Source: Saccharopolyspora gloriosae (lineage in GTDB: Bacteria; Actinomycetota; Actinomycetes; Mycobacteriales; Pseudonocardiaceae). From it: 64,000 nt of DNA. Position 1 is the first letter of the stretch; every line of letters starts with the position of its first letter. Shown here in pieces: positions 1 to 64,000 of the stretch. The DNA is taken from positions 2,527,470-2,591,469 of the forward strand of contig NZ_CP059557.1 of the NCBI RefSeq assembly GCF_022828475.1. The letters run 5' to 3'. The notes below the pieces were generated by a model. It did no database searches, was not told where the DNA came from, and saw only the letters and a program-made list of their open reading frames with translations. The translations under genes and the position numbers were made by a program.

Positions 1-294
1 GGGCGGTTTTCACGCCGGTCGTCTCGCCATCGGCCTGCTGTCGGCGGGGTCGGAGTCGACGATCGCGACTTCACCGGACCTGATCGCGTCCGGCGATGAT
101 CGAGTCGATATTGGACTGTCGCGGCGCGACGGCCTGTGCGTCCTCAGGAGCCGGTCTCCCGTGTGGCTCGCCCGTCACGCGGATGCATGGCGCACCTGAC
201 CAGGATGATGCTCTCCTGGGGAAACCCTGGCGTGGGCTCGCCGTCCAGGCGAGATCCAGGCGGGCTTGGGCCGAGATGAAGGGGATGATCGCGC
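1..294. other. Unassigned left edge
   Basis: I see no convincing gene in the first 294 bases. A frame on the plus strand is open from the window edge to about 201 but has no motif I recognise; it could be the 3' end of a gene that begins outside the window. The sequence just before 295 supplies a purine-rich ribosome binding site for the next gene. Confidence 0.3.
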
Positions 295-735
295 GTGTTG
301 CTCAGCGGAGTGGACCACATCGCTTGTTTGACCCACGATCCCGCGCGGCTCGGGGACTTCTACGAGGCGGTGTTCGACGCCGAGGTCGGGCCGACCCGGT
401 CGCACGGGCAGGACGCGGAGGAAACGATGACGGTGCTGCGGATCGGACCGCACACCGAGCTCAACGTGTTCACCGTGCCCGGCAGCGACGAGGCCGATCG
501 CCAGACGCCCATGTGGCATCGGGGGCGCCTGGACCACTTCGGGTTGCACGCGTCGTCCTACGCGGCGTTCGCGACGATCCGCGAGCGACTGATCGCGCGG
601 GGAGCTTCCGACGGCACCGTCAACGATTTCGGGTCGGCTTACAGCATGTTCTTCCGCGACCCGGACGGTCTTGAGGGCGAGGTGCTGGTGCCCAAAGCGG
701 CCGACGGCACGCACCCGATCCCCGGAGCCCGCTGA
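295..735 (+). CDS. VOC (glyoxalase/bleomycin-resistance fold) protein
   Basis: This 146-residue protein has the length and pattern of a single vicinal-oxygen-chelate protein. The N-terminal strand carries VDHIACLTHDP, followed by LGDFYEAVF, and the second half has LDHFGLHA and a C-terminal FFRDPDGLEGEV strand that usually supplies the metal-binding Glu. These His and Glu positions suggest a divalent-metal-dependent lyase, dioxygenase or resistance protein; the substrate cannot be read from sequence. The GTG start follows an AAGGGG at a workable distance. It is followed 178 nt later by a deazaflavin nitroreductase-like gene on the same strand, so a small redox or detoxification unit is possible. 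Confidence 0.85.
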   Translation: MLLSGVDHIACLTHDPARLGDFYEAVFDAEVGPTRSHGQDAEETMTVLRIGPHTELNVFTVPGSDEADRQTPMWHRGRLDHFGLHASSYAAFATIRERLIARGASDGTVNDFGSAYSMFFRDPDGLEGEVLVPKAADGTHPIPGAR

Positions 736-913
736 CGGATCGGGCTCGCCGCCGACCCGACGAGGAGCACCGGCATCCTGCATCGTGGTCGGATGCAGTG
801 CGGTTCCCGGTCTTGCGGCGAAGGGGAGCCGTCCGGCCATGACCGGGACTCGGATCAGCGCCAGGGCGTCGATCGCCGGCACCCTGGCTTCACCGCTATC
901 AAGGAGTTGAACC

Positions 914-1327
914 GTGGCAGAGATAGCCGACTGGAACACCCGGATCATCAACGAGTTCCGCGCCAACGGCGGACGTGTCGGTGGGCAGTTCGACGGTGCG
1001 CCGATGGTGCTGGTGCATCACGTGGGTGCGAAGAGCGCAACGCAGCGGGTGAATCCGATGATGTACCAGAAGGTCGGCGATGCGTACGCCGTGTTCGCTT
1101 CGGCGGCGGGGGCGGACAAGAACCCGGACTGGTACCACAACCTGCTGGCTCATCCGGACACCGAGATCGAGGTCGGTACGGACACCGTCGCGGTGCGCGC
1201 CCGGGACCTTCCCGCTGAGGAGCGCGATCCGATCTGGGAGCGCCAGAAGCGGGACTACCCCGGTTTCGCCGGGTACGAGGCGAAAACGTCGCGTGTCATC
1301 CCCGTCGTTCTGCTGGAGCCCCGGTGA
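914..1327 (+). CDS. F420-dependent nitroreductase family (DDN-like) protein
   Basis: A 137-residue protein typical in length for the deazaflavin-dependent nitroreductase (DDN/FDOR-A) family. Characteristic pieces are an N-terminal NTRIINEFRANGG, the GAPMVLVHHVG strand, and the NPDWYHNLLAHPDTEIEVG block near residues 75-95. Family members use reduced cofactor F420 to reduce quinones, nitro compounds or coumarins; the exact substrate is unknown. The GTG start has an AAGGAG ribosome site 8 nt upstream. It lies in the same direction as the flanking VOC and SnoaL-like genes with short gaps, so co-transcription is plausible. Confidence 0.9.
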   Translation: MAEIADWNTRIINEFRANGGRVGGQFDGAPMVLVHHVGAKSATQRVNPMMYQKVGDAYAVFASAAGADKNPDWYHNLLAHPDTEIEVGTDTVAVRARDLPAEERDPIWERQKRDYPGFAGYEAKTSRVIPVVLLEPR

Positions 1328-1370
1328 CGGGCGCAGTTCGGCATCAGGGCTCGGCGGGAGGCTGAGTGCG

Positions 1371-1826
1371 GTGGTGGCCGTTCCGGAGCAGATCGCGGAC
1401 CGGTTCGCGGCAGCGTGGAATGAGCGCAATGCCGCCGATCTCGCCGCGTTGTTCGCCGACGACGCGGATTTCGTGAACGTCGTCGGCCTGTGGTGGGAGA
1501 ACCGGGAGAACATCCGCCGTGCGCACGACTACGGGTTGCGCACGTTCTTCCGCGACTCCGCCATGTCCATCCGCCGGACGAAGGTGCGGCGGTTGGGCGA
1601 GGGCCTGGCCGTTGTGCACGCCAGATGGCGGCTCACCGGACAGATCTCCACGAGCGGCGGCCAGGCCGATGTTCGCTGGGGCATCATCGTGTTCGTGGTG
1701 GAACGTCGAGGAACCGAATGGATCGCGGTGACGGCGCACAACACCGACATCGTCCCCGGCAGCGAGAGCATCGCCGCCGAAGGCGACGCGCGACGCGCCG
1801 TCTCCTATCGGAACTCCCGCCGGTGA
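1371..1826 (+). CDS. SnoaL-like / SgcJ-EcaC family protein (DUF4440 fold)
   Basis: The start is set at GTG 1371 because GGGAGG lies 9 nt upstream and the homologous region (QIADRFAAAWNERNAADLAALFADDADF) begins just after it; an upstream open extension looks non-coding. The roughly 151-residue product is a NTF2-like alpha+beta barrel of the SgcJ/EcaC type. Such proteins are found beside oxidoreductases and biosynthesis genes, and their biochemical role is mostly unassigned. It sits 43 nt after the deazaflavin reductase gene on the same strand and probably belongs to the same transcript. Confidence 0.8.
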   Translation: MVAVPEQIADRFAAAWNERNAADLAALFADDADFVNVVGLWWENRENIRRAHDYGLRTFFRDSAMSIRRTKVRRLGEGLAVVHARWRLTGQISTSGGQADVRWGIIVFVVERRGTEWIAVTAHNTDIVPGSESIAAEGDARRAVSYRNSRR

Positions 1827-1969
1827 CGGCCGCGGGACCGGTTGTTCTGCTTCAGGACGTTGTGGTCACTCGCCGCCCGAGCGGAGATCTCGGCCGGGGC
1901 GAACATCGATCAGCGATGCCGTTCCGTCAGGCCGGCGGTCGGTGGCGTCGGCCGGGTCGAGGATGCCGC

Positions 1970-2974
1970 TCATCGAGGACAGGTCCCGGCCTCCTCGATG
2001 AGGAGTCGGTAGGAGCGGAGTCGTTGTTCGTGGTCGTGGACGGGGGTGGTGATCATGAGTTCGGTGGTGCCGGTTCGTGTCGCGATGGTGCGGAGTTGCC
2101 GGATCACGGTGTCGGGTGAGCCGATGACGAGGCCGGGGGAGTAGGTGCCGAGTTCGGCGTCGTCGAGCGCGGCGAGCTCCGTGGCGGCGTGTTCCGGGCT
2201 GGGGAGTTGGATGCGGTGTCCGCGGTGTCGGCTGAGGGTTTTCATGCGGGTGGAACCGGCTAGCCATTCGGCGTCGGTGTCCGTGTCGGCGCAGATCACC
2301 GCCACGCTGACCAGCGTCGTAGGTTCCGGCAGGTGCGCGGAGGGTTGGAACGCGGCTCGGTAGCTCTGGGCGGTGTCCAGTGCCTTGTCCGGGTTGAGGT
2401 GGTAGGCGTTGGCGCAGGGCAGGCCGTGTTCGGCGGCGAGTCGTGCGCTGGCGCCGGACGAACCCAGCAGCCAGATGTCAGGTCTGTTGCCCGACGCCGG
2501 CACGGCCCGCACCTGCGGCGGTTCCGGTTCGGCCTCGAAGTGGTCGAGGAGTTCGGTGAGAGCGGCGGCGTGGGCCGAAGCCGTGGTGGCGTCGTGCGGT
2601 CGGCGGAGTGCTTCGGCGACGGAGGGTGCGCCGCCGGAGGCTCTGCCGATGCCGAGGTCGATGCGGCCGGGGTGCAGGGCGGTGAGCATTCCCCATCGTT
2701 CGGCGACCAGGAGCGGGGGGTGGTTGGGCAGCAGTGCACCGCCTGCGCCGACGCGCAGGCGTGCAGTGGCGGCCGCGATGGCTCCGGCGAGCACGGCGGG
2801 TTCGGCGCAGGCTACGCCTCGCATGCTGTGGTGCTCAGGTACCCAGTACCGGTGGTATCCGGTCGTGTCGGCGAGCCGGGCGAGGTCGAGGGTGTTGTGC
2901 AGCGCCTGCTTCGCTGAGGAGCCCGCGACGATGGGGGATGTGTCCAAAACGGACAACGTCAGAGTGCTCGGCAC
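1970..2974 (-). CDS. LLM-class flavin-dependent monooxygenase (MsnO8-like)
   Basis: The protein reads as a single-domain luciferase-like TIM barrel. It has an N-terminal LSVLDTSPI strand, then YWVPEHHSM, RVGAGGALLPNHPPL, HPGRIDLGIGRASGG and a C-terminal region ending in ELMITTPVHDHEQRLRSY. That motif set is typical of the MsnO8/alkanal-monooxygenase-like branch that uses reduced flavin. The start is set at GTG 2974 because GAGGAG lies about 10 nt upstream and homology begins immediately; a longer upstream extension to 3193 has no domain support. It is convergent with the short plus-strand operon ending at 1826. The substrate is unknown. Confidence 0.9.
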   Translation of the reverse strand: MPSTLTLSVLDTSPIVAGSSAKQALHNTLDLARLADTTGYHRYWVPEHHSMRGVACAEPAVLAGAIAAATARLRVGAGGALLPNHPPLLVAERWGMLTALHPGRIDLGIGRASGGAPSVAEALRRPHDATTASAHAAALTELLDHFEAEPEPPQVRAVPASGNRPDIWLLGSSGASARLAAEHGLPCANAYHLNPDKALDTAQSYRAAFQPSAHLPEPTTLVSVAVICADTDTDAEWLAGSTRMKTLSRHRGHRIQLPSPEHAATELAALDDAELGTYSPGLVIGSPDTVIRQLRTIATRTGTTELMITTPVHDHEQRLRSYRLLIEEAGTCPR

Positions 2975-3399
2975 GCACCGAATTCTCCTCGATGAACAGC
3001 CCTCCGGCGGCGCGGGCTCGCACTGATCGAAATCACCCACCGCGTGCAGCGGCGCCCGGCCCGGCTTCGCTATGCGCAGCACGTGCTGGAAGGCGGCGCC
3101 GCTGGGGGCAGGGCATGGATCCAGCGGGCCGCCGGTCCCGCGAGCAGCCTTCCCCGGCGTTGGGGTTTTTGGGTGATCATCAGCGCCGGACACCGGCCAG
3201 GCCGGTCAGTGAGCCCGCGTATGTCATGGTGACGAGCATTCAGGGGCAGGAATAGCGGCGTGGTCTCGTGCTCATCCCGGGCCGTCGCGAGGTTCGGGCA
3301 CTGCTCCGTTTCAGTGATCTTCCGTGGAACGAGGGTGCAGGCGGAAGCAGTGGCAAGTTAGCTTCTGCGCGGCATTAAAGACCGACTGGGGAGGAAAAA

Positions 3400-3666
3400 A
3401 TGAAGCGACGTTTAGGTTCAGTTATCGGTGTGGCCATCGCGGCGGCATCTATTCCGCTCGCCGCAGCGCTACCCGCGCAGGCGACCGCCGAGGATTGCAC
3501 AACCTACCTGGCGGGAGCCGGTTATATCGTCGGCCCCCAGGTGGAGAACAGCTGCAACCTAGGTGCAGGACCTTTCCCCAAGCCGGAGTTCTGCATTACG
3601 GGACTGCAGAGTCTGGACGTGGCGCCGAACCACGCGAGTGCGGCATGTGAACTCGCTAGGCGATAG
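3400..3666 (+). CDS. Small exported protein
   Basis: An 88-residue product with a textbook Sec signal: a basic start (MKRR), a hydrophobic stretch through about residue 24, and an AQA cleavage-type motif near residue 29. The mature part is about 60 residues with four cysteines that could form two disulfides. The start has GAGGAAAAA directly upstream. I do not recognise the family; similar cysteine-containing small secreted proteins are common and unassigned in actinomycetes. It is monocistronic, with about 280 nt of non-coding sequence after it. Confidence 0.7.
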   Translation: MKRRLGSVIGVAIAAASIPLAAALPAQATAEDCTTYLAGAGYIVGPQVENSCNLGAGPFPKPEFCITGLQSLDVAPNHASAACELARR

Positions 3667-3900
3667 CGGTATCTTTCAGTCGTGCCGCAGTCGATTCGGC
3701 TGCGGGGCACGACTGACGTCGGCTCAAGTTGACCGGCCTACCCTATTTCTCGGATATCGGTCTCGATGAAGACTTGGTGCTGTGGTTCTGATCGCGCGTT
3801 GCTTGTCATGCAAGATTTCGGTCTCGACAATGCCCGGGTAGAAGCAGCCGATTAAACGGTTTCGCGATCAACTCGCTGCCTCCTTTCCGGTGCCGGCGGG

Positions 3901-3938
3901 AACGGGGGCGTCGGGCGGTGCGGCCCGACGCCCCCGTT
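3901..3938 (-). terminator. Strong hairpin downstream of the aldo/keto reductase
   Basis: Positions 3901-3916 and 3923-3938 form a perfect 16-bp stem with a 6-nt loop. It sits 9 nt after the stop codon of the minus-strand aldo/keto reductase gene and is the expected intrinsic-type terminator for it. There is no clear U tract, as is common in actinomycetes. Confidence 0.8.
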
Positions 3939-3946
3939 GTTCCGGC

Positions 3947-4822
3947 TCAGGCTTCCGGAATCTCCCGTCCGAAGCTCTCCAACGTGATGTCCGCGGGTTC
4001 CGGGCCGCGGCGGACTCCCCGGTGAAGACCGTCGAGGGCGGCGAGTTCGGCGTCGGTGAGCGCGAAGTCGAACACGTCGAAGTTCTCCTCGATCCGCGCG
4101 GGCTTCACCGACTTCGGAATCGCCGACCGGCCCTGCTGGAGGTGCCAGCGCAACATCACCTGCGCGGGGCTCTTGCCGTGCGCAGAGGAGATACGGGTGA
4201 CGGTGGGGTCGTCCAGGACGCTGCCGCCCTGGCCTTCCTGGTAGAAGGTGATCCCGCCGATGGGTGACCACGCCTGCGACAGGATCTCGTGTTCGGTGTC
4301 GGCGGCGAGCACGTCGGGCTGCTTGAAGTACGGGTGCACCTCGATCTGGTTCACCGCGGGCACCACCGTGGTCTTGCCGAGCAGCTCGTCGAGGTGCTCG
4401 CGCATGAAGTTGCTGACCCCGATGGCGCGCACCTTGCCGTCGGCCTGCAACTGCTCGAGCGCGCGGTAGGCCTCGACGGTCAGGTCGAACCGGCTGGGCA
4501 GCGCTTGATGCAGGATGAGCAGGTCGATCCGGTCGACGCCGAGCTTGCCCGCGCTCTTGTCGAAGGCGTGCAAGGTGGTGTCGTAGCCGTAGTCGCTGAT
4601 CCAGATCTTGGTCTCGATGAAGACCTCGTCGCGGTCCAGGCCGGAGCGTCGGATTCCCTCGCCGACCTCGCGTTCGTTGCCGTAGGCGGCGGCGGTATCG
4701 ATGTGGCGGTACCCGGTGCGCAACGCGTGCTCGACCGCCTGCACGGTCTCCTCGGGCGGGGTCTGGAAGACGCCGAAGCCCAGTGCGGGCAGCTGGACTC
4801 CATTGTTCAAGGTCAGGTTCAT
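3947..4822 (-). CDS. Aldo/keto reductase (AKR5-like)
   Basis: A 291-residue NADPH-type aldo/keto reductase. The catalytic tetrad is visible: Asp and Tyr in HIDTAAAYGNE, Lys in FIETKIW, and His in LLILHQALP. The cofactor-side signatures VRAIGVSNF and AIPKSV are also present. The family reduces aldehydes and ketones, 2,5-diketo-gluconate-like compounds among them; the substrate is not defined. ATG 4822 is chosen because a GGAG lies 9 nt upstream and homology starts with MNLTLNNG; an ATG three codons earlier would leave no spacing to that site. It is followed by a strong terminator. A zinc alcohol dehydrogenase lies upstream on the same strand, 227 nt away. Confidence 0.93.
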   Translation of the reverse strand: MNLTLNNGVQLPALGFGVFQTPPEETVQAVEHALRTGYRHIDTAAAYGNEREVGEGIRRSGLDRDEVFIETKIWISDYGYDTTLHAFDKSAGKLGVDRIDLLILHQALPSRFDLTVEAYRALEQLQADGKVRAIGVSNFMREHLDELLGKTTVVPAVNQIEVHPYFKQPDVLAADTEHEILSQAWSPIGGITFYQEGQGGSVLDDPTVTRISSAHGKSPAQVMLRWHLQQGRSAIPKSVKPARIEENFDVFDFALTDAELAALDGLHRGVRRGPEPADITLESFGREIPEA

Positions 4823-5049
4823 CGTGATCATCTCCGCACTCGGGGTCATGTCGTGGAGGTCTGGTTCGTCCCCGTTTTGCGGCGCGGACGTCGGAGAACG
4901 TCCGCGCCGTTCGTCGCAGGTGTGCTCGGTCGAGCGACGGGTGTAAACCTCGAGCGGCATCGGCCGCGCTGATCCGGGGAATTCCCGGACTTGCACGCCG
5001 GGGTGAGTTCGCCGCTGTTGCCCGGCGTGCCCGGAGGACTCCGCCGCGA

Positions 5050-6084
5050 TCAGGGGGTGACGAGGACCTTCAGCGCTTCGCGGTCGGCCATCTCGCGGTA
5101 TCCGGTCGGCACCTGCTCCAGCTCTACGGTGCGGTCGAAGACCTTGCCCGGCTGGATCTTGCCGTCGAGGACGTCGGGCAGCAGTTCGTCGATGTAGGCG
5201 CGGGCCGGCGCGACGCCGCCGGTGAGGGTGATGTTGCGGAAGAAGGTGCCGAAGTCCATCGACACCTGTCCGTACTGGGGCGCCCCGACCCGGCTGACGG
5301 TGCCGCCGTCGCGGACGACGCCGAGCGCGGTGTCCACGGCCGGTTCGAGGCCGACGCATTCGAGGACGGTGTGGGTGCCGTCGCCGCCGGTGAGGTCGCG
5401 GACCTTCGCGATGCCCTCCTCGCCGCGCTCGGGCACGACGTCGGTGGCGCCGAACTCGCGGCCGAGGTCGGTGCGGGCGGTGTGGCGTCCCATCAGGATG
5501 ATGCGCTCAGCGCCGAGCCGCTTGGCGGCCAGCACCGCGGAGAGGCCGACGGCGCCGTCGCCGATGACGGTGACGGTGGTGCGCGGGTTCACTCCGGCGG
5601 TGACCGCGCAGTGGTGGCCGGTGGGGAAGACGTCGGAGAGCGTGAGCAGCGAGGGCAGCAGTGCGTCGTCCTCGCCGACGCCGAGCTTGACCAGTGTGCC
5701 CTGTGCTTGCGGGACGCGGACCGCCTCGCCCTGGCAGCCGTCCACGTCGCCTGCTCCCCAGGTGCCGCCGTGGCGGCAGGAGGTCTGCAGGCCTTCCCGG
5801 CAGAAGTCGCAGGTGTTGTCGGCCCAGACGAAGGGTGCGACGACCACGTCGCCCGCTTTGAGTCCGGAGACGTCCGTGCCGGTTTCCTCGACCACGCCGA
5901 GGAATTCGTGCCCGATCCGCTGTCCCTCTGCGGAGGCGGGCAACGAGCCGTACGGCCACAGGTCGCTGCCGCAGATGCAGGAGCGCAGGACTCGCACCAC
6001 CGCGTCGGTGGGCGCCTGCAGCTTGGGATCGGGGACGTCCTCGATCCGCACGTCCCCGGCACCGTGGATGATCGTCGCTCGCAT
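5050..6084 (-). CDS. Zinc-dependent alcohol dehydrogenase family protein
   Basis: A 344-residue medium-chain dehydrogenase. The N-terminal domain has the catalytic-zinc signature around GHEFLGVVEETG and a preceding CICGSDLW; the structural-zinc lobe keeps CDFC and a later Cys but has Asp where the first Cys usually sits, so structural zinc binding may be altered. The nucleotide fold is marked by VIGDGAVGLSAVLAAKRLG. ATG 6084 has GGAAGG upstream. The substrate is unknown. A decayed IclR-type regulator lies upstream on the same strand and may once have controlled it. Confidence 0.92.
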   Translation of the reverse strand: MRATIIHGAGDVRIEDVPDPKLQAPTDAVVRVLRSCICGSDLWPYGSLPASAEGQRIGHEFLGVVEETGTDVSGLKAGDVVVAPFVWADNTCDFCREGLQTSCRHGGTWGAGDVDGCQGEAVRVPQAQGTLVKLGVGEDDALLPSLLTLSDVFPTGHHCAVTAGVNPRTTVTVIGDGAVGLSAVLAAKRLGAERIILMGRHTARTDLGREFGATDVVPERGEEGIAKVRDLTGGDGTHTVLECVGLEPAVDTALGVVRDGGTVSRVGAPQYGQVSMDFGTFFRNITLTGGVAPARAYIDELLPDVLDGKIQPGKVFDRTVELEQVPTGYREMADREALKVLVTP

Positions 6085-6469
6085 GAATGACCTTCCGGAT
6101 GAGATGTGCTTTCCGCCGCGGCGCGGCTCCTGGTCCGAGGATGGGACCCGGAGCCGCACGCCGCATGCGGCACCACTCATGCAACGCCTCATCACGGGCG
6201 CGCGGGAGGACTTGCTGACACGGGTACTGGCGGAACCCCCCGGCCGTCCTCGGGTCCCGGGCCGGTTGCGCAAATCGTTCGAAAGACCCGCTGCGACTCC
6301 GGCGGCCGCGACGAAAGTGTGCCGATACGGCTCTGGCGTGCTAGTGGGTGAGTCGGCGGATTCGTGATCCGCTGAAGTCGGCCTCGGTCGGCATTCGTCC
6401 GCGAAGATGGGTTCGTTTGCTTCTGGCACGCCAACACCCGTCCACGGGTGTGCAGGCCGTGCTTTTCGG

Positions 6470-6950
6470 TCATCGCATCCAGTCGCGCACGTCCTCGATG
6501 ACGGTACGCATCGAGAATAAGTCCACAATGGACAAGCGATCGCCACCGCCGATCTCTCCGGGGTGGACCAGTCCTCCGCGAAGCGCGCGTGCCGGTTCTC
6601 GAGCGCCCGCTCGACGGCTTCGGCCGGTGTCCGGTCCGCCGACGGCAGCACCACCATCGCGGCTGCGGCGCAGCGCGTGGCGGGTCTCGGCGACCGCCAC
6701 GCACACCCGGTGCTCCCCTTCGGAGCGGAAGAAGCTCGCCGTCTCGCCGGTGGCGTCCCGCAGTTCCTTGAGCACGGGATTGACCACCGAGAGCACGTCG
6801 AGGTCCTTGCCTGCCGCGACGCCCCAGTAGGCCATGCGCACGCCGCTGCGGAACCGGTCCTCACCGCGATCCAGGAAACGCCGAGCACCGCCTCGGCCAA
6901 GCCCTGCTGCCAGGCCAGCAGCACCTCTGGGGGCGGTCGGTTCATGTCGC
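6470..6950 (-). pseudogene. Decayed IclR-family regulator remnant
   Basis: One minus-strand frame contains a stretch with the pattern of the IclR effector domain start (VLKELRDATGETASFF, then VAVAETRHALRR). The HTH domain and the rest of the effector domain cannot be read in one frame. The continuation (ERALENRHARFAEDW) is in another frame, and the amino-terminal part is not recognisable. I interpret this as a regulator with at least one frameshift. It lies about 390 nt upstream of the alcohol dehydrogenase gene. An alternative is that only a GAF-like fragment is present. Confidence 0.45.
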
Positions 6951-7313
6951 TGCACGTCCCGCTCTCGGAGAGCACCCACCACCTCGTCGACGCCGACGTG
7001 TTCACCGCGTTCCGTGCGCCCCGTGCGTCACAGGGGATTCGGTGAACCTGAGCAATTCGATTGCCCTGAGTGGCATGTAACACGATCGAGTTTGATCGGG
7101 TCAGCTGAGGGGTAGGCAAGATGTCAGTATCGGATTTAGGTCGTCGAATCGGGAGTCCACGTTCCGTTCTGTCCGCGCGCACCCGTAGCGTCGAGGGATC
7201 GGATCAGAAGAACGCTATGTCACCGAAAGTGATTACGAGGTTGACGATCGATCGCGTGCTTCTTCTTGCTCGCTTGCGCGTCCCGCTACTGAGCAATTCG
7301 GATCCATTGGACC

Positions 7314-7342
7314 GTCGGGACGGCGGGATTCGAACCGACGCC
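7314..7342 (-). other. tRNA-Pro 3'-end-like fragment (possible attachment-site scar)
   Basis: On the minus strand this reads as a T-arm and acceptor 3' strand: GGTTCGAATCCCGCC followed by GTCCCGAC, the usual end of actinobacterial tRNA-Pro. The 5' acceptor, D arm and a proper anticodon arm are not present upstream, and there is one mismatch in the T stem. Integrative elements commonly leave such tRNA 3' duplications. No integrase gene is seen in the window, so the element boundary is inferred only. Confidence 0.45.
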
Positions 7343-7589
7343 TCCCTGCGGTTCAGCGATCGGCGGCGATCGTGACATGTGTGGCACTCCGATCACACGG
7401 GTAGGCCGTGGTCGAGAGGATCGGCCGAACGGTGACCGTTCCGCGTGCGGCGAACTGACGGCTACCGCTGCGGGGAGCAGGCGATGGCTCGCTGACGCTT
7501 TCGTGCGCCGGCGGGGGCCCGCGGTACGGATCGGGACGGCCGGAAGGCCACGCGGTCGGTGTCTCGTACGGTCAGGAGTTTGATCGAGC

Positions 7590-8039
7590 ATGAACCATGA
7601 GGTGTTGGACCAACAGGTCAGAGAGCGCACCCGCGAGAAGATGAGCTTGGCCTCAACGATCGTCGGGTATCTGGACGAAGTGCGCGCAGCCGCGGAGGTG
7701 CTCGAAATACCGGTGTCGAACTCGAAAGCGGTCACCAGCGAGGCCCGCCTCGAAGTGGAACTGGATCACGCGCCCGACCTCCGGGTGGGGTGGACCCCGT
7801 ATCAGGGTTGGTATTACCGGACGGATCAGGACGACGTGTACTACCGGGTCGGAAGTGAGACCGATGCCGCTTCGCTGATGCCCGAAGCTTCGGCCGTGGC
7901 CGGGTGGCTGCAACTGCTGAGCACCGGCAACCGCGACGGACACGCGGACGCTCCGGAAGAGCTCGACCCCGAAGACCAAGCCTTGGTGGAACGCCTGGTG
8001 ACCTTCGGCGGGGGAGCGGACCCGCACTCGCCGGACTGA
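7590..8039 (+). CDS. Hypothetical protein, DUF6292-like
   Basis: A 149-residue acidic soluble protein. The central block LRVGWTPYQGWYYRT followed by DVYYRVG and a helix (PEASAVAGWLQLLS) resembles actinobacterial proteins grouped as DUF6292; this assignment is from memory of the pattern and is tentative. No catalytic motif or membrane segment is visible. The ATG is preceded by AGGAG at a rather long distance. It follows a roughly 560-nt gap that contains only the tRNA-like fragment. Confidence 0.6.
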   Translation: MNHEVLDQQVRERTREKMSLASTIVGYLDEVRAAAEVLEIPVSNSKAVTSEARLEVELDHAPDLRVGWTPYQGWYYRTDQDDVYYRVGSETDAASLMPEASAVAGWLQLLSTGNRDGHADAPEELDPEDQALVERLVTFGGGADPHSPD

Positions 8040-8226
8040 ACGTGACCGAAGCGGAGACGCGCCGCAGTGTCATCAAGGGCGAGTCCGAGGGGGCTGGTTC
8101 GAATGCGTTCCGAGCTTGATCGGCCACCTCTCTGCCGTGGGGCTCGGCCCCGAAGAGATGACGCCGATAGAGAACGACGTGAACCCGTCCCGCACGAACA
8201 TCGGTAACAGGAAAGGGTGCTCGTAC

Positions 8227-8550
8227 ATGGAAGACTCGACATCTGAGGTCAAAACCGAGCAAATCGCGATCTGGCGGAATTTGCTGGACGCCTTCGGGCA
8301 GCTGAGTTCAGCGTGGGACACCGCCGTCGAAGCCCAACGCCAGGCCCCGCAAGGCCAAGGACCCGGCGCAGGCACGCTCCCGGACGACTTGGTGGCGGCG
8401 TTCACGCTCGCGGCGACCCGGGGTTCAGAGGCGCTCACCGGCATCGCGGAAATGCTCGCCGCGCAATCCAGCAACGAAGAAATCGAGGCGACCGTCCAGG
8501 CGCAACGCGCGGCCAGCCAACACTGGGAGGCCGCCCGCGCCGACTCCTGA
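8227..8550 (+). CDS. Hypothetical small helical protein
   Basis: A 107-residue, mostly alpha-helical protein with many Ala, Glu and Gln and no membrane segment or signal peptide. ATG 8227 is chosen because AGGAAAGG lies about 10 nt upstream; the open frame extends further 5' but without coding character. I do not recognise a family. It follows the DUF6292-like gene by 187 nt in the same orientation and could be co-expressed. Confidence 0.55.
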   Translation: MEDSTSEVKTEQIAIWRNLLDAFGQLSSAWDTAVEAQRQAPQGQGPGAGTLPDDLVAAFTLAATRGSEALTGIAEMLAAQSSNEEIEATVQAQRAASQHWEAARADS

Positions 8551-8765
8551 GAAACTTCCGACGCCATTTGGACATCACGCGGCCTGCGCGAGCCGCGTGC
8601 GCCGGTCGGCGGCACGAGGACCACGATCCCGCTCCGGCATCCGGCGTTTCCTACCGGTCGCGATCGACGATGCTGCGGGTGGATGAGCCGCAGCACGATG
8701 TTCGCGGTGAGCCAGGGTGCGGATCTTCATGATCTCTCCGGAATCCCGTCCGCCTGCCGGGGTAG

Positions 8766-8780
8766 ATGACGTGGCGTCAT
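8766..8780. promoter_or_regulatory. Inverted repeat upstream of membrane-protein gene
   Basis: ATGACG-tgg-CGTCAT forms a 6-bp inverted repeat about 40 nt upstream of the SpoIIM-like gene. It could be an operator for an unknown dimeric regulator. It is short, so chance occurrence is possible. Confidence 0.3.
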
Positions 8781-8820
8781 GTCCTTCGGTGACGCCCCGC
8801 CCCTTCACACGCGACGGTCG

Positions 8821-9501
8821 ATGGAATGCGATGAGGACATGACATCCGGGCCGATTCCCCTCGAGCACCCCGCGACCGTGCCGTTCTGGTTGCGACCCTT
8901 TCGGCTCATGCGCGAGAACGTGCGCGCTTACCTCATCATCAACGCGGCCGCTTACGGCCTCATCATCATCGGGTTCGCGATCGGCCTCGGCTTCCCCGAA
9001 CTCCACGCGGCGCGGTCCGCGTCCCTGGAAGCGGACGGCACCGGCGATTTGGTGCGCTGGCTGGTGAACACTCCGCCGCTGTTCGCGCTCACGATCCTCG
9101 CCGTCAACGTTTTCCGGCTCAGCCTGCTGACCATCGCGCTGCCGTCCCTCGTCGTGCCCTTCGCCGGACTCGCGTTCTTCGGCTACTGGGCGGTCGAGAC
9201 CGGCGTCACGTTGGTTCCGATCTCCCCTCCAGGGTGGGTGGCGCTCATTCCCCACTCGTTGACCCTCGTCATCGAGATCCAGGCCTACGTGCTCCTTCTG
9301 CTCGGCGCGTACCTCCTGGGCAGGTGCTGGTTGTTCCCCCGCGCTTTCGGTGCGAAGAACCGGCGCCAGGGCTACGTCCGAGGCCTGAAACGGATCGGAC
9401 TGCTGGCGCTGCCCGCGCTCGCGCTGCTCATCGTCGGGGCGGTGTGGGAGGCGTACTCACTGCGGTATTTCGTGCACCCGCTCAGCCGGCTGCTGCTGTG
9501 A
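8821..9501 (+). CDS. Polytopic membrane protein, SpoIIM-like
   Basis: About 226 residues with five or so hydrophobic segments: after the RENVRAYLIIN motif, around ALTILAVNVFRL, the LPSLVVPFAGLAFFGYWA block, the EIQAYVLLLLGAYLLGR block and a C-terminal LALPALALLIVGAVWEAY. The arrangement, including a conserved Glu before the penultimate segment and a basic loop (KNRRQGY), matches the stage II sporulation M / DUF95 type. Function in non-sporulating actinomycetes is unassigned. The start is uncertain: ATG 8821 or 8839 both lack a clear ribosome site. Confidence 0.6.
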   Translation: MECDEDMTSGPIPLEHPATVPFWLRPFRLMRENVRAYLIINAAAYGLIIIGFAIGLGFPELHAARSASLEADGTGDLVRWLVNTPPLFALTILAVNVFRLSLLTIALPSLVVPFAGLAFFGYWAVETGVTLVPISPPGWVALIPHSLTLVIEIQAYVLLLLGAYLLGRCWLFPRAFGAKNRRQGYVRGLKRIGLLALPALALLIVGAVWEAYSLRYFVHPLSRLLL

Positions 9502-9556
9502 TCCTCGCCGGAACCGGGTTGGACGGCGGGATCGCAGTGCGTCGAACCCGTACGAA

Positions 9557-10288
9557 TCAGAACCGCCCCAGTAGCCGGTTCCCCGGCGCCTGCGGATCCG
9601 TGCTGGTGATGAAGTCGGTGACCCGGATCAGAGCTTCCTCGTACGTCATCCGGGCAGGGTCCGCGGTCCGCATCGCCGCCCAGGTCTGCTCGGCCTCGTC
9701 GTCGCTGAGTTCGACGATCTCGGTGCCGAGCCGCTTCGCATCCGCCTTGCTGATCAAGCCGATGTTGTCGGCGTCGAGCATGGCGAAGGTGAGGTTGGTG
9801 AGTACGCCGATGTAGAGCATGGTGGTGTCCGGCATCGTCGTGATCCTGTTGGCCATGACGGTGACGAACTGTTCGACGTCCAGGCTCTTGGGGTCGGGTA
9901 CGTCCACGGGGTTCTCGATGAGGGTCTGCCAGATTTCGTTGATCGCGGTCACCATCTGCCGCGCGCGAGGAGATCCGGGCGAATTCCCGGTGAGACCGGC
10001 AAAGCTGTTGGCGAGTCGTACCGTGTCGGCCGGGGTGACCACTCCGTCGCCATCGACGTCCAGAACTTCGAATCCCCGGATCTGCTTGCGGCGAAGCAGC
10101 GGATCCTGCCCAGTGTCGCCCTTGCCTGCGGCTACGGCTACGCCCCCGGAACCGGCTGTCACCGCTGCGACCGTGCTCGCCATGAGTCCGGCGGCGCCGC
10201 GCAGTACGCCTCGTCGAGCCAGGGCGGACGTCGAGGCTGATTCAGGGGTTGCGGTGGGGTTCTGGTTGCTTTCCAAAGCTGCTCCCAT
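9557..10288 (-). CDS. Exported EF-hand protein
   Basis: Residues 20-55 look like a twin-arginine signal (RRGVLRG, hydrophobic stretch, AVAA). The mature part has one canonical calcium loop, DVDGDGVVTPAD, a second partial loop (DADNIGLISKAD) and a third degenerate one near the C terminus. Such CaBP/calerythrin-like proteins bind calcium; a partner is not known. It is divergent from, and clearly paralogous to, the protein at 10690-11421 (shared LRRKQ, QFVTVMAN, FITSTDPQA/FIISTDPQA). The start is ATG 10288 or a GTG seven codons earlier; neither has a well-spaced ribosome site. Confidence 0.82.
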   Translation of the reverse strand: MGAALESNQNPTATPESASTSALARRGVLRGAAGLMASTVAAVTAGSGGVAVAAGKGDTGQDPLLRRKQIRGFEVLDVDGDGVVTPADTVRLANSFAGLTGNSPGSPRARQMVTAINEIWQTLIENPVDVPDPKSLDVEQFVTVMANRITTMPDTTMLYIGVLTNLTFAMLDADNIGLISKADAKRLGTEIVELSDDEAEQTWAAMRTADPARMTYEEALIRVTDFITSTDPQAPGNRLLGRF

Positions 10289-10689
10289 TTGATCGAATCG
10301 TCTGCGCACCTCCGGGGGGCGCGGACGCGATGTCGAGTGCGGCGAAGACTACCGACGCTGATCACGTCCATGAATGACTCCGCGCGTGCTTCACCAAAAA
10401 GGTGACAAGGAGGTCGCTGTTCACGAGGGCCGCCGGTGCAGGTCGGAAACGTGGCCATATCTCGCGCGACGTTGTTGATGAGCATCTTCAGCAAGCCATC
10501 CGGTCCGGCCGGACCGCAACGAATGCTGCTATTTATCCCACGCACGAGGCCATCGCAACCAACTGACATTGAAATAGCTCGATCGGATGTGGTTTGGCCT
10601 CGACGGCCCGGAACGCTGTTAGCGTCCCGAATGCAAGATCGCGAACGGCGTTTCTGTGCCGGTCACGCCGTGGACTCGAAAGGCTTGTG

Positions 10690-11421
10690 GTGGCTGAAGA
10701 ACCGACGAACGACGAAGCGACGGACGTGACCCGGAGATCGGTACTGCCTGGCACCGCGGGGCTGGCGGCAGGGGCCGTGTCCGGCATGGCGATGGCGGGC
10801 GGGGCGGAGGCCGCGCCGAAGCCGGACGCGGCGACCACGATCGCGGCCGCGGAGCGGCTGGCGGCATCCCAGGACTCGTACCTGCGGCGCAAGCAGCTGT
10901 GGATGTTCGAGGTGCTCGACGACGACGGCGACGGCGCGGTGACGCCCGCGGACACGATGCAGTTCGCGCACCGCCTGGCGCGGTTGACCGGGCACGCCGA
11001 GGACTCGCCGCGCGCGCAGCAGATGGAAGCGACGGTGAACCGGATCTGGCACGCGCTGGTGGTCAAGCCCGCCTGGGTGCCGGACCCGAAGCGGCTGGAC
11101 CGGGAGCAGTTCGTCACCGTGATGGCGAACAGCGTGGCGGAAACACCGGACAAGACGCTGCAGTACATCGGTGTGGTCACGAACCTGGCGTTCGCGATGG
11201 CGGACGAAGATCAGGACGGGCGGGTCACCCGCAACGACGGGATCCGACTCGTCACGGACGTGTTGCGCGTCGAACCGCAGCACGCCGAACACGCGTGGAC
11301 CGTGGTGGACGCCGACCAGAACGGGTACCTCGGGTACGCGGAGGTCTTGATGGCGGTGACCGACTTCATCATCAGCACGGACCCGCAGGCGCTCGGCAAC
11401 CTCGCGCTCGGTCGTATCTGA
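10690..11421 (+). CDS. Exported EF-hand protein, first gene of the Pfa-like operon
   Basis: The start is placed at GTG 10690 (10687 is equally possible), just before a Tat-like signal with TRRSVLPG and a hydrophobic stretch ending in GGAEA. Three EF-hand loops are readable in the mature part: DDDGDGAVTPAD, DEDQDGRVTRND and DADQNGYLGYAE, better preserved than in the divergent paralogue. The stop codon is only 4 nt upstream of the pfaD-like GTG, so it is very likely translated from the same transcript as the lipid synthase. Why an exported calcium-binding protein would be co-expressed with a cytosolic synthase is unknown. Confidence 0.83.
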   Translation: MAEEPTNDEATDVTRRSVLPGTAGLAAGAVSGMAMAGGAEAAPKPDAATTIAAAERLAASQDSYLRRKQLWMFEVLDDDGDGAVTPADTMQFAHRLARLTGHAEDSPRAQQMEATVNRIWHALVVKPAWVPDPKRLDREQFVTVMANSVAETPDKTLQYIGVVTNLAFAMADEDQDGRVTRNDGIRLVTDVLRVEPQHAEHAWTVVDADQNGYLGYAEVLMAVTDFIISTDPQALGNLALGRI

Positions 11422-11425
11422 CGCT

Positions 11426-12949
11426 GTGGCAGGAACATTCGGCGGCACCGGTCTCGTCGAACTCGCTCAGCGGGTGACGAGGCCGGCACACCTGGTGGCG
11501 CACGAGCGGGACGGTGCGCTGGGGCTCTCGGAACGGCCGGTTCCAGGCACCGTCGGCACGGTGCCCGCCATGTATCCGGAGTGGCTGGGCGACCAGCGTT
11601 TCACCGAGGCGCACGACGTGCGCTTTCCTTACGTCGCAGGGGAGATGGCGCACGGCATCGCGAGCGTCGAGCTGGTAGAGGCGATGGCGCGGGCGGAGAT
11701 GCTGGCGTTCTTCGGCGCGGCGGGACTCGGTCTGGAGCGGTTCGACCGGGATTTGGAGCGGTTGCGAACGCGTCTCACCGGGTGGAGGAACTGGGGCGTC
11801 AACCTGATCCACCGCCCCGACGATGCGGCCATGGAAGACGAAGTCGCGGTACGCCTCTTACGCGCGGGGGTACCGAAGATCTCGATGTCGGCGTTCCTGG
11901 ACATCACACCCGCGGTGGTGCGATGTGCGGCCTCCGGACTGCGGGCCGACGCGACGGGCCGGATCATCCGCAAGACCGCGGTGTTCGCCAAGGTTTCACG
12001 CCCCGAGACGGCCGAGCTGTTCCTGTCCCCACCCCCTCCCGGCCTGGTTCGCCGGCTCGTGGACAACGGTGACCTCACCGAGGAGGAGGGGCGGCTGGCC
12101 GTCCGGGTACCGGTGGCCGACGACATCACCGTCGAAGCGGACAGCGGTGGGCACACCGATGGCCGACCGCTGGTAGCCGTCCTGCCCGCGGTCCTTTCCC
12201 TGGCACGGCGGAAGAATCCGGCGGTGCGGGTGGGCGCGGCAGGCGGGCTCGGTGATCCGGCCGCAGTGGCGGCGGCGTTCGCACTCGGCGCGGCCTACGT
12301 CGTCACGGGATCGGTGAACCAGATGTCGGTCGAGGCCGCGGTCAGCGACGAGGCGAAGGCCATGCTCGCGCAGGCCGGGGTGGCGGACATGGCGATGGCG
12401 CCGGCGGGCGACATGTTCGAGCTCGGAGCCAAGGTCCAGGTTCTGCGCCGCGGAACCATGTTCGCCGGTCGGGCGGCCCGGCTGCGCCAGCTGTACGTCG
12501 AGCATCCGTCGCTGGAGTCGCTTGCTGCGGAGACCAGGAGCTCATTGGAGCGCGAGGTCTTCGGGACGGGTCTGGACGAGGTGTGGCGGCTGACCGAGCA
12601 GTACTGGTCGCAGCGTTGCCCGGCCGAGATGGTCCGGGCGCAGGCTGACCCGAAGCACAAGATGGCCCTGGTCTTCTGCTGGTACCTGGGCAATTCGGCC
12701 ACCTGGGCGGTCGAAGGTGCGCCGGGGCGCCGCAACGACTACCAGCTGTGGTGCGGCCCCGCCGCGGGCGCGTTCAACACCTGGGCCGCAGGCAGCTTCC
12801 TGGCCGAGCCCGGTGAGCGCACGGTCGCGCAGATCGCCCGCAACCTGCTCCAGGGAGCCGCGGTGCTCACCCGTGTGCACCAGCTCAGCACCTTCGGCGC
12901 TCGTCTTCCCGCGGACGCCTTCGATTTCCGGCCCCGCCCACTGGCTTGA
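11426..12949 (+). CDS. pfaD: PfaD-type trans-acting enoyl reductase
   Basis: A 507-residue FMN-dependent TIM-barrel protein of the PfaD family. It shows the diagnostic MAHGIAS, NWGVNLIHRP, VPKISMSAFLDITP and ADSGGHTDGRPL motifs, then GAAGGLGDPAAVAAAFALGA and a C-terminal NDYQLWCGPAAGAFNTW block. In polyunsaturated-fatty-acid synthases PfaD reduces the enoyl-ACP in trans. The GTG start is 4 nt after the EF-hand gene stop, and the next gene begins 12 nt after this stop, so all are in one operon. The length is close to standalone PfaD proteins of marine bacteria. Confidence 0.95.
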   Translation: MAGTFGGTGLVELAQRVTRPAHLVAHERDGALGLSERPVPGTVGTVPAMYPEWLGDQRFTEAHDVRFPYVAGEMAHGIASVELVEAMARAEMLAFFGAAGLGLERFDRDLERLRTRLTGWRNWGVNLIHRPDDAAMEDEVAVRLLRAGVPKISMSAFLDITPAVVRCAASGLRADATGRIIRKTAVFAKVSRPETAELFLSPPPPGLVRRLVDNGDLTEEEGRLAVRVPVADDITVEADSGGHTDGRPLVAVLPAVLSLARRKNPAVRVGAAGGLGDPAAVAAAFALGAAYVVTGSVNQMSVEAAVSDEAKAMLAQAGVADMAMAPAGDMFELGAKVQVLRRGTMFAGRAARLRQLYVEHPSLESLAAETRSSLEREVFGTGLDEVWRLTEQYWSQRCPAEMVRAQADPKHKMALVFCWYLGNSATWAVEGAPGRRNDYQLWCGPAAGAFNTWAAGSFLAEPGERTVAQIARNLLQGAAVLTRVHQLSTFGARLPADAFDFRPRPLA

Positions 12950-12961
12950 GGAAACGGCAGC

Positions 12962-15900
12962 ATGAACATCGACCACCGGATCGCGATCGTCGGCGTCAGC
13001 GCGATCATGCCGGGTGCACCGGACGTCGACGCGTTCTGGCGCAACGTCGTCGAGGGGCGCGACCTCATGACCGACGTCCCGGCCGACCGCTGGCTGGTCG
13101 AGGACTTCTACGACCCCGATCCGGACGCGCCGGACAAGACCTACGCCCGGCGCGGGGCGTTCCTGCCGGAGGTCGAGTTCGACCCGATGGCGCTGGGGGT
13201 GCCGCCCCGGAACCTGCCCGCGACCGACACCGCCCAGCTACTCGCCCTGGTCGTCGCCGAGCGCTTGCTGAGCGGCCTCGCCGACGCGGGGCTCGGCGAG
13301 GTCGACGGTGAGCGGGTCGGCGTTTTCGTCGGCTGCGCCTCCTTGCAGTTGCTCGGTGAGATGGCGACGCGGTCCGGGCGCCCGCAGTGGCGCCGGGCAC
13401 TGCTGGAGAGCGGTCTGTCCGAAGTGGATGCGGATGCCGTCTGCGACCGCATCGTCGACTACTCGGCACCGTGGCAGGAGGCGACCTTCCCCGGTTTGCT
13501 GAGCAACGTGGTCGCGGGCCGCGTCGCGAACCGCTTCGACCTGCACGGCGCCAACTTCACCGTGGACGCCGCGTGCGCGAGCTCCCTGGCCGCCCTGTCG
13601 GTCGCGGTCGACGACCTGCTGCTCGGCCGTTCCGACCTGGTGGTCACCGGTGGGGTCGACACGCTCAACGACCCGATGACCTTCCAGTGCTTCAGCAAGA
13701 CCCCGGCCCTGTCCCCGACCGGCGACTGCCGCCCGTTCGACGAGGACGCGGACGGCACGATGCTGGGGGAGGGCGTCGCGTTGTTCGCCCTGAAGCGCCT
13801 TTCCGATGCCGAACGGGACGGCGACCGGGTGCACGCCGTGATCCGCGGCATCGGGTCCTCTTCGGACGGTGGTGGCACCTCGGTGTACGCGCCGCTGGAG
13901 ACCGGGCAGGCGCGGGCGCTGCGCCGGGCGTACGCGACCGCCGGCTTCGGCCCGGAGACCGTCGGCCTGGTCGAGGCGCACGGCACCGGCACCGCCCCCG
14001 GTGACACGGCCGAATTGGCGGCCCTGCGCTCCGTGTTCGATGCGAGCGGACGGACCGACCGCCAGTGGTGCGCACTCGGGTCCGTGAAGTCCCAGATCGG
14101 CCATACCAAGGCCGCGGCGGGAGCGGCGGGCCTGCTCAAAACGACCTTGGCGCTGCGGCACAAGGTGCTGCCGCCGACGATCAAGGTCGACCGGCCGAAC
14201 CCCGCGCTTAACTTGGCCGACAGCCCCGTCTACCTGAACACGCGGGCACGGCCGTGGCTGAGCACGGCCGACCACCCGCGGCGGGCCTCGGTGTCCAGCT
14301 TCGGCTTCGGCGGCTCGAACTTCCACGTCGCGCTGGAGGAATACACCGGCGAAGCAGTCGGCTCGGCGCGCTGCGAGGCGCGGCCGGGGGAACTGGTGGT
14401 GCTGTCCGCCGCGTCACCGCAGGAGCTGTTCGAGCTCGACTCGTCCGGAAGTCTCACGGCGGTCGCCCGACGATCCCAAGAAGCCTTCCGCAGCACGCAG
14501 CAGCACCGGCTCGCGGTGGTCGCCTCGTCCGCTGAAGACCTCGCGCAGCAACTGGAGCAGGCGCGGGGTCTGGTCGGGGGGAAGCCGTTCTCGACGCCGA
14601 CGGGCATGCACTACGGCGTCGGGCGCGTTCCGGGCCGGATCGCGTTCCTCTTTCCCGGCCAAGGCGCGCAGTACGTCGGCATGGGGACCGACCTGGCGAT
14701 GCACTTCCCGCAGGCCCACGCGGTGTGGGACCGGCACGAGATCTCCCCGCTGGTGTTCCCGCCGCCGGTGTTCACCGATCCCGAACGGCAGGCGCAGCGA
14801 CGCGCGCTCACCGACACCGGTGCCGCGCAGCCTGCCATCGCCGCGCACAGCCTCGCGCTGCTGTCGGTGCTGGAAGCGGTGGGGGTGCGGCCGGATTGCG
14901 TTGCCGGGCACAGCTTCGGAGAGCTGGTGGCCCTGCACGCGGCGCGCGTGTTCGACGAGGACGCGCTGATGCGGCTCGCCGTGCGCCGGGGAGAGTTGAT
15001 GCGGGAGGGCTCCGGCGTCATGATCGCGCTGGAGGCGAGCACCGACGCGGTGACGGATCTCCTCGACCGCCAAGAGATCGGTGCGGCGTGGATCGCCAAC
15101 CACAACGGTCCGCGCCAGGTCGTGGTGGCCGCGACCGCCGAAGCGGGCGCGCGGGTGCGCGAGTGCGCCGCCGCGGCAGGGATGGCCGCGCGGACGCTCG
15201 ACACCTCGGCCGCCTTCCACAGTCGCCTCGTCGCATCGGCGACCGAGCCGCTGCAGGAGTTCCTGTCCGGGGAGACGGTTCGCGCGCCGCTGCTGGACGT
15301 GTACGGGAACGCGGCGGCAGCCGTGCATCCGGTGGAGCCGTCCGAGACCCGGCGGGCCGTCGCCGACCACGTCGCCTCGCCGGTTCGGTTCGCCGAGATG
15401 GTGCAGGCGATGCACGCCGACGATGTGCGGATCTTCCTGGAAGTGGGGCCGGGTGGTGCGTTGACCGGACTGGTCAAGGAGAACCTCCCCGATGCCCACG
15501 TGGTCGGCCTCGACCGCGCGGGCCGCAACGGGGTGACCGGACTGCTCGACGCGCTCGGACAGCTCTGCGCGCTCGGCGTCCCGCTCGACTGGGACGGGTT
15601 GTGGCACGGCCCGGCCAAGCCCGAGCCGGCGAAACCGGCGATGCCCGTGTTGATCAGCGGGGCCAACCACGGCAAGCGCTACCCGCCGAACCCGCAGTCA
15701 CCGCCGACCGTGCCCGCACCGGTGCTGTCCGGCGCCGCGTCCCGGGACGGCGAACCGCGGGAAGGCGGCGGCCTGGACGGCGACACGCTGCGCGCGGTCG
15801 CGCAAGCCCAGCAGGAGGTCGCCCGTGCGCACGCGGCGTACCTGAGCATGGCCGAGAAATCGATCGACGCGCTGGCATCGCTGGAACCAGCAGCGGACCA

Positions 15901-17695
15901 CGGCGCCGGACGAACTGCCGGGTCCCCGCCGGTCACCCGGGCCACTTACCAGCCCGCACCGTCCGGGCAACCGGCGATGCCCGGACAACCGGCGATGCCG
16001 GAACCACCCGAACCTGCCGTGCGGTCCGAATCGGTGTCGTCCTTGCCGGTCGCGCCGTCCCCACCAGCGGTCGTCGCGGCCTCGGATGCCGGTGCCGCGC
16101 GCGACGTCGGCGAACTGGAACCGCTGGTGCTGTCCGCCGTCGCCGAGAAGACCGGGTATCCGGTGGAGATCCTGGCACCGCACATGGAGCTGGAGGCCGA
16201 CCTCGGCCTGGACTCGATCACCCGGGCGCAGGTCCTCGCGGTCCTGCGTCCGATGTTCCCGCAACTGGAATCGATGGACCGGGAACGGCTCGCTCCGCTG
16301 CTGACGTTGCGCACGCTCGGCGAAGTCGCCGACAGCTTGCGGGGGCTGCTGGACGCACCCGTCGCCCCCGGCATCGCCGGACCCGACCAGACGATCCACC
16401 GGCACGTGCAGACCTTGCGGCGCTCGCCCGCGCCGGGCAGACCTGTGCGAGGCATCGGGAGCGTGCTGATCACCGACGACGGCTCCGGTATCGCCAAGGA
16501 GACCGCGCGGTTGCTCGGTGAGCGCGGCGTCCGCGCGCAGGTGGCCACCCCGGACGGCATCGCCGCACCGGATACCGACGGTGTGGTGTTCCTCGGGGGA
16601 CTGGCCGAGGTCGCTTCCGCCGACGATGCACTGGCCGTGCAGCGCGAAGCCTTCCGAACCGCACAGGCGATCGCGCCGCGGATGCGAGCCGAGGGCGGTG
16701 TGTTCGTCACGGTGCAGGACACCGGCGGCGGTTTCGGCCACCGCGATGGGCAGCGGCCCTGGCTCGGCGGCTTGGCCGCGCTGGCTCGAACCGTCCGCTG
16801 GGAGTGGCCGCTCGCCTCCGTCAAAGCGATCGATTGCCTGCGTGGTGATCGGTCGGCGGTCGAGGTCGCCGCCGCCGTCGTCGACGAACTGCTCGCCGGA
16901 GGACCCGACCTCGACGTCGCGCTCGACGCGGACGGGACACGGTGGACGCTCGGCCTCACCGAAGCGTCAGAACCGGTTGCGGCAGGGGACTTCGGTGCCG
17001 ACCCGGTGATCGTCGTGTCGGGCGGGACCGGGGCCGTCACGGCGGCGGCCCTGCGCGAGCTCGGCTCCCGTCACCGCGCGCGTTTCGTGCTGCTCGGGCG
17101 TGGCTCCGCCAGCGAGGTGGAGGGGCTGGACCAGGCCCACTACCTGCGGGTCGACGTCCGGGATGCCGAAGCGGTGCGGACTGCGCTCGCGGGCGTGCGG
17201 GCGCAGTGGGGTCCGATCACCGGCGTCATCCACGCGGCCGGGGTGCTGGCCGACCGGCGCCTGGAGGACAAGACCGAGGAGCAGTTCGATGCCGTGTTCG
17301 GCACCAAGGTCGATGGCCTGCGGGCGCTGCTGGCCGCTACCCGCGAGGACCCGTTGCGGCTGCTGTGCGTGTTCTCGTCGGTCGTCGCGGCGACCGGCAA
17401 CGCCGAGCAGTGCGATTACGCGATGGCGAACGAAACCCTCAACCACGTGCTCGCCGCCGAGCAGCACGTTCGGCCTGACGCGGTGGTCCGCTCGCTGCTG
17501 TGGGGGCCTTGGGAAGGCGGCATGGTCACGCCCGAGCTGGCCGAGGTGTTCCGGCTCGGTGGTGTCGACCTGATACCCCTCCACGCAGGAGCGAACGCTT
17601 TCGCCCGGGAATTGACCGCGACCACCGACGATCCTCGCGTGGTGATCACCGCCGGCCGCGCGCTGGCGCGACTCGGGGAGGTCGCCGATGGCTGA
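12962..17695 (+). CDS. Compact PfaA-like polyketide/fatty-acid synthase: KS-AT-ACP-KR
   Basis: A 1577-residue iterative-type PKS. KS spans about 1-450 with catalytic Cys205 (ACASSL), His340 (EAHGTGT) and His381 (GHTKAA). AT spans about 550-860 with GHSFGE, Ser651. A Pro-rich linker with repeated QPAMPG units precedes one ACP (LGLDSI, Ser1085). A PfaA-type ketoreductase follows from about 1335 to the end, with a GGTGAV nucleotide motif and a Tyr in CDYAMANE (1486). Canonical PfaA proteins carry five or more tandem ACPs; here there is one. There is no DH or TE domain, consistent with trans partners in the next two genes. It overlaps the following gene by 8 nt. Confidence 0.95.
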   Translation: MNIDHRIAIVGVSAIMPGAPDVDAFWRNVVEGRDLMTDVPADRWLVEDFYDPDPDAPDKTYARRGAFLPEVEFDPMALGVPPRNLPATDTAQLLALVVAERLLSGLADAGLGEVDGERVGVFVGCASLQLLGEMATRSGRPQWRRALLESGLSEVDADAVCDRIVDYSAPWQEATFPGLLSNVVAGRVANRFDLHGANFTVDAACASSLAALSVAVDDLLLGRSDLVVTGGVDTLNDPMTFQCFSKTPALSPTGDCRPFDEDADGTMLGEGVALFALKRLSDAERDGDRVHAVIRGIGSSSDGGGTSVYAPLETGQARALRRAYATAGFGPETVGLVEAHGTGTAPGDTAELAALRSVFDASGRTDRQWCALGSVKSQIGHTKAAAGAAGLLKTTLALRHKVLPPTIKVDRPNPALNLADSPVYLNTRARPWLSTADHPRRASVSSFGFGGSNFHVALEEYTGEAVGSARCEARPGELVVLSAASPQELFELDSSGSLTAVARRSQEAFRSTQQHRLAVVASSAEDLAQQLEQARGLVGGKPFSTPTGMHYGVGRVPGRIAFLFPGQGAQYVGMGTDLAMHFPQAHAVWDRHEISPLVFPPPVFTDPERQAQRRALTDTGAAQPAIAAHSLALLSVLEAVGVRPDCVAGHSFGELVALHAARVFDEDALMRLAVRRGELMREGSGVMIALEASTDAVTDLLDRQEIGAAWIANHNGPRQVVVAATAEAGARVRECAAAAGMAARTLDTSAAFHSRLVASATEPLQEFLSGETVRAPLLDVYGNAAAAVHPVEPSETRRAVADHVASPVRFAEMVQAMHADDVRIFLEVGPGGALTGLVKENLPDAHVVGLDRAGRNGVTGLLDALGQLCALGVPLDWDGLWHGPAKPEPAKPAMPVLISGANHGKRYPPNPQSPPTVPAPVLSGAASRDGEPREGGGLDGDTLRAVAQAQQEVARAHAAYLSMAEKSIDALASLEPAADHGAGRTAGSPPVTRATYQPAPSGQPAMPGQPAMPEPPEPAVRSESVSSLPVAPSPPAVVAASDAGAARDVGELEPLVLSAVAEKTGYPVEILAPHMELEADLGLDSITRAQVLAVLRPMFPQLESMDRERLAPLLTLRTLGEVADSLRGLLDAPVAPGIAGPDQTIHRHVQTLRRSPAPGRPVRGIGSVLITDDGSGIAKETARLLGERGVRAQVATPDGIAAPDTDGVVFLGGLAEVASADDALAVQREAFRTAQAIAPRMRAEGGVFVTVQDTGGGFGHRDGQRPWLGGLAALARTVRWEWPLASVKAIDCLRGDRSAVEVAAAVVDELLAGGPDLDVALDADGTRWTLGLTEASEPVAAGDFGADPVIVVSGGTGAVTAAALRELGSRHRARFVLLGRGSASEVEGLDQAHYLRVDVRDAEAVRTALAGVRAQWGPITGVIHAAGVLADRRLEDKTEEQFDAVFGTKVDGLRALLAATREDPLRLLCVFSSVVAATGNAEQCDYAMANETLNHVLAAEQHVRPDAVVRSLLWGPWEGGMVTPELAEVFRLGGVDLIPLHAGANAFARELTATTDDPRVVITAGRALARLGEVADG

Positions 17696-20600
17696 ACCGG
17701 ACGACTTCGAGGTCATGCCCCGCGCACCGCGGTCGCACCGGCTCGCACCCGCCCCGGCGAGCGCCGCGGAGCTGATCTCCGAACAGCTGCGGGTGGCCAC
17801 CGACCTCCACGAGCGCTTCCTCACCGGTCAGGCGAGTCCGCGCGCTCAACTCCCCGCGCCCGCAGACGAACCGGCCCGCTCGGCGCAGTCCGCGGTCGAT
17901 CTTGAGGGCTGGTACCTCGACCGGGCCGGCCGGATGATGGGCGCGGCGGTGCTGGACGAACTGCTGGCGGTGTGGCCGCAGCGCGAGGGCGCGTTCGACG
18001 GTGAACTCGTCTTCCACCACGCCCTGCCCGGACCGGGTGATCAGCTGCTCAGCTCGTTGACCGCCGGGGGAGCGACGTTGCAGGGCGTTGTGGACGGCTA
18101 TTTGTCGTTGCACGGCAGCCTGTCGAACGATCTCGACCTGAGCCTCCCGCCCGAGCGCCCGGGCGCGGCATTCGACGCCGACGCGGTCACGGCATTCGCC
18201 GAGGGGCGACCGGCCGACTGCTTCACCGGCCCGGAGTGGGAGCTCACGCGCGCCCACGTCCGAAGCCCCGGCCTCGGCTCGCGACGTGCCGTCCTCCTGC
18301 GCGAAGTCACCTCATTCGCTCCCGGCGAGGGGCTTACCGCGACCGGACGCGTCTCGCCGAAGGCGTGGCGGTCACCCGCTGTGCTGCTGGAAGGCGGGCT
18401 CCAGGCGATGGCGTTCCAGCTCGCCGCAACCGGCGCCACGATCCACCGCGACGGCTGGCGGTTCGAGCCGCTGCCGGAGGCACCCGTCCGCCTGCGCCTG
18501 CGATCGCTCCGCGACACTCCGGGCGGAACGCCCCGGTACCACCTCACCGTGCGGTCGCTGGTCGGCACGACCGCGCGAGCGGACGTGGTCTGCGCGATCG
18601 GCGACCAGGTGGTGCTCCGCGCCGAAGGACTCGCGGTCCACCTCGTCGCGGACACGCCCCTGGCGCACTGGAAGCTGCTCGGTCCACCCGCGGTCCAGCG
18701 CACCGGCGATCCTGTTCCGCAAAGCGCGCTCGGCGGCCTTCGCGGCCACGCGGACCCGGCGGCCGCGACCACGGGCCGGACTCGTCTCGACCATGCGGCG
18801 ATGCTCACCGCCGCATGGGGGGTGAGGACTGAGCTCTTCCCCGGTGCCGGCGACGACGCATTCCGGCTGCCAGGCCCGCCGTACCTGTTCATCACCCGGG
18901 TCACCGAGCTGTCGGCCGCATCAGGAAGCGTCCGGCCCGGCAGCCACCTGGTCGCCGAGTACGACGTTCCCGGACGCGTGTGGTTCCGCGAGCAGAGCGG
19001 GACGGTGCCGGTCGCGGTGCTCATGGAGGCCGCGCTGCAGCCCTGCGGCTTTCTGGCCGCCTTGATGGACGACGCAACGGCCGACGGGCAGCTGCGAATC
19101 CGCAACCTGGACGGCCGGCTGTCAACGGTCCGCGAAGTGTCCCCGGATGTCAGCTCGTTGCGCACCGCAGTCGAGTTCACCGGGCTGGATCGCTGGGACG
19201 GCACGGCGATCGAGACGTTCCGGGTCAGCTGCGAGGCCGACGGCGTCGTCGTGCTGGAAGGCACCCTGGTCTTCGCCGTGACACCCGTGGAGCGGTTGGC
19301 AGCCCAGACCGGTCTGCCTGCCACGGACGCGGACCGCGCCCGCCTCACCATGTTCTGCGGCCGACCCCGCATCGACCTGCGGTCCCGTCCCGCGCGTTAC
19401 TTCGGGCGTGCCGCCCGCCTGCCCGGCCCGATGCTGCAGATGCTCGACCGGCTGACCGGCTACTGGCCTGACGGGGGCTCCGCCGGGCTCGGGCGGCTGC
19501 GAGCCGAGTGCGACGTGCGGGCCGACGCCTGGTACTTCAAAGCGCACTTCTTCGGAGACCCGGTGCAGCCCGGTTCGCTCGGTGTCGAGGCGATGTGCCA
19601 GTTGCTGTCCTGCTACCTGATCGAGCGCGGTGTCGGCGACGGGTTCCGCTTCGAGCCCGTCGTCCCCGGCTCGTGGACCTACCGCGGCCAGGTCGTGCCG
19701 TCCGACGCACTCGTCACCATCGAACTGGACGTGCTGGGCGTCGAGTTGGGGTCCGGCGGCGGGCACGCGGAAGCCGAGGCTTGGCTGTGGGTGGACGACC
19801 GCAAGGTCTACCACGTGCCCCGCCTGCGGGTTCGCGTGCTTCCCGGCGCGCCGGATGCACCATCCACAGTGGACACCGTGCTGGATCCTCAGGCGGACGC
19901 TTGGCTGGCGGACCATTGTCCTACGTGGACGGTCCCTGCCGTGCCGCTGATGTCCACCGCCGACCTCCTCGCCCGATCCGCCGGAGACCGCGCCGGTCGC
20001 CGGGTACGAGAACTGCGCGACCTGAGCGTGCAGCGATGGCTTCCCGTCACCAGCGCGGTCCGGCTTCGCGCAACCTGCACCGGTGAGGAAGGACGGCTCG
20101 CGGTGTGGCACGAAGCGGGTCCGCTGTCCAGGTTCGTACCGGTGGCCACCACGACGGTGGGCTTCGAGCCGCCGACCCGCCCGGCTCGCTTCACCCCGCT
20201 GGCGGACCTCGCGGACGTGCCGGATCCGTACGAGAACGCGCACCTCTTCCACGGTCCGAGCTTCCAGTACCTGACGGCGCTGAGCATGGGTTCCACCGGT
20301 TCCAGCGGCGTCCTCGACGCCGACCACGGCTCGGTCCCCCGCGGTGCGCTGCACCAAGGACTGCTGGACGCCGCCTTGCACACCATCCCGCACAACGAAC
20401 TGCACCGGTGGGAGCCGGCCGTCGAACCCGGCCGGCTCGCGTTCCCGCACCGGCTGAACCACCTCGCCATGTTCGATCCGCTGCCGGACCACGGCGCAAT
20501 GGAAGTCGAAGCACGTTGCGCGGGCACGCTGCCGGACGATCTCGTCGCGATCGACATCCAGATGTGCCGGGGCGAACACGTGCTGGTCGCTTTCCAGGTC

Positions 20601-20936
20601 GTCGTCATGCACGTGGCGGCCGGGCCACTCGCCACGGTCTCCGCTGCCGAACGCCGGGCTTACCTGCGCGACGCCGTGCCCGACCCCCGCCTCCTGCTGA
20701 CCGGTTCGGACGGAGTGCTGAGAAGGCACGACGTGGAACGCAGCGACGCGTTGCCGGGCACCGCCAACGCCGTCTACGGCTTGCCCGCCGGCACCCGCGC
20801 CGCGGACTGGCTGCCGCACATCGCCGTCAAGGAGCACATCGCCCGAACCACCGGCGTTCACCCGCGCACCGTCGAGGTCACCAGCCTCGACAACGTCAGC
20901 TGGGACGACGACTCCGCCACCGTGAGGACCCCATGA
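17688..20936 (+). CDS. Multi-hotdog dehydratase protein, PfaC-like without KS/CLF
   Basis: A 1082-residue protein made of successive hotdog-fold units. Region 60-230 is a FabA-like unit; 290-520 has the MEAALQPCGFLAA signature of PfaC DH1; 570-700 has AHFFGDPVQPGSLG, with likely catalytic His620, and VEAMCQL; 750-1010 resembles a PKS dehydratase (ADHCPTWTVPAVPLM, then FHGPSFQYL and LLDAALH). The last 60 residues (HIAVKEHIARTTGVHP) resemble the KEA helix of phosphopantetheinyl transferases but look incomplete. PfaC normally begins with KS and chain-length-factor domains, which are absent here. It ends in an ATGA overlap with the next gene. Confidence 0.85.
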   Translation: MAEPDDFEVMPRAPRSHRLAPAPASAAELISEQLRVATDLHERFLTGQASPRAQLPAPADEPARSAQSAVDLEGWYLDRAGRMMGAAVLDELLAVWPQREGAFDGELVFHHALPGPGDQLLSSLTAGGATLQGVVDGYLSLHGSLSNDLDLSLPPERPGAAFDADAVTAFAEGRPADCFTGPEWELTRAHVRSPGLGSRRAVLLREVTSFAPGEGLTATGRVSPKAWRSPAVLLEGGLQAMAFQLAATGATIHRDGWRFEPLPEAPVRLRLRSLRDTPGGTPRYHLTVRSLVGTTARADVVCAIGDQVVLRAEGLAVHLVADTPLAHWKLLGPPAVQRTGDPVPQSALGGLRGHADPAAATTGRTRLDHAAMLTAAWGVRTELFPGAGDDAFRLPGPPYLFITRVTELSAASGSVRPGSHLVAEYDVPGRVWFREQSGTVPVAVLMEAALQPCGFLAALMDDATADGQLRIRNLDGRLSTVREVSPDVSSLRTAVEFTGLDRWDGTAIETFRVSCEADGVVVLEGTLVFAVTPVERLAAQTGLPATDADRARLTMFCGRPRIDLRSRPARYFGRAARLPGPMLQMLDRLTGYWPDGGSAGLGRLRAECDVRADAWYFKAHFFGDPVQPGSLGVEAMCQLLSCYLIERGVGDGFRFEPVVPGSWTYRGQVVPSDALVTIELDVLGVELGSGGGHAEAEAWLWVDDRKVYHVPRLRVRVLPGAPDAPSTVDTVLDPQADAWLADHCPTWTVPAVPLMSTADLLARSAGDRAGRRVRELRDLSVQRWLPVTSAVRLRATCTGEEGRLAVWHEAGPLSRFVPVATTTVGFEPPTRPARFTPLADLADVPDPYENAHLFHGPSFQYLTALSMGSTGSSGVLDADHGSVPRGALHQGLLDAALHTIPHNELHRWEPAVEPGRLAFPHRLNHLAMFDPLPDHGAMEVEARCAGTLPDDLVAIDIQMCRGEHVLVAFQVVVMHVAAGPLATVSAAERRAYLRDAVPDPRLLLTGSDGVLRRHDVERSDALPGTANAVYGLPAGTRAADWLPHIAVKEHIARTTGVHPRTVEVTSLDNVSWDDDSATVRTP

Positions 20937-21952
20937 TCCTGATCACCGGAGCCTCCGGTGCCGTCGGCTCCGCCCTGCTGCGCGAACTGCACGGCGTTGA
21001 CGAGGTCATCGCGCTCACCCACAACAAACCGGTCGACACCAGGTCCGCACGCGGCGACGTGACCCGGCCGTGGCTCGGGCTCCACCCGGCCGATTACCGC
21101 GATCTCGCGGCCAAGGTCGACGTGATCGTGCACTGCGCGGCGGCGGTGAACTTCTCGGCCTCGCACAAGCACCTGCACCGGGTCAACGTCGTCGGCACCG
21201 GCCACGTCCTGCGGTTCGCCGAGGACGCCGGCGCTCGCCTCGTGCACGGCTCCACGGCGTTCGTCGCTCGCGCGGGCGACGGAACTCCTTTTGATGCGTA
21301 CGCCGCCACCAAGGCCGCCGGTGAAACCCTGGTCCGCGAATCCGGTCTGCCCGCATGCATCGCCCGCATCTCCACCGTGATCGGTGACTCCCGCACCGGC
21401 GACATCCCGCGGCTGCAGGCATTCCACAATCTGCTCGGCTTCGCCCTGTCCGGCCGGCTTCCCTTCCTGCCTTGCACGCCCGGCACCCGCGTCGACTTCG
21501 TTCCTCGGGATGCCGTTGCCGGTGCACTAGCCGCGCTCGCCCACGACCACGACGCGCACGGCGAGCGCTGGATCACCGCCGGGCCGGCCGCCCTGCCGAT
21601 CGATCGTGTCATCGACATCGCTTGCGAGGCCGCTGCCGCCCGCACCGAGTACGACGAAGATCTGCGCGACATCGATCAGTCGGTCTTCCGCACCCGCCTC
21701 ATCGACCCCGCTGCTGCGACCACGGTCATCAACGCAGTCCTCGCCCGCACCTCCAGCTCCGCGACCCCCAGCATCATTCAGCGCGCCGCCGACCTGATGG
21801 CCGCTTTCGACGACGCCGAGCCGTTTCCCACGTCGCTGGGCCGAATCCCCTCCGGGCCACCTGTGCTCACCGCCGAATCGAGCGAAACCGCCCTGCGCCA
21901 CCAGATCGACCACCTCGCCGAACTGCCTCGGGAGACTTGGGAGTTTTCGTGA
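20933..21952 (+). CDS. Thioester-reductase-like extended SDR
   Basis: A 339-residue NAD(P)-dependent extended SDR of the male-sterility / thioester reductase type (NAD-binding 4). It has ITGASGAVGSALLREL at the N terminus, VIVHCAAAVNFSASH, a catalytic Tyr-X3-Lys in DAYAATKAAGE, and RVDFVPRDAVAGALAAL. ATG 20933 overlaps the stop of the preceding gene; an open frame that extends further upstream in the same phase is a shadow of that gene. The likely role is reductive release of the acyl chain as an aldehyde or alcohol, inferred from family and operon context; no ACP or thioesterase is present downstream. Confidence 0.88.
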   Translation: MILITGASGAVGSALLRELHGVDEVIALTHNKPVDTRSARGDVTRPWLGLHPADYRDLAAKVDVIVHCAAAVNFSASHKHLHRVNVVGTGHVLRFAEDAGARLVHGSTAFVARAGDGTPFDAYAATKAAGETLVRESGLPACIARISTVIGDSRTGDIPRLQAFHNLLGFALSGRLPFLPCTPGTRVDFVPRDAVAGALAALAHDHDAHGERWITAGPAALPIDRVIDIACEAAAARTEYDEDLRDIDQSVFRTRLIDPAAATTVINAVLARTSSSATPSIIQRAADLMAAFDDAEPFPTSLGRIPSGPPVLTAESSETALRHQIDHLAELPRETWEFS

Positions 21953-22046
21953 CCGGCCGACTCGGTGAAGGCCGGTAGCGGGACTGCCGGTGTCAACAGG
22001 GCCAATAGCCGCTCACCACGCGAAGATCGAGCGAGACTGCTCCGGC

Positions 22047-22064
22047 CTCACCAGACCTGGTGAG
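22047..22064. promoter_or_regulatory. Inverted repeat after the Pfa-like operon
   Basis: CTCACCAGACCTGGTGAG is an 8+8 bp inverted repeat with a 2-nt centre, 95 nt after the reductase stop. It could be an operator for a dimeric regulator or a weak terminator stem; the centre is too short for a good terminator loop. Confidence 0.35.
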
Positions 22065-22231
22065 TCCGTGAGCAGCAAACGGTGACCGTGCCCGGGTAGT
22101 TCGCTTCACTTTGGACAAGCTCGATGAGGAGGCGTTCACTCAAATGGGTTCACGCGGCGACAACGACTGCTGCGACCACAACCCAACGTGCTTGAGCAGG
22201 GTCTTGCGCAACTTCGCCGGACGCCGCTCCA

Positions 22232-22567
22232 TCACCGAAGCCCGACCGACGAGGATCGCCGCCGCGACGGCGTGCCGGTCTGATCGCGCACCGGAGTCGC
22301 CAACACCAACCGCGCACCGTGATGCCTGCGGTTGGCCGCCACATCGCTCTTCTTGATGCCGTTGAAGTGCCGGGTGCACGAGGGCGCGGCCGCGTCGGCG
22401 ACGGGAACCGGAGCGAGACCGAAGGCGACGGCGAACATCCCCGCGCCGGGCAGCATCAGCAAGCGGCGCAACGTCTTCCCGGTTCCAGGTGAATCGTCGC
22501 CGCCGGGCCGTGCGGTCGCCGTGTTCGGACTTTCGGGGAGGCGGCCCCGGCACCGGCGATGGGTCAT
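22232..22567 (-). pseudogene. Exported protein, probably frameshifted
   Basis: The 111-residue reading begins at ATG 22567 after GAGGAG and has a signal peptide (KTLRRLLML, then a hydrophobic run ending in VADAAAP). The mature part starts CTRHFNGIKKSDVAAN. After about residue 90 the reading becomes low-complexity Arg/Ser. Meanwhile another frame continues with a plausible AVAAAILVGRASVMERRP segment and a helix RKTLLKHVGLW down to about 22140. I interpret this as a frameshifted exported protein of unknown family. The left end of the IS5-type element lies only 60 nt upstream and could have removed its promoter. Confidence 0.45.
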
Positions 22568-22629
22568 CGACACAACTCGCTCCTCGCTCAATGGTGGTTC
22601 TTGACCAGGTCGAACAGGGGAGGAGCTTA

Positions 22630-23503
22630 GAGCGTGTCTCGTTTGGATCTTGACCCGCCGTCCGGGATGATCGTCCATTGTGGTTGATGCGTTGTCGCGC
22701 CGGTTGGTTCCTGACGAGCTGTGGGAGCTGGTCGAGCCGTTGATTCCCGAGGTTAAGGACCGCCCGCAGGGTGGTGGTCGGGCGCCGGCGAACCCTCGGA
22801 TGGTGTTCACGGCGATCGTGTACGTGCTCACCAGCGGGTGCGCGTGGCGGTGGCTGCCGCCGTCGTTCGGCGTCAAGGTCCCGACCGCGCACCGGTGGTT
22901 CGTGCGCTGGACCGAAGCGGGCTTGTGGGCACGGATCCATCACGCGATGCTGGACGAGTTAGGTGGTCAGGGCTTGATCGACTGGTCCCGCGCGGTGGTT
23001 GGCGCCGCCCATGTTCGGGCGAAAAAAGGGGATCTATGACCGGTCCGAGCCCGGTCGATCGGGGCAAGCCTGGTTCGAAACTCCACATGCTCTCCGACGC
23101 TACCGGGCTGCCGATGGTCACCGGGATCTCGGCAGGCAACACGGCTGATGGTGACGCGATGATCCCGCTGGTCAACGCGATCCCGCCGGTCCGCTCCCGC
23201 CGCGGGCCGCGACGCCGCAAGCCCGCGAAGTTGCATGGCGACAAGGCCTACAACAGCCGCGCACGTCGCCGATGGTTGAGAGACAAGGGAATCCGACCCC
23301 GACTGGCCCGCAAGGACATCGAGCCCAAGGAACGCCTCGGCCGCCACCGGTGGGTCATCGAACGCTCCATGGCCTGGTTCACCGGCTACCGCCGCCTGAC
23401 CCTGCGCTACGAACGCCGCGCCGACACCTTCAAAGCCTTCCTCGCCCTGGCAGCCGCCCTCGTCTGCTTCAAACGACTCCAACACGCCAAGTGAGACGCG
23501 CTC
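22630..23503 (+). mobile_element. IS5-family (IS427-group) insertion sequence, complete
   Basis: The ends form an imperfect inverted repeat: GAGCGTGTCTCGTTTGG at the left (22630-22646) and, reading inwards from the right, GAGCGCGTCTCACTTGG (23487-23503), three mismatches in 17. A TTA trinucleotide flanks both ends (22627-22629 and 23504-23506), a target-site duplication of the size and type expected for IS427-group elements. The element is about 874 bp and holds one transposase split over two frames. A diverged, truncated relative is at about 32612-32808. Confidence 0.9.
22680..23494 (+). CDS. IS5/IS427-type transposase in two frames
   Basis: The first frame (22680-23039, 119 aa) has the N-terminal helical part (LWELVEPLIPE, TSGCAWRWLPP) and ends at TGA just after an A6 run. 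A -1 shift at the run (AAAAAAG at 23022-23028) joins it to the second frame, which supplies TGPSPVDRGKPGSK, the DDE-type region with HGDKAYNS, and the C-terminal HRWVIERSMAWFTGYRRL to the stop at 23492-23494. IS427-group transposases are commonly made by programmed frameshifting at such runs, so the element may be active. A simple sequencing error in the homopolymer would look the same. Confidence 0.88.
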
Positions 23504-23665
23504 TTATCGGGGAATCGTTACGCCGCTGACGAAAGTGGTTCGGTTTGGAGCGCGGAGCGGGTGGCTGGGGGAGCGCCGCCGCATCTCGGCAGGAGCGATC
23601 GTTGTTTCCGGGAAACGAGAGCGTGGTGCTGCGTGATCGGGTGCCATTCCGGTTAGGGTGCCCCG

Positions 23666-24328
23666 GTGTCAGGGACGGATGTGGTCGCCGAAGGCGTGTC
23701 GGTGCGTGGGAACAGGGGGCCGGTTTTCGAGAACGTCTCGACCGCCGTCGAGGCGGGCGGCGTGCTGCTGGTTCGCGGCCCCTCCGGTTCCGGGCGGACT
23801 TCGCTGCTGCTCGCGCTTTCCGGCCGGATGCGGTTCGTCAGCGGAGCGGTGCGCGTCGGGGAGCACTTCCTGCCCGGTGATGCCGCCGCGGTTCGCGAGA
23901 CCGTGGCGCTCGCCCGCGCACCGGTGTGCGAATTGGAGGAGCGGCTGCGGGTCGACGACCTGATCGCCGAACGTCGCTGGATCGACCGGGTCGATTCCTC
24001 GGCCATCTGCGCTGCGTTCGAACTCGTCGGGGTCGACGTGCCGGGTCGAGCAGTGATCGAGGACCTGGACCCGGCGACGAACGTGTTGGTCGCCGTCGCG
24101 CTGGCGGTGGCGCGCGAGCCGGGGGCCGTGGTTGTCGACGAGCCGGACACCGGGTGCGGGCCGGACGGGCGTGCGCAGGTGTGGGGCGGCCTCGGCCGGG
24201 TGCGTGAATCCGGTACCACGTTGTTGCTCAGCACCACGGACTTCCCACCGTGCTTCCCGGACGCGGTACCGGTGGTGCTGCCGCAGCGCAGCGCGGACCG
24301 GCTGGCCAGTGCTGAACGCCCGAACTGA
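23666..24328 (+). CDS. ABC transporter ATPase-like protein, degenerate
   Basis: A 220-residue ABC-type nucleotide-binding protein. Walker A is intact (GPSGSGRTS) and Walker B reads AVVVDEPD. The usual LSGGQ signature is replaced by DLDPATNVL, and the switch His is not evident (LLLSTTDFPP). The GTG start at 23666 is preceded by a weak AGGG. It ends 20 nt before the YhgE/Pip-type membrane protein and pairs with it. Without the signature motif ATP hydrolysis would be weak or partner-dependent; that is inference. Confidence 0.8.
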   Translation: MSGTDVVAEGVSVRGNRGPVFENVSTAVEAGGVLLVRGPSGSGRTSLLLALSGRMRFVSGAVRVGEHFLPGDAAAVRETVALARAPVCELEERLRVDDLIAERRWIDRVDSSAICAAFELVGVDVPGRAVIEDLDPATNVLVAVALAVAREPGAVVVDEPDTGCGPDGRAQVWGGLGRVRESGTTLLLSTTDFPPCFPDAVPVVLPQRSADRLASAERPN

Positions 24329-24348
24329 AGCGGAGGATCGGTAGCCAC

Positions 24349-26292
24349 ATGACCGCCGTCAAACTGGCCCTGCTGGAGTTGCGCAGGTTCCGCGGCCCGC
24401 TGCGAAAACTGGTCCCGCCGCTGCTGTGCCTGATCCCGCTGCTGTACGGGGCCATGTACCTGTGGGCGAACTGGGATCCCTACGGCAAGCTCGACCGCAT
24501 TCCGGTCGCCGTGGTCAACCAGGACCACGTCGCGCACACCGCGCAGGGGCAGCGGGTCGACGCCGGGCGAGAAGTGCAGCAGCAGCTCAAAGCGGCCGGG
24601 ACGTTCCAGTGGAGCTTCACCGGCGAGGACGAGGCGCGGGACGGGCTGGAGCAGGGGCGCTACTACTTCACGATCACGATCCCGTCCGATTTCAGCGCGA
24701 AGCTCGCGACCGCGAGCAACACCGTGCCCGAGCAGGCCGGCATCGACATCCGGCTCAACGACGCGAACAACTACATCGCCGGGATCATGACGGAGGTCGT
24801 GCAGCCCCGACTTCAGGACCAGATCAACGCGGCGGCCCACGGCGCCTACGTGCGCAGCATCTACGGCGAGCTCTCCGACGTGAGGGACCGCTTGAGCGCG
24901 GCCTCCAACGGCGCGCACCGACTGCTCGGCGCCACCGAGGTGGCCCAGCAGGGAACCGGTTCGCTCGTCTCGGGGAGCGGCGCGCTGCACGACGGAGCGG
25001 GGCAGGTCAGCGACGGAGCCGCGCAGGTCGCCGAAGCCACCGGGCAGATCGACCAGGTCACCGGTGAGCTCAACCGGGCGGTCGCGGACCGGCTTCCCGC
25101 CGTCGCGGACGCGATGGTCGACACCGCCGCCGAGGTGGATCGCGGAACCGCCGCTGCGCACGCGGCCACCAGCGCGGTCAAGCAGGGCACCGAGCGCGGA
25201 ATGGCCGACTTGGACGAACTCGTGCGCGCTCGTCCCGAGCTGGCCGACGAGCCGATCGTGCAGCGGACGCGCGAGCACGCACGCGATCTCGACGCCCGCG
25301 CCGGCCGGGCGGATCAGGACGCGGCGCGCAGCCAGCAGGAGGCGGGCCAGGCGCTGGCCCGAGCGCAGGAAGCCCGCGACGACGTCGGGCAGGCCCAGCG
25401 CAAGGTTCTGGACGCGAACGTCCCGATCCGGCTAATCGACTCCGGAGCCCACTCCGTCGCGGAAGGATCCCGGACGATCACCACGGGTCTCGGCGCGCTG
25501 GAAGAGGGCTCCGGCACGATGCGGACCGCCGCGGATCAGGCCAACTCCGCGGCCGCGGACCTCACCCACACCGTGGACTCGGCGTTCGGCCGCATTCCGG
25601 CGACCAACTCCGACCAGGTCACCGAGGCCGCGCGGGTGCTGGGCACCCCAGTGCGCATCGATCGGGAGAATCTGAACCCGGCCGGGCCTTACGGCCGAGG
25701 TTTCGCGCCGTTCTTCTTCAGCATCGCGCTGTGGGTGTTCGGGCTGTTCGCGTTCCTGCTGCTGCGGCCGGTGAACCTGCGCGCCCTGGCCGGACGCGCC
25801 GGCTCGTTCACCATCGCGGTCGCCGGATGGATGCCGGCGGCGATCCTGGGCGGCCTCGGAGCGCTGATCCTCTACGCCGTGGTGGACCTCGGGTTGGGGC
25901 TGGCGCCGCGGCACGCGATCGCGTGCGTGCTGCTGATGCTGGTCGGGATCGCGGCGTTCACGGCGATCGACCACTTCCTGCGCACCGCTCTCGGCGTACC
26001 GGGAGACGTGGTGTCACTGGTCCTGCTGGTGCTCCAGCTGACCTCCTCGGGCGGGCTGTACCCGATGCCCACCACACCGGTGTTCTTCCAAGCGCTCAAC
26101 CCCCTGCTGCCGATGACCTACCTCGTCGACGGGCTGCGGGTAACGATCTCCGGAGGACTCGCGGAACACCTGGTGCGGGACTTCGCGGTGCTGGGCGGGT
26201 TCCTGGTGGTGTTCCTACTGGCGACAACGCTGGTGGTGCGTAGGCAGCGAATGTGGACGGTCTCCCGGCTGCACCCGGATGTCGTGTTGTGA
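24349..26292 (+). CDS. YhgE/Pip-type ABC-2 membrane protein
   Basis: A 647-residue Pip-family protein. One N-terminal membrane segment (PPLLCLIPLLYGAMYLW) leads into the family motif KLDRIPVAVVNQD. A long extracytoplasmic region follows (about residues 60-440), rich in Ala, Gln and Glu and likely coiled coil in 280-350. At least five C-terminal membrane segments begin at GYGRGFAPFFFSIALW-like sequence around residue 447. Relatives include the phage-infection protein Pip and type VII accessory EsaA-like proteins; they are thought to export substrates with an ATPase. It follows the ATPase gene by 20 nt. Confidence 0.87.
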   Translation: MTAVKLALLELRRFRGPLRKLVPPLLCLIPLLYGAMYLWANWDPYGKLDRIPVAVVNQDHVAHTAQGQRVDAGREVQQQLKAAGTFQWSFTGEDEARDGLEQGRYYFTITIPSDFSAKLATASNTVPEQAGIDIRLNDANNYIAGIMTEVVQPRLQDQINAAAHGAYVRSIYGELSDVRDRLSAASNGAHRLLGATEVAQQGTGSLVSGSGALHDGAGQVSDGAAQVAEATGQIDQVTGELNRAVADRLPAVADAMVDTAAEVDRGTAAAHAATSAVKQGTERGMADLDELVRARPELADEPIVQRTREHARDLDARAGRADQDAARSQQEAGQALARAQEARDDVGQAQRKVLDANVPIRLIDSGAHSVAEGSRTITTGLGALEEGSGTMRTAADQANSAAADLTHTVDSAFGRIPATNSDQVTEAARVLGTPVRIDRENLNPAGPYGRGFAPFFFSIALWVFGLFAFLLLRPVNLRALAGRAGSFTIAVAGWMPAAILGGLGALILYAVVDLGLGLAPRHAIACVLLMLVGIAAFTAIDHFLRTALGVPGDVVSLVLLVLQLTSSGGLYPMPTTPVFFQALNPLLPMTYLVDGLRVTISGGLAEHLVRDFAVLGGFLVVFLLATTLVVRRQRMWTVSRLHPDVVL

Positions 26293-26384
26293 GGCCGCGG
26301 GGGTTATCGAGGCCGCGACGGCCCGGCTCCGTCGAGCCCACCGCCTTTCAGGCCCGTCACCAATGAGTTGCAGCCGGTTCCGAC

Positions 26385-26942
26385 CGTACGGAATTACCGC
26401 ACAAACTCACATCTGCACTGGTGCGGGACCGCTTCACCGGTACCGCAGTGCTTTCCTCACAGCAGGCATCCGATCTGGGAACCTTGGGCTACGTCGCCCG
26501 CGCCAGCGGGTTGGCGGTAGATGCCCGGTGGGACCACCCGGTGCTGCCTCCGCCGCAGAAGCGCCTCTGCTACGAGCAGACTGGGGGCGACGTGTTGGCC
26601 CGTTTTTCCGGGAGGGCTGAGGAGATCGGTCGTTCGATCGAGATGATCGCGCACTTGGTGGAGCAGATGGACGGCCGGGTTTCCGCTACGAGTGAGCACG
26701 TCGACGACGTCGGTAGGCCCGGTCGTTCCGGTGTGGGCATCACCGAAGGTTGGAGGGCACTATCGTTCACCGGGTAGAGCTCGCGGTGGATGGGCGATTG
26801 AGCCGAGTAAAGGTCGCCTACCCGAGCTTCTTCAAATGGGCAGCGCTGCCGGTGGCGTTGAACAACACGATCGTTCCCGATTTTCCGCTGACAAACAAAA
26901 GTTTCAACTTGTCCTACGCGGGCAACGGGCCTCTAAAGTCCG
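26385..26942 (+). pseudogene. Remnant of a [NiFe]-hydrogenase-like / NuoD-related large subunit (HycE-like)
   Basis: Two frames together read like the C-terminal third of formate-hydrogenlyase-type large subunits. The first, from about 26385, has RDRFTGTAVLSSQQA, LGYVARASGLAVDARWDHP, TGGDVLARF and VDGRVSAT-like sequence. After a single-base loss near 26748-26756 the second frame gives EGTIVHRVEL, SRVKVAYPSFFKWAALPVAL and the typical terminal NKSFNLSYAGN. The N-terminal two thirds and all partner subunits are missing. This is a decayed fragment of a formerly longer respiratory-complex gene. Confidence 0.75.
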
Positions 26943-27191
26943 GCGGAGTGCCCGGTCGATTGCGGTAGTCGACACGGTCGAACGCCGAGGGCGGCTGGCG
27001 TCGGTGTCCTTACTGGTCAACAGGTTTAAGGATGGCCGCGACGAGCCGCCGCGCACGCAGGTGGCCGCGGATCGTGCGCGAGGAACGGAACGGCCGCCCA
27101 CGCCGCGCCCCTCCGACGAGGGCAGTAGCAGGGCCAGGCGGGCCCACTGGGCGTCAGTTGGGTGTCAGTCAGGACAGCGGTGCGCGACACT

Positions 27192-27240
27192 GATCAAGTG
27201 TCGCCCACCCTGACCACCCAATTTGGAAGACACGCCCTAG
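27192..27240. repeat. 49-bp repeat copy 1 ending in an IS-like terminus
   Basis: This 49-bp block, from GATCAAG to GACACGCCCTAG, recurs in the same orientation at 29179-29227 with 41 of 49 positions identical by eye. Its terminal AGACACGCCCTA resembles, in reverse complement, the left end of the IS remnant at 32612 (AGGGCGTGTCTTG). It contains the stop codon of the CPBP protease gene. It probably marks the scar of an IS end. Confidence 0.7.
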
Positions 27241-28163
27241 TGGTTCGGCTGGGTCGTGGGGCCGTGTTGACGGGCGGATGCGAAGACCGCGGCCGTCGTG
27301 GCGACCGTGGGCACGGCGAGGAGCAGCAGCGCGGGTTCACCTGTACCGCCGAGCAGATCGGTGTGCAGTACCAGCGCGAAGGTGAAGCTGACGGTGTTGT
27401 TCAGAGCGTGGAGGACCACGGCCGTCTCGAGCCCACCCGTACGCCAGGTGATGAGTGCCGCGCCGACGCCGAGAGTCAGGTAGTTCAGGTTCAGCCACGG
27501 GTTGCTCTGGAAGTGGATCGCGCTGAACAACGCTGCGGAGACCACTACGCCGACGATCAGTGCGGTGCGCGGGTTCCGGTTCCAGCTGCTCGCGACACGC
27601 AGGACGAGACCGCGGAACCCGAACTCTTCCCCCGCTGCCTGAAGCGGGGTCAGCAGCAGGGTGACGGCGAGGAGGCCGATCAGATCCGCGCTGCTGAACC
27701 GCGCAGGCTCGACCGGGGTCACAAGCGAGACGATGGCGATGAAGAGAATCGCCAGCGGGCCGGCGAAGAGAAGCGCTCGTCCGAACTCGTCGAACCGGAA
27801 CCGGGAGACGACCGAGATCAGAGAGCGCCCCCGGACCCCGTAGAGCCAGCGCTGCACGAGCATGCTCCACGGGATGAGCAACGCAATGGAGGCTGCCCCG
27901 GCGGCCTGAAAGAGGATCGTGACGTCGTCACCGCCGAGCGTCGGGTTGACCCTCCCCATGGACAGGTCGACTTGGGCCGCCAGCCAGGTGATCACCGATC
28001 CGAACCCGAACAGCCCGACGACCACCAGCACGATGGCGGCGACGCCACGTCCCACCCGTCGACGGTCGTGGACCAGCGCCCGGTGGAAGGGGACGCCGCC
28101 CGCGCGGTCGGTGCCGGTCTCCGCGGCGTCGACCGCCCACAATGCAGTGGTGCTACCTGCCAT
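27237..28163 (-). CDS. CPBP-family intramembrane endopeptidase (CAAX-protease-like)
   Basis: A 308-residue membrane protein with about eight hydrophobic segments. The three family motifs are present: AAGEEFGFRG with the Glu-Glu pair and Arg, FSAIHFQSN, and HALNN. The family cleaves membrane-embedded substrates; bacterial members take part in bacteriocin self-immunity or peptide maturation, but the substrate here is unknown. ATG 28163 is chosen because homology and hydrophobic segments follow it; an upstream extension is not supported. It is divergent from a MerR regulator, and its 3' end lies inside the 49-bp repeat. Confidence 0.9.
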   Translation of the reverse strand: MAGSTTALWAVDAAETGTDRAGGVPFHRALVHDRRRVGRGVAAIVLVVVGLFGFGSVITWLAAQVDLSMGRVNPTLGGDDVTILFQAAGAASIALLIPWSMLVQRWLYGVRGRSLISVVSRFRFDEFGRALLFAGPLAILFIAIVSLVTPVEPARFSSADLIGLLAVTLLLTPLQAAGEEFGFRGLVLRVASSWNRNPRTALIVGVVVSAALFSAIHFQSNPWLNLNYLTLGVGAALITWRTGGLETAVVLHALNNTVSFTFALVLHTDLLGGTGEPALLLLAVPTVATTAAVFASARQHGPTTQPNH

Positions 28164-28226
28164 GCTGTTCTCCGCTTCTCGGTCGTCGGTGGGGAATACC
28201 TGTTCGCCGCGACCAAGTGGACACGT

Positions 28227-28248
28227 TGACGTGACGTCACACTCAAGG
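28227..28248. promoter_or_regulatory. Candidate MerR operator/promoter
   Basis: TTGACGTGACGTCACACTCA lies between the divergent protease and MerR genes. It contains a perfect 10-bp palindrome GTGACGTCAC (28231-28240) next to a TTGACG -35-like hexamer, the arrangement expected for MerR-type regulators that bind between promoter elements. The link to the neighbouring MerR gene is inferred from position only. Confidence 0.5.
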
Positions 28249-28327
28249 CTTGGCTGCGAGGTGATCACCGGCGCGGCGGCCGGCGGAGAGACGGACACGA
28301 GGAATGCGGAGCGGCTGGAGGGCCGGG

Positions 28328-29200
28328 ATGGCGTGGAGCACCAGGGAGATCGCCGAGTTGGCGGGGACGACCGCGCGCACGGTTCGCCACTACCACCAGA
28401 TCGGGCTGTTGCCCGAGCCGGAACGACGTAGCAACGGTTACAAGCAGTACGGCGTGACCCACCTGATCCGTCTGCTGCGGATCAAGCGACTCGCCGAGCT
28501 CGGTGTCGGCCTGCACACCATCGCCCAGCTAACCGATGACGAACATCCGGTGGAGACGTTGCGGGCCCTTGACACCGAGCTCAGCGAACAGATGAGCCGG
28601 TTGAGCAGGGCACGAGCCGAGGTCACGATGATGTTGGAGGAGCAGCTCGCCACGGATCTGCCGCCGGAGTTCGCGGTGACCGTGGCCGTGCCGATGTCCG
28701 ACGCGGACAGGCGTCTGACCTCGGTTCTGGGGAGACTTCTCGATCGCGACGATCGTCGCGCCTACGCGAACCTGGTCGCTTCGGATGCGCGCAGTCAGGT
28801 TGACGACGATTTCGAGTGCCTTGCGGCCGACGCCGCAGAAGCCGTCCGGCACGACCTCGCCGTGCGCATGGCGGCGCACCTGGAGACGCTGCGCGAGCAG
28901 CACCCCGGTGTCTTCGAGCTGGGCTCGTCGGATCCCCGACGCTTCCACTGCACCGTCGAGCAGGTCTCGCAGGAAATCTACAACCCGGCTCAACTCGACG
29001 TGCTGCGCCGGACGACAGCACTGTTCTGGCAGGGCAAGGATCGCGACAGGCCGTCGACGAGTGATCCCGGTAGCTGGGCCTCATCGACGGGCGTCTTTGG
29101 TGACATTCGCCCTCGGCACCACCGCGCCGCGGTGGGTCGAGCTTGCAGTCGAGGGTGGAGGCCGCGCCACCGCAGACCGATCAAACATCGCCTACCCTGA
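28328..29200 (+). CDS. MerR-family transcriptional regulator
   Basis: The N-terminal winged helix is clear: STREIAELAGTTARTVRHYHQIGLL, then the wing with NGYKQY and LIRLLRIKRLAELG. A helical dimerisation region and a C-terminal effector-binding region of about 150 residues follow. ATG 28328 has GGAGGG 5 nt upstream. The last 30 or so residues (after WASSTGVFGD) are Arg-rich and run into the second 49-bp repeat, so the native C terminus has probably been replaced by insertion sequence. It is divergent from the CPBP protease, which it may regulate. Confidence 0.88.
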   Translation: MAWSTREIAELAGTTARTVRHYHQIGLLPEPERRSNGYKQYGVTHLIRLLRIKRLAELGVGLHTIAQLTDDEHPVETLRALDTELSEQMSRLSRARAEVTMMLEEQLATDLPPEFAVTVAVPMSDADRRLTSVLGRLLDRDDRRAYANLVASDARSQVDDDFECLAADAAEAVRHDLAVRMAAHLETLREQHPGVFELGSSDPRRFHCTVEQVSQEIYNPAQLDVLRRTTALFWQGKDRDRPSTSDPGSWASSTGVFGDIRPRHHRAAVGRACSRGWRPRHRRPIKHRLP

Positions 29201-29227
29201 CCGCCCATTCTGGGAGACACGCCCTAG
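29179..29227. repeat. 49-bp repeat copy 2
   Basis: Second copy of the repeat at 27192-27240, same orientation, ending in the identical GACACGCCCTAG. It overlaps the 3' end of the MerR gene. Together the copies bracket a 2-kb protease/regulator pair. Confidence 0.7.
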
Positions 29228-30933
29228 TGCGCGCGCTGCCGTCCGTAACGGATTGATCCGATGTACGGAAACCGGGCGTGGGGCTCTCACACGTGAGCCA
29301 CACCAAGTACGGGTCTCTCAGCAAAGCCCCGATCACGCTCGGCAGCGGGCACTGGACGGCTGGCTCCGCGCGGCGACCAACATCGAGCATCGCCCGAGCC
29401 GCTCTCCGGCAACCTCACTCGTAGCCAGCTCAGGACATGTCAAGAAGCTACTCATCCATATGCAATGACGTCTTCACGTCACTGCTTCTCGTCGAGATTT
29501 GATGCTCTTGCGGCAGCCCAAGAGGGACGCCTTTATGCGACCCGCTCATATGCTGACCAAAAAGATCCGGCAGCGATTCTATCCGGGAGCACAGCAGGGG
29601 GCAGGGGAGACCGCCTTATTCCCATTCAGCGCTGAAAGTCCTGGAAGAGAGCGTCGAGTGCGCGTCCGACACGCTCGGCACCCCATCTGGAGACAAGTTC
29701 GTCGAATTTTTGGCACGCTTGTTCGAGGTCGCTAGAAGCAAGCTCCAGCAGGTCTGATACGCGGCCGGTCAGCCAAATCTGGAGCAGCGCGTCTTCATGT
29801 ACCGGCTTCGGTCTCTGGACAGCCTGTCTGTGCATGGATCAACAGTATTAGGACGTAAGGACCAGTTGCATTCATCTCTTCGGGGTTACTCAGTGGTACT
29901 CCGCAACATACTGGGCTGGCCGCACCGGGCGTTACAGCCCGTGGGCGGCCGGAGGATTGGGCTGGTTCCCGACTGGAGGCGTTGACGCCCCTGGCGGGCT
30001 GGATCGGCTCATCGGCGAGGGGGCTCTGCGGTGCCTCCGGCGTCTCACCTCCGGTGGGGGTCAGGCGGCGGCGCCGGGAACCGGCCAGACCCGCCCAGAG
30101 GTGCCGCTTATGGGACAAGGTCCCTCTCGGATGAGTGCTACCCGTCGTGCTGCGGCGCAATATAATTAGTCACATTTGTGTGACAGGGAGGGCCATGGGG
30201 TAGTGAACGGGTTCGCGGATGCAGCTCAGCCGCACGGCGCGCGGATTATGGCATGCCGGCTTCGTGCTCAAGTGGGGCTGCCGATCGTCGAGGCGAAATC
30301 GCAGCGATCGAGCTTCAACAGTGGGATGAAACTTGGACGTTCGCTCCTCGTGTCCATTGTTTTGTTAGGTTCGCGCAGCGCATGATGGCAAGACTTCGGG
30401 TTCGTGGCCGACCGCGTCAGCACTCCAGCCGTCCGCGCGGTAGGCTCGCCCCTTTGGAAGCGAGCCGTCGGTCAGAAATCGTGGCGATGGCACCAGCATG
30501 TCCACGAGGTCAGCGCGGGGCGAAAGGCTAGAGCCATCTAGCTAGCGCGGAGGGTGGCATAAGCTGAATCATCAGAGCATAGAGTGCCGGTCTCGGCTCC
30601 TTCGATTCTTTGTCGGTGGGGCCGTTTTATGCGGGGCACCTGATGGGTGTTCGGGCGCCAGCGATCGAGAGATCTGTGACGAGCCGGTTACGTAAAGTAC
30701 TTGGTTCGATCAATACGTGCAGCGAACCAAGCAAGCGCGAAGGTTTCGTCGCAGCTCTGCGGTAAGAAGCGCACCTTGATCGATGTCGAAATTGCGTTCG
30801 CCCTCCGCTCTACGTGTCCCGCTCTGTCCTCCGCAGCGCTAGGTGTGATGCCGCACACGAAACCCAGTGCGTCATGGCTCGTCCGGGTGGCCGTCACACG
30901 GGCGTACAAGTGCTCTGAACGGGGGTTCTGAAC
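29228..30933. other. Gene-poor stretch
   Basis: No gene in this 1.7-kb stretch has family support. The base composition is more AT-rich than the surroundings, with sequences such as AATATAATTAGTCACAT near 30160. The only reading with some coding character is a minus-strand 69-codon frame at 29626-29835, listed separately. The segment probably is decayed sequence between insertion-element scars and the WhiB gene. Confidence 0.5.
29626..29835 (-). CDS. Possible small helical protein
   Basis: A 69-residue frame with amphipathic helices (LLELASSDLEQACQKFDELVSRW, ERVGRALDALFQDF as two blocks). Third-position GC is only about 60 percent, compatible with a transferred gene. No ribosome site precedes the ATG and no family is recognised, so this is a tentative call. 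Confidence 0.3.
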   Translation of the reverse strand: MHRQAVQRPKPVHEDALLQIWLTGRVSDLLELASSDLEQACQKFDELVSRWGAERVGRALDALFQDFQR

Positions 30934-31251
30934 ATGCGCATTGTTGACGCCAAACCGGCGGCCGAAGATCGACAGTCGGACTGGTACCAGTCCGGACTGT
31001 GCGCGCAGACCGACCCGGAGGCCTTTTTCCCTGAGCAAGGCCAGCCGGGTACGGCGGCTAAACGCATCTGCGGCGCCTGCCCTGTCCGAGAGGCCTGCCT
31101 CGAACACTCGTTGCTGCACGACGAGAGGTACGGGATTTGGGGTGGGCTAGGAGAAACCGATCGCCGCAAGCTGCGTGCCGCTGCTCAGTCCCACAACGAT
31201 TTGCCCGCACCTCGGCGCGACACCACGATACGGCGGCAGGACGTGGCGTGA
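30934..31251 (+). CDS. WhiB-family iron-sulfur regulator
   Basis: A 105-residue Wbl protein. The four cluster cysteines are Cys23, Cys46, Cys49 and Cys55 (C-X22-C-X2-C-X5-C), and the GIWGG turn is at 67-71, followed by a short basic tail. Wbl proteins bind a [4Fe-4S] cluster and control transcription with the principal sigma factor. The ATG follows a GGGGG at a workable distance. It is 46 nt upstream of a zinc-ribbon protein gene on the same strand; together these could be the cargo or regulators of an integrated element. Confidence 0.93.
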   Translation: MRIVDAKPAAEDRQSDWYQSGLCAQTDPEAFFPEQGQPGTAAKRICGACPVREACLEHSLLHDERYGIWGGLGETDRRKLRAAAQSHNDLPAPRRDTTIRRQDVA

Positions 31252-31296
31252 ATTTTTACAAGCCCTGCTGCACAACCCAGCAACGAAGGAGGCGTG

Positions 31297-31653
31297 ATGG
31301 CTGACAGCACTCCGACACCGAACGTCGAACTCGAGAACGCTCTCACGGCGTTCGAACGAGCACTGGTGGAACACGTACAGACTCATGAACGTCATGCCAC
31401 CGTCGAAGACGAGGACGAACATCTCCGTGACCTGCGAGTAGCAGTGCTTCAACGAGCCACCGCATTACCGTCCACGACTTGGCCCCGATCGCGGTGCTCA
31501 CGCTGCCACGGGAAGCAGACGATAACGACTTTGCGAGCCCGATATGTCACCGACGCCACACCCCACTTCGTTCTCGCCCCGCGAATGTGCCCGCAATGCA
31601 GAGGGACCGGAATGAAGCTCTCCCTAGCTGACGACCAGTCCGACATCCGCTGA
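31297..31653 (+). CDS. Small zinc-ribbon protein with DnaJ-like cysteine pairs
   Basis: A 118-residue protein. The first 60 residues are helical and acidic; the second half has SRCSRCHGK and, about 30 residues later, MCPQCRGTGMKL, two CXXC pairs of the DnaJ central-domain type likely to bind one zinc ion. An AAGGAGG site lies just before the tandem GTG-ATG; ATG 31297 is preferred. No further family is recognised. It follows the WhiB gene by 45 nt. Confidence 0.7.
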   Translation: MADSTPTPNVELENALTAFERALVEHVQTHERHATVEDEDEHLRDLRVAVLQRATALPSTTWPRSRCSRCHGKQTITTLRARYVTDATPHFVLAPRMCPQCRGTGMKLSLADDQSDIR

Positions 31654-31906
31654 GGCTCGGGGCCAGGATACGAGGCCCCCACCTCGTTGCATTGGCGGAC
31701 CGCCCGCAGCGCTCCGAAATTGCGGCCGATGCGACACTGCCTGATCCTCACGCGTCCGGCCGTTACCGTGCACCGCTGACGCCTTCGTCCGCGCAGGGTG
31801 GCTCCTGGCGGTTGGTACCCGCTCCAGCGGACCGGGGCATTCGACGCGCGGTGTGGTCAATGGCGTCTGCGAGACGGGTTGGTCTTCCGGCGAGTGTGGC
31901 AGGTTC

Positions 31907-32610
31907 TCACGCCAGGGCAGGGCTTCGGCGGTACTGGGCGGCCCAAGTGGCAGTGCGCAACTGTCTCTTGCCACGCCACCGGGCGATGGCCCAGGACAGT
32001 CGCTGCCGATGTTGTTCGAACCGCGGCCCGTCCCAGAGGTTCCACTCTTCGTGCGGGTCCGTGTTCAGATCGAACAATTCTCCTCCGTCGGAGTCGATGA
32101 ACTCGACGAGCTTCATGCTCTGATCTCGAACCATGGTCATGAGTTCCGTTTCTTGGAGAATCATGTCGCGAGCGAGCTTGGAAAACACGTGTTCTCGGCC
32201 CGCCCACTCCTCGCCGCGCAGCGCGGGTAGCAGCGACTCCGCCTCCATCCACCCCGGCGGCGTGATACCCGCGAGCTCCCAGCACCGTCGGGCCGAGGTC
32301 TATCAGCGACGCGAGCCCTTCCACGACCTGCCCGGCCCTCACTATCGGGCCCCGCACTAGCGCGGGGGCGCACACGCTCGGGTCGTGCATGGACCACTTC
32401 TGGATGTGGCCGTGGTCGTTAAGACAGTCGCCGTGGTCGGACGTGAAGATGATGACCGTGTCGTCGAGCACCCCGCGACGGTCCAGCGCTTCGATGATGG
32501 CGCCCATCTGGTCGTCGATATTGGAGATGTTCGCCATGTAGTGCTGGCGCTGGCGCGCCAGTTGTTCCTCGGTGGGGTTCTCCAGGTGCACGATTCCGCC
32601 GTGGTCGACC
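31907..32610 (-). pseudogene. Sulfatase remnant truncated by an IS end
   Basis: The minus strand encodes the C-terminal half of a type I sulfatase. From about 32610 to 32290 it reads QRQHYMANISNIDDQMGAI-type sequence, then DTVIIFTSDHGD, a metal-binding motif, and QKWSMHDPSV. A frameshift near 32260-32290 moves it into another frame that continues with EAESLLPALRGEEW, VEFIDSDGGELFDLNTDPHE and ends at 31907. The N-terminal half with the formylglycine CXPXR motif is absent because the IS remnant begins at about 32612. The gene is therefore dead. Confidence 0.85.
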
Positions 32611-32611
32611 T

Positions 32612-32808
32612 CTAAGGGCGTGTCTTGTTTGGGTCTTGGCCCGTCATCCGGGGTGATCGTTTGTCGTGGTTGATGCGTTGTCACGGCGGTTGGTTCTTGA
32701 CGAGTTGTGGGAGCTGGTCGAGCCGTTGATTCCGGAGGTTGAGGACCGCCCGCAGGGTGGTGGCCGGGCGCCGGTGAACCCTCGGATGGTGTTCACGGCG
32801 ATCGTGCT
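32612..32808 (+). mobile_element. Truncated IS5/IS427-type left end
   Basis: This is a diverged copy of the left about 190 bp of the element at 22630. It has a terminal AGGGCGTGTCTTGTTTGG and the transposase start with SRRLVLDELWELVEPLIPE and [13 protein letters not shown]. After the codons for TAIV at about 32808 the similarity stops abruptly. It lies exactly at the break point of the sulfatase gene. The following 370 nt hold no recognisable gene. Confidence 0.85.
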
Positions 32809-33184
32809 GGTCGGCCGCTGGTTCCTGCTGAGCGTCGAGATCTTGCAGATCGTGCTGGTCCCGCCGAGTGCGAACGACAGCTGCTTGGATCAGGGCTTTC
32901 GACTTCCCCGGTGGTGCGGTTCGGCCTGTCGAGCGACGAGTCGCGCAGCGGAGCGACGTGCCGGCCCGGCGCCCGCACGAGCGGGCTCCATCCGCACCAC
33001 AGGTCAAGCTGCTCCGCTGAGTCGGGCACCTTCCCGCAGTTTCTTGTACCGCGGCGTAACAGCGGCACGCTTTCCGGAACCGCTTGTTTTTCCGGATGTC
33101 GTCGTTCGGAAACAGCCGGTCGTTGGAATGGTTCTCATCGGCAGCGACGAGGTTCCGCCTCGTCTTCCCGCTACTGGAGGACCG

Positions 33185-33484
33185 ATGCCAGAGATGCGGT
33201 TTCGAGTGCGTTGGCCGGACGGTGCGGTCCAGCAGTGCTACTCGCCATCCACGATCATCGAAGATTACTTCGAGGTCGGTCGTACCTACGAGGTCACCGA
33301 CTTCGTCGAACGCAGCAGGCAGGCGCTTCGGATCGCCGACGAACGGGTGCGGGCGAAGTTCGGCTTCGGCTGCACCGCTGCCGAAGGGCAGCTGGCCGAG
33401 ATCAACGCGACCGCCCGCGAACACCCGTCCGATGGGCGGGTCGTCGTCGAGGCGATGCACTCCCCTGCGGGGAGGCGGCGATGA
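33185..33484 (+). CDS. MSMEG_0570 family protein (Nit1C cluster, NitG-like)
   Basis: A 99-residue protein with the family signature [13 protein letters not shown], then QCYSPSTII and [19 protein letters not shown]. Members occur almost only in Nit1C nitrilase clusters, are induced by nitrogen starvation in some hosts, and have no known activity. ATG 33185 has GGAGG 5 nt upstream; the reading frame is open further 5' into IS sequence, which is coincidental. Its stop overlaps the start of the flavoprotein gene (ATGA), so it is the first gene of the operon. Confidence 0.92.
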
Positions 33485-34791
33485 CCCCGCGCGAGTCGCG
33501 TTACCCGGTCGTGGTGGTGGGCGGTGGGCAGGCGGGACTGTCGGCCAGCTACTGCTTGCGGCAGCGGGGAATCCGGCACGTCGTGTTCGAGGCCGAGCGG
33601 CTGGGCCACGACTGGCGGTCCCGTCGCTGGGATTCGTTCTGTCTCGTCACCCCCAACTGGCAGTGCGCGCTGCCGGGATTCGAGTACCGGGGAGCCGATC
33701 CGGACGGGTTCATGCTGCGCGACGAGATCGTGTCCTATTTGGAGAGCTACGCCGAATCCTTTGGCGCACCGGTGCTGGAAGGGGTGCGTGTCACGCGATT
33801 GCGACGGTCCACCGGTGGATCGTACCTGCTGGACACGACGGTGGGGGAGATCACCGCCGAACAGGTGGTGGTCGCCACCGGCGCTTACCACGAGCAGAGC
33901 AGACCGGCTGTGGCCGAACGGATCCCGGCCGGTATCGAACAGCTGCACTCGGCCGACTACCGCGACTCCGCGGCGCTCCCACCCGGTGACGTGCTGGTCG
34001 TGGGCAGCGGTCAGTCGGGCGCACAGATCGCCGAGGACCTGCACTTGGCGGGACGCGGTGTGCACCTGGCCGTCGGCAACGCACCCCGGGTGGCGCGGTT
34101 CTACCGGGGCCGCGACTGCGTGGCGTGGCTGGACGAGATGGGGCATTACGCCAAGACCATCGACGATTTCGCGGACCCCGCCCAGGTGCGGAAGCGGGTG
34201 AACCACTACGTCACCGGCCGGGATGGTGGGCGGGACATCGATCTGCGCACCTTCGCGGTCCAGGGCATGCGACTGTACGGGCACCTGCTCGACATCCGTG
34301 ACGGCCGGGCCGCGTTCGGCGACGACCTCAAGTCCGGGTTGGACGCGGCGGACCAGGTGATGGAGTCCATCAAGGACGCCATCGACGCGCACATAGCGGC
34401 TCGCGGTATCGACGCGCCCACCGAGGCCCGGTACACGCCGGTGTGGGAGCCGGACCCGGCGACCCATCCGCGAGAGCTGGGGTTGGCCGAGGCCGGGATC
34501 ACGACGCTGATCTGGTCTACCGGGTTCCGCCCGGACTACCGCTGGATCGAGGTCCCCGTGTTCGACGGTCGCGGTCATCCGGTGCACCGCCGTGGCGTGA
34601 CCAGCGCTCCCGGGCTGCACTTCCTCGGGCTTCCCTGGCAGCACACCTGGGGATCCGGCCGGATGGAAGGGGTCGGCAGGGATGCGCGGTACCTCGTCGA
34701 GCGGATCGCCGCGTCCCGCCGCATCACCGACGTGTGCGGTGCGCTCACCGGCAGATCGCCGTCACGTTCCGCCGTCCCGTCCCCGAATTGA
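33481..34791 (+). CDS. MSMEG_0569 family flavin-dependent oxidoreductase (NitH-like)
   Basis: A 436-residue FAD/NAD(P)H monooxygenase-like protein. The FAD Rossmann motif [11 protein letters not shown] is at the N terminus, and the NADPH motif [15 protein letters not shown] is near residue 180. [10 protein letters not shown] block and a C-terminal [17 protein letters not shown] block match the Nit1C flavoprotein. In Nit1C clusters it is one of the conserved genes and is thought to oxidise a nitrogen-containing intermediate; the substrate is not established. It overlaps the upstream gene by 4 nt and is 8 nt from the amidohydrolase gene. Confidence 0.92.
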
Positions 34792-34799
34792 GGTGAGCA

Positions 34800-35627
34800 G
34801 TGAGCGACCACCTGGTCTTCGACGCGCACCGGCATCTCGGGGTGCTGCCGCCGTATCCCTTCTACGGTGGTCCGGCCATCAATGCCGACACCACCGCCCG
34901 AGCCACGGTCGGCCAGTTGCTGTCCGATCTGGACGCGGAGGGGACCGAACGAGCCCTGGTACTGCCGAACTACGGCGTGCCCGACCCTGACGTCGCCTTC
35001 GCGCACAACGAGCTGGTCCTGGAAGCCGCCCAGCGGGACGACCGGGTCCGCGCCGGGCTGTGGGTCTCCGCACGACCGGAAGATCGAGCGCGCACGGCGA
35101 AGGCGCTCGCGCTGGCCGGTGAAACCGGTGTGCGGGCGCTGAAGCTGAGCTTCCTACTCGGAGGATCACCGACGGCGCCGGAGTGCCGACCCCTGCTCGA
35201 CGAGATCTTCGCGGTCGCCGAGTGCCACGACCTGGTCGTGCACGTGCACACCTCGCCGGGCGCCGCCTCCGACATCGACCAGGTGGGCAACCTGGTCGAG
35301 TGGTACGCCGATCGGTGCGCGGTGCACCTGGTGCACTTCGGCGGAGGCATGAGCGGCCACATCAAGCTGGCCGGTTCGCGGTTCTTCGACTGGGTCGCCG
35401 CCGGGAAGCGCGTGTACACCGACCTCTCCTGGGCCATCGGCTTCGCCCCGCACTGGCTCGCCCGGGAGATCGAGCACCGCGGCATCGGCCACGACCGCGT
35501 GCTGTTCGCCAGCGACCAACCGTGGGGTGACTTTCCCGGCGAGTACGCCCGGATGCGGTCCGCGGCTGGTGACGGCTACTTCGGCGAGCTCGTGTTCCGC
35601 GAGACCTTCGCCGCGCTCTACGACTGA
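34800..35627 (+). CDS. Amidohydrolase-family protein in the Nit1C operon
   Basis: A 275-residue amidohydrolase_2-type TIM barrel. It has FDAHRHLG near the N terminus (first metal pair), VHVHTSPG mid-protein, HLVHFGGG, and a C-terminal LFASDQPWGDFP with the catalytic-type Asp. It would hydrolyse or decarboxylate a small substrate with one metal ion. The GTG start follows GAGGTGAG. This gene is present in some, not all, Nit1C clusters, so it may adapt the pathway to a particular nitrile or product. It is flanked by conserved Nit1C genes in one transcript. Confidence 0.85.
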   Translation: MSDHLVFDAHRHLGVLPPYPFYGGPAINADTTARATVGQLLSDLDAEGTERALVLPNYGVPDPDVAFAHNELVLEAAQRDDRVRAGLWVSARPEDRARTAKALALAGETGVRALKLSFLLGGSPTAPECRPLLDEIFAVAECHDLVVHVHTSPGAASDIDQVGNLVEWYADRCAVHLVHFGGGMSGHIKLAGSRFFDWVAAGKRVYTDLSWAIGFAPHWLAREIEHRGIGHDRVLFASDQPWGDFPGEYARMRSAAGDGYFGELVFRETFAALYD

Positions 35628-35653
35628 AAAACACCTTGATCAGAGGAGAAATC

Positions 35654-36175
35654 ATGACCGAGACCGTCGAACTCACCGATGTCGAGCGCAAGTCCCGCGA
35701 CGAGATCCCGCACCCGTCGCTGCCGGAAGGGTCCAGCATCTACGGGGCTACCAAGGTGTTCCCCGACTACGAGGCGGAGAACGGGGAAACCTACTTCACG
35801 TTGGTGCACGGCATCGCGCACGAGTCCTCGGTGAGCTTCGTGGCCGTGCTGCAGGCGACCCGCGCGCTGCGCAAGGGCTTCGAGTCGGCCGTGTACTTCT
35901 ACGGACCGGGTTCGCTGAACTGCCTGGCCACCCGCGGATTCCCGACCACGGGGAACTCCGCCTTCCCCGGTGAGCACAACATCAACGACCAGCTCAAGAC
36001 CTTCATCGCCGAGGGCGGAAAGGTGTACTGCTGCCGGTTCGGGCTCTCGCTGCACGGCGCGCGGGAGGAAGACCTCATCGAAGGCGTCATCCCCACCCAC
36101 CCGCTCGACGTGCAGGACGCGATCATCCACTACGCCCGGAAGGGCGCGATCATCAACTCCACCTATCAGCTCTGA
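35654..36175 (+). CDS. MSMEG_0572 / Sll0783 family protein (NitB-like)
   Basis: A 173-residue protein of the MSMEG_0572/Sll0783 family, recognisable from HPSLPEGSSIYGATKVFPDY, a GPGSLNCLATRGFPTTG-like block, and a C-terminal AIIHYARKGAIINSTYQL-type end. In Synechocystis the Sll0783 operon is induced by nitrogen starvation. It resembles DsrE/F-fold sulfur-relay proteins in general shape but activity is unknown. ATG 35654 has AGGAG 6 nt upstream. The gene ends 141 nt before the radical SAM gene, the largest gap in the operon. Confidence 0.92.
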   Translation: MTETVELTDVERKSRDEIPHPSLPEGSSIYGATKVFPDYEAENGETYFTLVHGIAHESSVSFVAVLQATRALRKGFESAVYFYGPGSLNCLATRGFPTTGNSAFPGEHNINDQLKTFIAEGGKVYCCRFGLSLHGAREEDLIEGVIPTHPLDVQDAIIHYARKGAIINSTYQL

Positions 36176-36316
36176 GCCGCTGTTCCGAAGTTCTCATCCC
36201 GGAATTCGCCGCAGCGCGCGGTGGTGCCGTCCGCGCACCCGCCTCGGACTTCGGTTCGACCGCGGGTGCCGGGCGCCGCGTGCGGGGGGATCGCAGGTTT
36301 TTCATGGAGGTGTGTC

Positions 36317-37414
36317 GTGAGCGTCGATACCGAACAGGGGCGGACCAGCACGCCGGTGGACGTGCGGATCATGACCCGTGCGGAGCTGGCGTTGCACGGG
36401 GTCCGGCTGGACGCCGAGGTCGCGCGGCCCGCCGGCGCAGGGCCCAGCGACGACGGCCACGTCCTCGTCGACGGCGCCGGTGCCGCGTTGCCCACCAACC
36501 CCGCCAGCCCGTACTCGGTCCGCGACGGCCGGGTCTGGCTGGGAGAGGAGGACGTCGGAGTCGAGCTCGACCCGGTGCGCAGGCCCAATTTCTACGACCT
36601 GAGCACCGCCGAAGGCGTGAGTTACGAGCGAATCGCCCGGCTGCACGGCGCTGACGTGCTCGCCACCACCGTGGTGCAGACCTGCATCCGCTACGCCGAA
36701 TCCGACCGCTGCCGCTTCTGCACCATCGAGGAATCGTTGCGCGGTGGCGCCACCGTGGCGGCGAAGACACCTGCGCAGCTGGCCGAGGTGGCCGAGGCGG
36801 CCGTTCGGCTCGACGGGGTGCGGCAGATGGTGATGACCACCGGCACCACCACGGGGCCGGACCGCGGTGCCCGCAACCTGGTGCGCTCGGTGCGCGCGGT
36901 GCTCGCGGCGGTGCCCGGTCTGCCGATCCAGGTGCAGTGCGAACCACCCGGTGAACTCCGCTGGATCGGTGAGCTCAAGGCAGCCGGGGCCACGGCGATC
37001 GGCATTCACGTCGAAGCCCTCGACGAGCGGGTGCGGCGCCGTTGGATGCCCGGGAAGTCGCAGGTTCCGCTGAGCGAGTACGAGGCGGCGTGGGACGAGG
37101 CCGTGCGCGTCTTCGGCCACAACCGGGTGTCCACCTATCTGCTGGTCGGCCTCGGGGAGGACCCTGACGAACTGATCGACGGCGCCGCCGGGCTCATCGA
37201 GCGGGGCGTGTACCCGTTCGTCGTCCCCTTGCGGCCGATGGCGGGCACACTGGCCGCCCGTGACGGCGTTGAGGCGCCCAGCGCCGAGTTGCTGGCCTAC
37301 GTGACGGACGCGGTGGCCGGGCTGCTCAGGCGGGCCGGAATGTCGGGTGCGGATCAGGGCGCGGGGTGTGCGGCTTGCGGTGCCTGCTCGGTGCTGAGGA
37401 CGGCGGGAGGATGA
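36317..37414 (+). CDS. MSMEG_0568 family radical SAM protein (NitD-like)
   Basis: A 365-residue radical SAM protein. The presumed cluster cysteines are Cys123, Cys132 and Cys135 (C-X8-C-X2-C instead of the canonical C-X3-C-X2-C), followed by MVMTTGTTTGPDRG and QVQCEPPGE-type barrel strands. A GIHVEALDE and VSTYLLVGLGED pair follows, and the C terminus has a further CAACGACSV cluster that may bind a second Fe-S centre. GTG 36317 has GGAGG 6 nt upstream. It is a defining Nit1C gene; the reaction is unknown. Its stop overlaps the next start. Confidence 0.93.
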   Translation: MSVDTEQGRTSTPVDVRIMTRAELALHGVRLDAEVARPAGAGPSDDGHVLVDGAGAALPTNPASPYSVRDGRVWLGEEDVGVELDPVRRPNFYDLSTAEGVSYERIARLHGADVLATTVVQTCIRYAESDRCRFCTIEESLRGGATVAAKTPAQLAEVAEAAVRLDGVRQMVMTTGTTTGPDRGARNLVRSVRAVLAAVPGLPIQVQCEPPGELRWIGELKAAGATAIGIHVEALDERVRRRWMPGKSQVPLSEYEAAWDEAVRVFGHNRVSTYLLVGLGEDPDELIDGAAGLIERGVYPFVVPLRPMAGTLAARDGVEAPSAELLAYVTDAVAGLLRRAGMSGADQGAGCAACGACSVLRTAGG

Positions 37415-38865
37415 GTGTGATCGCCTACGAAGAGCTGCTTCCGCCCGGAGGCCCGCCGATGCCGGACGTCCTGTCGCTGCTCGGCGACCGCGCGACCCTG
37501 TCCGGGCAGCCACCGTTTCGAATTGAAGCGGCCGATGGCGGGGCCCTCGCCGCGTACCGACGTCTGCGGCACCAGGTGTTCGTGCGGGAACAGGGCCTCT
37601 TCACCGGAACCGACCGGGATGATCGGGACGATGATCCGCGGACGGTCGTCCTGGTGGCCCGCTCCGCCGATGGCGGCGTGCTCGGGGGAGTCCGGCTCGG
37701 CCCGGCGACCGACGGCCCGGATCTCGGTTGGTGGTACGGCGGAAGACTGGTCGTCGATGGTGCGGTGCGCGGAACGCGCGGCGTGGGTCCGGCGCTGGTG
37801 CGCGCCGCCTGCGCGCACGCCGAGGCCGCCGGTGCGCTGCGGTTCGACGCGACCGTGCAAGTGTGCAACGAGCCGCTGTTCGCACGGCTGGGCTGGGACC
37901 GGGTCCGCGAGGTCGACGTGGCCGGTGTGCCGCACACGTTGATGCGCTGGCCCGTGCGTCGCGTGCACGACCTCGTGGAGGCGACCAAAGCTCCCCTGGG
38001 ACTGCTGCTGGACGCGGCCACCGGGCCTCCTGGCGCATTCGGCGGCACCGGATTCGTGGGTGACGACGGAGCCCCGGTCCCGGGCAGCGATCTGGTGGCG
38101 GCGTGCGACGCGATCGTCCCGGCGATGGTCGAGCGCGACCCGGAGTGGGCCGGTTGGTGCGCGGTGCTGGCCAACGTCAACGACCTCGCCGCGATGGGAG
38201 CGGAACCGGTCGGGCTGCTCGACGCGATCGGTGCCAGGAACACCGCGCACGCCGGCCGCCTGGTCGCCGGGCTGCGGCGTGCTGCGGACGCCTACGGTGG
38301 GATTCCGCTGCTCGGCGGGCACACGCAGCTCGGCGTGCCCGGCTCGTTGTCCGTCACCGCGCTCGGGCGCACCGCCCATCCGGTCCCGGGCGGCGGTGGC
38401 CGCGCGGGACACGAGGTCCGGCTGACCGCGGATCTCGGCGGCGGCTGGCGCCACGGCTACCGCGGTCGGCAGTGGGATTCCACCAGTCACAGGAGCACGC
38501 CAGAACTGCGCGCCATGCTCGGCGCGGTGGCTGCCGCGAGACCGGCGGCGGCCAAGGACGTCTCGATGGCCGGGGTCGTGGGCACCCTGGGCATGCTCGC
38601 CGAAGCCAGCGGGTGCGCAGCAGTACTCGACGTCGCCCGCGTGCCGCGCCCCGCCGGGGCGACGGTGGGCGACTGGCTGACGTGCTTCCACGGCTTCGCG
38701 GTCCTCACCACCGGCGACGCGGGGAGCGACCCGCTGCCGGCGGGGCCCGCCACCGGTGCCACGTGCGGAGAACTGGTGCGGGGCGAGGGAGTCGGGCTGC
38801 GGTGGCCCGACGGCGAGATCACAGCAGCGATCACCACGACGGTGACTGGAATGGGGGATGCATGA
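37411..38865 (+). CDS. Fused GNAT acetyltransferase / AIR-synthase-related protein (MSMEG_0567, NitE-NitF)
   Basis: A 484-residue fusion. Residues about 30-185 are a GNAT N-acetyltransferase (YRRLRHQVFVREQGL, RGTRGVGPALVRAAC). Residues about 190-484 are an AIR-synthase/PurM-like ATP-binding protein related to Sll0787 (ANVNDLAAMGAEPVGLLDAI, PLLGGHTQLG, AKDVSMAGVVGTLGML). Many Nit1C clusters carry these as two genes; the fusion is known in mycobacteria. The combination suggests ATP-dependent activation and acylation of an intermediate. ATG 37411 overlaps the upstream stop (ATGA) with GGGAGG before it. Confidence 0.93.
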   Translation: MSVIAYEELLPPGGPPMPDVLSLLGDRATLSGQPPFRIEAADGGALAAYRRLRHQVFVREQGLFTGTDRDDRDDDPRTVVLVARSADGGVLGGVRLGPATDGPDLGWWYGGRLVVDGAVRGTRGVGPALVRAACAHAEAAGALRFDATVQVCNEPLFARLGWDRVREVDVAGVPHTLMRWPVRRVHDLVEATKAPLGLLLDAATGPPGAFGGTGFVGDDGAPVPGSDLVAACDAIVPAMVERDPEWAGWCAVLANVNDLAAMGAEPVGLLDAIGARNTAHAGRLVAGLRRAADAYGGIPLLGGHTQLGVPGSLSVTALGRTAHPVPGGGGRAGHEVRLTADLGGGWRHGYRGRQWDSTSHRSTPELRAMLGAVAAARPAAAKDVSMAGVVGTLGMLAEASGCAAVLDVARVPRPAGATVGDWLTCFHGFAVLTTGDAGSDPLPAGPATGATCGELVRGEGVGLRWPDGEITAAITTTVTGMGDA

Positions 38866-39707
38866 GCACGTTGCGCCTGGCCGCCGTCGCCGCCGAATTC
38901 GGCCGCGACCTGGAACAGGACTTCCTGATCGTCGAGAAGCTCGTCGAACAGGCCCGGTCCGCGGGTGTCGAGCTGCTGGCCCTGCCGGAGGCATGTCTCG
39001 GCGGTTACCTGCTCGATCTCGACGGCTCCGCCGCCGCCGACCCGGGGCCTCCCGCGCTGGAGCTGGACGGGCCCGAAGTGCGGCGGTTGGCCGCTCTCGC
39101 CGGGAACATGACCGTCGTCGCCGGATACTGTGAGCGGGCCGGGGACCGGAAATTCAACAGTGCGGTCTGCGTCAGCGGCGACGGCGTGCTCGGCAACCAC
39201 CGCAAGGTGCACCAGCCGCTGAGCGAAAACGCCAGCTACGACTCCGGCGACTCCTTCCACGCCTTCGACACGCCTGCCGGACGGCTGGGCATGCTGATCT
39301 GCTACGACAAGGCGTTCCCCGAATCGGCTCGCGCGTTGGCTCTCGACGGTGCCGAGATCGGGGTCTGCGTGTCCGCTTGGCCGGGATCGCGCACCAACGC
39401 CGCGTCGGATCTCGCGCAGGACCGGTGGAAGCGCCGCTTCGACCTGTTCGACCGGGCCAGGGCTTTGGAGAACCAGGTGCTGTGGCTTTCGGCGAACCAG
39501 GCGGGAACCTTCGGTTCGCTGCGCTTCGTCGGCAGCGCCAAGGTCGTCGATCCCGGAGGCGAGGTGCTCGCCGACACCGGGGTCGAAGCAGGGGTCGCGG
39601 TCGCTGACGTCGACGTCGACCGCGCGCTCGAAGCGGCGCGCAGGCACATGGGGCACCTCCGCGACCGGCGGCCCGATGCCTACCTGGCGGGCGCGGGCCT
39701 GTCATGA
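38862..39707 (+). CDS. Nit1C nitrilase (carbon-nitrogen hydrolase), active-site complete
   Basis: A 281-residue nitrilase-superfamily enzyme. The catalytic triad is readable: Glu43 (LPEACLGGY), Lys115 (NHRKVHQP) and Cys147 (GMLICYDKAFPE). The family converts nitriles to acids plus ammonia, and Nit1C members are linked to cyanide assimilation in cyanotrophic bacteria. The substrate here is unproven. It begins at an ATGA overlap with the GNAT/AIR gene and ends in a 4-nt overlap with a paralogue that lacks the Cys. Confidence 0.93.
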   Translation: MSTLRLAAVAAEFGRDLEQDFLIVEKLVEQARSAGVELLALPEACLGGYLLDLDGSAAADPGPPALELDGPEVRRLAALAGNMTVVAGYCERAGDRKFNSAVCVSGDGVLGNHRKVHQPLSENASYDSGDSFHAFDTPAGRLGMLICYDKAFPESARALALDGAEIGVCVSAWPGSRTNAASDLAQDRWKRRFDLFDRARALENQVLWLSANQAGTFGSLRFVGSAKVVDPGGEVLADTGVEAGVAVADVDVDRALEAARRHMGHLRDRRPDAYLAGAGLS

Positions 39708-40540
39708 GCCTGGTCCGCATCGGCGCTGCGGCAGCGCACTTCGGACGTGACCTCGAATTCGACCTGGCTCGCATCGCCAAGCTGATCGACGACGCTCGTC
39801 TGGCCGGTGCCGGGTTGCTGGTCCTGCCCGACGCCGCCCTCGGCGGCTACCTCGCGGAGCTGCGTCACCCCGGCGCGGACGCGCTGCCGCCCGCGCTCGA
39901 TCCCGACTCGCCGATGATCCGGCGAATCGCCTCGCTGGCCGCCGACATGGTGGTGTGCGTCGGCTACTGCGAGGACGGCGGTGACGTGCGCTACAACGCC
40001 GCGGTGTGCGTCAGCGGGGACGGTGTGCTCGGCAGGCACCGCAAGGTGCACCTGCCCGCTGGCGAGACGCAGGTCTACTCGCCGGGTGAGTCCTTCGCGG
40101 CCTGTGACACCCCGATCGGCAGGGTGGGCATGCTCATCGACTACGACAAGACCTTCCCCGAAGCCGCGCGGTCGTTGGCCCTGGATGGTGCGGAGGTGCT
40201 GGCCTGTCTATCGGCTTGGCCGACCAGCATCACCAATCGCGCACCGCGAATGGCCCAGGACCGCCAGGCCAAGCTCTTCGACCTCTACGACCAGACGCGC
40301 GCGGCGGAGAACCAGGTCGTGCTCGCTTCGTCTAACCAGACGGGGACCACGGGTGCTATGCGGTTCTTGGGCCAGGCGAAGGTCGTCGGACCCGGCGGGG
40401 ACGTCCTGGCCCGCACCTGGTCCAAAGCAGGGCTCGCCATCGCCGAGGTGGATGTGGCAGCTGAAATCGAACGTGCCCGGCGAGTGCTGCACCACTTGGG
40501 CGAGCTGCGGCCGTCATCCTACCGCGGGGGTGGCAGGTGA
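39704..40540 (+). CDS. Nitrilase-fold paralogue lacking catalytic Cys and Glu
   Basis: A 278-residue protein aligning end to end with the preceding nitrilase. The catalytic positions differ: Glu is replaced by Asp43 (LPDAALGGY) and Cys by Asp146 (GMLIDYDKTFPE); the Lys is kept (RHRKVHLP, Lys114). It cannot form the thioimidate intermediate as canonical nitrilases do. It may be a structural partner of the active copy, since nitrilases assemble into oligomers, or it may bind a product. The reading frame is intact, with 4-nt overlaps on both sides. Confidence 0.88.
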   Translation: MSLVRIGAAAAHFGRDLEFDLARIAKLIDDARLAGAGLLVLPDAALGGYLAELRHPGADALPPALDPDSPMIRRIASLAADMVVCVGYCEDGGDVRYNAAVCVSGDGVLGRHRKVHLPAGETQVYSPGESFAACDTPIGRVGMLIDYDKTFPEAARSLALDGAEVLACLSAWPTSITNRAPRMAQDRQAKLFDLYDQTRAAENQVVLASSNQTGTTGAMRFLGQAKVVGPGGDVLARTWSKAGLAIAEVDVAAEIERARRVLHHLGELRPSSYRGGGR

Positions 40541-41622
40541 AGATCGCGTTGGTGAGCTACTCGACCAAACCGCGTGGCGGTGTGGTGCACACGCTGGCAC
40601 TGGCCGAAGCGCTGGCGGCAGCAGGCGAGGATGTGGCGGTCTGGACCTTGGGACGCGGCGGTGACACCGGATTCTTCCGGCCGGTCCACGACACCGTCGA
40701 GGTGCGGATCGTTCCGTTTCCCGACCGGCCGGGCGGCGAAACGGTGGGCGAGCGGGTGCTGCGCTCGATCGAGGCGCTCGGTGCGGCGTTCACCCCGCAC
40801 GAGTACGACGTGGTGCACGCCCAGGACTGCATCAGCGCGAACGCGGTCGGCAACTGCGTGCGCACGGTGCACCACATCGACCACTTCAGCACACCGGAGC
40901 TGGCAGCCTGCCACGAGCGCGCCATCGTCACCCCGCACTCGCACGTCTGCGTCTCGCGCTCGGTCGCTGACGAGCTGAGTGCGGGATGGGGCGTTGATGC
41001 CGAGGTGATCCCGAACGGGGTCGCCTACGAGCGGTTCGCCGATACCACCGAGCAGGAAAGGCGGTACTGGACCGACAGGCTGGGCCGCTACGTGCTCACC
41101 GTCGGCGGTATCGAGCCGCGCAAGGGGTCGTTGGATCTGTTGGAGGTATACGCGTTGCTGCGCGAGCAGCAACCCGATGTCGCACTGGTCATCGCAGGCG
41201 GCGAAACCCTCTTCGACTACCGCGAATATCGGCGGCGCTGGGAGGACCGCGCGGCGGAGCTCGGCGTCGAACCGGTGGTGCTGGGGCCCGTCGCCGAGCA
41301 CGAACTTCCCGGACTGGTCGCCGCCGCGAGCTCCTTCGCTTTCCCGTCCACCAAGGAGGGATTCGGATTGGCCGCGATGGAGGCGTTGGCGGCCGGAACT
41401 CCATTGGTAGTGCGAGAGCTGCCGGTGCTGAGGGAGGTCTTCGGTGCCGCGGCCCGCTTCGCCGACGGGGCGGAGTCCTTCGCGGCCGAGCTCGCGGCCG
41501 CGCTGGCCGATGACGACCTGAATCGCCGGGAGGCCGGGCGAACGCTGGCCGCCGCGCACACGTGGCAGACAGCAGCTGAGCGCCACATCGCGTTCTACCG
41601 CTCCCTTCTGTGCGGGCTGTGA
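40537..41622 (+). CDS. MSMEG_0565 family glycosyltransferase (GT4-like)
   Basis: A 361-residue GT-B glycosyltransferase. It opens with ALVSYSTKPRGGVVHTLALAEAL, and the C-terminal domain shows VLTVGGIEPRKGS, VLGPVAEHELPGLVAAASSFAFPSTKEGFG-type UDP-sugar-binding pieces and the E-X7-E-like EGFGLAAMEALAAGTP. It is the terminal gene of the Nit1C operon in several actinobacteria. The acceptor is unknown; glycosylation of the pathway product is possible. The start overlaps the upstream stop by 4 nt. Confidence 0.9.
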   Translation: MKIALVSYSTKPRGGVVHTLALAEALAAAGEDVAVWTLGRGGDTGFFRPVHDTVEVRIVPFPDRPGGETVGERVLRSIEALGAAFTPHEYDVVHAQDCISANAVGNCVRTVHHIDHFSTPELAACHERAIVTPHSHVCVSRSVADELSAGWGVDAEVIPNGVAYERFADTTEQERRYWTDRLGRYVLTVGGIEPRKGSLDLLEVYALLREQQPDVALVIAGGETLFDYREYRRRWEDRAAELGVEPVVLGPVAEHELPGLVAAASSFAFPSTKEGFGLAAMEALAAGTPLVVRELPVLREVFGAAARFADGAESFAAELAAALADDDLNRREAGRTLAAAHTWQTAAERHIAFYRSLLCGL

Positions 41623-41957
41623 GCGGACGCCGGACACGCGGAATCGCGAGCGTGTGCGGTCCCAGCGCGGAACCATTGTTCAAGATCATAGGTAACGGAG
41701 CCGAATAACTGGGTAGAGCATCGCGAAACTGCTCAGAGGACGGAACGTCGAGCGGCCCTCGTAACGGTCGATTCCGACATGCTTCGCCTCGTTGCATAAG
41801 CATGCGCAGACCACGGACTCTGCTCCTTCCAACTTGCAAACCGGTTCACACGGCGTCAACGAGGGGAGGCGGTCTCACAGGTCGAGGATCAACCGCGGTG
41901 AACACGACCGTGAGCAGCAGGGCTTCATCACTTCGTTCGTGGCCTTTTCCTGCGGTG

Positions 41958-42164
41958 TCAGGTAAGAGTCGCGGTGGTCGGGCTCGCCTTCGAGGGTAGG
42001 GCGTCGGCGGTTTCGGTGAGGGTGTGGCTGATGTCGTCGGGGTCGTCGTTGATGCGTGTGCAGGCTTCGAGGAGTTCGTCGAGGTGGGTGCAGTTGAGGA
42101 TGGCGTCGGCGAGTTCGGAGTCGGTCGTGGTGTGCAGGAGGGTGGCGAGTGTGGTCGCGTCCAT
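41958..42164 (-). CDS. Small hypothetical protein, strong codon bias
   Basis: A 68-residue acidic protein rich in Thr, Asp and Ala with leucine-rich helices (LADAILNCTHLDELLEACTRI). Almost every codon ends in C or G, the strongest coding signal in this interval, so I treat it as real despite the lack of a clear ribosome site before the ATG at 42164. No family recognised. Upstream, on the same strand, lies the degenerate CRISPR-like array. Confidence 0.5.
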   Translation of the reverse strand: MDATTLATLLHTTTDSELADAILNCTHLDELLEACTRINDDPDDISHTLTETADALPSKASPTTATLT

Positions 42165-42336
42165 GTGGTGATGCTGTGGGTTGAGGAGTGGCGCGTGGAG
42201 CGTGTGAGTGTGGGTGTGCGTGCCCGGTTGGACTAGCCTGTGACTTCTTTTCTAGCTCGGGAAGTTGCCGCGTCCCGCGTTTCTTCACCGGGTCGGTTTC
42301 TGGCTTGTGCGGTCGAGCGACGATGCTCTATCCGCC

Positions 42337-42603
42337 GTGTTCGAGCCCCGCATTCGCGGGGCCGACTCCGCACCAGCCGGTGATCCACCGGTGTATAAGG
42401 GAATATCCCCGTGTGCGGGGACTGACGGACTCGTACCGGGCGGCCGGGGAACTGTGGAACAACCCCACATGCGCGGAGCCGACCACGGTGGTCTTTTCCA
42501 GGTCCACCGGTATCTGGAACACCCCGTATGCGCGGAGCCGACGAGGCCGACCGCCTGCTGCAACAGCATCTGCCGGAAACACCCCCGCGTGCGCGGGACT
42601 GAC
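42337..42603 (+). CRISPR. Degenerate type I-E-like CRISPR array, five repeats
   Basis: Five repeat-like units end at 42366, 42426, 42483, 42542 and 42603, a spacing of 57 to 61 nt, which suits 29-30-nt repeats plus 27-31-nt spacers. Each unit is about 29 nt with a CCCCG-X-TGCGCGGGG-like hairpin followed by the GCCGAC or ACTGAC tail seen in actinobacterial I-E repeats. The stems in units 3 and 4 carry mismatches. The units differ from each other at up to a third of positions, so the array is decayed. No cas gene is present in the window. Confidence 0.65.
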
Positions 42604-42649
42604 CGACCTCACCATCGAACTCGATCTCGACTGACGTTCTCCGGCTCGG

Positions 42650-42678
42650 CCCCTCTGCGGTCTGGGCCCGCAGAGGGG
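42650..42678. terminator. Hairpin after the CRISPR-like array
   Basis: CCCCTCTGCGG and CCGCAGAGGGG form an 11-bp perfect stem with a 7-nt loop. It could end transcription of the array or of the small reading frames around it. Confidence 0.5.
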
Positions 42679-42788
42679 TATCATGTCCCGTTTCGCATCA
42701 GCTTCACGGAGCGATGCGGCTGAACGCAGGTCCCGTCTCACCTTCCGGCCACCGGATTCGTTGTCGTTGCCGAGGCCCTTCAGCAGCT

Positions 42789-43010
42789 TCAGCGCGGCTG
42801 GCTGAGCGACCCTGGGCATGGGCGGAGCAGGCGCTGGAGGCCGTCTTCGCTGAAGAGATTGAGACAGTTGACCTCCAGCAGGCCGAGTGTGGGCTGGACG
42901 ATGCGCTTGCGGTCGTTGCGACGGAACGCGACGTCGTGATCGGCCCAGAGCGTGGTGGCCGCGGGTGTGCGGGACGTCGAGGGCCACCGGCTACCAGATG
43001 GAGGAACTGG
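42789..43010 (-). pseudogene. Remnant of a MmyB-type HTH regulator
   Basis: The minus strand reads WADHDVAFRRNDRKRIVQP followed by LGLLEVNCLNLFSEDGLQRLL. This matches the ligand-binding domain (MmyB-like) of actinobacterial XRE regulators. The usual next block (aromatic pair and AAEKL helix) is not in frame, although a nearby frame shows LKLLKGLGNDNESGG. The HTH domain upstream is missing. It is a 3' fragment with a frameshift. Confidence 0.6.
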
Positions 43011-43214
43011 CACTTTCCGCGATCGACACTGTCACGCTGAAGATGGACTTCGAGGACGGCGCCCATCACGAGGACGTCGTGGCGACGGTGGCGCCGTCGC
43101 AGGGCTTCAGATGCCAGACCGCGGCAACGACGACCACATCGCCGTAGCCAGCTGGGTTCTGGACAGCCTGGTGAACGGAGGGACGAACCGGGGGGCCGGA
43201 GTGAAACACCGAGT

Positions 43215-43250
43215 GAGCGGGCCGTGCTCAGGTGTGAGCACGGCCCGCTC
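43215..43250 (-). terminator. Strong hairpin downstream of etfA
   Basis: Positions 43215-43230 and 43235-43250 form a perfect 16-bp GC-rich stem with a GGTG loop, 6 nt after the etfA stop on the minus strand. It is the likely end of the etfBA transcript. Confidence 0.85.
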
Positions 43251-43255
43251 GGGGT

Positions 43256-44206
43256 TCAGCTCCCGCGTGTGGTGACCTCTTCGGCGAGCTGCGGGGCGAC
43301 CTTGAACAGGTCGCCCACGACGCCGTAGTCGGCGATCTCGAATATTGGCGCTTCGGCGTCCTTGTTCACCGCGACGATCGTCTTGGAGGTCTGCATGCCC
43401 GCCCGGTGCTGGATCGCACCGGAGATGCCCAGGGCGATGTAGAGCTGCGGCGAGACAGTCTTGCCGGTCTGACCGACCTGGAACTGGTGCGGGTAGTAGC
43501 CCGAGTCGACGGCCGCTCGCGACGCACCCACGGCCGCGCCGAGGGTGTCGGCCAGCTTCTCGACGACCTCGAACTTGTCGGCCGAGCCGACACCGCGACC
43601 ACCGGAGACCACGACGCTGGCCTCGGTGAGCTCGGGACGGTCGCCGGCCTCGGCCGGCTGACGGCCGGTGATCTTGGCACCGGAGGACGCCGGAACCTCG
43701 ACCTGCTCGATCGCGGCGGCACCCGAGGCCTGCTCGGCCTCGACGGAGCCGGGCAGCACGGTGACGACCGGGGTGCCCTTGGTGACCTTCGCCTTGGCGT
43801 CGTAGGTGCCACCGAACAGCGAGTGCGACGCCACGCCCGAACCGTCGATGTCCGCGACCTCCGACAGCAGACCGGCCTCCAGGCGGATCGCCAGTCGCCC
43901 GGCGACCTCCTTGCCGTCGACCGACGCCGGAATCAGCACCGCCGCCGGGTTCGCTGAACCCGCCAGCGTGGCCAGCACGTCGACCTGTGGCGTCACCAGG
44001 TACTGCGCGGCGTCCGCGGACTCGGCCGCGTAGACCTTCGCCGCACCGTAGGAGCCCAGGGCCTCCGACAGCTTGTCCGACGTGCCCGGCTCACCGACGA
44101 CGACCGCCGACGGCTCACCGATGCGACGTGCTGCGGTTAGCAGCTCGTAGGTGACCTTCTTGACCTCGCCGTCCACGCGATCGACGAGGACCAGAACCTC
44201 AGCCAT
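43256..44206 (-). CDS. etfA: Electron transfer flavoprotein subunit alpha
   Basis: A 316-residue FixB/EtfA protein. The C-terminal FAD-binding domain is clear: [21 protein letters not shown] at about residues 197-217, [12 protein letters not shown]-type sequence, [19 protein letters not shown] and [22 protein letters not shown] near the end. With EtfB it passes electrons from acyl-CoA dehydrogenases to the respiratory chain. It follows etfB by 33 nt. It probably serves the acyl-CoA dehydrogenase at 50416 among others, but it is a housekeeping gene with typical host codon use. Confidence 0.97.
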
Positions 44207-44239
44207 GAATCAATGCCTCCTCGAAAACCGTGAACGCCT

Positions 44240-45022
44240 TTACAGCAGCCTCTCGCCGGCCAGGAACTCAGCGACGCCCACGCCGCCTTCTCCCTCCTCG
44301 GTGACCTTCACGCCGCCGGACTTCGGCGGCTTCGGAGCGGACTCGACGACCTGGGAGCAGGCGTTGGCCAGGCCCACCTCGGAGGCGTCGATACCCGCGT
44401 CGGCCAGCGACAGTGCGCTCACCGGCTTCTTCTTCGCAGCCATGATGCCCTTGAACGACGGGTATCGCGGCTCGTTGATCTTCTCCGTCACCGACACGAC
44501 AGCTGGTAGACCCGACTCGACGGTCAGGATGCCTGCGTCGGTCTCACGCTCGACCTTCACCGCGAAGCCGTCGGTGGAGACCTTGCGCGCGAAGGTCAGC
44601 TGCGGCCAGCCGAGCACCTCGGCGACCATGGCCGGCACCGCGCCGGAGCCACCGTCGGTCGCCTCGTTGCCCGCGATCACCAGCTCAACATCCTCAACGG
44701 TGCCGATGACCTTCGCCAGCGCCTTCGCGGTGGCCGGGGCATCCGTGCCGTGCAACGCCTCATCGGCCAGATGCACCGCCTTGTCCGCACCCATCGAGAG
44801 CGCCTTGCGGATGGCATCCGTGGCGCGATCGGGACCCATGCACACGACGGTCACTTCGCCGCCCTGGGCCTCCTTGATCAACAGCGCCTCCTCCACAGCG
44901 CGCTCGTTGATTTCATCCAACACGGCATCTGCGGACGCACGGTCCAACGTGTGATCCGCAGCAGCCAATTTCCGTTCGGAGTACGTGTCGGGCACCTGCT
45001 TAACCAACACAACAACATTCAT
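44240..45022 (-). CDS. etfB: Electron transfer flavoprotein subunit beta
   Basis: A 260-residue FixA/EtfB protein that begins MNVVVLVKQVPDTYSERKL, contains the AMP-binding region around VVCMGPDRATDAIRKALSMGAD and the ETF beta signature near VLGWPQLTFARKV. ATG 45022 is chosen because homology begins there; a five-codon extension is unsupported. It is the first gene of the etfBA pair; the upstream 110 nt hold its promoter region and separate it from the aldehyde dehydrogenase. Confidence 0.97.
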   Translation of the reverse strand: MNVVVLVKQVPDTYSERKLAAADHTLDRASADAVLDEINERAVEEALLIKEAQGGEVTVVCMGPDRATDAIRKALSMGADKAVHLADEALHGTDAPATAKALAKVIGTVEDVELVIAGNEATDGGSGAVPAMVAEVLGWPQLTFARKVSTDGFAVKVERETDAGILTVESGLPAVVSVTEKINEPRYPSFKGIMAAKKKPVSALSLADAGIDASEVGLANACSQVVESAPKPPKSGGVKVTEEGEGGVGVAEFLAGERLL

Positions 45023-45132
45023 GACCGTCGGTGGCACTTTCTAGTGAGAGAGTATTTCCAAAGGCGTAAAGTAGTCGTTACGCGTCGGTTATAACGTGTG
45101 GGCGTGATCTCCGCGAGGGTGCAGCTTTGCGA

Positions 45133-46602
45133 TCAGCCGTCGATGATTTGGGGGATGCCCAGCGGGTTCCCATCATTCAACGCATCCGGCAAGAACGTGG
45201 ACGGGAAGTTCTGAAAGGCAACGGGCCGTAGGAACCGGGTGATGGACGCGGTTCCCACAGATGTCGTCGTGGGTGCGGTTGTCGCAGGATATGGTCCGCC
45301 ATGCTGCTGTGCGTAGGTCACCGAGACCCCGGTGGGCCACTGGTTCCACAGAAGGCGACCGGCCTTTTCTGTGAGGATCGGAAGAAGGTCCTGGGCAAGA
45401 GTAATGTCGCTCGCGGCGTCCGACTCTGCAATGATAGTGGCAGTGAGTTGTCCGGCCAAAATGCGCGCGAATTCGCGCACCTCGGCCGGGTCCGAGTACG
45501 TCACGATCAGCCCTGCCGGTCCGAATACCTCTGTTATGAGCGCTTCCGGGGCGGCTAGCACTTGGTCGAGAGTGGTGTGGAGGAGTGTCGTTCTTGGCGA
45601 AGTGGCGATGTTGTTGGCGTTTTCGAGCAATGTGCTCACCCCGCTGTGCGTCGCCAGCGCCGCCAAGTCAGCCTCAAAACCCTTCTGGATACGGTCGTTG
45701 AGCATCGGAGTGGGGTTGGGCACGTCTGCGTCGCGCAGCATCGCCAGCATGGACGACGCGGATGGGACAAGTAGGAGACCAGGTTTGGTGCAGAGTTGTC
45801 CGCGGCTTCCCGTGATCGAGCCGAGAAAGCCATCGACAATCTCCGAGGCACGGCGGGATGCAGCAGTCGGCGCTACGAATACTGGATTCACGCTGCCGAG
45901 TTCACCGTAGAACGGGATCGGCTCGGGGCGTGCGTTGGCGATGTCGTAGAGTGCTCTCCCGCCACGGATCGAACCTGTGAACGAAGCCGCTCTGATTCTT
46001 GGATCCTTGAGTGCTGTGACGCCATTCTCGGTTTCGTGGATCACGCGGAGCAGGTTCTCTGGTGCGCCCGCAGCCCGCCCTGCTGCTCGGACGACGGCCG
46101 CTGTCGCGTTCGAGAGGCGTGGATGGCCAGAGTGTGCTTTGACGAGCACCGCGTTGCCGGCGGCCAGCGCTGCAGCTGTGTCACCGCCTGCGACGGAGAA
46201 CGCGAACGGAAAGTTGCTCGCAGCGAACACGAGAACCGGGCCGATCGGCATCAGCATCCGCCGCAGGTCGGGTCGGGGTGCCCCCATCGGCCATTTGGCG
46301 TCTGGACGGTCGATCCGTGCGTCGAGGAATGTTCCGTCCGCGACAACATCGGCGAAAAGTCGCAGCTGGAAGGTCGTGCGCTTGAGCTCGCCGACCAAGC
46401 GCGCTTCAGGGAGGTTTGTCTCCTCTTGCGCGGTCGCGATCAGATCTGCTGCCGCCGTGTCGAGCGCGTTCGCGATCGCATGGATGACGCGTGCGCGGCC
46501 TGAGTAGGTCACCGCAGCCCACTGCCTTGAAGCCTCGGCTACCGCCGCTACTGCTTCGCACGCCGTCGTAACGGGGGCGTCGGGTAGATCGTCCTCAGTC
46601 AT
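45133..46602 (-). CDS. NADP-type aldehyde dehydrogenase (2-oxoglutarate-semialdehyde dehydrogenase-like)
   Basis: A 489-residue aldehyde dehydrogenase of the KGSADH type. It has SNFPFAFSVAGGDTAAALAAGN, the active-site Glu in PFYGELGSVNP and the nucleophilic Cys in GSRGQLCTKPG. The C terminus reads RFLRPVAFQNFPSTFLPDALND, a typical ending for enzymes that oxidise 2-oxoglutarate semialdehyde or 2,5-dioxopentanoate from sugar acids or hydroxyproline. ATG 46602 has GGAG 8 nt upstream; an ATG four codons earlier is possible. It is divergent from an IclR regulator with an inverted repeat between them. Confidence 0.92.
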   Translation of the reverse strand: MTEDDLPDAPVTTACEAVAAVAEASRQWAAVTYSGRARVIHAIANALDTAAADLIATAQEETNLPEARLVGELKRTTFQLRLFADVVADGTFLDARIDRPDAKWPMGAPRPDLRRMLMPIGPVLVFAASNFPFAFSVAGGDTAAALAAGNAVLVKAHSGHPRLSNATAAVVRAAGRAAGAPENLLRVIHETENGVTALKDPRIRAASFTGSIRGGRALYDIANARPEPIPFYGELGSVNPVFVAPTAASRRASEIVDGFLGSITGSRGQLCTKPGLLLVPSASSMLAMLRDADVPNPTPMLNDRIQKGFEADLAALATHSGVSTLLENANNIATSPRTTLLHTTLDQVLAAPEALITEVFGPAGLIVTYSDPAEVREFARILAGQLTATIIAESDAASDITLAQDLLPILTEKAGRLLWNQWPTGVSVTYAQQHGGPYPATTAPTTTSVGTASITRFLRPVAFQNFPSTFLPDALNDGNPLGIPQIIDG

Positions 46603-46622
46603 TGAGCGCTCCATCGTTTCCG

Positions 46623-46644
46623 CACGCGGTCCTCTAACCGCGTG
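46623..46644. promoter_or_regulatory. Inverted repeat between aldehyde dehydrogenase and IclR genes
   Basis: CACGCGGT-cctcta-ACCGCGTG is a perfect 8+8 bp inverted repeat with a 6-bp spacer in the 65-nt divergent intergenic region. Its position suits an operator for the neighbouring IclR regulator controlling itself and the dehydrogenase. Confidence 0.6.
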
Positions 46645-46667
46645 ACGGCTCCCATTCAAACCAGCAT

Positions 46668-47462
46668 GTGGCATACGATCGCCAGATGCGATCCGATGAG
46701 CGGAACATGAGAACAGGCATGATCGCGCGTGTCGCCGACGTGCTCGGGGCCTTCACCGCGGAGCAGCCTGTGTTGCGCGTGTCTGAGATCGCCCGGCGCT
46801 CAGGCTTGGCCAAATCGGTCACGTCCCGCATCGTTGCTGATCTGATCGACGAGGACTTCCTTGAGCGCGCGGATCAGGGCGTGCGGGTAGGCATACGTCT
46901 CTTCGAACTTGGTGAGCTGGCTCAGCGTTCCAAGGAGCTGCGTCGGTTCGCGCTCGGTGCGATGGCGGATCTACGTCAGGCGACTGGGCTTACGGTGCAG
47001 CTGAGCGTGCTCAAGGCCACTGACCAGGTTTATGTCGAGATCCTTCAGGGACGCGGCACGCAGCTCGACATGCGCTCGCGCGTTGGCGGACGGGTTGCGG
47101 CGTACGCGACGGCAGGGGGCAAGGCTGTGTTGGCCCATTCGGCAGAGGAAGCCGTCGAACAGGCGCTGGCTATCGACATGGCCCCACTCGGACCTCGCAC
47201 CATTACGGATCCTGCACTGTTGCGTCGGCATCTCGCGCGTGTGCGAGTAGAGGGCATCGCCTACGAGGACGAGGAATCGAATGTCGGGATCACGTGCGCC
47301 GCAGGCGCTATTCTCCGACCTGACGGTTCACCGATCGCGGCTATCTCCGTCACCGGGCGCGCAGGCCAGATTGACATGAGCCAGTTCGCACCTGCGGTCA
47401 AGACCGCCGCCCTGGGACTCAACCGGCGCATCCGCTCGAACGCGGTCTTCAACAACCTGTGA
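46668..47462 (+). CDS. IclR-family transcriptional regulator
   Basis: A protein of up to 264 residues. The N-terminal HTH is readable (RVSEIARRSGLAKSVTSRIVADL), followed by the IclR effector domain (LRQATGLTVQLSVLKATDQVYVEI, AAYATAGGKAVLAH, SNVGITCAAGAILRPDG, AISVTGRAGQI). The start is uncertain: GTG 46668 or ATG 46686, neither with a good ribosome site; translation may be leaderless. It lies between the divergent aldehyde dehydrogenase and the downstream alcohol dehydrogenase, each preceded by an inverted repeat. Confidence 0.93.
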   Translation: MAYDRQMRSDERNMRTGMIARVADVLGAFTAEQPVLRVSEIARRSGLAKSVTSRIVADLIDEDFLERADQGVRVGIRLFELGELAQRSKELRRFALGAMADLRQATGLTVQLSVLKATDQVYVEILQGRGTQLDMRSRVGGRVAAYATAGGKAVLAHSAEEAVEQALAIDMAPLGPRTITDPALLRRHLARVRVEGIAYEDEESNVGITCAAGAILRPDGSPIAAISVTGRAGQIDMSQFAPAVKTAALGLNRRIRSNAVFNNL

Positions 47463-47569
47463 TGTTCCGCTGAACGGATCAGTCTATGGGCGACACCGCG
47501 GCATGCTCTTAGCGTCTGCTGACCTGCCCGCATTGGGGCGATGCAACGCAACTGGCCCACAACGGTGTG

Positions 47570-47584
47570 TCCAGTCGGACTGGA
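47570..47584. promoter_or_regulatory. Palindrome overlapping the ribosome site of the alcohol dehydrogenase
   Basis: TCCAGTCGGACTGGA is a perfect 15-bp palindrome around a central base, ending 12 nt before the GTG at 47597. A regulator bound here would block the promoter or the ribosome site. Its sequence differs from the 46623 repeat, so the same IclR protein need not bind both. Confidence 0.5.
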
Positions 47585-47596
47585 AGGGTGGCCCGC

Positions 47597-48691
47597 GTGA
47601 AGGCGATGGTCATGTACGCAAGCGATGCACCGATGGTGCTCGAGGACCTCGAGCTTGACAGCCCCGGACCGGGCGAGGTTCGCGTGCGGGTCGAAGCAGC
47701 CGGCGTGTGCCACAGTGATGTGCACTACCTAACGGGCGCACTCCCGGCCCGCACACCGATCGTGCTTGGCCATGAGGGTGCTGGCATCGTCGAGGAGGTT
47801 GGCGAAGGCGTCACCTGCTGTGGCGTCGGTGACAAGGTCGTGTTCACGTGGCGGCCCCGCTGCGGCGAATGCGAGTTCTGCCTTTCCGGGCACCCTGCGC
47901 AATGCACACTCGGCGGTGTGCACGGCAAGTTTAATGAGTTGCTCCGCGGGGGCACCCGCCTCAGCAAGAACGGTCAGCGATACCACCATTTGATGGGCGA
48001 CTCCTGCTTCGCTGAGCAAGCTGTGGTGTCCCAGGAATCGCTGCTCAAGGTTGACGAAGACATCCCGTCAAAGATCGCCGCGATCGTCGGGTGCGCGGTG
48101 GTCACTGGCATGGGGACCGTGCTCAACCGCATTCCTGATGCCGCGGGTAAGAGCATCGCCATTATCGGCGCCGGAGGGGTCGGCCTGTCTGCGGTCATCG
48201 CCGCCGAGCTCGTTGGAGCCGCCCAGATCATCGTCGCGGACCTCGTTCCGACGCGGCTTGAGAAGGCCCGTGAACTGGGGGCGACTCACACCATCGACTC
48301 CTCGAGTGAGGATTTTACGACCCGAGTAATGGATATCACGGGAGGCGGTGCGCACTACGTGCTTGAGGCGATTGGCCGGCAAGTGACGATCCGCGCTGGA
48401 TTCGATGCACTTCGTGCAGGTGGGACTGAGATCGTCATGGGCCTCGGGGCATTGGGTCAGGAACTCTCGGTCCCAATTAACCCGCTCGTGCAGGGCGACC
48501 GACGATTGGTCGGCGCGCTTTACGGTTCATCTAATACCCCTCTTCAGCTCCCCGAGATTCTGCGGCTCTACCGCGCAGGCCGGATCCCCCTCGACAAGCT
48601 TTTGGATCGCTCTTTCCCTCTCGAAGAGGCGAACGAGGCGATCGAGCATCTGCGGAGCTCGGCGGTCGGGCGTCCGATTCTCGTCCCGTGA
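47597..48691 (+). CDS. Zinc-dependent alcohol dehydrogenase (class III-like)
   Basis: A 364-residue medium-chain alcohol dehydrogenase. The catalytic zinc site is CHSDVHYL and GHEGAGIVEEVG; the structural site reads CGECEFCLSGHPAQC with all four Cys. The NAD-binding fold has IIGAGGVGLSAVIAAELVGA. GTG 47597 is preferred because GGAAGG lies about 10 nt upstream. With the divergent aldehyde dehydrogenase it could oxidise an alcohol to the acid in two steps. It follows the IclR gene by 134 nt. About 560 nt without a gene follow it. Confidence 0.93.
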   Translation: MKAMVMYASDAPMVLEDLELDSPGPGEVRVRVEAAGVCHSDVHYLTGALPARTPIVLGHEGAGIVEEVGEGVTCCGVGDKVVFTWRPRCGECEFCLSGHPAQCTLGGVHGKFNELLRGGTRLSKNGQRYHHLMGDSCFAEQAVVSQESLLKVDEDIPSKIAAIVGCAVVTGMGTVLNRIPDAAGKSIAIIGAGGVGLSAVIAAELVGAAQIIVADLVPTRLEKARELGATHTIDSSSEDFTTRVMDITGGGAHYVLEAIGRQVTIRAGFDALRAGGTEIVMGLGALGQELSVPINPLVQGDRRLVGALYGSSNTPLQLPEILRLYRAGRIPLDKLLDRSFPLEEANEAIEHLRSSAVGRPILVP

Positions 48692-49254
48692 GGTCCTGGT
48701 CGCCCACCAGATATGGGCTTTTTCTGGCTGGGTGGAGCGGATGCTTGGTCTTATTCAATCGAGATTTTTCCAAATGGTGCGAGTATCTCCGTCGAAGCTT
48801 GACGGCAAGTTTGGAAATGCGCTGCTCGACGAAATAACCCAGGGTCCGACGTCAGGGAGTGTAGGGGTTTAGGATGTCTAAAAAGCTGGCGGCGACCATT
48901 CGCCCCGCAGATCCTAATTTTGTCGCCGCTGGGAAATACGTAGGTATCTGCGCGCGTTGGTGAAAAATTGTTGAAGTAACGGATCGGTTCCAGTTCGGTA
49001 ATGTAGTCATGCTCGGCTTGAAACGGCGGCTGGCCTGTCTCGCAATAGTGGTTTTCGTTGCGTCTCGTAGTCCCTGAGGGGATCTTGCTGCGATCTCCAG
49101 CTTTTCAGCCGGAGAACTTCTACCTCCAGCTGGAGGTACCGGGCCGTGACCTTCGCGGACGAGTATGGCGGTAGTGCGGTAAGTCCGCTACCTCAAGGAG
49201 GAGGAACGTGTTGATCGCCTTTGGACTCCGTCCCGAGACCACAGTAGGTACGCG
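48692..49254. other. Intergenic region before the CoA-transferase operon
   Basis: No gene is supported in this 563-nt stretch. It is AT-richer than the flanks and contains an 18-bp palindrome at 49121-49138 and several GC-poor blocks suitable for promoters. A possible terminator for the alcohol dehydrogenase could not be fixed. Confidence 0.5.
49121..49138. promoter_or_regulatory. Palindromic operator candidate, copy 1
   Basis: TACCTCCAGCTGGAGGTA is a perfect 18-bp palindrome located 117 nt upstream of the CoA-transferase start. A second copy of the CTCCAG-N-TGGAGGT core lies at 57013-57029 upstream of the transporter gene. Two copies before two transcription units of one pathway suggest a shared regulator. 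Confidence 0.65.
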
Positions 49255-50391
49255 ATGACCGGGCCATTGAGTGGAGTCCGGGTCCTCGATTTGACTCGCC
49301 TAGCACCTGGGCCCTACGGCAGCATGCTTCTTGCCGATCTAGGCGCTGAAGTGATTGTTGTCGGCGGTGGCCGCTCGGGTTTGCCGGTTCCTGCACTGTC
49401 CCGTGGCAAGGAATTCATCACGCTCGATCTGAAATCTGGGGAAGGGCGCGAAGCGCTGCACCGGTTGGTCGCCGAGTGTGATGTGTTCGTCGAAGGATTT
49501 CGACCTGGGGTGGCTGATCGGCTCGGAGCGGGGTACGACGAGCTCAATACGATCAATCCGCGCTTGGTTTATTGCAGCCTTACCGGGTATGGGCAGACAG
49601 GCCCTTTGGCTCAGCGCTCCGGGCATGATATCAACTATCTCGCTGTCGGCGGTGCACTGGGTACGTTCGGGCCGCCGGAGGGCCCGCCAGTACCGCCGCT
49701 GAACCTGGTCGCCGATTTCGCCGGCGGTGGTCTTCTTGCTGCGTTCGGAGTGGTGAGCGCGCTGTACGAACGTGAACGGTCCGGAGTCGGTCAGTATCTA
49801 GATGTTGCGATGGTCGATGGCGTGCTGTCCATGATGGGCATGAACTTCATGGACTGGGGATTCCCCACATTGCCCCGGCGAGGCGAAGGTGTGCTGACCG
49901 GGACCATGCCAGCTTACCGATGCTATTCTTGTTCTGACGGCCGTTATGTGGCGGTGGGAGCGTTGGAGTACGCCTTTTTCAAGAACCTGTGGCGATCATT
50001 GGATCTGGATGGCGACGTGCCAGATCACTTGGACCCAACGAACTTCGACACTATCGAGAAGGATCTGACTGAGGCGTTCCGGCAGCGTCCGATGGCAGAA
50101 TGGGTTGAGCACTTTAAGGACATCGACGCCTGTGTCACGCCGGTATTGGATCCCGATGAGTTGGGCGATTCTCCCCAGATCGCCGCTCGCTACGACAACT
50201 TCCGGCTGAGCGCTGTTCCTGCGGTGCCGGTCTATTCCAGGACTCCCGCTGAGGCTGGCCCCACCGAGACCGCCGACGCTACCGAGCGGGTGCTGGCCAG
50301 ATTCGGGTTTTCATCCGCCGACGCAGCCAAGGCTGCCGGGCCTCGTGACCGCGCGGCCGTCACTGGTCTGTGCTGGCCACCGCTGCTGTGA
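49255..50391 (+). CDS. Class III CoA-transferase (CaiB/BaiF family)
   Basis: A 378-residue protein of the CaiB/BaiF family, alpha-methylacyl-CoA racemase-like in overall pattern. It begins LSGVRVLDLTRLAPGPYGSMLLADLGAEVI and has FVEGFRPGVADRLGAGYDEL. The likely catalytic Asp is in SGHDINYLAVGG. VSALYERERSGVGQYLDVAMVDG follows. It moves CoA between carboxylic acids or acts as a racemase. It opens an operon in which a second member of the family is the third gene. The ATG lacks a good ribosome site. Confidence 0.92.
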   Translation: MTGPLSGVRVLDLTRLAPGPYGSMLLADLGAEVIVVGGGRSGLPVPALSRGKEFITLDLKSGEGREALHRLVAECDVFVEGFRPGVADRLGAGYDELNTINPRLVYCSLTGYGQTGPLAQRSGHDINYLAVGGALGTFGPPEGPPVPPLNLVADFAGGGLLAAFGVVSALYERERSGVGQYLDVAMVDGVLSMMGMNFMDWGFPTLPRRGEGVLTGTMPAYRCYSCSDGRYVAVGALEYAFFKNLWRSLDLDGDVPDHLDPTNFDTIEKDLTEAFRQRPMAEWVEHFKDIDACVTPVLDPDELGDSPQIAARYDNFRLSAVPAVPVYSRTPAEAGPTETADATERVLARFGFSSADAAKAAGPRDRAAVTGLCWPPLL

Positions 50392-50415
50392 ACCGACTAC
50401 ACGAGGAAGAGGATA

Positions 50416-51546
50416 ATGGGAACAGAGTACGATGATTTCCGCGCAAGCGTGCGAAGCCTTGCAGCCGACAAGATCGCACCCTATGCCGCCGACGTGGACG
50501 AGAAGGAACGCTTCCCCGAGGAAGCATGGGCCGCTCTGCGTGCGGCGGACCTTCCGGGGTTGCCCTACGATGAGAAGTTGGGTGGCTCCGGGGCAGATCT
50601 TCTGTCGCAAGTGATTGCTGTAGAGGAAGTGGCCGCGGCCTGCGGTAGTTCAGCACTGGTGTTGTTGGTGAATTGGGCCGGAACTTCCACCGTGGTCAGC
50701 CATGGCTCGGACGAGCTGAAGTCGTTGGTTGTACCGAAGGTGGCCGCCGGTCAGGCGGGGGCCGCGTGGTGCATGACCGAGCCCACCGTTGGGTCCGACC
50801 TGTCCGGAATCAGGACTACCGCGACGCGCCAAGGCGGCGACTGGGTTCTGAGCGGCCAGAAGCGTTTCATCAGCAATGCTCCGTGGGCCGAGTGGTACGC
50901 AGTCCTTGCCCGCTCCGGTGAGAATGAATTCGGTGTGTTCATGGTCCACCGCGACGATGTTGGCGTGTCGTTCGGGCCGCACGAGAAGAAGATGGGAATG
51001 CGTGGCAGTCCGACAGCGGACGTGATCCTGGACGACTGCCTGATCCCCGCCGTACGGGTGGTGGCTGACCCGATGCAGGGGTATAAGTACATCAACGGCG
51101 AGTTGAACGTCAGCCGTGCGTTGATTGCAGCCCAGGCTCTGGGTATCGCACAGGGCGCGTTCAACGCCGCTGTCGCTTACACCAGCGATCGTGAACAGTT
51201 TGGTCAGTCGCTGTCCCGTTTCCAAATGCTGCGTGGAATGGTCGCTGACCTCGCCGTGAAGGTTTCCTCCGCTCGGGCACTGCTATACGAGGCGGTTGCG
51301 CTGATCGTAGCGGGGGATCCGCGTGCCCGGGCTCGGATTTCGATGGCGAAGCTGCTCTGCAGTGACAACGCCATGGCGGTGACCACGGATGCGGTCCAGT
51401 TGTACGGTGGATACGGCTTCACCCGTGAATACCCAGTGGAGCGCATGATGCGAGATGTCAAGATCACCCAGATCTACGAAGGAACCAATCAGATCCAACG
51501 GCTGGTCATCGCGAAGGACGTTTACGCTCGGCAGGGGCGGTCATGA
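50416..51546 (+). CDS. Acyl-CoA dehydrogenase
   Basis: A 376-residue FAD acyl-CoA dehydrogenase. It has WCMTEPTVGSDLSGIRTTATR for FAD and substrate binding, FISNAPWAEWYAV, QMLRGMVADLAVKVSSARALLYEA-type helical pieces, and YGGYGFTREYPVERMMRD. The catalytic Glu is in IYEGTNQIQR at the C terminus. ATG 50416 follows AGGAAGAGG. It overlaps the next CoA-transferase by 4 nt. Electrons would go to the EtfAB encoded at 43.2-45.0 kb. Confidence 0.96.
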   Translation: MGTEYDDFRASVRSLAADKIAPYAADVDEKERFPEEAWAALRAADLPGLPYDEKLGGSGADLLSQVIAVEEVAAACGSSALVLLVNWAGTSTVVSHGSDELKSLVVPKVAAGQAGAAWCMTEPTVGSDLSGIRTTATRQGGDWVLSGQKRFISNAPWAEWYAVLARSGENEFGVFMVHRDDVGVSFGPHEKKMGMRGSPTADVILDDCLIPAVRVVADPMQGYKYINGELNVSRALIAAQALGIAQGAFNAAVAYTSDREQFGQSLSRFQMLRGMVADLAVKVSSARALLYEAVALIVAGDPRARARISMAKLLCSDNAMAVTTDAVQLYGGYGFTREYPVERMMRDVKITQIYEGTNQIQRLVIAKDVYARQGRS

Positions 51547-52727
51547 AACGAGCATTGGAAGGCGTGCGGGTCCTCGACCTGGGCGAGGTTCTGCAGGGTC
51601 CGATCGCGGCTCAGGTGCTCGGTGACTTCGGAGCCGAAGTTATCAAGATTGAGCGCGGGATCAACGGCGACATCACACGCACTCTCGACCGCGCGGCAAT
51701 CGAGGCAGGAGAGCCGTCCTCCTATTTTGTTGGGGTGAACCGGAACAAGCGGAGCGTCTCACTCAATCTCAAGACCCGTGAGGGAATGGCCACCCTTCAT
51801 CGTCTGCTGGAACAGGCGGACGTGCTGCTGCACAGCTATCGTCCCTCGGCGGTACGTCGCCTGGGACTGTCCTACGAGGAGTTGGCTGACAAGTACCCCC
51901 GACTGGTTTACGCTTCTGCGACCGGGTTTGGTGAGAGCGGACCGTATGCGCACAAGGCGGGCCAGGACATGTTGGCGCAGTCGCTGAGCGGCATGGCCCG
52001 TACAGTCGGCGACTCCACCCTGCGCGCACACCTCATGCCCGTTCCGACTGTCGACTACGCCTCCGGCATGGCCCTGGCGCAGGGCATACTCGCGGCGTTG
52101 TACGAGCGCGAGCGATCCGGACTCGGACAGAAGGTCAGCGTCAACTTGCTGGACACTGCCTTGGCGCTGCAGACATTGGAGAGCGCGTCGCTTCTGATGT
52201 ACGAGCGGGAAACGAATTGGGTAACTGACTGGTACAGTGGCATTTTCGAGACCCGAGATGGCATGGTCACTGTGCTGGGCCTGTTCCGGGACAACGCCTT
52301 GCACCTCGTGTGCAAGGCGCTCGGTGTGGATGACTTGAGCCGTCGGCCAGAGTTTGCCACCGTAGATCTGCAGGCTCGCAACAAGGAGAAGGCCAACGAG
52401 ATTCTGCGGGGAACCGTAGAGGCGATGACTACAGCGGAAACCATCCAGCGGTTCGACTCGGTCGACCTGTTGTCCGCGCCACTGCTGACTCTGCGCGAGG
52501 CACTCCAGCACCCTCAAGTGCTGGAGAACGGCATCATCACCGAAGTGGAAACCGGCGGAGACCGGTCCGCCCGAATTCTCGGCAACCTGGTCAAGCTTTC
52601 ACGCACTCCGGCGACCGTGCGGCGCGGAGTACCTGGCTTGGGTGAGCACACCGAGTCGGTGCTGCAAGAGTCGGGATTCACCGATGTGGAGATCGCCGAG
52701 CTGCGTGCGAGCGGGGCCGTGCCGTGA
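51543..52727 (+). CDS. Class III CoA-transferase (CaiB/BaiF family), second copy
   Basis: A 394-residue CaiB/BaiF protein only distantly similar to the one at 49255. It opens ALEGVRVLDLGEVLQGPIAAQVLGDFGAEVIKIE, has LHSYRPSAVRRLGLSYEEL, the catalytic Asp in AGQDMLAQSLSG, and LYERERSGLGQKVSVNLLDTAL. Two different CoA-transferases around an acyl-CoA dehydrogenase suggest activation of a free acid, desaturation, and CoA recycling. Overlaps both its neighbours by a few nt. Confidence 0.94.
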   Translation: MKRALEGVRVLDLGEVLQGPIAAQVLGDFGAEVIKIERGINGDITRTLDRAAIEAGEPSSYFVGVNRNKRSVSLNLKTREGMATLHRLLEQADVLLHSYRPSAVRRLGLSYEELADKYPRLVYASATGFGESGPYAHKAGQDMLAQSLSGMARTVGDSTLRAHLMPVPTVDYASGMALAQGILAALYERERSGLGQKVSVNLLDTALALQTLESASLLMYERETNWVTDWYSGIFETRDGMVTVLGLFRDNALHLVCKALGVDDLSRRPEFATVDLQARNKEKANEILRGTVEAMTTAETIQRFDSVDLLSAPLLTLREALQHPQVLENGIITEVETGGDRSARILGNLVKLSRTPATVRRGVPGLGEHTESVLQESGFTDVEIAELRASGAVP

Positions 52728-52885
52728 CACTGACTAACGCGTTTCCGAGCGTCGCCCAAATAGCGGAAAGCCTTGATGATCAAGAAAAATTGACACGCTC
52801 TTTCGGTAGTGTGAGGCAGGCGCAGGAAAACCCTTTCTCGCGGTATATGAGGAAGCCGGAGCATGCTGAAGGGATCGCACCATGA
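52724..52885 (+). CDS. 53-aa small ORF coupled on both sides
   Basis: A GTG at 52724 overlaps the CoA-transferase stop (GTGA) and its TGA at 52883-52885 overlaps the ATG of the hydrolase gene (ATGA). The product is 53 residues, helix-prone and charged (IAESLDDQEKLTRSF). No family or membrane segment is recognised and no strong ribosome site precedes it, so chance cannot be excluded. The double overlap is what supports it. Confidence 0.4.
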   Translation: MTLTNAFPSVAQIAESLDDQEKLTRSFGSVRQAQENPFSRYMRKPEHAEGIAP

Positions 52886-54003
52886 GGGGTAGCACTATGC
52901 ATGACCTGACCATGACGAACATGCTGTCCCGTATCCGTGGTACCCAAGCTGAACTCGCCATCGGTTTTCCGCACTACGCCGATACCAGAACCGGACAGTG
53001 GACGACCACTTCGGACGGATTCTGGACCGGAGGATTCTGGGGCGGTCTCCTTGCCCTGGCTGCCGTGCAGAGTGGTGATCAGAAACTCATGGGCGACGCC
53101 GAAGAAGCCGCCACGCGGCTTAAGGAACGAGCCACCTCGGATACCGCATTTCGGGGGTTTCTGTTCTTCTTCGGAGCAGGCGTTGCGCACCTGGTCGGTA
53201 AGAGCGACCGTGCGCGCGAGGTGGCGTTGGCGGGCGCCGAAGGGCTGGCTGCCAGTTTCAACCACAACGCCGGGTTGATCCCGCTGGGGCTTCAAGCGGA
53301 GGAGGCCGATGCCGTCGGCTCCGGCGCTGCGAACATTGATGCGGTTCCAGGCACCGTGGCACTGCTGGCCTGGGCGGCCCGTGAGACCGGTCGGCAGAGC
53401 TTTGCCGATATGGCTCGTGACCACGCACGTCGGCATGTCGAGTACTGCTTGCGTGAGGACGGTTCAGTGTGCCAGTCGGCGGAGTTCGACCCCCGGGACG
53501 GCACGCTGGTTCGTCGGTACACCCACAAGGGCCTTTCCGATGGCAGTACATGGGCACGTGCCCAGGCTTGGGCGATGCTCGGTTTCGCTCAAGCCGCGCA
53601 CTGGGTGGACGGAGATCTTTCTGAGTCTGCCGTCACCGCGGCGGACTGGTGGATCGAGCACCTGCCCGCTGATCGTGTCGCGACGTGGGACTTCGACGCG
53701 GGGCCGGACGCTCCGCTGGATACATCGGCGACCGCGATCGCGGCAGCCGCATTGCTGAGGATCGCCGACTTGGTTCCGTCGCGGCCGCATTATCGCGACC
53801 ATGCTGCGTCCATGGTGGCGACACTGTGCCAGTTCGTCACACCCACCGGAGTCGGTGACCAGCGAACTTCCGGAATGCTTACGGCGGGATGCTTCGATCC
53901 GAGAAGGGGTGTTGCGACCGATGCCGAGCTAGTCTGGGGAGACTACTTCTTGTTCGAGAGCCTGCTGTCTTTACAAGGAGTACTTAGCCCTACCGCTCTG
54001 TAG
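52882..54003 (+). CDS. GH88/GH105-type hydrolase-like protein
   Basis: A 373-residue (alpha/alpha)6-barrel protein like unsaturated glucuronyl hydrolases. It has SDGFWTGGFWGGLLALA at the N terminus, HNAGLIPLGLQ, a TWARAQAWAMLGFAQAA block, and APLDTSATAIAAAALLRIADL with the Asp that follows the family pattern. These enzymes hydrate unsaturated uronyl residues to release a keto-sugar. Their use inside a CoA-transferase operon is unexpected; it may act on a glycoside of the pathway substrate. The ribosome site is GAAGGG about 8 nt upstream of ATG 52882. No signal peptide. Confidence 0.82.
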   Translation: MRGSTMHDLTMTNMLSRIRGTQAELAIGFPHYADTRTGQWTTTSDGFWTGGFWGGLLALAAVQSGDQKLMGDAEEAATRLKERATSDTAFRGFLFFFGAGVAHLVGKSDRAREVALAGAEGLAASFNHNAGLIPLGLQAEEADAVGSGAANIDAVPGTVALLAWAARETGRQSFADMARDHARRHVEYCLREDGSVCQSAEFDPRDGTLVRRYTHKGLSDGSTWARAQAWAMLGFAQAAHWVDGDLSESAVTAADWWIEHLPADRVATWDFDAGPDAPLDTSATAIAAAALLRIADLVPSRPHYRDHAASMVATLCQFVTPTGVGDQRTSGMLTAGCFDPRRGVATDAELVWGDYFLFESLLSLQGVLSPTAL

Positions 54004-54046
54004 TTGGACGGGGGGATCGTGTTCGCAGCTCAATGAGGAGACTGCC

Positions 54047-55204
54047 ATGAACGGTGCACCAGACGCCGGCATCGATGTCGTGCTCGATCAGCTGGCGCTG
54101 CAGCATGCGGAGTTGCTCGTGCTGTCGGAGAACTCGGTGGCGATGAAGTCGATCGCACGTCGGATCCGGGATCTGGGTGATTTCGACATGTCGCTGGTAG
54201 GACGGATCGAGGCGGATCGTCGCATGGTGCACCGCAGCTGGCATGGCACACAGAGCTCGGCATTGCACAGGCTGGTCGTGCCGGAAGGGATAGGGCTAGG
54301 CGGAAAGAGTATCGAGCTGCGCAGGCCGGTGTGGGTGCGCGACTATCGGTCCTCCGATTCGATCACTCACGAGTTCGATGATTTGGTGGCGCAGGAAGGC
54401 CTGCGCGCAATGGTCGCGGTCCCGATGATCTACGACGGGGATGTGCTCGGCGCGCTCTACGCTGGTGTTCGGCAGGAAGTATCGTTCGGCGACCAGATCG
54501 TGGCCAGGCTGGAGGAGGCATCCGTGGCGGCCTCGGTCAGCATGGTCAGCTCACAAAGGGCGAAGATTCAAACCGGAGTCGCGGTGGACGCTGAACGGCG
54601 CAGGCTGGCGGCCGACCTGCATGACTCGGTAAGCCCCGTGTTGTTCCGTATCGGCGCGGAGTTGCGCAGCCTGCGCTCGATGGAAGATCTCAGTCGAGTC
54701 CGGGACCGCATCGACGAGGTTGCGAGCCAGGTTACGGCGGTGAGTGCGCTGTTGCGGAACTCGCTGGCCGACCTGAGCGAGCATCCGCCGGACCGGCAGC
54801 TGGCGGTTTCTCTGCAGGAGGATTGTGAAGCTTTCCAGGAGCGTACCGGGATAGCTGCTTCGTACATGGCGCTCGCCGAGATTCCAGCTTTGCTGCCCGG
54901 GCGGTCGGAAGCGTTGAGCAGCGTCGTGCGCGAGGCACTGGTCAACGTCGAGAAGCACGCGCAGGCCTCCACGGTCGTAGTGAGTGTTGTGGTCGCAGGC
55001 GGACAGTTGGTTGTTGCTATTGCTGACGACGGCCGAGGGCGTTGTGGCGGTGACGTGGCCAAGCCCGGACATCTGGGCTTGGCGCTGGCGGCGCAGCGTA
55101 TGGAACGGGTCGGAGGGGGCGTGTCCATCATCGAGAACGAGGACGGTGGCACGACTGTGCGTGCCTGGGTGCCGTGCGCTGCTGAGAACCGGGCGGACGA
55201 CTGA
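54047..55204 (+). CDS. GAF-domain sensor histidine kinase (NarL/DegS type)
   Basis: A 385-residue cytosolic kinase with no membrane segment. Residues about 10-175 look like a GAF sensor domain (IGLGGKSIELRRPVWVRDYRS, VAVPMIYDGDVLGALYAGV). The dimerisation/phosphoacceptor helix follows with His in RRLAADLHDSVSPVLF, and an HATPase domain with VVREALVNVEKHAQAS, IADDGRG and LGLALAAQRMERVGG. It probably senses a cytosolic ligand, perhaps an intermediate of the flanking pathway. ATG 54047 has GAGGAG upstream. The 3' end overlaps the regulator start. Confidence 0.95.
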   Translation: MNGAPDAGIDVVLDQLALQHAELLVLSENSVAMKSIARRIRDLGDFDMSLVGRIEADRRMVHRSWHGTQSSALHRLVVPEGIGLGGKSIELRRPVWVRDYRSSDSITHEFDDLVAQEGLRAMVAVPMIYDGDVLGALYAGVRQEVSFGDQIVARLEEASVAASVSMVSSQRAKIQTGVAVDAERRRLAADLHDSVSPVLFRIGAELRSLRSMEDLSRVRDRIDEVASQVTAVSALLRNSLADLSEHPPDRQLAVSLQEDCEAFQERTGIAASYMALAEIPALLPGRSEALSSVVREALVNVEKHAQASTVVVSVVVAGGQLVVAIADDGRGRCGGDVAKPGHLGLALAAQRMERVGGGVSIIENEDGGTTVRAWVPCAAENRADD

Positions 55205-55839
55205 TGACTGACGCGACACCGATCCGAGTACTCGTGGTCGATGACCATCCGGTCATTCGTGGTGGAGTCGAGCTGCTTGCCGCTCAGGATCCCGCTATCA
55301 GAGTGGTAGGTAGCGCCAGAACTGGCCACGAAGCGATCCGGCTTGTACATGAGGTGTCGGCCGAGGTAGTTCTGCTTGATCTGAGGTTGCCTGACATGCC
55401 CGCTCCCGAGCTGGTGGCGCAGCTGAGGCGAATTGTTCCCAAGGCGAAGATTCTGTTGTTCACCGCCTTCGCCGACCACGGTGCAATCGACGTTTTGCTC
55501 GATGCCGGCGCGGATGGGTGCCTGGTCAAGGACATCACGGGGGTCGACTTCGCTACCGCTGTTCGTCGTGTAGCACGTGGAGTCCGTGTCATCGATCCGC
55601 GGCTGGCCGGCCGACACGGCTCGGCCACACCTGAGTTGCTGTTTCACGTAGGTCTGACCAGACGCGAGTATGACGTTCTGCGGCTGGCTGCGATGGGGCA
55701 CAGCAACCCCGAGATTGCCGAGCACCTCCTTCTAGCTCGCAACACGGTCAAGACTTACCTCCAAACAGCTATGCAGAAACTCAATGCACGCAACAGGGTC
55801 GAGGCCATTGCCAAGGCACATGAGGCGCGGCTTCTGTAG
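55204..55839 (+). CDS. NarL/FixJ-family response regulator
   Basis: A 211-residue response regulator. The receiver domain has VVDDHPVIRGGVELLAAQ, the phosphoacceptor Asp in VVLLDLRLPDM, the Thr in LLFTAFAD and Lys in CLVKDI. The LuxR-type HTH is TRREYDVLRLAAMGHSNPEIAEHLLLARNTVKTYL. It is the partner of the upstream GAF kinase (overlap of one base). It is a candidate, together with unknown others, for binding the palindromes at 49121 and 57013. Confidence 0.95.
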   Translation: MTDATPIRVLVVDDHPVIRGGVELLAAQDPAIRVVGSARTGHEAIRLVHEVSAEVVLLDLRLPDMPAPELVAQLRRIVPKAKILLFTAFADHGAIDVLLDAGADGCLVKDITGVDFATAVRRVARGVRVIDPRLAGRHGSATPELLFHVGLTRREYDVLRLAAMGHSNPEIAEHLLLARNTVKTYLQTAMQKLNARNRVEAIAKAHEARLL

Positions 55840-55904
55840 CTGCGGCTGAATGTATATTCGGCGACTTGGCGGGCACCTTGTGTGCGATAACTGCGAGGTG
55901 GATC

Positions 55905-56741
55905 ATGTCGATTACTGCAAAGTTTCGATCATCTGTCGACAGGTGGCGAGATCGGACCGCCATGGTCTATTCGGGAAAAAACGGTGTCCGACGCTTGAGC
56001 TTCGGATATTTTTCGGGCCGTTCGCGGCGGTTTGCGGTGACCCTGGAAGAACTCGGGATTACCTCGGAGTACTCTGTTGCTATCCACCTTGCGCCTATAC
56101 CGGAATGGTGGGAGGTTGCAGCCGGATCAATTCGCGCTGGTGTTCCGTTCTCGACCGTGCCGCCGGGGCATTCGCTGACTGATTGGGTGAATTTCACTCG
56201 CGCTGAGGTGGTCGTCGTCGCACGCGAGGCGCTCAGGGAGGCGGTAGCACTTCGTGAAGGCGGTTTTGTTCGTTTCGTAATACTCGTCGAAGAGATGCCG
56301 CAGCCTGATACATTGCGTTATCAAACCATGCTGTTCCTGGCCGATCCTGACGAGTTTGTTGATTCGGCACCGGACGAGAAGACCCAGGTGGTGATGCTAG
56401 ATGAGACCGGAACTCGTGATCAGGCGCAACTCGACCTCGATGCGTCAGTACTCGGACTCGACCAGTTCGACCGCGAAGAGACCGATCTGCACTGGAACCT
56501 TGTACCACGTCACCAGGCAGCGGGGGTTTTACTCGGTTTGCTGGAGCCGTGGTCGACAGGTGCGGCAGTGTTCGTCGATGGTTGCGACAACGGTGCCCAG
56601 CACGTACTGAGCCGATTCCGGGTGGCAACGGTGTCTACTCAGAGTCCCTGTTTCGCTACAAGAACGGCGGTTGCCGACAACTCGGTACGCAACGTCTTGG
56701 TGGTCGACAATCAGCCGTCAACCATCACGCAGAAGCCCTGA
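55905..56741 (+). CDS. Truncated AMP-binding (acyl-CoA synthetase-like) protein without the P-loop
   Basis: A 278-residue protein resembling only the N-terminal half of an ANL-superfamily enzyme. It has VDRWRDRTAMVYSGK, LEELGITSEYSVAIHL and ASGSIRAGVPFSTVPPG-like sequence. Where the family has the TSGTTGXPK phosphate loop this protein reads MLDETGTRDQAQ. The adenylation core after the loop and the C-terminal lid domain are absent; typical family length is over 500. It could be a decayed gene or a regulatory pseudoenzyme. ATG 55905 has GAGGTGG a few nt upstream. It lies 65 nt after the response regulator. Confidence 0.6.
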   Translation: MSITAKFRSSVDRWRDRTAMVYSGKNGVRRLSFGYFSGRSRRFAVTLEELGITSEYSVAIHLAPIPEWWEVAAGSIRAGVPFSTVPPGHSLTDWVNFTRAEVVVVAREALREAVALREGGFVRFVILVEEMPQPDTLRYQTMLFLADPDEFVDSAPDEKTQVVMLDETGTRDQAQLDLDASVLGLDQFDREETDLHWNLVPRHQAAGVLLGLLEPWSTGAAVFVDGCDNGAQHVLSRFRVATVSTQSPCFATRTAVADNSVRNVLVVDNQPSTITQKP

Positions 56742-57100
56742 AGCCACCGTTCCGGCCTGGATTCATTCTGGCCCCAAGCTTCTCTGTCTCCGAGGTTACT
56801 TTTCCGCGCGAAGCCGCGGATGGTCCGCGGACGTGTAACTCGTGTTCTGTGGAGGGCGATTGTGGCGTTGGGGCCGCACTGTTTCGGACATTCTCCGCGC
56901 AGGAATCGGACGTCCTTGTGCATACTCGTGGTGCCACGGTGTTCCGAGAGCTAAAATAGCTAGCCTCGTCTGCGGCTGCGCCCCGTTGCAAGAATGCGTG
57001 GAATGTGCGACCTCTCCAGATGGAGGTGCCGGCATCTTCCGGAGGTGCAGAGGCTGGTGTCTCGAAAAGAGATTGTCAGTGTTCAATTTGAGGAAAATCG
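56742..57100. other. Intergenic, with palindrome copy 2
   Basis: No gene supported. Short frames here show no family. The only notable item is the palindromic motif at 57013-57029, listed separately, about 70 nt upstream of the transporter gene. Confidence 0.5.
57013..57029. promoter_or_regulatory. Palindromic operator candidate, copy 2
   Basis: CTCCAGATGGAGGTGCC matches the motif at 49124-49140 (CTCCAGCTGGAGGTACC) with two changes. It lies about 70 nt upstream of the MHS-type transporter start. The palindrome is less perfect here than in the first copy. Confidence 0.55.
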
Positions 57101-58414
57101 ATGCCCCTGATCTCGCGCAGCGGTAAGGTAGGTTTTGCCAGTGCCGTGGGTACCACTGTGGAGTGGTACGATTTTTTCATCTACGGCACGGCAGCCGGAC
57201 TTGTGTTCAACAAACTCTTCTTCCCGGAGTTCGATGCACTGATTGGCACGTTGCTGTCGTTTGCAACTTTTTCCGCAGCCTTTGTTGCTAGGCCTATTGG
57301 GGGTGTGATATTTGGCCATTTCGGCGATCGGCTAGGCAGAAAGTCTATGCTCGTGCTCACGCTGAGTATTATGGGGGTGACCACGTTCGCAGTCGGCATT
57401 CTGCCCAGCTACCATACGATCGGTGTGGCAGCGCCGATTATTTTGGTATCGCTCCGATTTATCCAAGGACTCTCATTGGGGGGCGAGTACGGCGGCGCGG
57501 TATTGATGGCGGTGGAGCACGCGCCGGCTGGGCGTCGCGGGTACTACGGCAGCTGGGTACAGATGGGCGTTCCGACGGGCCTGATGCTCGGCAATGCCGT
57601 GTTCCTCGTGTTCAGCGCCATGAATCCTGATGCATTTATGGCGTGGGGTTGGCGGATGCCGTTCCTGATCGGCGGTGTGTTCGTGGTGACCGGGCTGGTC
57701 GTGCGGCTGAAGCTCGGGGAGAGTCCGGAATTTGACCAGGTGAAGCACGAAAAGGATGTAGTCCGGCTGCCGATCGCGGTGGTATTGAGAGAGTATCCGA
57801 AGGAAGTGTTGCTCACTGGCGGCGCTTACCTTTCGATCGGTGTTACGTTCTACTTGACTACTGTGTTTGGGCTGAGTTATGGGGCGCAACAGTTGGGCTT
57901 CAGTCGCAACGAGATGCTGTGGATCGTGCTCGGTGCAATGGCTTCGACCTTCATTATGCTCCCGCTCTTCGGTGAGCTGTCCGATCGCATCGGGCGGAAA
58001 CTGGTGTTCGGTGGGGGCACCATAGCGATGGGACTTCTCGCGTTTCCTTGGTTTTGGTTGCTGAATACGGGAAGTCTCGTTTGGGCCTCGGTCGCTTACC
58101 TGTTGATTTGCACCGGCTTCGCTGCAGCGTTCGGGCCGCTGGCCGCATTTTTCGCCGAGGCATTCGAGCCCAGGATCCGCTACTCCGGGATCTCGTTCGG
58201 CTACACCCTGGGAACACTTGCTAGCAGTGCGCTCGCCCCGATCATCGCCACGTGGCTGCTCGATCGCACCGGCGGCTACGCCGCTATTGCGTGGTACATG
58301 CTCGGGACCGCGGTCTTGTCGCTAGTTTGCGCTCTGACTGTCCGGACGAGGCACACCTCCGCTGCGGACGAGTTCGCTACGACTGTGACCAGTTCATTTC
58401 GGGCCGTAGAGTGA
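57101..58414 (+). CDS. MFS transporter, metabolite:H+ symporter (MHS) type
   Basis: A 437-residue, 12-helix transporter. The MHS/ProP-KgtP type start GTTVEWYDFFIYG is present, with FGHFGDRLGRKSML for the loop-2 motif, SLGGEYGGA in helix 4-5 and FGELSDRIGRKLVF for the repeat motif. Family members import carboxylates, betaines or shikimate-like acids with protons. ATG 57101 has GAGGAAA upstream. Codon third positions are rich in T, unlike the genes at 11-21 kb. It probably imports the substrate for the CoA-transferase pathway. Confidence 0.95.
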   Translation: MPLISRSGKVGFASAVGTTVEWYDFFIYGTAAGLVFNKLFFPEFDALIGTLLSFATFSAAFVARPIGGVIFGHFGDRLGRKSMLVLTLSIMGVTTFAVGILPSYHTIGVAAPIILVSLRFIQGLSLGGEYGGAVLMAVEHAPAGRRGYYGSWVQMGVPTGLMLGNAVFLVFSAMNPDAFMAWGWRMPFLIGGVFVVTGLVVRLKLGESPEFDQVKHEKDVVRLPIAVVLREYPKEVLLTGGAYLSIGVTFYLTTVFGLSYGAQQLGFSRNEMLWIVLGAMASTFIMLPLFGELSDRIGRKLVFGGGTIAMGLLAFPWFWLLNTGSLVWASVAYLLICTGFAAAFGPLAAFFAEAFEPRIRYSGISFGYTLGTLASSALAPIIATWLLDRTGGYAAIAWYMLGTAVLSLVCALTVRTRHTSAADEFATTVTSSFRAVE

Positions 58415-58974
58415 GCCACCGCGGTGTCGAAGTGCAGTCGTAGCTAAGCGTCGATGTCAAACACCTCGCCCCAGTATCCGAGCGAGGAGGTATGGCCCAG
58501 CTGCCGAGATCATCGCCACCACTGATGCGAGGGTCTCGGCGGTGGTGTGTCAACGATGCTCAGCGGTGGCAAATTGACATACGACCTTCCGGGCAATACC
58601 GGCCAGAACGCAGTCGGGGATGATAATGCTGATCCGGCACAACGCCTTCGAAAGCGATTGGGTCTCCAATGGATGCCTCCGGCATACGTTCGAAGGGGGT
58701 GCGGCAATTTCGGCCGCCCCTCCGTCATCGAGCAGCAATGCCAGACTGAGTCGGAAACGATCACTGGCTCCACCGATGCGGATGGATTCAGGGGCGGCAC
58801 AGATATTCAGATCTATGTGATAGTCAGCTGAAGAAGCCTCCGTAAGGCGTGGCGTCCCGTGCTTCAGACTTGGGCGGGCCGCGTCACGTCCGCGCGGAGA
58901 CCGATCTCGACGAGCAGGTCGAGGTAGTCGTCCCGGAACCCCGGCGATCGCGGAGAGGAGTTTGCGGGCAGGCG
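58415..58974. other. Intergenic stretch
   Basis: About 560 nt with no supported gene between two convergent transcription units. Short frames show no family features. I see no clear terminator hairpin after the transporter gene. Confidence 0.5.
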
Positions 58975-59609
58975 TCAGGTGAGGGTGAGTGCCAGCCGCA
59001 CGGCGTCCGCCCGGGAATCCAGATCGGCCTTCCGAACAGGTTGTTGATGTGGGTCTTCACGGTCGCTTCGCTGATGTGCAGGTGCTTGGCGATCTCGTCG
59101 TTGCGCAGGCCCTGTCCGATGAGCTCCAGCACCTCCCGCTCACGCCCGGTCAGCGGCACCGGGATGTCCGGTGTCGGCGCCGGTTTTCGCGTCGCGAGTT
59201 CTAGCAGTCGCGATTGGACTTGCGGGACGAGGACCGAATGCCCGGCGTGAGCGCTGCGGACCGCTTGGATGATCGTGGCCCGGTCGGCGTCCTTGGTGAG
59301 GTAGCCGAGGGCACCGGACCGGAGCGTGGCGAGGATCGAATCGTCGTCCTCGAAGGTGGTCAGCACCACCACCGGCAGGCCGGGTCGGGAGTCGTGCAGT
59401 GCGGCGGTGGCCTCGACCCCGCCCACGCCCGGCATGTGGAGATCCATCAGCACCACTTCCGGGCGGTGCTCTTCGACCGCGTCGAGGGCCTGTCTGCCGT
59501 CGTCCGCGGTGCCCACCACGGCGATGTCGGGGTCCAGGTCGAGCATGGCGGCGAGTGCGTCGCGGACGGCGGCTTGGTCATCGACCACCAGCAGCCGGAT
59601 CGGATTCAT
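58975..59609 (-). CDS. NarL/FixJ-family response regulator with a 3' frameshift
   Basis: The receiver domain begins MNPIRLLVVDDQAAVRDALAAML, with Asp in VVLMDLHMPG and Lys in YLTKDADR, and the LuxR HTH reads LTGREREVLELIGQGLRNDEIAKHLHISEATVKTHINNLF. In the sequence given, the reading after NNLF runs into an Arg/Pro-rich tail. A one-base shift at about 59033 instead gives KADLDSRADAVRLALTLT and a stop at 58975-58977, the usual family ending. The gene starts at ATG 59609, overlapping the kinase stop. Confidence 0.85.
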
Positions 59610-60785
59610 CGCGGGAGCTCCATTCGCACCGTCCAGCCGTGGGCGGGCGCGCGGATCAGTGTACAAGGTGCCTCCGAGCAGCCTGGCACGTTCTTGCATC
59701 CCGACCAGGCCCGTCCCGCTGCCCGGCTGGTCGTGCGGTGCTGCGGCCCCGGAACCGCCGTCATCTGTCACGGTGAGCCGGACGAGCTCGGCGGAGCACT
59801 CGCGCAGCGGTTCCACTTCGGCGCTCGATGCGTGCCGACGCGTGTTGGTGATCGACTCCTGCGCGGTGCGGACCACGGCCTGGGCGAGTTCGGGCTGCAG
59901 GTCATCGGCCGCGCCCCGCACCACGAGCTCGGCGTGGTTGCTCTCCGCCAAGCGCGTGATGGTCTCCACCAGCGGCAACGTGTCCGCGCGCAGCGCGTGG
60001 ACGGCCCTGCGGGTCTCGCCGAGGCCGAACACCGCCATCGTCCGGGCCCGGCGCACGGCCTCGTTCGCCTCCTCCCTGCGGCCGTCGGCGTGCAGGGCGT
60101 CCGCCAAGTCCAGCTGCATGGAAACGCCGGACAGCGAATGGCCGAGCACGTCGTGGATCTCTCTGGCGATCCGGCCGCGCTCCTCCAGCGCCGCTTCTCG
60201 CGCCTCGGATGCGGCGGCGCGCTTGCTCTGCTCGGCGGCCAGCTCGGCGGCGAACTGCGCGGCGGCGCCCTCGCGGCGAGCCATGCCGACGTACAGCGGC
60301 AGGCCCACCACCAGCGCCAACCACCAGGGCGCTTCGCCGGGCACGTGCAGTACCGAGTCGGCGATCCACGTCGCGATCACCGCGACCACCGTGCCCGCGC
60401 CGGTGACCACCGCGGCGGCCCGCCGGGACGCCCACTTCTCGCCGGCGGTCGCGGAGGCGACGAACACGAAAGCCATCCCCGCGGTGCCGGATGCCAGCGC
60501 GAACACCACCGCGCCCGGGATCACGAAGACCGACACCAGTGCCACCTGAACCCGGTCGGGGAGACGGCGCCAGGAGAACATCGCGGCGACCGCCGCGGCG
60601 ATCACCACGGCGGTCGAGGCCCAGAGGAGCCCGGGGAAGTGGGGTGGCGGGCCTTCGGCGAGCTGGACCGGTGTGATCACCGAAATGGTCGCGATGCCTG
60701 CTGGGCGGATCAGCTCGTCGGTGAACCGCTTGGGCCGCCGCCCGGCCGCGACGGCAGGCTCCAGATCTTCATCTACAGCGGTCAT
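59606..60785 (-). CDS. NarL-type membrane sensor histidine kinase with a 3' frameshift
   Basis: A kinase of about 390 residues. Four or five membrane segments fall within residues 20-165 (e.g. LLWASTAVVIAAAVAAMF, VALVSVFVIPGAVVFALA). The phosphoacceptor helix has RIAREIHDVLGHSLSGV, and the HATPase region has ITNTRRHASSAEV, LTVTDDGGSG and GTGLVGMQERARLLGG. In the given sequence the frame continues without a stop into the response regulator. A one-base shift in a GC run near 59645-59660 gives the family-typical GWTVRMELPR ending with TGA overlapping the regulator ATG. ATG 60785 is the start with homology. Confidence 0.85.
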
Positions 60786-60811
60786 CGACTCGAATCGTCC
60801 TCCGGGGCTCT

Positions 60812-61501
60812 TCACCGGCGGCGTCCGGCCATCGCCGAGCGGCATGCGGAGCTGTAGCGGCGCGCCGAAGCGGCGGGATCGTCGGCGTCCTGCTGCGCGC
60901 GAGCCGAGTTACGCAGCTCGCCGACACGCGTCGCGAAGCTCCCGAGATCGCGCATTGGTGACTGGTCGGTGCGCGCCGCTCGCTGCAAGCAGTCCAGCAG
61001 CGGGGACATCCGGTCCGGTTTGCTGCGGCGGCCCTTCGCCCACATGATCGGGCCTTCGGTGCGCACGCCCTTGGCCAGCACCGCAATCCCTTCCGCCAGC
61101 AGACCGATCCCGATGGTGAACATGCTGCTCGCCGACTGCTCGATCTGCGGATCGAGTTGTCCCAGCAAGAATTCCGATCCCACCTCGACCCCCAGGTTGA
61201 TCACCCAGAGCACGAGGGTCGTGCCGGTGTAGCGCATCATGAGCAGGCAGTCCCGCTCGAACACGCGGGCGCTGATCCCGCGAAGCACGCCGAGCAGCGC
61301 GACGAGCGCGGCTGTGGCGATCAGGAAGCCGATCGAGACCGCGGGCTGTGGCGCCTTGATCAGGTGCACCACGCCTATGCCGGCGAGCACGGCCGGTAGG
61401 AGCAGCATGCGCTTGCCCTCCAGCGGTTCGCCGAGAAACCGGCGGATCAGCACGTAACCTACTGCGGCGATGATCAGGATGCCTTCGGCGGAGCCGCTCA
61501 A
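60812..61501 (-). CDS. DUF1453-like membrane protein
   Basis: A 229-residue protein with four to six membrane segments, beginning ILIIAAVGYVLIRRFLGEPL and containing GKRMLLLPAVLAGIGVVHL and FLIATAALVALLGVLRG, then a basic soluble tail of about 60 residues. It resembles DUF1453/CcdC-like proteins found beside two-component systems. The start is a TTG at 61501 with GGAGG 10 nt upstream. It lies 26 nt upstream of the kinase gene in the same direction, so the three form an operon. Confidence 0.75.
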   Translation of the reverse strand: MSGSAEGILIIAAVGYVLIRRFLGEPLEGKRMLLLPAVLAGIGVVHLIKAPQPAVSIGFLIATAALVALLGVLRGISARVFERDCLLMMRYTGTTLVLWVINLGVEVGSEFLLGQLDPQIEQSASSMFTIGIGLLAEGIAVLAKGVRTEGPIMWAKGRRSKPDRMSPLLDCLQRAARTDQSPMRDLGSFATRVGELRNSARAQQDADDPAASARRYSSACRSAMAGRRR

Positions 61502-61589
61502 CGGACCCGCACCTCCAAGCTCGAGGCACGTCGGATGATGGCCTCAACGTTAGGAATCGCGGCGGTCGCCGTCGTGAGTCAACCGCCGT

Positions 61590-61621
61590 AGACCGGGTGG
61601 AGATCCGTCTCCACCCGGTCT
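61590..61621. promoter_or_regulatory. 14-bp inverted repeat upstream of the DUF1453-like gene
   Basis: Positions 61590-61603 and 61608-61621 form a perfect 14-bp stem with a TCCG loop, about 90 nt before the TTG start. It could be an operator for the operon's own regulator or a terminator of an upstream transcript. It is too long for a typical single dimer site. Confidence 0.6.
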
Positions 61622-62272
61622 GCTCCCGGACCGGCGAACGCGGCCACCTCACCGGTCTCGGCGCCCCCGGCCCGGTTCGGTGGCAGTCCCGCCTGAGCAC
61701 GTGTCCCCTGCGCCTCGGCGATCATCGATTCTTCCCGTCAAGCACGCTGCTCGACGTGTCAGACCAAGACCAGATCCACGTTAATCAGACAGGCCCGGCG
61801 TCGAGATCGGTCTGAGTGCAAAAGTTGGTCTTGCGGTCGGCGAGCGAGGTCGGGAAGTTGGCGGCGCGGTTGATCCGCTGGCGGGACTCGTTCGTGGTCG
61901 TAGCGGTCAGAGGGCCGGCAGCGGCCTTGCGCCGCACTCTCCGCAGCTTGTTTCGGGTGGCGAAGCCGTGGACGAGCTTGGCAAGTTCAGGCGGTTCTAG
62001 GGTGGCCAGGCAGAGGGGATCTGGAAGAAGTGGTGTGGGCTGAACCGTGAAAATGACCGAGTTCTGTCCGTCAGTGGCGTGCCGTGGTCGTGAAGCTCGA
62101 TCCGACGGCATGCTTTCGGTAGGCAGCACCATGTGCAGTGCGCGCATGTCGGGCGGTTCCGGGTGGACTCCCTCTTTTGAGCATGACCAATTCGACGTAT
62201 GGATCGGTGTGGCCGTCGTCGATTCGTATCCGGTGCTCTGGCGCTCCTGTGGGCAGCCTCGCTGAGGCGAGG
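61622..62272. other. Gene-poor stretch
   Basis: No family-supported gene in 650 nt. A minus-strand frame crossing it encodes an Arg/Pro-rich sequence with a helical block (ELAKLVHGFATRNKLRRV) that I cannot place, and a plus-strand frame at 61816-62043 is equally featureless. It may be decayed sequence. Confidence 0.45.
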
Positions 62273-63283
62273 TCAGGCGGTCGTCGGTGAGCGGGACGGG
62301 CGGGTTTCGAACCCGGCCGCTCGGTAGATGTCGTCGACCAGTTCGGCGTTCTCGACCGCGTCGTCGATCCCGATCGGGATGGCGGTCCCGTTGCGGAGGT
62401 GGTCGCGCAGGGCCTCCAGCTGGAACAGGTACGACGAGCGCCTGCCTAGCCGCTCGACCCTGGATCCGGCCGGGACGGAGATGTGCACGCGATCGTCCTT
62501 GTGGGGCTGGACGTAGTCGGCGACGACGAGCTCGCCCGCCGAACCGACCAGGCGCAGCGTCATGCTGAAGGCGTCGTGGGTCATGGACGACAGCGATGAG
62601 CCGGTCGCGCCACCGGGGAACTCGAAGTGGGCCTCCACCCACTCGTCCACGCCGGGACGCCCAGCCCGTTCAGCGCCTCGGGCATCGGTCAGGACTGGCC
62701 CGCCGCCTGCGAACGGGGCGAGCATCCGGTGGGCGTGCAGGCCATAGCAGCCCAGATCCATCACCGAACCACCGGCTAGTTCGAAATCCCACCGAGGATC
62801 GTCGTCCGGCGGCGCGGGCATCAAGGTGCGGGCTTGCACGTGGGTGAGTTCGCCGATCTCGCCGGATGCCAGGATCTCGTGAGCGCGCCGCATCACGGGG
62901 TGGAACAGGTAGTGGAAGCCTTCGAGCACCGTGACGCCCGCGCAACGCGCGGCATCCTTGACCTCGCGGGCTTCGGCGGCGTTGGAGGCGAACGGCTTCT
63001 CGCTGAGCACGTGCTTGCCCGCCCGGATCGAGGCCAGGTTCCACGGCCCGTGGAAGGCGTTGGCCAACGGGTTGTAGACGAGTTCGACTTCGGGCGAGTT
63101 GACGACGGCGTGGTAGGAGTCGAGAACGTTCTCCACTCCGTGCTCGTGGGCGAAGGCCGCGGCGCGGTCCCGGTTGCGGGCGGCGATCGCGACGATCCGG
63201 TCGCCCGTTGCTGCTGCGGGTGAGACCAGCGCGTGTTCGGTGATGCGCGCGGCGCCGAGCGTGCCGATGCGGAGCGGCTCCAT
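62273..63283 (-). CDS. Gfo/Idh/MocA-family oxidoreductase
   Basis: A 336-residue NAD(P)-dependent sugar or cyclitol dehydrogenase. The Rossmann part begins RIGTLGAARITEHALV, with VYNPLANAFHGPWNLASI and the signature KHVLSEKPFA (Lys for catalysis). The C-terminal domain contains GSVMDLGCYGLHAHRML with the family's Asp and His. ATG 63283 has AAGGGCAG upstream. It is followed upstream by a sugar-phosphate isomerase gene 91 nt away in the same direction, suggesting an inositol or sugar-acid catabolic unit that extends beyond the window. Confidence 0.93.
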   Translation of the reverse strand: MEPLRIGTLGAARITEHALVSPAAATGDRIVAIAARNRDRAAAFAHEHGVENVLDSYHAVVNSPEVELVYNPLANAFHGPWNLASIRAGKHVLSEKPFASNAAEAREVKDAARCAGVTVLEGFHYLFHPVMRRAHEILASGEIGELTHVQARTLMPAPPDDDPRWDFELAGGSVMDLGCYGLHAHRMLAPFAGGGPVLTDARGAERAGRPGVDEWVEAHFEFPGGATGSSLSSMTHDAFSMTLRLVGSAGELVVADYVQPHKDDRVHISVPAGSRVERLGRRSSYLFQLEALRDHLRNGTAIPIGIDDAVENAELVDDIYRAAGFETRPSRSPTTA

Positions 63284-63374
63284 CTGCCCTTCTTCCTGCT
63301 GCGAGCCATGATCCCGGATCCGGCCGGTCGCCGCACCGCACAGAGCGGAGGGCGGCCGGTCCGGCGGGCGGTGG

Positions 63375-64000
63375 TCAGTCGCGGTCGAGGCCGCGGAGGT
63401 AGGCGATGCTGGCGCGGACGTCGAGGACGGGGCCCTCACCGTTGGGCGGGGCGGTCAGGATGGCGTCCTGCTCCATCGTGTACCAGCCGCTGTACCCGTT
63501 CAGCTCCAGCACGTCGATGATCGTGGCGATGTCGATGTCGCCGGCTCCCAGCGGCCGGTACATGCCGTCGCGGACGGCGTCGGTGTAGGCGATCTCGCCG
63601 GACCGCACTCGCCGGGCGAAGGCGAGGTCGACATCTTTGAGGTGGGTGTGGGTGATCCGTCCTGGGGCCGCCTTCGCGAGCTCGACCGGGTCCGTGCCGC
63701 CGATGAGGAGATGCCCGGTGTCGAGGCACAACGGCACGGTAGAGCTGGAGAGGACCCTCTCGACTTCGTCCTTGCGCTCGACGATCGTCCCGACGTGCGG
63801 GTGCAGGACGGCGTTCACGTCCCGCTCCGCCGAGCGCGCCGTGATCCGGTCGAGATTGTCGAACAGCACTCGCCAGCCCGCGTCGTCGAGCTCGGGACGC
63901 TCGTCGTAGCCGTCGAGGCCCGACACCGCGGCCAGGACCAGGGTGCTCGCACCCGCGGCGACGTATCCGTCGAGCTCGCGGTCGATGGTCGGCAGCGGGT
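63375..64000 (-). CDS. Sugar phosphate isomerase/epimerase (IolE/IolI-like), 5' end cut by the window
   Basis: The reading frame is open to the window edge, so the N terminus lies beyond 64000. The visible 208 residues are an xylose-isomerase-type TIM barrel: VNAVLHPHVGTIVE, LCLDTGHLLIGG, ITHTHLKDVDLAFARRVRSG and the GYSGWYTMEQDAI block with the metal-binding Glu. Such enzymes isomerise inosose or keto-sugars. It precedes the Gfo/Idh/MocA gene and probably acts in the same pathway. Confidence 0.92.
   Translation of the reverse strand, partial: PLPTIDRELDGYVAAGASTLVLAAVSGLDGYDERPELDDAGWRVLFDNLDRITARSAERDVNAVLHPHVGTIVERKDEVERVLSSSTVPLCLDTGHLLIGGTDPVELAKAAPGRITHTHLKDVDLAFARRVRSGEIAYTDAVRDGMYRPLGAGDIDIATIIDVLELNGYSGWYTMEQDAILTAPPNGEGPVLDVRASIAYLRGLDRD

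Follow-up and report, generated by a model that had tools for sequence, protein, structure and literature searches.

Five adjacent genes of Saccharopolyspora gloriosae encode what appears, from the sequences, to be a Pfa-type synthase variant that has no KS-CLF, no PfaB-type AT and only part of the usual complement of FabA-type sites, one having been lost, and that carries a linked SDR. We lean toward the reading that these genes form a self-contained mobile cassette in which one PfaA-type KS extends the chain throughout and reductive release by the SDR replaces the chain-length factor (CLF) and PfaB, yielding an aldehyde or alcohol with no more than about 20 carbons. The window, the whole 64,000-nucleotide stretch of DNA that was analyzed, contains the following features at and beside the cassette.

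10594..11421, + strand: gene for an EF-hand (calerythrin-like) protein, gene five of the cassette (Pfam and PDB matches, linkage in 8/8 cassettes)
11426..12949, + strand: PfaD-type trans-acting enoyl reductase (TIGR02814, 575.6 bits)
12962..17695, + strand: PfaA-like KS-AT-ACP-KR protein with one ACP (Pfam, TIGR02813, motifs)
17688..20936, + strand: dehydratase (DH) protein with no KS, CLF, AT or ACP (Pfam, alignment, motifs)
20933..21952, + strand: stand-alone SDR (339 aa) from the thioester-reductase (NAD_binding_4) superfamily, the proposed release enzyme
22680..23039, + strand: IS4/5-type transposase fragment in the downstream flank, outside the cassette (PF13340, 88.3 bits)
23666-26292: ABC transporter gene pair within the window

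From these coordinates, gaps of 4 and 12 bases separate the EF-hand gene from the PfaD gene and the PfaD gene from the KS gene, and the KS/DH and DH/SDR pairs overlap by 8 and 4 bases, respectively. The SDR starts at the ATG at 20933, not at 20105, and orthologue alignment suggests that the true start of the EF-hand gene is probably a GTG near 10687-10690. The first-pass annotation had described a four-gene unit at 11426-21952, comprising PfaD, a KS-AT-ACP-KR protein, a multi-hotdog dehydratase and a thioester-reductase-like SDR. All four genes are there, with Pfam and TIGRFAM profile matches bearing out their assignments, but the real unit is five, the EF-hand gene lying directly upstream. 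That gene had been overlooked, as had the lack of a PfaB-type AT, the lost FabA-type site and the self-contained spread of the set. Promoter-like and terminator-like sites at the cassette showed no excess over shuffled sequence.

Two of the proteins exceed the cut-offs of their Pfa/PUFA synthase profiles: PfaD against the TIGR02814 cut-off of 449.25, and the KS-AT-ACP-KR protein with 1083.2 bits for TIGR02813 PfaA (cut-off 1010.1). Pfam found no aminotransferase match in the 507-aa PfaD. In the KS-AT-ACP-KR protein it placed a KS, an AT, one PP-binding stretch and a KR, in agreement with the single ACP first noted there. The protein has AT GHSFG, ACP LGLDSI and KR S/Y motifs, and in 8/8 cassettes these three sets of motifs and the Cys-His-His triad of the KS are kept. 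Each of the eight KS-protein frames has one L[GA]xDS motif rather than the tandem ACPs of a PUFA synthase. The contrast drawn earlier with tandem-ACP synthases thus holds for the cassette but not for its nearest relatives, which also have one ACP. Indeed, one ACP was present in 15/15 actinomycete Pfa-like loci examined outside mycobacteria; this is the usual state of such synthases and hence no special trait of the cassette.

The dehydratase protein, which alignment and Pfam indicate to be of the multi-hotdog type, gives a FabA match of 142.5 bits in two stretches, with PKS_DH_N and PS-DH matches below cut-off. A domain search with Pfam at E 0.1 found no KS, AT or ACP in it, as the earlier description of a dehydratase protein without KS/CLF had it. 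Its first FabA-type region is a remnant without the active-site loop, the His site being present in 0/8 cassettes versus 31/33 relatives (the motif patterns were drawn up after the alignment was inspected, and the 33 non-cassette rows include some near-copies). The second FabA-type site and the PKS-type DH site are present, and the DH3 and PS-DH motifs are found in 8/8 cassettes. Where a PUFA synthase has two active FabA-like DH sites, all eight cassettes therefore lack the first motif and keep the second. No second AT, and so no PfaB-type AT at the level of the cassette, was found by phmmer, and none of the cassette proteins matched a thioesterase in Pfam.

The SDR matches NAD_binding_4 (PF07993) with 119.9 bits (cut-off 20.1), which places it in that superfamily; against TIGR01746, the thioester reductase family, it scores 103.6 bits, under the cut-off of 213.35. 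Residues S107/T108, Y123 and K127, presumably the catalytic S/T, Y and K, are invariant in nine sequences. Reductive release, as proposed at first pass, accordingly stands as regards superfamily and invariant residues but not family score, and its chemistry is one that we infer; the chain is probably released by the SDR in aldehyde or alcohol form. Its AlphaFold model is poor (pLDDT 40.5) and so does not support a release role. The alternative that survives best, a minority reading with perhaps one chance in four, is that release is not the task of the SDR, which would instead reduce a finished lipid or partner metabolite at a keto or aldehyde group, the chain leaving by hydrolysis or transfer. 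We counted against the release reading that the SDR could reduce some other substrate: its score is under the thioester-reductase cut-off, it has further matches to epimerase-like SDRs, and its N-terminal segment is shorter than that of MxaA, the shortfall lying between the Rossmann and GD motifs. However, its top matches are NAD_binding_4, thioester reductase, MxaA (4u7w, 1.5e-12, the top sequence match among solved structures) and carboxylic acid reductase; moreover, it is linked in 8/8 cassettes, whose proteins have no thioesterase match.

All five genes recur in eight genomes of Saccharopolyspora, Actinopolyspora and Streptomyces with differing flanks, and the cassette is apparently mobile. 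The set was found in 7/78 loci with dehydratase protein identities of 72-88%, a recurrence that argues against a chance assembly. No close plasmid copy was found (10 records, all <60% identity), and the DNA of the PfaD gene matched no phage. The source organism is a soil actinobacterium. The EF-hand protein (PF00036, 40.2 bits; PDB 3aka, 1e-10; calerythrin 1nya, 8.1e-10) falls with the calerythrin/sarcoplasmic calcium-binding proteins by EF-hand matches and calerythrin similarity, on sequence alone. It is a conserved accessory with no place in the mechanism proposed below. When the flanks of the eight loci were compared over up to 10 kb (less for L023), no PPTase, alcohol dehydrogenase, transporter or KS gene was common to them. 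This bears on a further possibility, rated a little lower than the last, that the acyl chain is handed to host-specific partners (glycolipid, peptide or PKS) and that the product varies by host. Secondary-lipid synthases are able to supply other assembly lines (PMC13291983, PMC3098273), and the ABC transporter gene pair would fit such a role, but the flanks share no partner gene.

A KS/CLF nearby outside the window, which the first-pass annotation had named among the findings that would tell against it, did not come to light: the source genome, a single contig, contains no Pfa-type CLF elsewhere. The search covered five of the eight cassette genomes (leaving out A. alba, S. cellostaticus and S. 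noursei) and found none, the top match in each genome scoring 26.6-39.3 bits and covering part of the query. The positive controls gave 868 bits (G112, almost the query itself), 317 (G272), 275 (G031) and 214 (G511). The KS-CLF didomain of PfaC is thus absent from the dehydratase protein, and no CLF was found in those five genomes. The genome G023, apparently that of locus L030, had a 155-bit match to query positions 185-684 (part of KS and CLF) among the matches listed and may encode a KS-CLF-like protein elsewhere. We consider it improbable that a KS/CLF or ACP from another locus serves the synthase in trans, so that it would not be truly minimal. With the KS-CLF query the source genome gives 29 KS-like matches, which allows for this, as does genus g28, where a free-standing KS and a small ACP-like ORF lie beside a KS-less dehydratase gene; against it, the five genomes searched lack a Pfa-type CLF and the cassette occurs in three genera with no common KS gene in its flanks. 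Very unlikely is a degenerate, functionless Pfa locus: KS/CLF, AT and one DH site are missing, and in the congener G079 nothing is left but the SDR and a part of the DH gene, but the dN/dS of 0.12-0.37 across all five genes shows purifying selection, and 8/8 cassettes retain the other catalytic motifs that were checked.

According to PMC12895367, PfaC-KS-CLF performs the final elongation and PfaB a late acyl transfer, perhaps off-loading; PMC9702510 has KS_A acting on C2, C4, C6, C10, C16 and C18, and KS-CLF on C10 and C20. Since the PUFA scheme uses KS-CLF at C10 as well, a lone KS would need a broader specificity than known KS_A, or else the chain would stop early. For the self-contained cassette, we infer activities that would work as follows. 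The AT would load malonyl onto the single ACP, and the one PfaA-type KS, as a homodimer, would start the chain and extend it in each round, with beta-carbon processing by the KR, by either the PKS-type DH or the FabA-type DH that is left, and by PfaD as a separate enoyl reductase. The SDR would terminate synthesis by reducing the acyl-ACP thioester with NAD(P)H to the aldehyde, and a second hydride transfer would give the alcohol; the chain would reach about C20 at most and contain few or no double bonds. A bolder version seems doubtful to us: that the homodimeric PfaA-type KS alone sets length, the first FabA isomerase site was discarded, the thioester reductase is a length-selective terminator, and the fatty aldehyde or alcohol is bound or calcium-gated by the EF-hand protein, all in a mobile, self-sufficient unit.

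How PUFA-type synthases count rounds and place double bonds is incompletely understood (PMC13291983). In current models KS-CLF carries out late extension and PfaB does the off-loading; the cassette is without both. Conserved without KS-CLF, PfaB and one dehydratase site, it amounts to a natural loss-of-parts experiment on which parts of the factory are needed. At only about 11 kb it could be expressed whole, and, should its product prove to be a defined aldehyde or alcohol, it would offer a compact fatty alcohol route.

The rows nearest to the cassette in the KS and DH trees, from which duplicate loci L001-L006 had been removed beforehand, are the one-ACP synthases of Saccharopolyspora spinosa, Virgisporangium, Allokutzneria and other actinomycetes. 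These actinomycete synthases share the one ACP and the order of FabA-type regions. Unlike the cassette, the five proteins scanned have KS-CLF and 3-4 FabA stretches, and an AT in 4/5 (1 below cut-off), where the cassette dehydratase protein has none; they have no EF-hand gene or clear thioester reductase nearby, and PS-DH follows in 4/10 loci. Among the other loci, none gave an EF-hand match, and weak SDR matches came only from L088 (30.0 bits) and L030 (24.8 bits). The idea that every distant relative keeps KS and CLF is ruled out by Saccharothrix tamanrassetensis (L029), Actinoalloteichus caeruleus (L030) and genus g28 (L113), whose dehydratase proteins, like that of the cassette, are without KS/CLF. 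Unlike it, they retain an AT match (below cut-off in L030) and have no clear linked thioester reductase, so that KS absence alone is not diagnostic. The first FabA-type His is kept in L029 and L030 and missing in g28 (row L008). Parsimony gives four changes for KS/CLF loss on both the 95-row and 36-row DH trees (bootstrap 4-4 on the latter), of which well-supported branches force only one; 26 of the 95 rows have no state because the locus is truncated or does not permit a call, and L009, L016, L100 and L101 were assigned theirs manually using longer loci.

Enediyne PKSs (PKSE) are single chains of KS-AT-ACP-KR-DH-PPTase. In the cassette the DH is on a separate protein, and neither the KS protein nor the dehydratase protein has a PPTase match. 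We found no description or product of the five-gene cassette in the open-license PMC literature. By description, the PfaBC proteins of cyanobacterial clade II and Ottowia also lack CLF or KS-CLF, but have an AT and linked PKS-NRPS genes (PMC13291983). Heterocyst glycolipid synthase (hgl) likewise has Pfa-like genes, and a figure legend of PMC11804610 lists for it a thioester reductase but also a CLF. As described in PMC3547906 and PMC9113149, the zeamine/fabclavine systems (Zmn10-14, FclC-G) resemble the cassette in their one-ACP PfaA-like Zmn10, PfaD, lack of PfaB and adjoining stand-alone thioester reductase. The zeamine system differs in the KS and CLF of Zmn11, the aminotransferase of Zmn12 and linked NRPS/PKS genes, none of which the cassette has; it thus carries neither the aminotransferase fused to PfaD nor the KS-CLF of a Zmn11 homologue that mark the zeamine type. 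Reductive release by a thioester reductase has already been proposed for zeamine (PMC3547906).

In the window, which lies at 2527470-2591469 of a single-contig genome of 6.88 Mb, the synthase genes form a tight plus-strand unit of five, separated in gene order by a 4-base gap, a 12-base gap, an 8-base overlap and a 4-base overlap:

10594-11421, +, EF-hand protein (start probably at 10687-10690)
11426-12949, +, PfaD
12962-17695, +, KS-AT-ACP-KR protein
17688-20936, +, dehydratase protein
20933-21952, +, SDR, a putative thioester-reductase-like protein

The first-pass annotation had proposed a minimal Pfa-type synthase of four genes. Those genes and their domains were borne out, and the EF-hand gene had been overlooked as the fifth. 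Among Pfa-like secondary-lipid synthases, this cassette is a real and conserved variant. When the dehydratase protein was used for a pattern-based scan of the GTDB collection (84,980 species), 93 stretches were confirmed, and among the 78 loci represented by the best 80 of these, seven (L022-L028) carry all five genes in conserved order: Saccharopolyspora sp. HNM0986, the nearest named cassette relative of the window among the 78, four Actinopolyspora, Streptomyces cellostaticus and S. noursei. Including the window, at least eight genomes therefore have the cassette. In all eight the KS Cys-His-His residues are kept, as are the AT, ACP and KR motifs. From simple NG86 estimates between the window and three genomes (dN/dS 0.12-0.37), purifying selection acts on all five genes.

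The cassette dehydratase protein lacks a KS/CLF. Finding one nearby outside the window had been named as evidence against a minimal synthase; none of Pfa type turned up, nearby or elsewhere, in the five of eight cassette genomes searched. A CLF query from L053, the locus of a Saccharopolyspora relative, was run against ten genomes. Long matches were returned by G112 (868 bits, 94% identical and almost the query itself), G272 (317 bits), G031 (275 bits) and G511 (214 and 145 bits, in two pieces). The cassette genomes, namely that of the window (G000) and G046, G038, G117 and G097 (apparently the genomes of L022, L025, L027 and L024, respectively), gave at most 39 bits with partial query coverage. 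In the tenth genome, G147, an 84-bit match covered only the stretch after the CLF, adjoining the dehydratase domains. Dehydratase proteins without a KS also occur in Saccharothrix tamanrassetensis (L029), Actinoalloteichus caeruleus (L030) and an actinomycete of genus g28 (L113); among the matches listed for G023, apparently the genome of L030, one of 155 bits lies elsewhere and covers part of the KS and CLF. KS state requires four changes on the DH trees, whose backbone is too weak for the losses to be counted. PMC13291983 reports CLF-less PfaBC proteins from cyanobacteria and a KS-CLF-less one from Ottowia.

Two further elements are missing from the same protein. A PfaB-type second AT is absent (E 0.1); of eight relatives, five (L029, L113, L053, L112 and L114) have an AT that scores above the cut-off, two (L030 and L049) have one that scores below it, and L111 has none. 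The first FabA-type site has lost its His loop (GHFxNDPCMPGT in relatives) in 8/8 cassette proteins; the loop is present in 31/33 others, L008 and L010 being the exceptions. All eight likewise lack the acid-bearing segment in the partner region, which 32 of the 33 possess. Under differing E limits, Pfam recognized two FabA stretches in the cassette protein and three to four in the eight relatives. Every cassette keeps the second FabA site as well as the residues of the PKS-type DH. We take the His and acid residues of FabA-type sites to be catalytic, following FabA biochemistry. For the acid residue of PUFA DH domains, mutagenesis supports such a role (PMC9667614).

A single ACP had also been offered as a point of contrast. 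It is indeed present, but one ACP is the norm among actinomycete relatives: counted as matches to the window's ACP, by which a divergent ACP could be missed, there is one in each of the 15 fetched non-mycobacterial actinomycete loci with the ACP region in hand (L029-L031, L047, L049, L050, L053, L054, L056, L058, L111-L114 and L116). Mycolicibacter loci complete at this region have two to three matches. The KS tree places the cassette, itself a clade with an SH-aLRT of 100, within this actinomycete group (17 rows, 99). The g28 locus is a different KS-less Pfa variant. At 13162-17501 of L113, the dehydratase gene without a KS precedes a short ORF (an ACP by eye), a free-standing KS, an SDR and a gene that is HMG-CoA-synthase-like by eye. 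Shulse and Allen (PMC3098273) recognize 20 types, actinobacterial ones included.

The SDR is a member of the NAD_binding_4 superfamily, with MxaA nearest by sequence among solved structures. Its S/T, Y and K residues are invariant in an alignment of nine sequences; its score falls under the curated thioester-reductase cut-off, and in a sample of 150 genomes from the family, its best match outside the cassettes shows 40% identity across 236 residues. Reductive release of the chain by this protein is likely. In a Hyphomonadaceae genome, a frame of 359 aa at 14038-15117 of L088, close to a Pfa-like locus, matches the cassette SDR weakly (30 bits).

The cassette is apparently mobile. RpoB of S. 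noursei is 78% identical to that of the window, whereas the KS protein (81%) and PfaD (83%) are closer, which points to transfer between orders; for Actinopolyspora mortivallis (RpoB 91%, KS protein 80%), the identities are compatible with descent. Comparison of predicted genes around the eight cassettes found no flanking gene common to all three genera, and few are common within a genus (two Actinopolyspora, both Streptomyces). The window has a fragment of an IS4/5-type transposase 0.7 kb 3' of the cassette, and genes for an ABC transporter ATPase and an ABC2-type permease (23666-26292), absent from the other cassette loci in the flank comparison, lie downstream. Dehydratase protein matches at 1e-20 occurred in 26 of the 150 family genomes, five of them, including the window's, near full length at 78-100% identity; a class sample of 394 genomes gave 21 matches at 1e-30, exceeding 49% identity only in the window's own genome. 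The congener G079 retains a remnant, its dehydratase protein in two pieces (76% and 68% identity). At 10079-12920 of this locus (L115, C1:5332000-5349000), the C-terminal dehydratase part occupies two overlapping frames and the SDR frame is uninterrupted; the KS protein, PfaD and EF-hand protein have no match in its 17 kb. L115 reads as a cassette in decay.

The oddest member is the EF-hand protein, which is similar to calerythrin and related calcium-binding proteins. Its gene is linked in 8/8 cassettes, and no match was found in any non-cassette locus searched. A twin-arginine-like RR occurs in five of the eight proteins and is RG in three Actinopolyspora, so export is doubtful. Both Saccharopolyspora flanks also have a divergent paralogue (window 9557-10309, minus strand, 45% identical to the cassette protein in alignment; L022 707-1456).

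Elsewhere in the window, genes for an FAD oxidoreductase, an amidohydrolase, a radical SAM protein, a GNAT-AIRS fusion and a glycosyltransferase (Pfam) share one strand at 32911-41622, presumably resembling the MSMEG_0565-0572 type cluster of actinobacteria. At 49255-52727, an acyl-CoA dehydrogenase gene lies between two CoA-transferase family III genes, in a stretch whose GC (0.60-0.62) is below that of most of the window.

What sets the cassette apart is that KS/CLF, the PfaB-type AT and one FabA site are all missing together, and that reductase and EF-hand genes are both present. Each single trait has precedent except the EF-hand link to Pfa-type genes, for which the open-licence literature searched offered none; nor was the full combination found there. 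The simplest working model, which we favor by a modest degree, would be a single-KS iterative synthase with a trans ER and two dehydratase sites, its chain terminated by the SDR as an aldehyde or alcohol, either of which fits. In PUFA synthases, according to PMC12895367 and PMC9702510, the PfaA-KS makes most of the chain, the KS-CLF acts at C10 and in the last extensions, and PfaB moves, and perhaps off-loads, long acyl chains. The cassette, in contrast, retains the PfaA-KS part without KS-CLF and PfaB. Since the KS-CLF is also used at C10, the cassette KS would be broader or the chain would end early; since known PfaA-type KS domains accept up to C18 (PMC9702510), the product chain would not exceed about C20. 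The zeamine (PMC3547906) and Xenorhabdus polyamine (PMC9113149) systems have a thioester reductase beside Pfa genes, and a legend in PMC11804610 shows one with the Pfa genes of heterocyst glycolipids.
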